Assembly: GCA_023475025.1 (NCBI GenBank) | Contig: JAMCWB010000070.1 | Location: 1-34,370, forward strand | DNA: 34,370 bases | Origin: Gammaproteobacteria bacterium | GTDB taxonomy: Bacteria; Pseudomonadota; Gammaproteobacteria; Pseudomonadales; Pseudomonadaceae | Direction: 5' to 3' | In this document: positions 1-34,370 of the stretch, piece after piece | Numbering within the stretch: position 1 is the stretch's first letter | Layout of the letters: each line of letters begins with the position of its first letter | Made by a program: the position numbers and the translations under genes | Notes under the pieces: model-generated | Seen by the model: the letters and a program-made list of their open reading frames with translations, nothing else | What the model was told of the DNA's origin: nothing | Database searches by the model: none

Positions 1-54
1 CGAAGTGGTGAAGTAAAACTGGTTCTCGGGAAAATCGAGTTGCAGACGAGCCAT
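1..54 (-). CDS. Probable acyl-CoA thioesterase family protein, N-terminal fragment (runs off the left edge)
   Basis: The ATG is at 54-52 on the minus strand. Eighteen codons are visible, reading MARLQLDFPENQFYFTTS, and the frame stays open to the window edge. This opening resembles the start of small 4-hydroxybenzoyl-CoA-thioesterase-like (hot-dog fold) proteins of Pseudomonas. So little is visible that the family call is tentative. No strong Shine-Dalgarno sequence precedes the ATG; the nearest purine-rich bases are the AGCAGG about 15 nt upstream. It lies downstream of aceA on the same strand, but two hairpins at 162-212 probably separate the transcripts. Confidence 0.45.
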   Translation of the reverse strand, partial: MARLQLDFPENQFYFTTS

Positions 55-156
55 GATAAAACAAAACCTGCTTGCTGGATGCCTGATAGTGGCAGTCCGG
101 TGGGGGGAGGGCGTTTCAACTGCGGCGCATTCTACGCCAGTTGATGGGTTGAGGAC

Positions 157-185
157 AGCAAAAAGGCCACCCGGAGGTGGCCTTT
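157..185 (-). terminator. Rho-independent terminator of aceA
   Basis: On the minus strand a perfect 10-bp stem (AAAGGCCACC, 162-171, with GGTGGCCTTT, 176-185) with a 4-nt loop is followed by a run of T residues (the A run at 160-164 on the plus strand). It lies about 40 bp after the aceA stop codon. The stem also has flanking A/T on the other side, so it could work in both directions. Confidence 0.75.
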
Positions 186-194
186 CAACACAAG

Positions 195-212
195 CCGGGC
201 CGCAAGGCCCGG
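195..212 (-). terminator. GC-rich hairpin just after aceA
   Basis: A perfect 7-bp stem, CCGGGCC (195-201) with GGCCCGG (206-212), has a 4-nt loop. It sits 14 bp after the aceA stop and just before the T-tailed terminator at 157-185. It has no T-tract of its own, so it may protect the mRNA 3' end or assist termination. Confidence 0.45.
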
Positions 213-226
213 TGAATCAGTCAGGC

Positions 227-1825
227 TTAGCCGAACTGGTTCATGGTGTTGTCTTTGCCGCCAGCCTTCAGAGCAGCTTCGCCAGCGAAGTACTCTTTGT
301 GGTTGTCGCCAATGTCGGAACCAGCCATGTTCTGGTGCTTGACGCAGGCGATACCCTGACGGATTTCCTGGCGCTGAACACCTTTCACGTAGGCCAGCAT
401 GCCTTGCTCGGCGAAGTAGCCTTTGGCCAGGTTGTCGGTAGACAGGGCCGCAGTGTGGTAGGTGGGCAGGGTGATCAGGTGGTGGAAGATACCGGCTTCG
501 CGTGCAGCGTCTTTCTGGAAGGTACGGATCTTCTCGTCAGCCAGCTGAGCCAGTTCGGTCTCGTCATACTCGACGCTCATCAGCTTGGCGCGGTCGTAGG
601 CAGACACGTCATTGCCTTCTTCCTGCATGGCATCAAACACTTGCTGACGGAAGTTCAGCGTCCAGTTGAAGGACGGGCTGTTGTTGTACACCAGCTTGGC
701 GTTCGGTACCACTTCGCGGATGCGGTTAACCATGGCAGCGATCTGACCAACGTGCGGCTTCTCGGTTTCGATCCACAGCAGGTCGGCACCGTTCTGCAGT
801 GAAGTGATGCAGTCCAGTACCACGCGGTCTTCGCCAGTGCCCTTGCGGAATTCAAACAGGCCAGAGGCCAGACGCTTGGGCTTGAGCAGCTTGCCGTTAG
901 CCTTGACCACAACGTCACCGTTGTTGATGTCAGCAGCGCTGTCGATGTACTCGCCATCGAGGAAGCTGTTGTACTGGTCGCCCAGGTCGCCCGGCTCGTT
1001 GGTTACAGCGATCTGCTTGGTCAGGCCAGCACCCAGAGAGTCGGTACGGGCAACGATGACGCCGTTGTCAACACCCAGCTCGAGGAAGGCATAACGTACG
1101 GCGCGGATCTTGGCCAGGAACTCTTCGTGAGGAACAGTGACCTTGCCGTCCTGGTGACCGCACTGCTTCTCGTCAGATACCTGGTTCTCGATCTGGATGC
1201 AGCAAGCACCGGCTTCGATCATTTTCTTGGCCAGCAGGTAGGTCGCTTCAGCGTTACCGAAACCGGCGTCGATGTCGGCAATGATCGGCACAACGTGTGT
1301 TTCGTAGTTATCGATCTTGGCCTGGATTTCAGCAGCCTTGGCGTTGTCGCCAGCGTTGCGAGCATCGTCCAGTGCGGTGAACAGCAGGTCCAGTTCACGG
1401 GCGTCAGCCTGGCGCAGGAAGGTGTACAGCTCTTCGATCAGGCCGGATACCGAGGTTTTCTCGTGCATGGACTGGTCAGGCAGCGGGCCGAAATCAGAGC
1501 GCAGGGCAGCAACCATCCAGCCAGACAGGTAGAGGTAGCGCTTGTTGGTGGTTTTCAGGTGCTTCTTGATCGAAATCAGCTTCTGCTGACCGATGAAACC
1601 ATGCCAGCAACCCAGTGACTGGGTGTATGCGGAAGTGTCGGCATCGTACTCACCCATGTCCTTGCGCATGATGTCGGCGGTGTACTTGGCGATGTCCAGA
1701 CCGGTTTTGAAACGGTTCTGTGCGCGCATGCGGGCGGCATATTCCGGGTTGATGGCGTTCCAGGGGCTGCCATTGGTCTCTTTCAGAGCGGCAACGGCCT
1801 TGATGTCGTTTTCGTAAGCTGACAT
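227..1825 (-). CDS. aceA: Isocitrate lyase
   Basis: This enzyme cleaves isocitrate to succinate and glyoxylate, the first step of the glyoxylate shunt, allowing growth on acetate and fatty acids. The protein has 532 residues, the size of the larger Pseudomonas-type subfamily rather than the ~434-residue E. coli type. The active-site signature KQCGH is at residues 220-224 (catalytic Cys222), and the metal-binding DIDAGFG is at 184-190. The C-terminus, MNQFG, is complete. I start at the ATG at 1825 because AAGGA (1832-1836) lies 6 nt upstream; an in-frame TTG two codons earlier lacks that spacing. It is monocistronic as far as can be seen, with a 460-bp leader/promoter gap upstream and a terminator downstream. 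Confidence 0.97.
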   Translation of the reverse strand: MSAYENDIKAVAALKETNGSPWNAINPEYAARMRAQNRFKTGLDIAKYTADIMRKDMGEYDADTSAYTQSLGCWHGFIGQQKLISIKKHLKTTNKRYLYLSGWMVAALRSDFGPLPDQSMHEKTSVSGLIEELYTFLRQADARELDLLFTALDDARNAGDNAKAAEIQAKIDNYETHVVPIIADIDAGFGNAEATYLLAKKMIEAGACCIQIENQVSDEKQCGHQDGKVTVPHEEFLAKIRAVRYAFLELGVDNGVIVARTDSLGAGLTKQIAVTNEPGDLGDQYNSFLDGEYIDSAADINNGDVVVKANGKLLKPKRLASGLFEFRKGTGEDRVVLDCITSLQNGADLLWIETEKPHVGQIAAMVNRIREVVPNAKLVYNNSPSFNWTLNFRQQVFDAMQEEGNDVSAYDRAKLMSVEYDETELAQLADEKIRTFQKDAAREAGIFHHLITLPTYHTAALSTDNLAKGYFAEQGMLAYVKGVQRQEIRQGIACVKHQNMAGSDIGDNHKEYFAGEAALKAGGKDNTMNQFG

Positions 1826-2291
1826 GGTCAATCCTTCAAAGTTTGCGTTTGGTTGAGCGCGATAGTTCGACCCTGCTCGCGCAGTAGCCGGCTCATGCCC
1901 GGGGCGGAAACGTCAAAGGGGAGACAGAAAAGAAAGGTGTGATCTGACAGGCAGGGTGAACGAACAGGATGAATGACTGTGCTCTTGGTGGGGTACACCG
2001 CAAGCCGGACCCGTCATACAGGCTGATACGTTTGAATCGCTTCCCCGTCCCTCAGGACAACTTTCGTTCCAGTCGCCACCTTGTCGAACGGCCTGTTGGG
2101 CTGTTGAGACACGCCCCGGTCCTTTGGTGTCGGAACCGGGCCGGGTGCTTTGTTCAGGCACCTGGCTAGCGGGAGCGGGGCAATGATGCGCCCTTCATGG
2201 GCGGAAGTCAACGAAAATGTAGTGTGCTGTCTGGCGTACTACATGTTCCGTTTGCAAGCTGCCAGTAGCGGCGCTGATAGTCGGACAGTGC
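1826..2291. promoter_or_regulatory. Intergenic region upstream of aceA
   Basis: These roughly 460 bases contain no gene I can support. They should hold the aceA promoter (minus strand) and the 3' end of the secretin-like gene's transcript. I could not pick a convincing -35/-10 pair. Structure seen: a hairpin GCGCCC-TTCAT-GGGCGG around 2189-2205 and an inverted repeat ATGTAGT/ACTACAT (2217-2223 and 2238-2244, 14-bp spacer). The latter could be an operator or a weak 3' stem. Confidence 0.4.
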
Positions 2292-3119
2292 TCAGGGCAA
2301 GCGCTCGACCATCAGACGGATCTGGCTGTTGCTATGGTCGCGAGTACTCAGGCGGCTGGCTGTCCCCCGGGTTTCGCTGCTATCACTGTCACTGAGTCCG
2401 CCGATGGTGACCCATTCGCCAAGGCGGGCACTGACCTGGGTGTCAGTCTGTTGCACCTCAATGATGCCTGAGCCGGCACGGAACTCGTCCTGGTGATTAC
2501 TGATGCGGATCAAGGCGTTATCTCCACTCAGGCGGACAGTCGCGTAGAAGCCCTGGGTGGCAGACTGGTAGCGGGTACTTTGCTGGATCTGGCCATAAGG
2601 GCCGATGAGGGTGTCGGTCACAGGCGCATTCTGTCCCCGTTCAATCAGCACCGGATAGCCTTCCACCGCTGTTATCTGGCGCAAGGTGTCGCTGCTTGAG
2701 CGGGTCTGGCGGTCAATAATCCGGGCCTGGGCGCCGCCGCCTGGTGGTGGCTGACCGACCACCACCTCGCTGTGTTGCTGGCGAATCCGCGCGCCGGCCT
2801 GCAGTCCGCGCTGGCTGTCAACATCGCTGCCATCTGTGGCGACCGTGATGCGCAGGCGCGCAGGCTGACGATCCAGTTGCTGGATCAGTGCGCGCAACTC
2901 ATCGATACGCGCCTCACTGGCGCGCAGAATCAGCTGATTGCCGTAGGCGGCAACCCGCTCATCGGCGTTGAGCATGGGTTCCAGGGCTGGCAGTAGCGCT
3001 TCGCCAGTGCTGTGTTGCAGGTCAATTACCTGACTGCTGCCCGCCTGTGTTACCGGCACCACGAGCAGCAGAAGGCAGAGCATCAGTGTCAGCAGGCTGC
3101 CCGGTTGCACGGCTGTCAT
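2292..3119 (-). CDS. Secretin-like short periplasmic protein (secretin N-domain/partial secretin fold)
   Basis: The 275-residue protein starts with a signal peptide: a hydrophobic run LLTLMLCLLLLVVPV, ending near VTQAGSS at residue ~27. Residues ~30-95 (VIDLQHSTGEALLPALEPML then QLILRASEARIDELRALIQQLDRQP) match the secretin N-domain style. The C-terminal part ends in EWVTIGGLSDSDSS, like the start of the secretin beta domain, but the protein is far too short to form a normal outer-membrane secretin gate. I chose the ATG at 3119, which overlaps the upstream GNAT stop codon as ATGA and puts the signal peptide at the N-terminus. An in-frame start 45 bp earlier is unlikely. It is the last gene of the roxA operon. 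Function unknown. Confidence 0.8.
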   Translation of the reverse strand: MTAVQPGSLLTLMLCLLLLVVPVTQAGSSQVIDLQHSTGEALLPALEPMLNADERVAAYGNQLILRASEARIDELRALIQQLDRQPARLRITVATDGSDVDSQRGLQAGARIRQQHSEVVVGQPPPGGGAQARIIDRQTRSSSDTLRQITAVEGYPVLIERGQNAPVTDTLIGPYGQIQQSTRYQSATQGFYATVRLSGDNALIRISNHQDEFRAGSGIIEVQQTDTQVSARLGEWVTIGGLSDSDSSETRGTASRLSTRDHSNSQIRLMVERLP

Positions 3120-4126
3120 AGCTGGAACCTCCGCAGGGAAGCGGGTAATTGCGCGCCGTCCCACAGCTCCTGGAAGCGGCCTTGCCAGCGCTTGACCTGA
3201 TCACGGCTGTGGTAGCGGATAAAGCCCTTGCGTGTTTGCGGCTGGGGCAGCATCAACAGGCCGGTGTCATCTGCCAGGCAGTAGGCCTGCGGGTCGGCAG
3301 GCAGTTCAGCCTGTTGCTGACGGATGCTGACCCGGCTGGGAAAGCGGTGCAGCAGCTGCGCCAGGCTATGCCCCTGGGTAAAGTTGGCAGGCACCTGCTG
3401 CAATAGTACCTGCAGCTGAAAGCGTTTCTCGCCGGCAATGCGTTGCTCCAGGCAATCAATGACCGCCCGGCGATGGCATAACCAGAGCACAAGATCGGCA
3501 TGGTAAAGGCGCAGGCTGTGACGTGTTTGCAGAATCAGGTGGCATAGGTGCTCGACGGCATTGGCTTCGTCAAGTTCGATCAGGTTGCTGTCGGAGCCCA
3601 GCTGCTGCGGCAGATCGCTCAAATGGCGCTCTGGCGCGTCAACGTCCGGGTTATGAATGTCAAAGCGGCCCGGCGAGGTGAACTCAATCGGTGGTAACGC
3701 GCCTTCAGTGGCAGGCCAGCGCATTTCGCGGTGGGGAATGCCAGCTTCCATATATTCATCTGAACTGACAACAAAGCCCAGGCGTTGGTAAAAGGGTAAC
3801 GCTTGCAGCTGGGCGGACAGGATCAGTGGTGACAGGCCCAAGGTTTCGGCATGGGCCATGACGTACAGCATTAGCCGTTCGCCCAGACCATGCTTGCGCC
3901 ATTGTGGCAGTATGGCGACGCGGCCTATATGACCGTCAGGCAGCAAGCGGGCAGTACCGACCGGCTCGCCATCGGCATACAGCAGAAAATGCGTGGCGGT
4001 TGCGTCATCAGCATCCCACTCCAGCTCCGCCGGCACCTGCTGCTCGTCAACAAAGACCTGGTGGCGAATGCTTTGCAGCGCTTCGGTGCGTTCCCAGGGT
4101 ACCTGGCTTATGCGTATGTCAGTCAT
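3116..4126 (-). CDS. GNAT family N-acetyltransferase with an extra C-terminal domain
   Basis: The protein has 336 residues. Residues ~1-140 are an ElaA-like GNAT fold: the acetyl-CoA-binding region is GRVAILPQWRKHGLGERLM near 67-86, followed by LQALPFYQRLGFVV. Residues ~185-336 form a second domain rich in His/Arg/Leu (DEANAVEHLCHLILQTRHSLRLYHADL), resembling the uncharacterised DUF7931-type C-terminal domain found on such acetyltransferases. Substrate unknown. The first codons overlap the end of roxA by 8 nt and its own stop overlaps the next start (ATGA), so the three genes are translationally coupled. This suggests a link to ribosome or protein modification, which is inference only. Confidence 0.85.
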   Translation of the reverse strand: MTDIRISQVPWERTEALQSIRHQVFVDEQQVPAELEWDADDATATHFLLYADGEPVGTARLLPDGHIGRVAILPQWRKHGLGERLMLYVMAHAETLGLSPLILSAQLQALPFYQRLGFVVSSDEYMEAGIPHREMRWPATEGALPPIEFTSPGRFDIHNPDVDAPERHLSDLPQQLGSDSNLIELDEANAVEHLCHLILQTRHSLRLYHADLVLWLCHRRAVIDCLEQRIAGEKRFQLQVLLQQVPANFTQGHSLAQLLHRFPSRVSIRQQQAELPADPQAYCLADDTGLLMLPQPQTRKGFIRYHSRDQVKRWQGRFQELWDGAQLPASLRRFQL

Positions 4127-5285
4127 CGTCCTCCTCCAGCAGGAGATCTCCCTTGCTTAACAATTGCAGCAGCAGATGCTTGCCCTCGTCATCGTCCAGC
4201 CAGGGCTGCAAGGCTTCGGCGCTGAGGTAGTCCTCATTGCAGACCAGTTGGACCAGGCGCAATAGGGAAACCGGGAGCAGGCAATGCTCGCCACTGGCAA
4301 ACAGCTTGATCTCTGCTGCATTCAAACGATAAGCCAGACGCGCTGTCGGGTTGCGTTCCAATCCGTAGCCGGCGTTTATCGCTGCCAGCAGATCACCGTC
4401 AGCATAGTCGTCAGCGTTGAGCATTTCCGGATAACGGGGTTCGGTCATGAAGCGGCCAAACCAGGTTGCCAGCGCCTCTTTGTCTTGGACCTGCTCGAGC
4501 AGGATTTGTTGCAAGCGCTCGAGGCTGGCATCGTCAATCGCTGCCGGTTGCTCGCTGGGGATGATGCCCGGATCGGAGTAGCGCTGATCATCACGCAATT
4601 GCTGGGCAAGGTAATCGGTAAAGTGCAACAGGATGTCCTGATAACTGGGCGCTCGAAAACCAATGGACCAGGTAATACAGTCATCCTCGGCAATGCCGTG
4701 ATGGGCGACGCCGGGCGGCAGATAGAGCATGTCGCCGGGGGCCAGCAGATGTTCTTCCTGCTGCTCAAAGTCGCGCAGGATGCGCAGGTCGTCGTGGGGC
4801 AAGAGAGGGCTTTCGCTGGTGCAATGCTGACCGATTTTCCAGCGCCGGTGACCCTGGACCTGGAGCAGGAAGACGTCGTAATTGTCATAGTGTGGGCCAA
4901 CGCTACCACCCGGGGCGGCATAGCTGATCATGATGTCATCCAGTCGCCAGCTGGGCAGAAAGCGGAAGGCCTGCAGCAAGTCCCGTACCTCGGGAATGAA
5001 CTGGTCGACCGCCTGGATCAGCAGTGTCCAGTCTCGGGCCGGCAACTGCTGGAAGTCGGTCTCGACGAAAGGCCCGCGGCGCAGCTCCCATGGCCGGGTG
5101 CCATGCTCGAGGATGATCCTCGATTCAATGTCCTCTTCCAGAGCCAGACCGGCCAGTTCGTCAGCGCTTAGCGGGTTATCAATATCGGGCAGGGCCTGAC
5201 GGATCAGCAAGGGCTGCTGTTGCCAATAGTCGCGCAGGAAGTCAGCGGGGGTGAGTCCGCCGAGCAGTTGATTCGGGGTGGTCAT
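4119..5285 (-). CDS. roxA: Cupin/JmjC-type ribosomal oxygenase (L16 arginine hydroxylase, RoxA/YcfD family)
   Basis: Family members are Fe(II)/2-oxoglutarate oxygenases that hydroxylate an arginine of ribosomal protein L16. The 388-residue length fits. The iron-binding triad is visible as HYD (His132, Asp134, in GPHYDNYDVF) plus a distal His at 195 or 196 in PPGVAHHG. It is followed by a winged-helix-like C-terminal half typical of YcfD. The ATG at 5285 begins the conserved N-terminus; the Shine-Dalgarno is weak. It is first in the operon with the GNAT and secretin-like genes. It is separated from the upstream DUF934 gene by 113 bp containing a strong hairpin, so it probably has its own promoter. 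Confidence 0.9.
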   Translation of the reverse strand: MTTPNQLLGGLTPADFLRDYWQQQPLLIRQALPDIDNPLSADELAGLALEEDIESRIILEHGTRPWELRRGPFVETDFQQLPARDWTLLIQAVDQFIPEVRDLLQAFRFLPSWRLDDIMISYAAPGGSVGPHYDNYDVFLLQVQGHRRWKIGQHCTSESPLLPHDDLRILRDFEQQEEHLLAPGDMLYLPPGVAHHGIAEDDCITWSIGFRAPSYQDILLHFTDYLAQQLRDDQRYSDPGIIPSEQPAAIDDASLERLQQILLEQVQDKEALATWFGRFMTEPRYPEMLNADDYADGDLLAAINAGYGLERNPTARLAYRLNAAEIKLFASGEHCLLPVSLLRLVQLVCNEDYLSAEALQPWLDDDEGKHLLLQLLSKGDLLLEEDDD

Positions 5286-5353
5286 GGAGGGCCTGCCTGA
5301 TTGGATGATGAGTCAAGGCGGGCATGATAACAGGGCAGGGCAGAGAGCGGGAT

Positions 5354-5384
5354 GACCTGCTTGCCGGGTCATGGCAAGCAGGTC
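5354..5384 (-). terminator. Hairpin terminating the cysI-DUF934 transcript
   Basis: A perfect 12-bp stem, GACCTGCTTGCC (5354-5365) with GGCAAGCAGGTC (5373-5384), has a 7-nt loop and lies 15 bp after the DUF934 stop. No T-run follows, so it may be a weak intrinsic terminator or an mRNA-stabilising stem. Confidence 0.6.
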
Positions 5385-5398
5385 GGGTAGCACAGGTA

Positions 5399-5896
5399 TC
5401 AGCCGCGGCGGCGAAACAGCGGCTGTGGCTGATCGGTCGCGCTCTGATAGACCTCGGAAAAGTCGTTCAGGCTTTGCAACGCGTCTTCGGTATCGCGGTC
5501 TTCGCGAATGGCAAAGGCATTGAAGCCGCAGCGTTGCATATAGAACAACTGATCGCGCAGCACATCACCAATGGCCCGAACTTCACCCTGATAGCCGAAG
5601 CGATCACGCAGCAGGCGTGCGCTGGAGTAGTGGCGGCCATCGCTGAACACCGGGAAGTTCAGGGCGATCACCTGGAAGTGAGCAAGATCGTCTGCGATGC
5701 TTTCAATCTCTTCGTCACTGTCCAGCCAGACACCAAGGCCACCATCGCGGGCTTTGAGTGCGTGGCTGTGTTCCAGCCACAAAACCAGCGGTACGATCAG
5801 GTCGTCACTGTTGGACAGGCCGTCAAGGGTGGCGTCTTTGGGCAGCAGGTGCCAGCTTTCGTCGATGACCTGGCGGTCCTTAATGATTCGTTGCAT
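5399..5896 (-). CDS. DUF934 family protein (sulfite-reductase associated)
   Basis: The 165-residue protein begins MQRIIKDRQVIDESWHLL. It carries the conserved run of DUF934 proteins: LGVWLDSDEEIESIADDL, then ALNFPVFSDGRHYSSARLLRDRFGY and GEVRAIGDVLRDQLFYMQRCGF. The family is found beside cysI/cysH genes; its biochemical role is unknown, and an accessory role in sulfite reduction is inferred from neighbourhood. I start at the ATG at 5896, preceded by AAGGAG at 5902-5907. An upstream in-frame extension to 5986 would lie inside cysI and lacks family features. The start overlaps the 3' end of cysI by 17 nt, so the two are co-translated. Confidence 0.9.
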   Translation of the reverse strand: MQRIIKDRQVIDESWHLLPKDATLDGLSNSDDLIVPLVLWLEHSHALKARDGGLGVWLDSDEEIESIADDLAHFQVIALNFPVFSDGRHYSSARLLRDRFGYQGEVRAIGDVLRDQLFYMQRCGFNAFAIREDRDTEDALQSLNDFSEVYQSATDQPQPLFRRRG

Positions 5897-7538
5897 AGAC
5901 GCGCTCCTTGAACGGGGCAATGCCAACCCGCTGATAGGTATCGATAAAGAGTTCTTCGGCTGTGCGCTGCTCGAGGTACACATCAATAATGCGCTGAATC
6001 ACCTCAGGCATCTGCTCGGCGGCGAAGGATGGGCCAAGGATCTGGCCGATGGCCGCGTTACGGCCACTGCTGCCACCCAGCGAGACCTGATAGAACTCCT
6101 GGCCTTTCTTGTCGACGCCCAAAATACCGATATGACCGACGTGGTGGTGACCACAGGCATTCATGCAGCCAGAAATGTTGACGTCGATGTCACCGATATC
6201 ATGCAGGTAATCGAGGTCATCAAAGGCGCGCTGGATAGCCTCGGCAATCGGGATCGACTTGGCGTTGGCCAGGGCGCAGAAATCACCGCCGGGGCAGCAG
6301 ATCATGTCGGTCAGCAGGCCAATGTTCGGCGTTGCGAAGCCATGCTCGCGGGCCTCTTGCCAAAGGGTAAAGAGGTCGGCCTGGCGCACGTGCGGCAGGA
6401 TCAGGTTCTGGTTGTGACTTGCACGGATTTCACCAAAACTGTATCGATCAGCCAGATCAGCGGCGGCTTCCAGCTGGTCGGCACTGATATCGCCTGGTGC
6501 AACTGCGGTAGGCTTCAGCGACAGGGTGACAGCGGCATAACCAGCAACCTTGTGGCTGTGCAGGTTGCGCAGCGCCCAGTTATTGAAGCCCTTGTCAGTG
6601 TCACGCTTGGCCAGGTAATCCGCATCATCCCCCTCGAGCTGCTCGTAGGCGGGCAGTACAAAATGCTGGCTGATGCGGGCGACTTCGGCGTCGGTCAGGG
6701 TAGCCGGACCATCCTTGCTGTGCGCCCATTCAGCGGCAACCTTGTCAGCAAAGACCTCGGGGGTCAGTGCCTTGACCAGAATCTTGATACGCGCCTTGTA
6801 TTTGTTGTCGCGACGACCATAACGGTTGTACACGCGCAATACTGCATCCAGATAGGTCAGCAGGTGCTGCCAAGGCAGGAACGGGTTGATCTCGGCACCA
6901 ATAATCGGGGTACGACCCAGGCCGCCACCTACCAGCACGCGGAAGCCAATCTCGCCGGCAGCGTTCTGCACCACATTGAGCCCGATGTCGTGCACGCCGA
7001 TAGCAGCGCGGTCTTCACTGGCACCATTGACGGCAATCTTGAACTTGCGTGGTAGATAGGCGAATTCCGGATGGAAGGTGGACCACTGGCGGATAATTTC
7101 ACACCAGGGGCGAGGGTCTACCAATTCGTCGGCAGCAACGCCGGCAAACTGGTCGGTGGTCGTGTTGCGGATGCAGTTGCCGCTGGTCTGGATGGCGTGC
7201 ATCTGCACCTCGGCGAGGTGCGCCAGGATATCCGGCACATCTTCCAGTGCCGGCCAGTTGAACTGTACATTCTGGCGAGTGGTCAGGTGCGCATAGCCCT
7301 TGTCATAGGTGCGGGCGATAAAGGCCAGCTTGCGCAGGCGCTCGGCAGAGAGCACACCATAGGGCACAGCGATACGCAGCATGGGCGCATAGCGCTGCAC
7401 GTAGAGGCCATTCTGCAAGCGCAACGGCAGAAATTCGTTTTCGCTCAGTTCGCCGGCGAGAAAGCGGCGGGTCTGATCGCGGAACTGCTTGACGCGGTCC
7501 TCGACGATCCGTTGATCATACTCGTCGTAGATATACAT
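5880..7538 (-). CDS. cysI: Nitrite/sulfite reductase hemoprotein (assimilatory sulfite reductase, CysI type)
   Basis: This enzyme reduces sulfite to sulfide in cysteine biosynthesis using siroheme coupled to a [4Fe-4S] cluster. The 552-residue protein has two ferredoxin-like/sulfite-reductase repeats. The substrate-binding segments HLTTRQNVQF (84-93) and TSGNCIRNT (118-126) are clear. The cluster ligands are Cys415-x5-Cys421 and Cys458-x3-Cys462 (GCMNACGHHHVGHIG). The Gly/Arg-rich RVLVGGGLGRTP at ~200-211 is also typical. It is the first gene of a two-gene operon with DUF934. The 300-bp upstream region is AT-rich near 7630-7680, which would suit CysB control, but I see no definable CysB box. 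Confidence 0.93.
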   Translation of the reverse strand: MYIYDEYDQRIVEDRVKQFRDQTRRFLAGELSENEFLPLRLQNGLYVQRYAPMLRIAVPYGVLSAERLRKLAFIARTYDKGYAHLTTRQNVQFNWPALEDVPDILAHLAEVQMHAIQTSGNCIRNTTTDQFAGVAADELVDPRPWCEIIRQWSTFHPEFAYLPRKFKIAVNGASEDRAAIGVHDIGLNVVQNAAGEIGFRVLVGGGLGRTPIIGAEINPFLPWQHLLTYLDAVLRVYNRYGRRDNKYKARIKILVKALTPEVFADKVAAEWAHSKDGPATLTDAEVARISQHFVLPAYEQLEGDDADYLAKRDTDKGFNNWALRNLHSHKVAGYAAVTLSLKPTAVAPGDISADQLEAAADLADRYSFGEIRASHNQNLILPHVRQADLFTLWQEAREHGFATPNIGLLTDMICCPGGDFCALANAKSIPIAEAIQRAFDDLDYLHDIGDIDVNISGCMNACGHHHVGHIGILGVDKKGQEFYQVSLGGSSGRNAAIGQILGPSFAAEQMPEVIQRIIDVYLEQRTAEELFIDTYQRVGIAPFKERVYATNH

Positions 7539-7841
7539 GCTGACAACCTGTTGATGGGCACTGTGGCCAACTGTTCGAATCGACCAGGCAATCCCGGGCT
7601 AATTCACGGGCGCCGAGACAGTACCAGTTTTTCGTTATGCACTAAAGTAATGTTTATCTATATGGATAGAACCAAGTGTTGAATTTCTGCGTGTTTTGTC
7701 TGTTGCAGTCAGGGCCCGGCTTGAGTTTTCCCGGTGACTGGGCTTAACTGCAGGTGTATTACCATTCAGGTCAAGGCAGCAGCGCCTGTTCCGGACCTGA
7801 ACGACACGCTTTGCCAACAACAATAATAGAGAGGACCGACC
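7539..7841. promoter_or_regulatory. Divergent promoter region between cysI and the 44-residue membrane protein gene
   Basis: There is no gene here. An AT-rich stretch at 7630-7680 is the likely cysI control region (minus). On the plus side, an inverted repeat TTCAGGTC (7765-7772) with GACCTGAA (7794-7801), enclosing a shorter AGGC/GCCT stem, lies in the leader of the small plus-strand gene 40 bp before its start. It may be a leader hairpin or an operator. Confidence 0.4.
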
Positions 7842-7976
7842 ATGAACGAGCAGGAATCCCACCATCAGGAACTGGAGCAGGATAACGCCGGTGACAGCTA
7901 TGCCGATGCCTTTGCTGCTGTCTGTATTATCCTGGTTGCCGTCGCGACCGCAGTATTCTGGGTTTCCCAGCAGTAA
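7842..7976 (+). CDS. Small single-pass membrane protein, 44 residues
   Basis: This short frame encodes MNEQESHHQELEQDNAGDSY followed by a hydrophobic helix (about residues 24-41: AAVCIILVAVATAVFWV) and a short C-terminus SQQ. The topology suggests a tail-anchored protein with an acidic cytoplasmic N-terminus. It has a good ribosome-binding site (AGAGGA at 7829-7834, 7 nt before the ATG) and a leader with an inverted repeat. I recognise no family. It lies convergent to the DUF2970 gene. Coding status rests on the ribosome-binding site, composition and a clean TM segment. Confidence 0.65.
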   Translation: MNEQESHHQELEQDNAGDSYADAFAAVCIILVAVATAVFWVSQQ

Positions 7977-8002
7977 AAGCGCCTTTTTACCGCATTATCA
8001 TT

Positions 8003-8024
8003 CGCTGCCCGGCCAAGGGCAGCG
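8003..8024. terminator. Hairpin between two convergent small genes
   Basis: A perfect 8-bp stem, CGCTGCCC (8003-8010) with GGGCAGCG (8017-8024), has a 6-nt loop. It lies between the 44-residue membrane protein gene (plus) and the DUF2970 gene (minus). It has no T-tract on either side, though T5 at 7984-7988 precedes it. It is a likely shared 3' structure. Confidence 0.4.
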
Positions 8025-8051
8025 AGCGGGATGTACAGGGCAATCAGCCTG

Positions 8052-8282
8052 TCAGGCTCCACTCAGGCTGAGCACCAGCTTGACCACACCCAGTACCACC
8101 AGCACGAAGGTCAGGGTAAAGCCTATACCCAGTAAAATGAAGTGGCTGGGCTTGCCCTGGCTGAAGTCACGTTGGCGAGCCTTGTTGCTTTGCACGCCCA
8201 GAGCGGCCATCAGGACACTGGACAGGGTGTCACGAAAGCGCATGGGTTTGACGGGCTCTTTTTGTTCAGATGATTTGGCCAT
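8052..8282 (-). CDS. DUF2970 small membrane protein
   Basis: The 76-residue protein is MAKSSEQKEP... with the DUF2970 core: FRDTLSSVLMAALGVQSNKARQRDF, then SQGKPSHFI and one transmembrane helix (about residues 50-72, ILLGIGFTLTFVLVVLGVVKL). Function is unknown. I start at the ATG at 8282, preceded by GAGG at 8288-8291; the in-frame extension upstream has no such site and runs toward the MATE gene's 3' end. It follows the MATE gene by 33 bp on the same strand and may be co-transcribed with metH and the MATE gene. Confidence 0.85.
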   Translation of the reverse strand: MAKSSEQKEPVKPMRFRDTLSSVLMAALGVQSNKARQRDFSQGKPSHFILLGIGFTLTFVLVVLGVVKLVLSLSGA

Positions 8283-8315
8283 GATTACCTCGTTTGTCGA
8301 TCTTGCCAGCATAGC

Positions 8316-9650
8316 CTAAATGCGTATCTGCGCCCAATGTCGGCGACGCCACATCAGGGCAAAGATAACCGAGGTCAGCGCCCGATAGCAGCTCTGCATC
8401 AGCCAGATGATCAGCAAGCCACCGCCAAGCACCGGGCCGACCAGATAGGCCAGGGGTAAAAACAGCAGCCATTGGCTGCCCAGGTTGACCAGCATCACGG
8501 TACGGCTGGCCCCAGCCCCCAGCAAGGCCTGAGTCAACACCAGCGCAGTGGCGTCCAGGGTCATGCCGATACCGGTGATTCGCAGTGGCCACTCACCCAA
8601 CGCCAGCAGTTCAGCGTCCTGGGTAAACAGGCGCAAGACCAGCTCCGGCATCAGCCAGAAGGGCAGGCCCATGACAAATAGCGCCAGCACCGCCACGCGG
8701 ACCACATCCCAGCCCCAACGGTAAGCATCCTCGGGTTTTTCTGCCCCCAGGCTCTGGCTGACCAGGGTGGTTGCCGCCATCCCCAGGCCGACGCCGGGCA
8801 GAATCAGCAGCAGGGCCAGGTTAATCAGGATATGGGCAATCGCCAGTTCCGCCGTACCTACCTGGGCGATGATCCAGAACAGGGTGGTGATTCCGGTGGC
8901 AAAAAAGAACTGCTGCAGGGAGTTGGGGATCGACAGGCGCAGCATGCTTTTCAGTCCGCGCGAACGCGGGCGTGCCTGCAGGAAACCGTGCTGACGGCCG
9001 TGCTTGAGGGTAACGACAAAGTACAGGGCGCAGCCAAGAAACATGGCAATGCAGGTGCCCAGTCCGGAGCCTTCGGCACCCATTTCCGGTAATCCGAAAC
9101 GGCCGAAAATCAGTCCGTAACTGATGGCCACATTGGCCAGGTGCATCAGGATGAGGATTTGCAGATACAGGCCGGACTGGCGAATGCCGTTCCAGTAGCC
9201 ACGAAAAGCAAAGTTGAAACCGACGGCGACAATCGCCAGGCTACGCCATTGGAAATAATCGCTCCCCAGCTCAACCACGGCGGCATCCTGGGACAGAAAA
9301 CCAATGATATGCTCGGCATTGAACCAGCAGATCAGGGTCAGTGGAATGGCTGCCACCAGGGCGATCAGCAAACCTTCATTCAAGGGTGCGGCTATGTGCT
9401 GAGTCGACCCTTCGCCGCGGCGTCGGGCGACCATGGCCTGAACCCCGGCGCCCAGTCCCATGATCAGGGCAATGGCCATGAAGTTGACGTAGCTGCCGAG
9501 ACCGACACCGGCCAGTGCTTCCTTGCCCAGGCTGCCCACCATGGCAGCATCGACCAGATTGAGCAGACTCTGGCTGAGCATTGCGCCCATGATCGGCAAG
9601 CCCAGCCAGGTTATGGTGCGCAGGCGATCACGGGCGGGCAGCAGGCTCAT
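8316..9650 (-). CDS. MATE family (DinF-like) multidrug/cation antiporter
   Basis: The 444-residue integral membrane protein has about 12 hydrophobic helices. The N-terminus LGLPIMGAMLSQSLLNLVDAAMVGSLGKEALAGVGLGSYVNF is the hallmark of MATE exporters, which use Na+ or H+ gradients to expel cationic compounds. The internal repeat restarts near LRLSIPNSLQQFFFATGITTLFWIIAQVGTAELA. The closest-looking subgroup is DinF. Its ATG is only 6 nt after the metH stop and it has no strong Shine-Dalgarno, so it is probably translated by reinitiation after metH. The substrate cannot be told from sequence. Confidence 0.88.
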   Translation of the reverse strand: MSLLPARDRLRTITWLGLPIMGAMLSQSLLNLVDAAMVGSLGKEALAGVGLGSYVNFMAIALIMGLGAGVQAMVARRRGEGSTQHIAAPLNEGLLIALVAAIPLTLICWFNAEHIIGFLSQDAAVVELGSDYFQWRSLAIVAVGFNFAFRGYWNGIRQSGLYLQILILMHLANVAISYGLIFGRFGLPEMGAEGSGLGTCIAMFLGCALYFVVTLKHGRQHGFLQARPRSRGLKSMLRLSIPNSLQQFFFATGITTLFWIIAQVGTAELAIAHILINLALLLILPGVGLGMAATTLVSQSLGAEKPEDAYRWGWDVVRVAVLALFVMGLPFWLMPELVLRLFTQDAELLALGEWPLRITGIGMTLDATALVLTQALLGAGASRTVMLVNLGSQWLLFLPLAYLVGPVLGGGLLIIWLMQSCYRALTSVIFALMWRRRHWAQIRI

Positions 9651-9656
9651 CAGATA

Positions 9657-13349
<3,693 letters not shown>

Positions 13350-13479
13350 GGGTACTCCGGATGTCGGGAACACAGAAAAGCCGGCAATGATAGCAGATGG
13401 CGCAGTCAGTCTGAATCTGAAAGCGTTGCAGGTTGGTTATGAGCCGTTTTCATGCACGCCAGGCTGGGTCGGGAAAATA

Positions 13480-13532
13480 CCCTAGTGCTATGGTAGGACT
13501 TTATTCGCTGGGCGCAATGCCGTACACTAGGG
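13480..13532. promoter_or_regulatory. Inverted repeat in the metH-nfuA divergent region
   Basis: CCCTAGTG (13480-13487) is exactly repeated in inverse as CACTAGGG (13525-13532), and both arms are flanked by ATAC/GTAT-like bases. The downstream arm overlaps a possible -10 (TACACT, 13523-13528) with TTATTC 16 bp upstream, which would serve nfuA. The ATACCC edge recalls the outer part of an IscR type 1 site, but the centre does not match. I therefore call only a candidate operator. Confidence 0.4.
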
Positions 13533-13561
13533 CGTATACCGTTACCGATGTGAGGCATTAC

Positions 13562-14146
13562 ATGGCAGGCATTTTCTTCAGCGACACCGCACAGTCTTAT
13601 CTGGCCGACCTTCTGGCCAAGCAGGACGGCGAGGGTGTGGCCATTCGAGTGTTCATCACTCAGCCAGGCACCCCCTATGCAGAAACCTGCATTGCCTACT
13701 GCAAGCCGGGAGAAGAAAAGCCGGAAGACCAGTTGCTGGCCCTCGAACCGTTCAATGTCTGGATCGATGCTGTCAGCGAGCCTTTTCTCGAAGACGCTGT
13801 GGTTGATTATGCGACCGATCGCATGGGCGGCCAGCTGACCATCAAGGCGCCCAACGCCAAGGTTCCCATGGTCAACGATGACAGCCCGCTGAATGAGCGC
13901 ATCAACTACCTGCTGCAGACTGAAATCAATCCTGGCCTTGCCAGCCACGGCGGTGATGTCAAATTGATTGATGTGGTCGAAGGTGGCATTGCCGTGTTGC
14001 AGTTCGGTGGCGGCTGCCAGGGCTGCGGCATGGTCGATGTGACCCTGAAAGAGGGCATCGAAAAGACCATGATCGCACGAATCCCCGAGATTACCGGGGT
14101 ACGTGATGTGACTGACCACACAGTGACTGAACACGCCTATTACTGA
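13562..14146 (+). CDS. nfuA: Fe-S biogenesis protein NfuA
   Basis: NfuA carries and delivers [4Fe-4S] clusters to apo-enzymes, especially under oxidative or iron stress. The 194-residue protein has a degenerate A-type N-terminal domain (~1-95) and a C-terminal Nfu domain with the cluster-binding Cys152-x2-Cys155 (GGGCQGCGM). I start at the ATG at 13562, giving [14 protein letters not shown], the usual family N-terminus; TGAGG lies 7 nt upstream. Upstream in-frame starts would add ~43 atypical residues. The window also contains Fe-S clients such as CysI. Confidence 0.95.
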
Positions 14147-14162
14147 GGTCGCGGCCGCAAGT

Positions 14163-14194
14163 CCCTTTACCGATTTCCGACCTTGGGTAAAGGG
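14163..14194 (+). terminator. Hairpin after nfuA
   Basis: A perfect 9-bp stem, CCCTTTACC (14163-14171) with GGTAAAGGG (14186-14194), has a 14-nt loop and lies 17 bp after the nfuA stop. No T-run follows; it is a probable weak terminator or 3' stabiliser. Confidence 0.45.
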
Positions 14195-14213
14195 TGCTAA
14201 CCTGATACCACTA

Positions 14214-14233
14214 CGCCAGTCGGCTGACTGGCG
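14214..14233 (+). other. Leader hairpin upstream of cheV
   Basis: A perfect 8-bp stem, CGCCAGTC (14214-14221) with GACTGGCG (14226-14233), closes a GGCT tetraloop, 32 bp before the cheV ATG and 20 bp before its GTGAGG ribosome-binding site. It could be a leader structure or part of the nfuA 3' end. Confidence 0.4.
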
Positions 14234-14265
14234 CTCAGGTCATCCAGAAGCAGGTGAGGGCAATT

Positions 14266-15198
14266 ATGGCGGGCGTACTTGATACGGTTAATCAGCGAAC
14301 CCGGTTGGTCGGTGAAAACCGGCTTGAAATCCTGCTGTTCAAATTGGCTGGGCCGCAATATTTTGCCCTCAACGTGTTCAAGATACGTGAGGTTCTGCAG
14401 CTGCCGAAAATGACCCTGATGCCAGAGCGTCATCCGCATGTGGTCGGGGTGATCCATCTTCGCGGGCAATCCCTGCCGGTTATTGATCTCTCTGGTGCCA
14501 TTGGCCTGCAACCGCAAAAGCCCGAAGCCAACAGCACCGTTATCGTCACCGAGTACAACCAGTCAGTTCAGGCTTTTCTGGTCGGCAGTGTGGATCGCAT
14601 TCTCAACCTCAATTGGGACACCGTGCAGCCGCCGCCGCGCAGTGCCGGACGCTCCCACTACCTGACCGCCATTACCCGCCTGGAAGATATGCGCCTGGTC
14701 GAGATCATCGATGTCGAGAAGGTGCTGGCTGAAATCGTGCCCTTCAATACCCGCATCAGCGATGGTTTGCTGGATATGGAATTGCTCGACAAGGCTCGCG
14801 GCCGTGAAGTGCTGCTGGTGGATGACTCACCCACCGGGATCAACCAGCTGAAAGAGACCCTGTCACAGCTGGATCTGGTCATGCACGTGGAGACCGATGG
14901 TCTGCGTGCGCTCAAGCGTCTGCAAGCCTGGGCGGATGAGGCGGACGGCCCCCTGTCCGAGCGTTTGCTGATGGTAATCACCGATGCTGAAATGCCGGAG
15001 ATGGATGGTTACCGTCTGACCGCCGAGATCCGCAAGGATCCCCGCATGAGTGACCTCTTTGTGGTCCTGCATACCTCGCTGTCCGGTTCCTTCAACCAGG
15101 CCATGGTCGAAAAGGTCGGCTGCGATGGCTTTCTCTCCAAGTTCCAGCCGGATCAACTGGTAGAAGTAGTGCGCAAGCGGCTTGATCGGATGGAGTGA
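14266..15198 (+). CDS. cheV: Chemotaxis coupling protein CheV (CheW domain plus receiver)
   Basis: CheV links chemoreceptors to CheA and carries its own phosphorylatable receiver for adaptation. The 310-residue protein has a CheW-like domain (~15-165; NVFKIREVLQLPKMTLMP, HVVGVIHLRGQSLPVIDL) and a REC domain (~181-308). In the REC domain, Asp186/Asp187 form the acidic pocket, Asp240 (VITDAEMPEMDG) is the phosphoacceptor, and Thr270 and Lys292 complete the set. The residue after the Lys is Phe instead of the usual Pro. I start at the ATG at 14266 with GTGAGG 6 nt upstream. No other chemotaxis genes are in the window. Confidence 0.93.
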   Translation: MAGVLDTVNQRTRLVGENRLEILLFKLAGPQYFALNVFKIREVLQLPKMTLMPERHPHVVGVIHLRGQSLPVIDLSGAIGLQPQKPEANSTVIVTEYNQSVQAFLVGSVDRILNLNWDTVQPPPRSAGRSHYLTAITRLEDMRLVEIIDVEKVLAEIVPFNTRISDGLLDMELLDKARGREVLLVDDSPTGINQLKETLSQLDLVMHVETDGLRALKRLQAWADEADGPLSERLLMVITDAEMPEMDGYRLTAEIRKDPRMSDLFVVLHTSLSGSFNQAMVEKVGCDGFLSKFQPDQLVEVVRKRLDRME

Positions 15199-15204
15199 AT
15201 GTAT

Positions 15205-15228
15205 GCGGGCACAGCATGCTGTGCCCGC
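15205..15228. repeat. Perfect 24-bp palindrome (copy 1 of the GGGCAC repeat family), probable bidirectional terminator
   Basis: A fully symmetric 24-bp palindrome whose centre is GGGCACAGCATGCTGTGCCC (15207-15226) fills the 38-bp gap between the convergent cheV and slt genes. The same 23-bp stretch starting with TGC recurs at 19338-19360, and a related palindrome is at 19400-19419. Position suggests it ends both transcripts. Confidence 0.75.
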
Positions 15229-15236
15229 AACCCGGT

Positions 15237-17174
15237 TCAATCAAAAATCGGCAGGTAACGCTCGTGCTGTTCCATGACCGGTTGCTGGATGCCCAGCTTG
15301 TCGCCATAGATCACCCCGTAACTGAGTACCCGTTGCACGTAAGTGCGGGTCTCATCGAAGGGAATGGTTTCCACCCAGAGGTCCGCCGGCATATTGCTGA
15401 CACCCCGGGTCCATTGGCGCACACGCCCGGGACCGGCGTTGTAGGCGGCTGACGAGAGCACCCGATTACCCATGAACTGTTGTTGCAGATGGGCCATATA
15501 GGCGGTGCCCAGGGCGATATTGCGGTCAGGGTCGAGCACCTGATTGGTGTTACCCAGGCTGATGTTGTAGCGGCGGGCGGTTTCCTGCGCGGTAGCGGGC
15601 ATCAGCTGCATCAGGCCAAGGGCGCCAGCGGGAGAGCGGGCATCGCTCATAAAGCCGCTTTCCTGACGCGTGATGGCATAGACCCAGGTTGAATTCAGCC
15701 CGCGCTCACGGGCGTGATGCTGGATTTCCTGCTGATAGGCCAGCGGGAAGCGAATCTCCAGGTCGTCCCAGTGCTGGGCCTGACTGATCGAGCGAATAGC
15801 CGGGAAGTACCAGCCCATTTCCCGCGCCATGCTGGCCTGGGCAATCAGTTCCTCGCGACTGAAGTTGCGACCGACGTGGTACCACTCGCGTCGGGCATCG
15901 ACGATCTGGCCGCGGGCATAGAACTCCTTGGCCCGGCGAATGCCGGCGCTGTTGCTGACCCGGGCAAAGGCGACCCGGTCCACATCCACTGGCCGGTGAT
16001 TGATGGCATAGGGTTGCTGGGTCCGTTCGGCGGCCAGAAAGCCATAGTAATCACGGTTTTGCGCGACTTCACGGTACTCATCCTGCAGTTCGCCGACCTG
16101 CGGCTGCGCCAGTTGAGCGCTGCGTAATTGCCAGTACTGCCAGCGGCTCTGTTCGCGCAGCTCATCGGGCATGGCGCGGGTCAGGTCGTGGGCGGTTTGC
16201 CACTGGCCACTGCGCAGGGCCAGACGGACCCGCCACTCACTGATGCGTTCATCACGCATGTCCGGATCATTTTCCGCCATAAAGGGCAGGGCGGCGGGGT
16301 TGAAGCGCTGCGCCAGGCGCACGCCGATTGAACGGGTAATATCAATCCGGTCCTGGGCGCTGAAGGCCAGGTCGCGGTAGTGTGGCCAGAGGGCCAGGGC
16401 CGCTTCCGGCGCATCATTGCCCATGCGACGCAGGGCCACTGTGACGATATCGACCAAGGCGGCTTCCGGACGTTCGTTGTTCGGCCGGTAATTACTGACC
16501 GTTTCCAGCCTGCTTGGCTGGGTGGCAGTAGCAACAAAGAGCTCCGCTAGCGCCTTGCGCTCGGGTTGATAGCGGATCAGATAGCGGGCCAGGGCATCTT
16601 GCCGGTGCAGCAGGGCCAGGCGCATGCGGGCCCAGGCCACATCTTCGGTCAGGCCGCCGGCATCACGCCAGCGTTGGAACAGGGGGTTGCAGGCATCCGG
16701 CTGTGAGCGACCTACCGTCCATAATGCTTCGGCCTGTTGCATCGCCAGGTTGCGGTCGCTGGACCACAGATCCAGCGCCAGTTTGCAGTCCAGCTCGGTG
16801 TTCTGGCTGGTGCTGTCATAGTGCGCGCGCAGGCGGGCAAAGTCGCCGCGAGAGGCCAACTGATTGAGCCAACGGTTCTTCAGGCGTTGGGCCTGGGGCA
16901 AGTCGCCATGGCTGACCAGAAAGGCTTCTACTTCCTGTGTGCTGGCACGACTGAGGCGGTTTTCCAGGTCCTTCATCACCAGATAGGGCGTCAGTGGATA
17001 GTCCTGCAATAGCGCTGAGCGAACAACCGATGGGTCCAGTGCCTGGCCACTGTTGAGCCGGCTCATGGTCTGATCATACTGGGCCCGTTGTTGTTGCAGG
17101 CGATCAGCCTGAGCGGGCATGGCAATAGACAGTGCCAGAATGGCGGCGGTACACAGAGACAATAAACGCGACAT
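15237..17174 (-). CDS. slt: Soluble lytic murein transglycosylase (Slt70 family)
   Basis: This periplasmic enzyme cleaves peptidoglycan glycosidic bonds, forming 1,6-anhydromuramyl products. The 645-residue protein has a signal peptide (residues 1-~23, cut after PAQA), a long superhelical alpha-repeat U/L domain (~25-470) and a C-terminal lysozyme-like SLT domain. In the latter, Glu505 in AITRQESGF is the catalytic residue, followed by the conserved SPAGALGLMQLMPATA and NIALGTAYM. The ATG at 17174 has AAGGAAAG 4 nt upstream. It is divergent from uup and ends at the shared palindrome with cheV. Confidence 0.95.
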   Translation of the reverse strand: MSRLLSLCTAAILALSIAMPAQADRLQQQRAQYDQTMSRLNSGQALDPSVVRSALLQDYPLTPYLVMKDLENRLSRASTQEVEAFLVSHGDLPQAQRLKNRWLNQLASRGDFARLRAHYDSTSQNTELDCKLALDLWSSDRNLAMQQAEALWTVGRSQPDACNPLFQRWRDAGGLTEDVAWARMRLALLHRQDALARYLIRYQPERKALAELFVATATQPSRLETVSNYRPNNERPEAALVDIVTVALRRMGNDAPEAALALWPHYRDLAFSAQDRIDITRSIGVRLAQRFNPAALPFMAENDPDMRDERISEWRVRLALRSGQWQTAHDLTRAMPDELREQSRWQYWQLRSAQLAQPQVGELQDEYREVAQNRDYYGFLAAERTQQPYAINHRPVDVDRVAFARVSNSAGIRRAKEFYARGQIVDARREWYHVGRNFSREELIAQASMAREMGWYFPAIRSISQAQHWDDLEIRFPLAYQQEIQHHARERGLNSTWVYAITRQESGFMSDARSPAGALGLMQLMPATAQETARRYNISLGNTNQVLDPDRNIALGTAYMAHLQQQFMGNRVLSSAAYNAGPGRVRQWTRGVSNMPADLWVETIPFDETRTYVQRVLSYGVIYGDKLGIQQPVMEQHERYLPIFD

Positions 17175-17388
17175 GACTTTCCTTGCCGGCTGGGCGTAGC
17201 GTTGAAATGACCAACAGATTTGTTGTTGTAAACGTGAGCATCAGGTAGTGACTGAGCTGACTTTCCTCCCTGATTTTGGTTGCAGAGTAGCGACTTTGTT
17301 CCCCCAGCGCCAAGGAGTTTTTTGCCGCCCGGATACAGTGAACTGCATAAGCAGGTAGAATGCCGGCAATTCGATACAAAGGTGATTT
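17175..17388. promoter_or_regulatory. Divergent promoter region between slt and uup
   Basis: This 214-bp gap has no gene. A TAGAAT (17356-17361) 28 bp before the uup ATG could be its -10, but the expected -35 position is poor. The uup ribosome-binding site AAAGGTGA (17378-17385) is clear. No clear slt promoter was picked out. Confidence 0.35.
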
Positions 17389-19308
17389 ATGGCACTGCTT
17401 TCCCTGACCGACATTTCTCTGGCCTATGGCCTTAATCCGCTGCTCAAAGGCGTCAGCTTCAAGCTGGAGCGTGGCGAGCGGGTCTGTCTGATCGGTCGTA
17501 ACGGCACCGGCAAATCCAGCCTGTTTCGTCTGGTCAATGGTGAGCAGACGGCGGATGAAGGTGACATCTTTCGCGCGCCGGGCCTGAAGGTGGGTCAGCT
17601 GCCGCAGGAGTTGCCGGATGCCGATGATGCCCTGGTCTATGACGTGGTGGCTGCCGGCCTGGCCGGGGTAGGTGAGTTGCTGGCAGAGTATCATCACCTG
17701 GTGCATGGCCCTATGGGTGAGGCCGAGCTGGAAAAGCTCGAAAAGGTCCAGGCACGACTGGAAGCGCAGGACGGCTGGCGCTTGAATCAGTTGGTTGAAA
17801 CCACGCTGACGCGCCTGGGTCTGCCGGCGGAAAAGCGCATGGCGGATCTGTCCGGCGGCTGGCGTCGGCGGGTGTTGCTGGCCCAGGCGCTGGTTACCGA
17901 ACCCGATGTTCTGCTGCTGGACGAGCCAACCAACCATCTGGATATTCACACCATCGACTGGCTGGAAAAGGTCTTGCTCGATTTCCGTGGGGCCGTGTTC
18001 TTTATCACCCACGATCGCCAGTTTCTGCAGGCGTTGGCAACGCGCATTCTGGAACTGGATCGCGGCAACCTGATTGACTGGCAGGGCGACTATCAGAGCT
18101 TTCTGGTGCACAAGGAGCAGCAGCTGGCTGCCGAGGCCACCGCCAATGCATTGTTTGACAAGAAACTGGCACAGGAAGAGGTGTGGATCCGTCAGGGCAT
18201 CAAGGCCCGCCGCACCCGTAACGAAGGCCGTGTGCGGGACCTCAAAGCCATGCGTGAAGAACGCGCCCAGCGGATAGAGCGCCAGGGCAAGGCCAGTTTC
18301 CAGATGGAAACGGCCGATGCCTCTGGCAAGCGGGTGATCGAGGTACGCAACCTGGTTTACGCCTGGCCTGGCCAGCGCCCGTTGATTGATGGCCTCAACC
18401 TGAACATTCTGCGCGGTGACCGGATCGGCCTGATCGGCAACAACGGCAGTGGCAAAAGTACCCTGTTGAAACTACTGCTCGGACGTCTGCAGCCCACCAC
18501 TGGCACGGTACACCACGGCACCAAGCTGGAGGTCGCCTATTTTGACCAGTTGCGCGATCAGCTGGATATGAACAAGAGCGTGATCGACAATATTTCCGAA
18601 GGCCGTGATTTTATCGAGATCAATGGTCAGCAGCGGCATGTCATCAGTTATCTGGGGGATTTCCTGTTTTCACCCGAGCGTGCGCGCACACCGGTCAAGG
18701 CGCTTTCCGGCGGCGAGCGGGCACGACTGATGCTGGCGCGCTTGTTCAGCAAGCCGGCCAACTTGCTGGTACTGGACGAGCCCACCAATGATCTGGATGT
18801 GGAAACCCTGGAACTGCTGGAAGAGGTTTTGGCCAGTTTCGACGGGACAGTACTGCTGGTTAGCCATGACCGGGCCTTTCTCGACAATGTAGTCACCAGC
18901 TCGCTGGTCTTCGAGGCGCCGGGTGTGGTGCGTGAGTACGTAGGTGGCTTTGCCGACTGGCTGCGACAGGGCGGCAAGGTCGAGATGCTGGCCGAATGGG
19001 ACAGTCCTGACATATCAGCCGCTGATGTTCAGCCAGCGCCTGCACCGCAGATAACTGAAACCCCGGCAGCCAAACCCAAGGCCAAGCTGAGTTACAAACT
19101 GCAGCGCGAGCTGGATGAGCTGCCCGCCCAGCTGGAGCAGCTGGAAGCAGCGGTAGCCAGCTTGCAGGAGACCATCAACGATCCGTCATTCTACAGCCGC
19201 CCGCATGAAGAGACCGCCCCGGTGCTGGAGCAGGTTGCAGCCAGGCAGGCCGAGCTGGATCGGGCCCTGGAGCGCTGGGCCGAGCTGGAAGAGCAGGCCG
19301 GGGGTTAA
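17389..19308 (+). CDS. uup: ABC-F ATPase Uup
   Basis: Uup is a soluble, ribosome/DNA-associated ABC-F protein with two ATPase domains and no membrane part. The 639-residue protein has Walker A motifs at 36-43 (GRNGTGKS) and 350-357 (GNNGSGKS), the signatures LSGGWRRR and LSGGERAR, and Walker B Asp-Glu pairs at 178-179 and 463-464. Between the domains lies the linker QEEVWIRQGIKARRTRNEGR, which is nearly invariant in Uup. A C-terminal coiled coil (~565-635, KLSYKLQRELDELPAQLEQLE) separates Uup from the related YheS/EttA proteins. RBS AAAGGTGA precedes the ATG. Confidence 0.93.
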   Translation: MALLSLTDISLAYGLNPLLKGVSFKLERGERVCLIGRNGTGKSSLFRLVNGEQTADEGDIFRAPGLKVGQLPQELPDADDALVYDVVAAGLAGVGELLAEYHHLVHGPMGEAELEKLEKVQARLEAQDGWRLNQLVETTLTRLGLPAEKRMADLSGGWRRRVLLAQALVTEPDVLLLDEPTNHLDIHTIDWLEKVLLDFRGAVFFITHDRQFLQALATRILELDRGNLIDWQGDYQSFLVHKEQQLAAEATANALFDKKLAQEEVWIRQGIKARRTRNEGRVRDLKAMREERAQRIERQGKASFQMETADASGKRVIEVRNLVYAWPGQRPLIDGLNLNILRGDRIGLIGNNGSGKSTLLKLLLGRLQPTTGTVHHGTKLEVAYFDQLRDQLDMNKSVIDNISEGRDFIEINGQQRHVISYLGDFLFSPERARTPVKALSGGERARLMLARLFSKPANLLVLDEPTNDLDVETLELLEEVLASFDGTVLLVSHDRAFLDNVVTSSLVFEAPGVVREYVGGFADWLRQGGKVEMLAEWDSPDISAADVQPAPAPQITETPAAKPKAKLSYKLQRELDELPAQLEQLEAAVASLQETINDPSFYSRPHEETAPVLEQVAARQAELDRALERWAELEEQAGG

Positions 19309-19340
19309 GGCAACATCAGTTCCGGGGTTGATGCCGTTGC

Positions 19341-19360
19341 GGGCACAGCATGCTGTGCCC
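19341..19360. repeat. GGGCAC palindromic repeat, copy 2
   Basis: The perfect 20-bp palindrome GGGCACAGCATGCTGTGCCC is identical to the core of the copy at 15205-15228, including the three preceding bases TGC. It lies 32 bp after the uup stop and may terminate uup, but no T-tract follows. Confidence 0.75.
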
Positions 19361-19399
19361 CTGCACGTAGGTCTGGCTATGCGGAGAGGGGTCGCCTAG

Positions 19400-19419
19400 G
19401 GGCACGACATGTCGTGCCC
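19400..19419. repeat. GGGCAC palindromic repeat, copy 3 (variant centre)
   Basis: The perfect palindrome GGGCACGACATGTCGTGCCC differs from copies 1 and 2 at four central positions, but every change is compensated on the other arm so the symmetry is kept. Together with copy 2, 39 bp upstream, it forms a paired element; each copy is flanked by CCCCT/AGG-type bases. Confidence 0.7.
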
Positions 19420-19586
19420 GAGCGTCCTTGCAGGCAGCACATCGCCCAGCGGTGAACAAGGACCAAATCGACCACCGGTCAGTCACCATGAATTGCAAAA
19501 CACTCCCGCTCCGGCGCAATGCCGCGCCTGGTAAGGGCTTGTCGTTCGTCAACCCTCTACCGGCAAAAAAAGCCTGTGATTGGTTG

Positions 19587-19615
19587 TTGATATTTCCCAT
19601 ATCTAGGTCTAGGAT
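19587..19615 (+). promoter_or_regulatory. Sigma-70-type promoter of nrdJab
   Basis: The -35 element TTGATA (19587-19592; five of six match TTGACA) lies 17 bp from the -10 TAGGAT (19610-19615; four of six match TATAAT). The predicted start is near 19622, giving a leader of about 105 nt. One NrdR-type box fills the spacer and another covers the start, as expected for a repressed promoter. Confidence 0.6.
19594..19609. promoter_or_regulatory. NrdR box 1 (degenerate), in the promoter spacer
   Basis: The core CCATATCTAG (19597-19606) matches eight of ten core positions of the NrdR box (C-w-A-t-A-T-a-T-w-G). The outer bases are poor. Its start is exactly 32 bp from that of box 2, three helical turns, which is the arrangement known for paired NrdR boxes. 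Confidence 0.55.
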
Positions 19616-19625
19616 TTGCAAAATT

Positions 19626-19641
19626 ACACAACAGCTAGTGT
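19626..19641. promoter_or_regulatory. NrdR box 2, over the transcription start region
   Basis: ACACAACAGCTAGTGT matches 13 of 16 positions of the published NrdR box (acaCwAtATaTwGtgt), including both outer ACAC/GTGT arms. NrdR is the zinc-ribbon/ATP-cone repressor of ribonucleotide reductase genes, so this fits control of nrdJab. Confidence 0.7.
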
Positions 19642-19662
19642 TTTAGTCGGTCGACGCACCAC

Positions 19663-19700
19663 AAGGGATTTGCCCCTTCATGGTGCTAGAAAGGCACCAT
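19663..19700 (+). ncRNA. Structured 5' leader of nrdJa (two adjacent hairpins)
   Basis: Hairpin 1 pairs AAGGG (19663-19667) with CCCTT (19674-19678). Hairpin 2 pairs ATGGTGC (19680-19686) with GCACCAT (19694-19700) over a TAGAAAG loop. They stack one nucleotide apart and lie just upstream of the GGGAGAGGG ribosome-binding site (19715-19723). An nrdJ-leader RNA motif has been proposed from comparative genomics; whether this leader belongs to it needs a covariance-model test. Confidence 0.45.
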
Positions 19701-19725
19701 CAAGACGCGAAAAAGGGAGAGGGCA

Positions 19726-21879
19726 ATGAGTCAGACAGCCAAGGTGCAGAGCCTGCGCAAAGTGGTTAACAGTATTCCCCTGCAGCCAGCCTCGGAAGAC
19801 ATCTGGGATACCAAGTACCGACTCAAGACCAAGGACGGCACCGCCATCGACAAGAGCGTTGACGAATCCTATCAGCGCGTTGCTCGCGCGCTGGCTGATG
19901 TCGAGTCACCGGATGTGCGTGATCACTGGTACGAGCAGTTTCTCTGGGCCTTGCGTCACGGCGCTATCCCGGCTGGCCGCATCACCTCGAATGCGGGTGC
20001 CCTGGAGCACAAGCCGGCTACTTCGACCATCAACTGCACGGTATCCGCCACCGTGGGTGACTCGATGGATGACATTCTGGCCAAGCTGCACGAGGCCGGG
20101 CTGACACTCAAGGCCGGTTGCGGTATCGGGTACGAGTTCTCTACTCTGCGTCCCAAGGGCGCTTATGTATCCGGTGCGGGCGCCTATACCTCCGGCCCAC
20201 TGTCCTTTATGGATATCTACGACAAGATGTGTTTTACCGTGTCTTCGGCCGGTGGCCGTCGCGGCGCGCAAATGGCGACCTTTGATGTCGGTCACCCGGA
20301 CGTCATGGACTTTATCAAGGCCAAGCGTGAAGACGGTCGCCTGCGTCAGTTCAACCTGTCGCTGCTGATCACCCAGGACTTCATGGAAGCAGTGGAAGCA
20401 GATGCCGACTGGCAACTGGCCTTTCCGCTGACGGCTGATGAGGCAGAGGTTGATGGCGTTGATCTGCAGGATCCCGAACAGGTCATCTGGCGTGAATGGC
20501 CCAACAGCGAGCGTTACCTGACCCGTGAAGACGGTCTGGTTGCCTGCCGAGTGTTCCGTACGCTGAAAGCCAAGCGTATCTGGGACATGATCATGACCAG
20601 CACCTACGACTTTGCCGAGCCGGGCTTTATCCTGATTGACCGCGTCAACCAGATGAACAACAACTGGTTCTGTGAAGAAATTCGCGCCACCAACCCCTGT
20701 GGCGAGCAGCCGCTGCCGCCCTATGGCGCCTGCCTGCTGGGCTCTATCAACCTGACGCTGTTTGTGCGTGAACCCTTCACGGACAAGGCCTGGTTTGATT
20801 GGGATGAGTACCGCCGTGTGGTCGACGTCTTTACCCGTATGCTGGACAACGTGGTGGAAATCAATGGCTTGCCGCTGGAGCAGCAGCGCAACGAGATTTT
20901 CCGCAAGCGTCGTCACGGCATGGGCTTCCTCGGTCTGGGTTCAACCATGACCATGCTGTGCATGAAGTACGGTGACGAGAAGTCACTCAAGTTCACAGAA
21001 GAGGTATCCAAGGAAATGGCCCTGCAGGGCTGGCGTACCGGCCTGCAACTGGCTGAAGAGAAGGGTGCCGCGCCCATCATGGATGAGCAGTTCACTGTGA
21101 CTGAAGCCATGCTGGCCAAGCGCCCGGAAATGCGCAAGGACGGTTTCAAGGTTGGCGACGAGGTTTCTGGCAAGCTGCTGTGGGCGAAATACAGCCGCTA
21201 TATGCAACAAGTGGCCGGTGAAGATCAGGCGCTGGTGGATGCCCTGGCCGAAAAGGGCTCGCGCTTCACCCACCACAGCTCGATCGCGCCAACCGGTACT
21301 ATCTCGCTGTCATTGGCCAACAATGCGTCTAACGGCATCGAGCCGAGTTTTGCTCATCACTACTTCCGCAATGTGATCCGCGCCGGCAAGAAGTCGAAGG
21401 AAAAGGTGGATGTATTCAGCTTCGAGCTGCTCGCCTACCGCCACTTCGTTAATCCGGAAGCGCTGCCGAGCATGGATGCGGCGACACGCAATCTGCCGGA
21501 CTACTTTATCGCCGCCGACGATGTCAGCCCGATTCAGCATGTGGACGTTCAGGCTGCGGCGCAGAAGTGGATTGATTCGTCGATCTCCAAGACCGCTAAC
21601 GTGCCGACTGATTATCCCTACGAAGATTTCAAGGATATCTACCGTTACGCCTACCGCCAGGGCCTGAAGGGCTGCACGACTTTCCGTTTCAACCCGGAAG
21701 CTTTCCAGGGCGTTCTGGTCAAGGAAGAGGATCTGACCAATACCACCTACCGCTTCAAACTCGAAGATGGCAGCGTGATCGAGGTCAATGGCAATGAAGA
21801 GATCGAGTACGACGGCGAGATGCACTCGGCAGCCAACCTCTACGACGCGCTGAAAGAAGGTTACTACGGTAAATTCTGA
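19726..21879 (+). CDS. nrdJa: Adenosylcobalamin-dependent ribonucleotide reductase, catalytic part (NrdJa)
   Basis: This class II reductase makes deoxyribonucleotides using an adenosylcobalamin radical, independent of oxygen. The 717-residue protein has the alpha/beta-barrel active-site Cys pattern: Cys104 in TINCTVSAT, the GCGIGYEFSTLRPKGA loop, and the thiyl-radical Cys325 in NPCGEQPLPPYGACLLGSIN. The C-terminal TSCPD/Cys tail usual in fused NrdJ is absent because it is encoded by the next gene, as in the NrdJa/NrdJb arrangement known from Pseudomonas aeruginosa. The ATG at 19726 follows GGGAGAGGG. It is controlled by the promoter and NrdR boxes upstream. Confidence 0.96.
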   Translation: MSQTAKVQSLRKVVNSIPLQPASEDIWDTKYRLKTKDGTAIDKSVDESYQRVARALADVESPDVRDHWYEQFLWALRHGAIPAGRITSNAGALEHKPATSTINCTVSATVGDSMDDILAKLHEAGLTLKAGCGIGYEFSTLRPKGAYVSGAGAYTSGPLSFMDIYDKMCFTVSSAGGRRGAQMATFDVGHPDVMDFIKAKREDGRLRQFNLSLLITQDFMEAVEADADWQLAFPLTADEAEVDGVDLQDPEQVIWREWPNSERYLTREDGLVACRVFRTLKAKRIWDMIMTSTYDFAEPGFILIDRVNQMNNNWFCEEIRATNPCGEQPLPPYGACLLGSINLTLFVREPFTDKAWFDWDEYRRVVDVFTRMLDNVVEINGLPLEQQRNEIFRKRRHGMGFLGLGSTMTMLCMKYGDEKSLKFTEEVSKEMALQGWRTGLQLAEEKGAAPIMDEQFTVTEAMLAKRPEMRKDGFKVGDEVSGKLLWAKYSRYMQQVAGEDQALVDALAEKGSRFTHHSSIAPTGTISLSLANNASNGIEPSFAHHYFRNVIRAGKKSKEKVDVFSFELLAYRHFVNPEALPSMDAATRNLPDYFIAADDVSPIQHVDVQAAAQKWIDSSISKTANVPTDYPYEDFKDIYRYAYRQGLKGCTTFRFNPEAFQGVLVKEEDLTNTTYRFKLEDGSVIEVNGNEEIEYDGEMHSAANLYDALKEGYYGKF

Positions 21880-21892
21880 ACCTGATCAACAA

Positions 21893-21910
21893 GCCCTGCC
21901 AAGGCAGGGC
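21893..21910 (+). other. Hairpin between nrdJa and nrdJb
   Basis: GCCCTGCC (21893-21900) pairs with GGCAGGGC (21903-21910); in RNA a 7-bp stem with a CAAG loop. It fills the middle of the 43-bp gap and ends exactly where the nrdJb ribosome-binding site (GAGG, 21911-21914) begins. It may protect or separate the two messages, or affect initiation at nrdJb. Confidence 0.55.
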
Positions 21911-21922
21911 GAGGACACCAAG

Positions 21923-22624
21923 ATGGCACTGAAAATCAACAGCAAGATTGTCGACTACGCCGTAGTCAAGGCCGATGCGGAGGCCAAAGAGCTGGCCGCT
22001 GCCGCTGCACTTCCCGATATCGAGGAAATGCACGAAAAGCTCAAACGCCCGCAATACCTGGAAGGCAGCACCTACAAGATCAAGACGCCGGTTTCCGAGC
22101 ACGCACTCTATGTCACCATCAATGACGTAGTGCTCAATCACGGCAGCGATCACGAGAGCCGCCGCCCCTTCGAGATTTTCATCAACTCGAAGAATATGGA
22201 GCATTATCAGTGGATTTCAGCTCTGACGCTGATTATCTCCGCGGTATTCCGCAAAGGCGGCGACTGCACCTTCCTGGTGGAAGAGTTGCGTAGCGTGTTC
22301 GATCCCAAGGGTGGCTACATGAAGCGGGGCGGCCGCTGGATGCCCTCACTGGTGGCTGAAATTGGTGATGTGATTGACCAGCACCTGAAGAAGATCGGCA
22401 TGATCGCTGACGAGATGGATGAGCACCAAGCCGCTTATCTGGAACAGAAGCGGGCTGAATTCATGAGTCTGAAGCCCCAGGCACAGGCCGATGCCAGTTG
22501 CGATGATGCGACCGAAAGCTATCCGCCCGGTGCGCAGATGTGTGGCAAGTGTCACACTCAGGCCGCTGTCCAGATGGATGGCTGTATGACCTGTCTTAAC
22601 TGCGGTGAAAGCAAGTGCGGCTAG
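21923..22624 (+). CDS. nrdJb: Ribonucleotide reductase NrdJb, C-terminal TSCPD/redox-cysteine part
   Basis: The 233-residue protein corresponds to the C-terminal portion of fused class II reductases. The TSCPD-type region (~45-150) includes GSTYKIKTPVSEHALYVTIND and RRPFEIFINSKNMEHYQWISALTLIISAVFRKGGD. The C-terminus has a Cys cluster (MCGKCHTQ, then GCMTCLNCGESKCG) that would shuttle electrons to reduce the active-site disulfide in NrdJa. It is required with NrdJa for activity in the known split enzymes. It follows nrdJa by 43 bp and has its own ribosome-binding site (GCGAGG) and a terminator after the stop. Confidence 0.93.
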   Translation: MALKINSKIVDYAVVKADAEAKELAAAAALPDIEEMHEKLKRPQYLEGSTYKIKTPVSEHALYVTINDVVLNHGSDHESRRPFEIFINSKNMEHYQWISALTLIISAVFRKGGDCTFLVEELRSVFDPKGGYMKRGGRWMPSLVAEIGDVIDQHLKKIGMIADEMDEHQAAYLEQKRAEFMSLKPQAQADASCDDATESYPPGAQMCGKCHTQAAVQMDGCMTCLNCGESKCG

Positions 22625-22658
22625 GTCCCTGCGTTGCTTGAAGTACCGCGTATGACCA

Positions 22659-22690
22659 CAAGGGTGCCTAAGGGCACCCTTGCTTGTTCT
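22659..22690 (+). terminator. Rho-independent terminator of nrdJab
   Basis: A perfect 10-bp stem, CAAGGGTGCC (22659-22668) with GGCACCCTTG (22673-22682), has a TAAG tetraloop and is followed by the T-rich CTTGTTCT. It lies 34 bp after the nrdJb stop and just before the rmuC ribosome-binding site. Confidence 0.8.
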
Positions 22691-22707
22691 GGACAAGGAG
22701 AGGATGG

Positions 22708-24246
22708 ATGCCCTGGTTACCTGTGTTGAGCACTGCATTGGCGTTTTTGGCTTCTAGCTGGCTGGCCACGCTGGTCTGGGCCTTGCGCCGTCAGCGGGCA
22801 ATGGCCGAGGATCTCGTTGAAATGCGTCAGGCCGCTCAGCAACATGAGCGCGAGCTGATCGAGATGCGCTCGCAACAGCAGGGCGGCCAGAGCCGGATAA
22901 CTGAACTGCGCGAACAGCACTACCAGGCTGAGCAGCGTCAGCGGCGCGCCGAACAGGAGCGCGAAGAGTGGCGTGCGCGCAGTGAACGCAGCAGCTCCAG
23001 ACTGGAGACACTGGAGCAGCAGTTGCACGAGCTACGCGCACAGCGCCAACACAGCGAGCAGCAGCTGGAACAGTTGCGTGGTGAGCACCAGCAGTTGCTC
23101 AGCGACCACAGCGAACTCAAGTCCAGCCTCAGTCACCGCGAACAACACTTTGCCGAACAGCAGCAACTGCTCAAGGACAGCCGCGAGCAACTGAAGCTGG
23201 AGTTCGAGCAACTGGCCGGGCGAATCTTTGAAGACAAGGGCAAGGCATTTTCGGCCACCAGCCAGCAATCGCTGGATGCCTTGCTCAAGCCTTTTCGCGA
23301 GCAGATCGACCTGTTTCGGCACAAGGTCGAGGATATCCATCACAAGGATACCCAGCAGCAGGCTCGTCTGGCCCAGGAGCTGCACCAACTCAAGGAGCTG
23401 AACAAGCAGATCACCCAGGAGGCCCATGATCTGAGCACGGCGCTGCGTGGGCAGAAAAAGATTCAGGGTAATTGGGGTGAGCTGATCCTGGAAAACGTAC
23501 TGGAGCGCTCCGGCTTGCGCCCGGGCCAGGACTTTCAGCGCGAAGTCAGCTTGCAGACCCGTGATGGGCAACGCCAACGGCCGGATGTGGTGGTCTATTT
23601 ACCCCAAGGCAAGCACCTGATTATAGATGCCAAGGTATCGCTGGCAGCCTATACCCGTTACGTCAACAGCGAGGATGAACAGGAGCGCCAGGTTGCACTG
23701 CTCGAGCACGGGCAGGCGATTGGTGAGCGCATCCGCGAACTGGCGGACAAGAACTACTTTGATCTGCCGGAGCTGAATGCACCGGAAATGGTCTTTATGT
23801 TCATCCCTATCGAATCGGCCTTTGTCGAAGCGCTGAAAGCCGATGAAAGCCTGTTCCAGAAAGCGATTGAACGCAATGTGCTGGTTGCCACGCCAACCAC
23901 CTTGCTGACCAGCCTCAATATTGTGCGCCAGCTCTGGCGCTTTGAGGACCAGAACCGGCATACCGCCGAACTGGCAGAGCGCGCGGGCAGGGTCTACGAC
24001 AAGTTGCGTACCTTCCTCGGCAGCATGGACAGCATTGGCAACAACCTGGAAAAAGCCACCGAAGCCTATCAGAAAGCCTGTGATCAGCTGGTAAGTGGTC
24101 GCGGCAACCTGGTCAAGCAAGTCAGTGATTTCAAAGAGTTAGGTGTTTCAGTTAAAGCTGATTTAAGCGAAGACTGGCGTGACAAGGCGGCGTTGGAACT
24201 TGGCCGTGACCGGCAGCAAGATATCCCCGATCCGGCAAACACCTGA
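22708..24246 (+). CDS. rmuC: DNA recombination protein RmuC
   Basis: RmuC family proteins limit rearrangement at short inverted repeats and have a predicted nuclease fold. The 512-residue protein has an N-terminal membrane anchor (residues ~3-28), a long Gln/Glu/Arg-rich coiled coil (~35-200) and the RmuC domain (~220-470). In that domain a PD-(D/E)xK-like core is visible: Glu258 in GNWGELILENVLE, Asp293 in RPDVVVYL and Asp307-x-Lys309 in LIIDAKVSL. I start at the ATG at 22708 with AAGGAG (22695-22700) 7 nt upstream; an in-frame TTG at 22684 lies inside the upstream terminator. Confidence 0.93.
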   Translation: MPWLPVLSTALAFLASSWLATLVWALRRQRAMAEDLVEMRQAAQQHERELIEMRSQQQGGQSRITELREQHYQAEQRQRRAEQEREEWRARSERSSSRLETLEQQLHELRAQRQHSEQQLEQLRGEHQQLLSDHSELKSSLSHREQHFAEQQQLLKDSREQLKLEFEQLAGRIFEDKGKAFSATSQQSLDALLKPFREQIDLFRHKVEDIHHKDTQQQARLAQELHQLKELNKQITQEAHDLSTALRGQKKIQGNWGELILENVLERSGLRPGQDFQREVSLQTRDGQRQRPDVVVYLPQGKHLIIDAKVSLAAYTRYVNSEDEQERQVALLEHGQAIGERIRELADKNYFDLPELNAPEMVFMFIPIESAFVEALKADESLFQKAIERNVLVATPTTLLTSLNIVRQLWRFEDQNRHTAELAERAGRVYDKLRTFLGSMDSIGNNLEKATEAYQKACDQLVSGRGNLVKQVSDFKELGVSVKADLSEDWRDKAALELGRDRQQDIPDPANT

Positions 24247-24299
24247 TACCGGCGTAAGCTGACAAGGCTGACTGGCCTGTCAGACCCTGGCACAACCTG

Positions 24300-24316
24300 T
24301 GCGCCATCAAGGTGCA
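24300..24316. promoter_or_regulatory. NtrC-type enhancer site upstream of the urease operon
   Basis: TGCGCC-ATCAA-GGTGCA matches the NtrC dyad TGCACC-N5-GGTGCA in 11 of 12 defined positions. It lies 105 bp upstream of the -12 GC of the sigma-54 promoter, a typical enhancer distance. A second overlapping dyad, GCACA-ACC-TGTGC (24290-24302), adjoins it. Confidence 0.65.
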
Positions 24317-24406
24317 CAATAAGGCGGTCACCCGCCTGATGCCTGTTTTTGGCGCGGGCTGGCAGTGAAAAGGCTCGGCCTGACCCGCTTTTGCGCGCCA
24401 TACAAG

Positions 24407-24423
24407 CTGGCATGTACTTTGCT
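24407..24423 (+). promoter_or_regulatory. Sigma-54 (-24/-12) promoter of ureDABCEFG
   Basis: CTGGCATGTACTTTGCT has the GG (24409-24410) and GC (24421-24422) elements with exactly 10 bp between them. It also has flanking TGGCA and TTGCT as in the RpoN consensus (YTGGCACGrNNNTTGCW; two mismatches). The expected start is near 24433. With the NtrC site upstream this implies induction by nitrogen limitation. Confidence 0.75.
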
Positions 24424-24461
24424 GTTCCCTGTGCAAAGGGATATTCGGGGAACAGCAACAG

Positions 24462-25316
24462 ATGACAGCCGCCTGGCACTTGCAAGCGCACGACAGTGCT
24501 ATCAACTGGCAGGCCGGCCTGAATCTGGGTTTTGCCTGGCGCGAAGGACGCACAGTGCTCGACCGCCTGAGCCATCGTGGCCCCTTGCGCATCCAGCGGC
24601 CGCTGCATCCCGAGGGTGCCGACTGCCCGCACCTGTATATCCTGCATCCTCCTGGTGGCCTGGTCAGTGGCGACAATCTGCGTCTGCAGGTCGACCTGGA
24701 CGCGCACACCAGCACACTGCTGACCACACCTTCATCAGGCAAATTCTACCGCGCCCGCGATAACGGCACGCTGCAGATCCAGCACAACCGTTTCAGCCTG
24801 CAAGGTGGCGCCAGCCTGGAGTATCTGCCCCAGGACACCATTGCCTTCGAGGGCTGCAACGCGCGCATGATTACCCGCCTGGATATAGCCGCCGATGCCC
24901 GCTTCTGTCTCTGGGACCTGCTGTGCCTCGGTCGACCTGCGGCGGGTGAGGGCTTTGCCCATGGCCGGGTGGACCAGCATCTGGATATCTGGCGCGAGGG
25001 CCGCCCGCTGTATATCGAGCGCAGTCGCTTCGAGGGCGGCGATCCACTGCTATCCGCGCGCTGGGGGCTGGGCGGCGCGGGGGTCAGCGGTACCTGGCTG
25101 GCCAGTGTGACCCTGGATCGCAACCAGCTGGATCAGCTGCGCGCACAGTTTGACCAGCCAGAACTGGCTTTTACCCAGCGCCATGGCCTGCTCATAGCAC
25201 GCTATCTGGGCCAGCAGGCAGAGCATGCACGACATACCTTTATCAATCTGTGGCATCACCTGCGACCACTGATCAATGGACGGGCAGCCTGTCTGCCACG
25301 GATCTGGAACACCTGA
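24462..25316 (+). CDS. ureD: Urease accessory protein UreD (UreH)
   Basis: UreD binds apo-urease and, with UreF and UreG, forms the complex that inserts nickel. The 284-residue protein is the usual length. It has the family core: [19 protein letters not shown] (~62-80), then [23 protein letters not shown] and [18 protein letters not shown]. The ATG at 24462 follows a weak purine stretch (AACAGCAACAG). It is the first gene of the operon, directly downstream of the sigma-54 promoter. No abnormality seen. Confidence 0.93.
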
Positions 25317-25329
25317 CAGGAGACACCTG

Positions 25330-25632
25330 ATGGAACTGACCCCGCGTGAAAAGGACAAGTTGCTGTTGTTTACCGCTGCCCTGGTGGCTGAACGGCGGCT
25401 GGCCCGAGGCGTGCTGCTGAATTATCCGGAGTCGGTGGCCTATATCAGTGCAGCCATTATGGAAGGGGCGCGTGACGGGCGCAGTGTGGCGGAGATGATG
25501 AGTTACGGTCGTACGCTGCTGACCCGGGAACAGGTGATGCCCGGCGTACCTGAACTGGTTGCCGAGGTACAGGTGGAAGCGACTTTTCCGGACGGCACCA
25601 AACTGGTGACTGTGCACAACCCGATTCCCTGA
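25330..25632 (+). CDS. ureA: Urease gamma subunit
   Basis: The 100-residue gamma subunit begins [27 protein letters not shown] and ends [14 protein letters not shown], the standard size and ends of UreA. I start at the ATG at 25330, with CAGGAGA 8 nt upstream. Extending to an earlier in-frame ATG would add 18 residues that overlap ureD and match no urease. It forms (UreABC)3 with the next two subunits; spacing from ureD is 13 nt. Confidence 0.96.
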
Positions 25633-25644
25633 AGGAGCTGCCCA

Positions 25645-25950
25645 ATGATTCCCGGAGAAATTGAAACCTTGCCCGGCAACCTGACCCTGAATGCCGGCCG
25701 CGAGACCCTGACGCTGAGTGTGGCCAATAGTGGCGACCGACCGATTCAGGTGGGCTCGCATTATCACTTTGCCGAAACCAACGCTGCCTTGCAGTTCGAT
25801 CGTGATGCCGCCCGAGGTTTTCGGCTCAATATTGCCGCCGGTACTGCCGTGCGTTTCGAGCCGGGGCAAAGCCGCGAGGTGGAACTGGTTGCGTTGGCCG
25901 GTGAACGCAAGGTCTATGGTTTTCGCGGCCTGGTCATGGGCAGCCTGTAA
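25645..25950 (+). CDS. ureB: Urease beta subunit
   Basis: The 101-residue beta subunit begins [20 protein letters not shown] and includes the conserved [17 protein letters not shown] and [19 protein letters not shown]. An AAGGAG ribosome-binding site lies before the ATG. It is encoded separately from ureA, as in most proteobacteria, and is 12 nt downstream of it. Confidence 0.96.
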
Positions 25951-25965
25951 ACAAGGAGCAAGGCA

Positions 25966-27666
25966 ATGGACATCAGCAGACAGGCCTACGCCGAAATGTA
26001 CGGCCCGACCACCGGAGACCGCGTGCGGCTGGGCGATACCGAGCTCTGGGTCAGCGTCGAGCAGGATCTGACCTACTACGGTGAAGAGGTCAAATTCGGT
26101 GGCGGCAAGGTGATTCGTGATGGCATGGGGCAGAGCCAGCGGGTGAGGGCCGAGACGCCCGATACCCTGATCACCAATGCACTGATCCTTGACTGGTGGG
26201 GCATCATCAAGGCGGACGTGGCGATCAAGGATGGCCTGATTGCTGCCATCGGCAAGGCGGGTAATCCGGATATCCAGCCGGATGTGGATATTATTATAGG
26301 CCCCGGTACCGAGGTGATTGCCGGGGAGGGCATGATTCTCACCGCGGGTGGTATCGACGCACATATCCATTTCATCTGCCCGCAGCAGATCGAAGAGGCC
26401 TTGATGTCCGGGGTTACCACCATGCTGGGCGGGGGTACCGGCCCGGCTACCGGCAGCAATGCCACCACCTGTACACCGGGGGCCTGGCATATCGGCAAGA
26501 TGCTGCAGGCGGCGGAATCCTTGCCGATGAACCTGGGTTTTCTCGGCAAGGGTAACGCCAGCCTGCCGCAAGCGCTGGAGGAGCAGATTGCAGCCGGCGC
26601 CATGGGGCTGAAGCTGCATGAGGACTGGGGCACCACGCCGGCGGCAATTGATTGCTGCCTCAGTGTGGCGGATGCCTTTGATGTGCAGGTGGCCATTCAT
26701 ACCGACACGCTGAACGAATCCGGTTTTGTCGAAGATACCCTGGCGGCGATCAAGGGCCGGGTGATCCACACCTACCACACCGAGGGTGCCGGTGGCGGCC
26801 ATGCGCCGGACATCATCAAGGCCTGCGGTGAGCCCAATGTGCTGCCGTCCTCGACCAACCCGACGCGGCCCTACACCATCAATACTGTGGATGAGCACCT
26901 GGATATGCTCATGGTTTGTCACCACCTGGACCCGGCGATTGCCGAGGACGTGGCTTTTGCCGATTCGCGCATCCGCCGTGAGACCATCGCCGCTGAGGAT
27001 ATTCTTCACGATCTGGGCGCCTTCTGCATGATTTCCTCGGACTCCCAGGCCATGGGCCGCGTCGGTGAAGTGATTACCCGGACCTGGCAAACGGCGCACA
27101 AGATGAAGGTGCAGCGTGGCCCCTTGCCAGAGGATGACGACTGGTCGGATAACTTTCGCGCCAAACGCTATATCGCCAAATACACCATCAACCCCGCCAT
27201 CACAATGGGCATGGCTGATCTGGTGGGCTCGGTCGAAGTCGGTAAGTTGGCCGATCTGGTGTTGTGGAAGCCAGCCTTCTTTGCGACCAAGCCCAGCGTG
27301 ATCATCAAGGGCGGTGCGATCGCAGCTGCGCCCATGGGTGACCCCAATGCCTCGATTCCGACACCTCAACCGGTGCATTACCGGCCGATGTTTGGCGCCT
27401 TTGGCAGTGCCATGCACAGTACCTGCATCACCTTTGTCAGCCAGGCAGCGCTGGATGCGAATATTGCCGACCAGCTTGGCCTGCAACGCCGGCTGCAAGC
27501 CGTGCGTAATACCCGCACCATCAGCAAGCGCGATATGAAGCTGAATGACTACCAGCCGGTGATCAGCGTTGATGCCCAGACCTATGTGGTCAAGGCCGAT
27601 GGCGTCGAGTTGCTCTGCGACCCGGCCGAATCACTGCCTTTGGCCCAGCGCTATTATTTATTCTAG
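25966..27666 (+). CDS. ureC: Urease alpha (catalytic) subunit
   Basis: This subunit hydrolyses urea to ammonia and carbamate at a di-nickel site. The 566-residue length is standard. All nickel ligands are in place: His133 and His135 (DAHIH), Lys216 (GLKLHEDWG, carbamylated bridge), His245, His271 and Asp359. The catalytic flap has Cys318/His319 (MVCHHLD). The enzyme should therefore be active once matured by UreDEFG. The gene is preceded by a good AAGGAG-like site and starts 15 nt after ureB. Confidence 0.98.
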
Positions 27667-27675
27667 GAGACGCCA

Positions 27676-28161
27676 ATGATCGAATGCCATCACTGGCTGG
27701 ACGGGCCGGGTCCCGCCGACCACATACTGGAGCTGACCTACGAAAAGCGCACCCGTAGCCGCTTGCGTACGCAGACGCAGGACGGGCGCGATATCGGTCT
27801 CTTTCTGCCGCGTGGACGGGTTCTGATGCAGGGCGACCGCTTGCAGGCCAACGATGGCAGTGTGGTGGTGATCCATGCCGCGCCTGAATCGCTGTCACGG
27901 GTGTTCTGCGATGATGGGCTTTTGCTTGCGCGGGCGGCTTATCACATGGGTAACCGACATGTGCCGCTGGACATTCATGCCGGGCAGTTGCGCTACCTGC
28001 GTGACCACGTACTTGATGGCATGCTGCGCGGTTTCGGGCTGGAAGTCGAAGCCATTGTTGCCCCCTTCAATCCCGAGCCCGGCGCCTATCATAGCCATAA
28101 CCACAGCGTAGCCACACCGGCAGCACCGTTCTTGCGCCTCAGTGGGCATGAGCATGCCTGA
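27676..28161 (+). CDS. ureE: Urease accessory nickel chaperone UreE
   Basis: UreE delivers nickel to the UreDFG complex. The 161-residue protein has an N-terminal peptide-binding-like domain (~1-70) and a C-terminal metal-binding domain with the conserved GNRHVPLDI (His95 at the dimer interface). The C-terminal tail is only mildly His-rich (YHSHNHS and GHEHA), unlike the long poly-His tails of some species. RBS GGAG precedes the ATG. It overlaps ureF slightly. Confidence 0.93.
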   Translation: MIECHHWLDGPGPADHILELTYEKRTRSRLRTQTQDGRDIGLFLPRGRVLMQGDRLQANDGSVVVIHAAPESLSRVFCDDGLLLARAAYHMGNRHVPLDIHAGQLRYLRDHVLDGMLRGFGLEVEAIVAPFNPEPGAYHSHNHSVATPAAPFLRLSGHEHA

Positions 28162-28834
28162 GATTGCCGATGCAGCCTTGCTACGGGTGCTGCAACTGGC
28201 CAGTCCGGCCCTGCCGATTGGTGGTTATGCCTATTCCCAGGGGCTGGAATATGCCATTGAGCAGGACTGGGTGAGAGACCTGGACTCGGCTGCCGCATGG
28301 CTGTCAGCCCTGGCCGAACGCTCGCTGGGTCAGCTGGATATACCCGTCTTGCTACGCCAGTACGCGGCGCTGGAACAGGCCGACGCCAAGAGTTTCAGCC
28401 ACTGGAATGACTGGCTACTGGCAAGCCGCGAAACCGCCGAACTGTATCTGGAAGACAGTCAGCAGGGCGGGGCACTGCTGCGCCTGATGAGGTCATTAGA
28501 GCTGCCGGCGGCGCTGGAGTGGTCGGGCAGCGAGCCGCTGGCGCTGGTCAGTGCCTTTGCCATCGCCGGTCAGTACTGGCGCACCGGCTCAGATGCGCTG
28601 GCCCTGGGTGTGCTTTGGAGCTGGCTGGAAAACCAGGCCGGCGCCGCGACCAAGCTGATTCCCCTGGGGCAAACGGACGCCCAGCGCTTGCTCGATCGTC
28701 TGTTGCCCAGCCTGCCGGCGATTGTCGAACGGGCTGCCGAGCTGGCTGATGAGGCGCTTGGCGCCGGCTTACCCGGGCTGGCATTCGCCAGTGCCCGCCA
28801 TGAACACCAATACACCCGCTTGTTTCGCTCATAA
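28154..28834 (+). CDS. ureF: Urease accessory protein UreF
   Basis: UreF acts with UreD and UreG in nickel insertion and gates UreG GTPase activity. The 226-residue all-helical protein carries [21 protein letters not shown] near the N-terminus and ends with the conserved [11 protein letters not shown]. The start is uncertain: ATG at 28154 (chosen, as AGTGGG at 28141-28146 is 7 nt upstream), ATG at 28148 or GTG at 28142. All three overlap the ureE stop, so translation is coupled. Confidence 0.92.
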
Positions 28835-28845
28835 GGAGTACTCCC

Positions 28846-29493
28846 ATGCAATCCAAACCAGCCCTGCGCGTCGGAATCGGTGGTCCAGTCGGCTCCGGCA
28901 AGACCGCCCTGGTACGCATACTCTGTGAACGCCTGTATCCGCACTATGATCTGGCGGTGATTACCAATGATATCTATACCCGTGAGGATGCGGACTTTCT
29001 GCTGCGCCACGAAGCGCTGCCGGAAGATCGCATTCTGGGCGTGGAAACCGGCGGCTGTCCGCACACAGCCATCCGTGAAGATGCCTCGATGAACCTGGCG
29101 GCGATTGCCGAACTGCAGGCGCGTTTTCCAGCCATCGAGCTGGTGTTTGTCGAAAGTGGCGGTGACAACCTGGCAGCTACCTTCAGCCCGGAGCTGTCCG
29201 ACCTGACCCTGTATGTAATCGACGTATCGGCCGGTGACAAGATTCCGCGTAAGGGTGGCCCGGGCATTACCCGTTCCGATCTATTGATCATCAACAAGAC
29301 CGACCTGGCGCCTTTAGTGGGCGCTGATCTGGATGTGATGGATCGTGATGCGGCCAGGATGCGCGGCGAGCGACCCTTTGTATTTTCCAATCTGAAAAGC
29401 GGCAAGGGTGTCGAGGACATCATTGCCTTTATCGTTCGTCAGGGCATGCTCAGAGCGCTGCCGGAGAACATCCAACAGGCACAAGGAGTCTGA
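28846..29493 (+). CDS. ureG: Urease accessory GTPase UreG
   Basis: UreG is a SIMIBI-class GTPase powering nickel insertion. The 215-residue protein has the P-loop GGPVGSGKT (12-20), the metal-binding Cys71-Pro-His73 ([15 protein letters not shown]), [15 protein letters not shown] (switch region) and the guanine-specificity [19 protein letters not shown] (28833-28838) precedes the ATG by 7 nt. It sits 11 nt after ureF. Confidence 0.97.
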
Positions 29494-29495
29494 AT

Positions 29496-30080
29496 ATGCA
29501 TAACACAGGGCGTTTACTTTTGCTGGCTGGTGCACTGGCCGTACCTGGCCTGGCTCATGCCCATCCGGGCCACGAGACCCTGCATGGATTGTTCAGTGGC
29601 CTGGGGCATCCCTTGTTCGGTTTCGACCACTTGCTGGCCATGCTGGCCGTAGGGTTGTGGGGCGCGCAGTTGGGTGGTCGGGCCCGCTGGCTACTGCCCG
29701 TGCTCTTCGTCGGTGTCATGCTCAGCGGTGGTGCCCTGGGTATGTTGGGTGTATCGATACCCGTGGTAGAACCGGGCATCATTGCCTCGGTTGTGGCGCT
29801 GGGCTTATTTCTGCTCTGGGCGCGTCAGGTGCCCTTGTTGGCCAGTGGCGCGCTGGTGTCGCTCTTTGCGCTGTTTCATGGCGTCGCCCATGGCACTGAA
29901 ATGCCCTTGCAGGTGAGTGCGCTGACCTATGCGCTGGGCTTTGCCCTTGCTACTGCGGCCCTGCATATCGTGGGTTTGCAGGCAGGGAGCTGGTTGCAGC
30001 GCCAGTCATGGCCCCTGGTAACCCGTACCCTCGGGGCGCTGATCGGTCTGGCTGGTCTGGGCATGCTTATGGCAGGTTGA
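29496..30080 (+). CDS. ureJ: HupE/UreJ family nickel permease
   Basis: The 194-residue protein has a signal-like N-terminus (~1-22, ending GLAHA) and then six to seven hydrophobic helices. The HupE/UreJ signature HPGHETLHG...GHPLFGFDHLLAMLAVG supplies the His/Asp nickel-binding cluster near residues 23-52, and FHGVAHGTEMP is the second conserved His motif. It likely imports nickel for the urease encoded upstream. AAGGAG precedes the ATG, 3 nt after the ureG stop, so it belongs to the operon. The hupE name would be equally valid. Confidence 0.9.
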   Translation: MHNTGRLLLLAGALAVPGLAHAHPGHETLHGLFSGLGHPLFGFDHLLAMLAVGLWGAQLGGRARWLLPVLFVGVMLSGGALGMLGVSIPVVEPGIIASVVALGLFLLWARQVPLLASGALVSLFALFHGVAHGTEMPLQVSALTYALGFALATAALHIVGLQAGSWLQRQSWPLVTRTLGALIGLAGLGMLMAG

Positions 30081-30111
30081 GGCCGGTATGCGGCGGGGTG
30101 GTTGCCCGCAG

Positions 30112-31251
30112 TCAGTAATGGGCAATCACCCGGTGCACAAAATACATCTTGCGCAAGCTGCCGGGGTTGAGCACAAAGGGGTAGATATCGGCCTGGCCCA
30201 TGGTGCGGGCGAGTACGTTGAGCACGCTGCTGAGCATGACCCAGCGATTGACGAAGGCAAGAAAGCGTTCGGCCTCGGCGTTGTCTGCAGTGCAGTTCAG
30301 GTCGACAGCGGTAAAGGGCGTCAGCGCCAGCTCCAGCCGATCCACCTGAATACCGAAATCCAATGCCACGTTCAGGGTGTCGGTCATGTGCAGGTAGTGT
30401 GCCCAGGTCTCCGCCCAGTCTTCCCAGGGGTGCGAGGCGGCATAATGACTGATGAAGTTATTCTGCCAGTCGAGTGCCGGGCCATACTGGTAATGATTGC
30501 TCAGGGCCTGCTGATAATCGCGACGCTCGTCACCGAAAAGTTCACGACAGGGCGCCAGCCAGTCACTGTCGCGGACCAGCCGGTCCCAGTAATAGTGGCC
30601 CGACTCATGACGGAAATGGCCGAGTAGAGTGCGGTAATGTTCGGCCATGTTTTGCCTTACCTGCTCCCGGTAGGCAGGATCGGCCTCGGCGACATTGATG
30701 GTGATCACCCCATTCATATGACCGGTCATCACCGGCTCATCACCCGGCTGCTGGCGCATCAGCTTGAAGCCCAGGCCGCGCTGCGGATCCTGTTCCCGGT
30801 TCAGTACTGGCAGGCCGAGCATGATAAGCTGGGCCACCAGGCGGCGCTTGGCCTCTTCGGTGGCGCGCCAGAGCTCGGGGCTGCCGGGCTGATCCAGGTT
30901 GGGAATCAGCAGATTCAGCGCGCAGGCCTGGCACAGGTCGCCGTGCTGCGGGTCACTGACCAGCCAGTTGCATTGCAGTGGGCCGTGCAGGTTACTGCAG
31001 CGCTTGACCGGTTGTTGGGCGCTGTCAGGGGGCGGCTGAATCAGCCAGTGTTGATCATCCTGTTGTGGCTGCAGATTGAGCAGCAGGCCCAGTTGGGGGT
31101 GGTACCCCAGCTCACTGCCGCAGGCGAGGCATCGGGTGTTGTGAAAAAAGATCGCCTGACCGCAGCCACAGCGCTGAACATGGCCGTTGGGGTGGTAACG
31201 AAACAGTTGGCCGGGTTCCTGGTTACGCAGCAGCTGGGTAAAGTAGCTCAT
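30112..31251 (-). CDS. Putative zinc-binding metallopeptidase with N-terminal zinc-ribbon
   Basis: The 379-residue protein has an N-terminal zinc-ribbon-like domain (CxC at 28-30, CxxC at 41-44, further cysteines at 85, 94, 107 and 110). Its larger domain carries a zincin motif HESGH (215-219, in GHFRHESGHYYW) and a downstream EDWAETWAHYLH (277-288) that could give the third ligand. It resembles the uncharacterised putative zinc-binding metallopeptidase family. No signal peptide, so cytoplasmic. Its ATG overlaps the alpha-E stop as ATGA. It is the last gene of the sigma-54-driven operon. Substrate unknown; peptide processing is inferred from its neighbours. Confidence 0.85.
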   Translation of the reverse strand: MSYFTQLLRNQEPGQLFRYHPNGHVQRCGCGQAIFFHNTRCLACGSELGYHPQLGLLLNLQPQQDDQHWLIQPPPDSAQQPVKRCSNLHGPLQCNWLVSDPQHGDLCQACALNLLIPNLDQPGSPELWRATEEAKRRLVAQLIMLGLPVLNREQDPQRGLGFKLMRQQPGDEPVMTGHMNGVITINVAEADPAYREQVRQNMAEHYRTLLGHFRHESGHYYWDRLVRDSDWLAPCRELFGDERRDYQQALSNHYQYGPALDWQNNFISHYAASHPWEDWAETWAHYLHMTDTLNVALDFGIQVDRLELALTPFTAVDLNCTADNAEAERFLAFVNRWVMLSSVLNVLARTMGQADIYPFVLNPGSLRKMYFVHRVIAHY

Positions 31252-32216
31252 GCCGATTGCGCCTGAGCTTGCGTACTCCGCTCCCCGCGCTCAAACCAGC
31301 TGCGATTGACGGCGTCATGCACGGCGGTGAAATCGAGCTGGATTTCATCGACAAAGGCATGCAGCAGGTCCGGCTCGGCGGCCAGTTTAATGATGTCAGC
31401 CCCGGCTATACGCTGCCGGCACAGCTCCACGGCTTCCAGCGCTTCGTCATGGTTTTTCAGGTTTTTCAGGGCAAAGGAAAAGCGCTCCAGACTACAGGCT
31501 ACCGCGCGAGGGTAGCGCATATCCTGCAGCAGAAAGCTCAATACATCCGGGCCGCGCACGCGCAGGCGCACATGCTGACGGTACATCTGATAGCCGCTGA
31601 GGGATTTCAGTACGCTCATCCACTGCAGGTTTTCAAAGGGCTTGAGGTCGTCGGCATTACGCGGCAGCAGATTGGCGGAGCGCACATCGATGATGCGGGT
31701 AATCATATCGGCACGCTCCAGCTGGCGCCCCAGCATCAGAAAGGTGCGCGCCTGGGTGTAGCTCAAGGTGCCTTCAATAATGCCGTTGACGGTCTGGCAG
31801 CTGCGAATCACCCGACTGAGAAAGGCGTCGCGCCGGCGCGGGGTAATACCACTTTCGACCTGCTCCTTGACGCTGAGATACAGCTGATTCACTTCTTCCC
31901 AGATCTCCCGTGGTATCACATCACGGGTGGTGCGCAGATTTTCCCGCGCGGCAGCCAGGGAGCTGAGGATGGAACCGCTGTAGCGGGTATCACCACACAT
32001 GAAGTTGAGCACGCTGGCTTCATCACGGTTTTCGTAATGCTCATCAAAGAGTTCGTCATTGCCGGTAATGGCGATGATTTCTTCCCAGCCCAGCTTGGTC
32101 GAGCGGGGCAGGTCGAGCAACAGATTACTGGTCACGCTGAGCAGGCGGGCAGTATCTTCCGCCCGTTCCAGGTAGCGGGCCAGCCAGTAAATGTTTTCAG
32201 CAACACGAGAAAGCAT
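31248..32216 (-). CDS. Alpha-E domain protein
   Basis: The 322-residue, mostly helical protein starts MLSRVAENIYWLARYLERAEDTARLL, the Alpha-E signature, and repeats a similar helix at RTFLMLGRQLERADMITRIIDVRSANLL. The family always travels with circularly permuted ATP-grasp enzymes and transglutaminase-like proteins. Comparative-genomic work on ATP-grasp amidoligases predicted a role in peptide synthesis or peptide tagging; no activity is established. I start at the ATG at 32216 preceded by CAGGGGA. A TTG six codons earlier would overlap the ATP-grasp stop. Second gene of a three-gene operon. Confidence 0.9.
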   Translation of the reverse strand: MLSRVAENIYWLARYLERAEDTARLLSVTSNLLLDLPRSTKLGWEEIIAITGNDELFDEHYENRDEASVLNFMCGDTRYSGSILSSLAAARENLRTTRDVIPREIWEEVNQLYLSVKEQVESGITPRRRDAFLSRVIRSCQTVNGIIEGTLSYTQARTFLMLGRQLERADMITRIIDVRSANLLPRNADDLKPFENLQWMSVLKSLSGYQMYRQHVRLRVRGPDVLSFLLQDMRYPRAVACSLERFSFALKNLKNHDEALEAVELCRQRIAGADIIKLAAEPDLLHAFVDEIQLDFTAVHDAVNRSWFERGERSTQAQAQSA

Positions 32217-32230
32217 AGTGGGTCCCCTGC

Positions 32231-33685
32231 TCAAAGCTCGGAAATGTCGACAATCCAGGTATCTTTACTACCACCACCCTGTGACGAGTTGACCACCAGT
32301 GAGCCCTTGTTCAGGGCGACCCGGGTCAAACCACCGGTGGTAACCCAGGTGGATTCGCCAGACAGGATGAAGGGGCGCAGGTCGACATGCCGGGGCTCCA
32401 TGTGGTTGTCACACAGGGTTGGCGAGGTAGACAGACTCAGGGTGGGTTGCGCCATGTAGTTGCGTGGGTCAGCCTTGATCAGCTCGGCAAATTTCGCCTG
32501 TTCCTGTTTGCTGGAATGCGGGCCGATCAGCATGCCGTAACCGCCAGATTCGTTGGCCGGCTTGACCACCAGTTTGTCCAGGTTGTCGAGTACATACTGG
32601 CGATCATCCTCGAACATGCACAGGTAACTGGGCACATTGGGCAATAGGGGTTCTTCACCGAGGTAATACTTGATGATCTCGGGCACAAAGGCATACACCA
32701 CCTTGTCATCGGCAACGCCGGCACCCGGCGCATTGGCCAGTGCCACCTTGCCGCCGCGCCAGGCCCGCATCAGGCCTTTAACGCCGAGCAGCGAGTCCGG
32801 CTCAAAGACCTCCGGATCAAGGAACATGTCATCGACGCGGCGATAGATCACATCAACCCGCTGCAAGCCGTCGACCAGGCGCATATACACGCAGTCGTCA
32901 TCACCGACAATCAGATCCGACCCCTCCACCAACTGGACACCCATCTGCTGCGCCAGGTAGGAGTGCTCGTAATAGGCCGAGTTGTAGATACCGGGTGTCA
33001 GGATCACGATCACCGGGTCGTCGCCGGGGCGCGGGGAGAGTGACGCCAGGGTGTCATACAGCTGGGAGGTGTAATCATCGACCGGCTGAATCCAGCCGGA
33101 GGCGAACAGGTCCGGCAGCACCCGCTTGGTCACGTTGCGGTTTTCCAGCATGTAGGAGACGCCAGAGGGTACCCGCAGGTTGTCTTCCAGCACATACAGC
33201 GTGCCGTCATTGTCGCGCACCAGATCCGAGCCACAGATATGTGCCCAGACGTTGTGGGCGGTGTTTACCCCGACACACTGCGGACGGAAGTTGACTGACT
33301 GGGCAAGGATTTCCCTGGGGAATACCTTGTCCTTGATGATTTTCTGATCGTGGTAGAGATCATCAATAAACAGATTCAGCGCCTGCACCCGCTGCTTGAG
33401 ACCGGCATCGGTCTTTTGCCATTCGGCCAGGGGGATGATGCGCGGGACGATATCGAAGGGCCAGGCGCGGTCAATCATGCTGCCTTCGGTGTAGACGGTA
33501 AAGGTAATTCCCATCAACTGGATGGCTACCTCGGCGGCCGTCTTGTGCTCGTTCAACTCGCGGGCATCCAGGCTGGCCAGATACTCGCAGAGCATCCGCG
33601 CTTCCGGTCGCGGTTGGCCTGGCGCGGCGATCAGTTCGTCAAAAAAGCGCTTCGGGTCGTAGTCCTTCCAGTTCACTTTGCTCAT
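32231..33685 (-). CDS. Circularly permuted ATP-grasp protein (CP_ATPgrasp family)
   Basis: The 484-residue protein begins MSKVNWKDYDPKRFFDELIA. It shows the family motifs: DIVPRIIPLAEW, NLFIDDLYHDQKIIKD, HICGSDLVRDNDGTLYVLEDNLRVPSGVSYMLENR, a Gly-rich VVKPANESGGYGMLIG (nucleotide-binding loop) and the C-terminal DLRPFILSGE followed by SQGGGSKDTWIVD. ATP-grasp enzymes make carboxylate-amine (amide) bonds; this branch is predicted to act with alpha-E and transglutaminase partners on peptides. The ATG at 33685 has GAGAA upstream and lies about 68 nt after a predicted sigma-54 start. First gene of the operon. Confidence 0.92.
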   Translation of the reverse strand: MSKVNWKDYDPKRFFDELIAAPGQPRPEARMLCEYLASLDARELNEHKTAAEVAIQLMGITFTVYTEGSMIDRAWPFDIVPRIIPLAEWQKTDAGLKQRVQALNLFIDDLYHDQKIIKDKVFPREILAQSVNFRPQCVGVNTAHNVWAHICGSDLVRDNDGTLYVLEDNLRVPSGVSYMLENRNVTKRVLPDLFASGWIQPVDDYTSQLYDTLASLSPRPGDDPVIVILTPGIYNSAYYEHSYLAQQMGVQLVEGSDLIVGDDDCVYMRLVDGLQRVDVIYRRVDDMFLDPEVFEPDSLLGVKGLMRAWRGGKVALANAPGAGVADDKVVYAFVPEIIKYYLGEEPLLPNVPSYLCMFEDDRQYVLDNLDKLVVKPANESGGYGMLIGPHSSKQEQAKFAELIKADPRNYMAQPTLSLSTSPTLCDNHMEPRHVDLRPFILSGESTWVTTGGLTRVALNKGSLVVNSSQGGGSKDTWIVDISEL

Positions 33686-33762
33686 GCAGATTCTCAACTA
33701 CCTGGGTGTCAGTATCAGCGTCGCGACGGACCAGACCGGCCAGGGCGCGTTGATTGAAGTGA

Positions 33763-33779
33763 AGCAATTGCCGTACCAG
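33763..33779 (-). promoter_or_regulatory. Sigma-54 promoter of the ATP-grasp/alpha-E/metallopeptidase operon
   Basis: On the minus strand CTGGTACGGCAATTGCT matches YTGGCACGrNNNTTGCW with a single mismatch (T for C). The -24 GG (33777-33776) and -12 GC (33765-33764) are separated by exactly 10 bp. The expected start is near 33753, about 68 nt before the ATP-grasp ATG. Confidence 0.7.
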
Positions 33780-33838
33780 CTGAATCAGGGTGCTGCTGAA
33801 AGTGCGGCTGCGGCTAAACGGCGTGTCGTCAGAGTCAC

Positions 33839-34020
33839 TTGAGGAAGCACTGATTAAATCCGTTTTTAGTATCTGCGCGACTGCTGCTGACCGGTGCTGG
33901 ACACGCCGTGAACCCATCCCTGGGGGCTCGTAGATGCCATCCCTGGCATCTAACGGTCCAGCACCGGTCAGCAGCAGCCACGCTGGCAACGATTGGTGCA
34001 ATTAATCAGTGCTTCCTTAA
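33839..34020. repeat. MITE-like 182-bp inverted-repeat element
   Basis: The 19-bp ends (33839-33857 and 34002-34020, one mismatch, TTRAGGAAGCACTGATTAA) are inverted. Inside are a perfect 22-bp inverted repeat (33881-33902 with 33956-33977, built on GCTGACCGGTGCTGG) and an inner hairpin AGATGCCA/TGGCATCT (33932-33951). There is no transposase and no obvious target-site duplication. The nested structure suggests a non-autonomous mobile element or a REP/BIME-like unit. Confidence 0.75.
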
Positions 34021-34117
34021 GCCTTAGCCAATTAACAGATGTATGTCCAGTAAGACTCAGTATGTCACCGAGTCGACACAGTTAAGCAACTATTCTTTCG
34101 TCGTCAATGCCGCCGCT

Positions 34118-34147
34118 CTGCGCTCTGGCATGCTATGTTGAGCGCAG
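34118..34147. promoter_or_regulatory. Inverted repeat just upstream of the transglutaminase promoter
   Basis: CTGCGCTC (34118-34125) is repeated in inverse as GAGCGCAG (34140-34147) with a 14-bp spacer, ending 11 bp before the -24 GG. It is a candidate activator or repressor site; the protein is unknown. Confidence 0.4.
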
Positions 34148-34156
34148 TGGCCGGTA

Positions 34157-34173
34157 TTGGCACATGCCTTGCT
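34157..34173 (+). promoter_or_regulatory. Sigma-54 promoter of the transglutaminase-family gene
   Basis: TTGGCACATGCCTTGCT carries a perfect TTGGCAC and TTGCT with GG-N10-GC spacing (GG 34159-34160, GC 34171-34172). Only the two less-conserved bases after CAC differ from consensus. The expected start is near 34183, about 32 nt before the ATG. Confidence 0.72.
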
Positions 34174-34215
34174 GCATCGACCGACTGACCGGTTTCTTTT
34201 CAGGGATTTCATCTC

Positions 34216-34370
34216 ATGACCATTCGTGTAGCACTCAGACACCGTACGCATTACCGCTTTGACAAGCCCGTTTCCGTGTCGCCGCACCTGGTGCGCTTGC
34301 GCCCGGCGCCGCACTGCCGCACCCCGGTCGAGGCCTACAGCCTCAAGGTCAGTGGTGGTGATACCCGCTA
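34216..34370 (+). CDS. Transglutaminase-like protein, N-terminal fragment (runs off the right edge)
   Basis: The first 51 codons are visible. The sequence MTIRVALRHRTHYRFDKPVS followed by VSPHLVRLRPAPHCRTPVEAYSLKVS is the typical bacterial transglutaminase N-terminal domain. Members are large cytoplasmic proteins, often with a DUF2126 C-terminal half, and are found beside alpha-E and ATP-grasp genes as here. The catalytic Cys-His-Asp region lies beyond the window. AGGGA lies 9 nt before the ATG. It is divergent from the ATP-grasp operon with its own sigma-54 promoter. Confidence 0.85.
   Translation, partial: MTIRVALRHRTHYRFDKPVSVSPHLVRLRPAPHCRTPVEAYSLKVSGGDTR

Follow-up and report, generated by a model that had tools for sequence, protein, structure and literature searches.

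A zinc peptidase encoded within the ligase operon of a divergent gene cluster with sigma-54-type promoters suggests a variant of a predicted peptide-ligation system

Do a urease operon and the genes for a circularly permuted ATP-grasp protein, an alpha-E protein, a zinc peptidase and a transglutaminase-like protein that lie beside it form one nitrogen-regulated system, and what might such a system do? The question is raised by a window of 34,370 nt (the whole stretch of DNA analyzed, contig JAMCWB010000070.1 of a draft assembly that is 91% complete), whose positions are used throughout. It holds the urease operon (24462-30080), the ATP-grasp, alpha-E and Peptidase_Mx genes on the minus strand (33697-30112) and, from 34216, the first part of a transglutaminase gene, as collected in Table 1. 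The original prediction of sigma-54 promoters covering all of these genes is confirmed by site matches and Pfam matches, with curated cut-offs exceeded for UreD, UreC, UreE, UreF, UreG, UreJ, CP_ATPgrasp, Alpha-E, Peptidase_Mx and Zn_ribbon_DZR_6 (UreA and UreB were identified in the ORF list, outside the Pfam scan); NCBIfam gave no name to any of the six cluster proteins. On balance we lean toward a six-gene, divergent peptide-ligation and cleavage system of the DUF2126 form that is turned on under nitrogen limitation through sigma-54, most likely with NtrC.

The window contains just the ~50 initial codons of the transglutaminase-DUF2126 gene. The remainder lies on contig C59 to the right, which repeats window positions 34236-34361 exactly (the final 9 window bases differ), and the join is supported because the nearest relative (L197) aligns across it unbroken. 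C59 adds the rest of one run of transglutaminase-DUF2126, ATP-grasp/alpha-E fusion and second transglutaminase genes, so that extension to the right brought the further ligase genes that had been envisaged, together with transglutaminase genes, but no Anbu. On the minus strand, each junction between the ATP-grasp, alpha-E and peptidase genes is a 4-nt overlap (with ORF-list starts; those of ATP-grasp and alpha-E may be later). The locus thus combines a circularly permuted ATP-grasp with alpha-E and transglutaminase genes, a content that supports the proposal of a peptide-ligation/proteolysis cluster.

Table 1. Features of the locus. Positions are those of the window, except where L009 positions on C59 are given.
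Feature	Position	Strand	Evidence
NtrC-like palindrome TGCGCCATCAAGGTGCA, 108 bp upstream of the urease sigma-54 site	24300..24316	+	14.0/16
Sigma-54-type promoter TGGCATGTACTTTGCT upstream of ureD	24408..24423	+	1 mismatch, score 19.0
ureD	24462..25316	+	PF01774, 7.9e-52
ureA	25330..25632	+	within ORF 25276-25632, start set at MELTPREK; named by eye
ureB	25645..25950	+	ORF list; named by eye
ureC	25966..27666	+	PF00449 1.8e-55, PF01979 2.2e-83
ureE	27676..28161	+	PF05194, PF02814
ureF	28142..28834	+	PF01730, 9.1e-35
ureG	28846..29493	+	PF02492, 5.4e-39
ureJ (HupE/UreJ)	29496..30080	+	PF04955, 1.9e-59
Peptidase_Mx (zinc ribbon + HExxH zinc peptidase)	30112..31251	-	PF15887 2e-103, PF10005 1.3e-19
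Alpha-E helical protein, stand-alone	31248..32234	-	PF04168 2.4e-82; AlphaFold mean pLDDT 86.7
Circularly permuted ATP-grasp, stand-alone, predicted active	32231..33697	-	PF14403 8.3e-164
Sigma-54-type promoter TGGTACGGCAATTGCT of the ATP-grasp/alpha-E/peptidase run	33763..33778	-	1 mismatch; counterpart in 5/5 relatives
Sigma-54-type promoter TGGCACATGCCTTGCT of the transglutaminase-DUF2126 operon	34158..34173	+	0 mismatches; counterpart in 5/5 relatives
Transglutaminase-DUF2126 gene start	34216..34370	+	continues on C59 (L009:2-3310)
ATP-grasp/alpha-E fusion	L009:3366-5966		follows transglutaminase-DUF2126 on C59
Second transglutaminase	L009:5963-6886		follows ATP-grasp/alpha-E fusion on C59

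The urease operon had been taken as part of the same system, and a single functional unit supplying ammonia from the breakdown of protein and urea would fit the adjacency of the genes, the sigma-54 type of all three promoters and an Anbu-type operon in another genome (G047) that leads directly into ureD on the same strand. It would also fit the correlation of urea domains with cluster domains reported among marine metagenome counts (PMC3597751) and the presence of alpha-E in 38 of 49 genomes with strong urease matches against 45 of 101 others (150 genomes). However, L197 has the order rmuC, peptidase, alpha-E, ATP-grasp with urease absent, and because the nearest relative thus keeps the identical gene order without it, membership of urease in the unit is not supported; nor were urease genes present in the fetched flanks of relatives L198-L201. 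Urease and alpha-E genes are 20 kb or less apart in just two of the 37 other genomes with both (0.66 expected, P 0.14), a count in which 22 of the 37 have the pair on different contigs, at undeterminable distance. Furthermore, UreC falls outside the group of UreC from five same-family genomes (p-AU 0.0445, borderline, for a group picked after the tree was seen). Membership of urease in the unit was therefore rejected as a general feature, and we regard the joint ammonia-supplying unit as very improbable. The urease operon looks like a separate neighbor, recently arrived and lineage-specific, rather than part of the ligation machine.

Promoters were matched to the sigma-54 -24/-12 consensus. 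With up to two mismatches, the window contains 30 matches against 29.9 expected, which is chance level; the count alone is therefore not evidence, whereas position and conservation are, and it was superseded by footprints and controls. Sites are present at both operon heads of the divergent pair, and both are conserved in all five relatives sharing the arrangement, which is also that of Halopseudomonas pachastrellae JCM 12285 (L199). Across the sampled ATP-grasp-led operons, sites scoring at least 19 precede 26 of 78 (the present locus included; 25 of 77 genomes), leaving 52 without one, compared with four of 781 control windows; operons too close to contig ends were left out, and the control gene starts are crude, being the first Met. 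Among DUF2126-led operons, only two of 32 have such a site, the present locus being one of them. The proposed nitrogen-type (sigma-54/NtrC) promoters are supported by this conservation and enrichment. The host genome carries an RpoN gene and a gene above the NtrC cut-off. The NtrC-like palindrome ahead of urease, scored with weights of our own against the NtrC consensus, is tied best over the joined ~34 kb own stretch; the background for scores of at least 14 is 0.0057 per kb. By the same scoring, nothing between the divergent operons stands out as an NtrC site, the best match reaching 11.5/16. We infer nitrogen induction in this organism and activation of the divergent pair by NtrC.

Related clusters are reported to respond to nitrogen. 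In Burkholderia cenocepacia, genes described as DUF404/DUF407, DUF403, transglutaminase-like and large transglutaminase-like are listed as NtrC- and sigma-54-dependent, with log2 changes of -8.2, -9.4, -9.4 and -6.0 in an ntrC mutant (PMC5491218). In Pseudomonas putida, a promoter fusion of the ATP-grasp gene PP_2688 was induced 3.7-fold (PMC8050072), and nitrogen limitation of the wild type raised PP_2686, PP_2687 and PP_2688 by factors of 12.6, 11.0 and 14.7 (PMC7801951). The Anbu gene PP_2685 was nearly flat in the wild type, at 1.12 (PMC7801951, Table 2), and expression of the Anbu operon is given as unchanged in several other conditions (PMC5666114). Table 2 of PMC7801951 also shows PP_2686-PP_2688 still induced in an rpoN mutant (14.2-, 16.0- and 19.6-fold), which counts against sigma-54 dependence; induction of urtABCD was likewise retained.

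The cluster proteins differ in the residues that they keep. Eleven ATP-grasp motif residues, picked as common to all 84 stand-alone ATP-grasps and predicted to bind ATP/Mg, are all present in the stand-alone protein of the locus, a predicted active ligase that matches PDB 3n6x at E 2.1e-158. Only 0 to 3 of the eleven are left in the fused ATP-grasps (44 sequences), with E171, N173, D439 and N470 kept in none; two Achromobacter fused copies keep four, and the alignment of one fused sequence (L114) stops short of the C-terminal motifs. The fused protein is thus apparently a degenerate, dead ligase copy, and the stand-alone genes co-occur with it in 44/44 genomes. This loss of most predicted ATP/Mg residues in every one of the 44 copies may be new. 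The transglutaminase Cys, His and Asp are kept in every one of the 44 large proteins; of the 93 small ones, 92 keep the Cys, 93 the His and 93 the Asp. DUF2126 residues E399, N401, H446, E565 and R567, candidates for a role in ligation, are invariant among 41 sequences (matches shorter than 300 aa for ATP-grasp, 200 aa for transglutaminase and 700 aa for DUF2126 were excluded from these counts). Alpha-E occurs in 83 of the 150 genomes sampled from the phylum; it gave no match in a sequence search of the PDB and nothing at E ≤ 0.001 in a fold search.

The peptidase has both a profile match above the cut-off and the HExxH motif, and H215, E216, H219, E277 and E281 are invariant in alignments of 20 and 43 sequences. 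Its fold search gave 4l7a as the best match, at only E 0.014, and the searches made yielded no characterized member of Peptidase_Mx; a zincin fold has been predicted for DUF2248 (PF10005) (PMC3650047). Mx might be an unrelated, general zinc peptidase that lies nearby by chance, leaving a system of ligase, alpha-E and transglutaminase genes only. It is not beside a cluster in 16 of the 22 Mx genomes, the fetched DNA of 69 of 80 named loci lacks ATP-grasp, alpha-E and DUF2126 genes altogether (13 of these loci span less than 15 kb of the fetched sequence), and outside ligase operons only one of 23 Mx windows has a sigma-54 site of at least 19, at -368 (five of the 23 neighbor a cluster). Mx outside ligase operons thus mostly lacks such sites, which argues against a fixed role in the program. 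Against chance proximity, Mx adjoins ligase clusters in six of the 22 genomes, where a rough estimate gives 0.33 expected, and in 10 of 80 named loci. The arrangements vary: Mx is a member of the ligase operon or converges on it, diverges from the DUF2126 operon, closes the Achromobacter operon or stands next to Anbu. On the Mx tree (76 of 104 loci, 28 Pseudomonas loci having been dropped beforehand), the linkage label switches seven times, at least four of them forced, with L262, truncated by the end of its contig, treated as unlinked, as was L266 by manual assignment; in the present genome, moreover, Mx overlaps alpha-E by the 4 nt noted above. We consider a chance neighbor rather unlikely, though a serious alternative. 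Co-occurrence of the metallopeptidase with alpha-E/ATP-grasp genes beyond close relatives is supported, with alpha-E in 21 of 22 Mx genomes against 62 of 128 others. The linkage to such clusters in six of 22 genomes may also be new.

An Anbu profile (E ≤ 1) found no match in the 91% complete host draft, while matching seven of 13 other genomes searched, including all four in which Anbu had already been seen. The single proteasome-family (PF00227) match in the host is HslV beside HslU; PF00227 alone misses some Anbu, as G028, G035 and G111 all have Anbu (some also HslV-like) and a single match. A simple exchange of Anbu for Mx was rejected as a rule. The stand-alone ATP-grasp of the locus falls outside the clade of those of same-family Anbu operons (tree of 56 of 92 loci, 36 hand-picked loci having been removed to thin crowded families), and the two peptidases lie side by side in L262, L263, L273 and G102. 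In addition, Mx and Anbu co-occur in 15 of the 22 Mx genomes (12 by their fetched loci and three of the remaining ten by profile), and among the six Mx-linked genomes Anbu is absent only from the present one and G050.

These observations are best read as a zinc peptidase within the ligase operon of a variant of an already predicted kind of system, for which we infer the following chemistry and substrate. The left operon would supply an active circularly permuted ATP-grasp ligase together with alpha-E, its helical partner, and the Mx zinc peptidase, and the right operon a transglutaminase-like cysteine enzyme joined to the putative amidoligase DUF2126, then the degenerate-ATP-grasp/alpha-E fusion and a second transglutaminase-like enzyme. 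Sigma-54 RNA polymerase, most likely with NtrC, would turn on both in nitrogen limitation. The intact ATP-grasp and DUF2126 may then drive ATP-dependent amide or isopeptide bond formation on a peptide or protein, with the fused pseudo-ligase/alpha-E as a scaffold or substrate holder serving the active pair, and the two cysteine enzymes and Mx may cleave, transfer or trim the product, releasing nitrogen or recycling a tag. The fuller picture, a nitrogen-starvation pathway of peptide tagging and untagging in which the active ATP-grasp works with a conserved pseudo-ligase/alpha-E pair and Mx is a cleavage arm beside or replacing Anbu, is speculative and we think it unlikely; if true, unrelated protease folds can serve one ligase core.

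Glutamine synthetase (GS)-like and ATP-grasp ligases also attach amino acids in polyamine or glutathionylspermidine-like pathways. The present ligases could likewise conjugate amino acids with amines or small acids, with the cysteine enzymes and Mx freeing nitrogen and no protein tagging. This would suit the label of 3n6x, the nearest solved ATP-grasp, as a putative glutathionylspermidine synthase. It would also suit the published NtrC or nitrogen-limitation lists that include such clusters, as these contain genes for the transport of urea (PMC5491218, PMC7801951) and of polyamines (PMC5491218). However, inspection of the runs by eye revealed no amine transporter or oxidase genes, and the transglutaminase-like proteins and peptidase make peptides likelier than free amines; an amine route is thus a less probable, though serious, alternative to the peptide system that we favor. 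In one assayed set of Anbu-operon proteins, no peptidase activity or stable complexes were reported, only phosphate release by the ATP-grasp (PMC6376114), the sole activity in the published accounts consulted here of genes that are widespread (as the alpha-E count illustrates) and nitrogen-responsive in print. Two features, the recurrent linkage of a zinc peptidase to the cluster and the apparently dead ligase copy seen only alongside the stand-alone genes, could offer handles on the substrate.

Compared with known systems, the urease operon resembles NtrC/sigma-54 urease operons in its set of genes and the type of its promoter (the NtrC targets listed for B. cenocepacia include urease; PMC5491218) and differs in location, lying between rmuC and Mx, a place where L197 has none. 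The Anbu operon (P. putida PP_2688-PP_2685) shares the ATP-grasp, alpha-E and transglutaminase families with the locus, a published response to nitrogen limitation (PMC8050072, PMC7801951) and, in one third of sampled ATP-grasp-led operons, a sigma-54-type site upstream of the first gene. In contrast to it, the host genome lacks Anbu by profile, a zinc peptidase closes the ligase operon and the stand-alone ATP-grasp belongs to another clade than in same-family Anbu operons. That peptidase is a near full-length match to the Pfam Peptidase_Mx family, with HExxH and the distal glutamates kept. Iyer et al. 2009 reportedly predicted a peptide-tagging system of a circularly permuted ATP-grasp and a GS-like ligase. 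The transglutaminase-DUF2126, ATP-grasp/alpha-E fusion and second transglutaminase genes are ordered as in many sampled DUF2126-type loci; unlike the cluster type reportedly predicted there, the present locus has Mx within its ligase operon and sigma-54-type promoters on both divergent operons.

The window is C45:1–34370 of a draft genome of 3.10 Mb (71 contigs, 91.4% complete), and its right end holds two divergent operons. Given the listed starts, the minus-strand ATP-grasp, alpha-E and Peptidase_Mx (Mx, an HExxH zinc peptidase) genes overlap by 4 nt at each junction. On C59, the next contig rightward, the opposing transglutaminase frame spans 1102 codons with Bact_transglu_N, Transglut_core and DUF2126 in one frame; downstream of it lie genes for an ATP-grasp/alpha-E fusion and another transglutaminase. 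The two contigs share an exact repeat (window 34236–34361), and their join aligns unbroken to the nearest relative, L197, over 34016–36119 (joined numbering). The contig's final 9 bases (34362–34370) disagree with the overlapping C59, which suggests that the assembly is mixed or branches at this end. The original prediction was right in its observation as such, and its ligase/peptidase cluster is well supported; rightward extension, which it had proposed as a check for further ligase genes or the proteasome-like peptidase Anbu, yielded further ligase and transglutaminase genes, and an Anbu profile search of the 91.4% complete draft found none. Separately, window 1962–2166 (minus strand) matches the Rfam family SrbA ('sRNA regulator of biofilms A') with 90.1 bits (cut-off 69).

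Urease and ligase/peptidase genes of the window
Feature	Position	Strand	Remark
Urease operon ureDABCEFGJ	24462–30080	+	faces minus-strand ligase operon
Peptidase_Mx	30112–31251	−	
Alpha-E	31248–32234	−	
ATP-grasp	32231–33697	−	
Transglutaminase gene	from 34216, leaving window	+	continues on C59

Among the matches listed, the closest named Mx belongs to the MAG Pseudomonadaceae bacterium LCM1.Bin50 (91% identity), with Halopseudomonas next (63% and 61%). The structure model of Mx (pLDDT 90.1) gave weak matches to solved zinc peptidases, the best being 4l7a at E 0.014. The proposed co-occurrence of Mx with the ligase genes was borne out in 150 sampled genomes of the phylum, of which 22 carry Mx and 83 alpha-E: alpha-E is present in 21 of the 22 Mx genomes versus 62/128 others (Fisher p = 1.5e-5, kinship ignored), and Mx adjoins the cluster in six (the source genome, G050, G102, G028, G143 and G095) against a roughly estimated 0.33 expected. 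Among the best 80 named Mx loci of at least 584 confirmed (13 of the 80 being shorter than 15 kb), the fetched DNA holds cluster genes in 11, directly adjacent in 10. Linkage to the cluster switches seven times on the Mx tree, at least four of these forced. The 11 stand-alone ATP-grasps linked to Mx, with or without Anbu, all belong to a single 13-member subclade of their tree (SH-aLRT 84), so the association is partly inherited. Mx is not a plain replacement of Anbu, since 15/22 Mx genomes also carry Anbu. A strong urease match occurs in 19/22 Mx genomes versus 30/128 others (Fisher p = 2.5e-8; 150 genomes, kinship and genome size ignored).

The two ATP-grasps were compared at eleven residues, picked as common to all 84 stand-alone copies, among which we count the lysine that binds ATP, the glycine loop and the magnesium motif E-x-N. 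At most three of the 11 are kept in each of 44 fused copies, and E171, N173, D439 and N470 in none, while all 44 keep Q102, D113, P177, G179, R187, E244, D261, D294, G305, G308, N322 and G325. Among named relatives, 0/11 (L198–L201) or 4/11 (two Achromobacter) are retained in fused copies and 11/11 in stand-alone copies (10/11 in the cut locus L262). Stand-alone genes are also present in all 44 examined genomes with a fused copy; a further 39 have stand-alone genes with no fused copy detected, at least two of which (G085, G097) stop at a contig end there. From these residues, the fused ATP-grasp is read as a putative pseudo-ligase partner. The transglutaminase triads are retained.

Sigma-54 and NtrC motifs were scored with our own weights on consensus sequences from general knowledge. 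Loose sigma-54 matches within the window are no more numerous than chance; the three predicted sites score 19.0, 19.0 and 20.5 (maximum 20.5) and are well placed. Both divergent sites recur at matching places in five relatives with the same arrangement (L197–L201; scores 17.5–20.5), unlike the DNA between them, which has diverged. In 430-bp upstream windows of the sampled loci (kinship ignored), sites scoring ≥19 precede 26/78 ATP-grasp-led operons (25/77 genomes, the window's included), 2/32 DUF2126-led operons (the window's and L097) and 1/23 Mx genes outside a ligase operon, versus 4/781 other genes. Strength, placement, recurrence and excess over controls together support the claim of nitrogen-type promoters well. 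NtrC-like sites (≥12.5) precede 10/78 ATP-grasp-led operons (530-bp windows) versus 32/781 controls (430-bp), and are present in 7/26 of those with a sigma-54 site; in four loci of the same family (L128, L123, L124, L104) the site lies 68 bp farther upstream of the sigma-54 site. Motif scoring found an NtrC-like site at 24300 in the urease promoter and no clear one at the divergent operons. The genome encodes RpoN and a protein that scores 777.7 bits against NtrC, where the cut-off is 558.6. Between the divergent promoters, a repeat of ~180 bp with 20-nt inverted ends (33838–34021), absent from this spot in L197, looks like a MITE-type element; of 39 listed matches of the query stretch to the genome, 36 are at other places and fall on this repeat, some being two matches to one copy.

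The original prediction had also joined urease to the cluster as one nitrogen-regulated system, and this link is unsupported. Window 20194–24161 and 30122–33781 align to neighboring stretches of L197 (9864–5899 and 5760–2107), and a ~6 kb stretch that contains the complete urease operon, between convergent rmuC and Mx, is therefore extra in the window or lost in L197. Nothing in the DNA retrieved for L197–L201 matches the urease region (in L198 this DNA extends just 2 kb beyond Mx). Strong urease matches and alpha-E coexist in 38 sampled genomes, ≤20 kb apart in three; excluding the source genome, this is 2/37 (G047, G142) versus 0.66 expected (P = 0.14), the two lying on different contigs in 22/37 (read by eye). 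The window UreC falls outside a clade of five same-family genomes, and forcing it inside is barely rejected (p-AU 0.0445, with the group chosen once the tree was known). Recent arrival of the operon, possibly by horizontal transfer, is likelier than loss in L197 or assembly error. G047 is a striking exception: its Anbu-type operon leads straight into ureD on the same strand (L115, G047:C5:159800–179700: ATP-grasp, alpha-E, transglutaminase, Anbu, ureD, ureA/B, ureC, ureG). The Anbu and ureD matches there are 8 bp apart, which makes the Anbu cluster and urease look like one operon. The source genome has a second, distant ureC (C38:8056–8418; 54% identity to the window ureC) accompanied by other urease genes and, by eye, open frames resembling an ABC transporter for urea-type solutes. 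An Rfam 5' ureB sRNA match inside the window ureC (26116–26398, minus strand, 113.6 bits) is probably conserved urease coding DNA, not an RNA gene.

As a working model, both operons would be induced under nitrogen limitation, the intact ATP-grasp and DUF2126 would form amide bonds, the pseudo-ligase/alpha-E would hold the substrate, and the cysteine enzymes and Mx would cut or transfer the product. The alpha-E model is confident and all-helical (pLDDT 86.7, 14 sequences), with no match among solved structures at E ≤ 0.001. In a Yersinia study, phosphate release by ATP-grasp was seen and Anbu peptidase activity was not (PMC6376114). An amine-conjugate pathway is a real rival for the cluster's role.

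Nitrogen control of such clusters is already known from published work. In B. cenocepacia, four genes that carry the same domain names under consecutive locus tags are NtrC/sigma-54 targets (log2 −6.0 to −9.4; PMC5491218), and a Bradyrhizobium CP_ATPgrasp_1 gene has an RpoN box listed at −113 (PMC13207237). In the P. putida Anbu operon, nitrogen limitation raised PP_2686, PP_2687 and PP_2688 11- to 15-fold in wild type, with no rise in PP_2685 (Anbu; 1.12) (PMC7801951 Table 2). The PP_2686–PP_2688 rise was retained in an rpoN mutant (14- to 20-fold; urtABCD likewise), which argues against sigma-54 dependence in P. putida or for a leaky mutant (PMC7801951). One nitrogen-limited comparison raised PP2685, PP2686 and PP2687 11.1-, 6.6- and 7.1-fold (PMC3325844). 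On nitrate versus ammonium, PP_2685 and PP_2688 transcripts rose (log2 4.4 and 4.0); the PP_2688 promoter responded 3.7-fold in reporters and that of PP_2685 was constitutive, which fits a promoter ahead of ATP-grasp (PMC8050072). In marine metagenomes, urea-metabolism domains are linked to ATP-grasp/alpha-E/transglutaminase cluster domains (PMC3597751). Our searches of open-licence literature found no description of the window's exact variant; relative to these known clusters, the points worth testing are the putative pseudo-ligase and the extra zinc peptidase.
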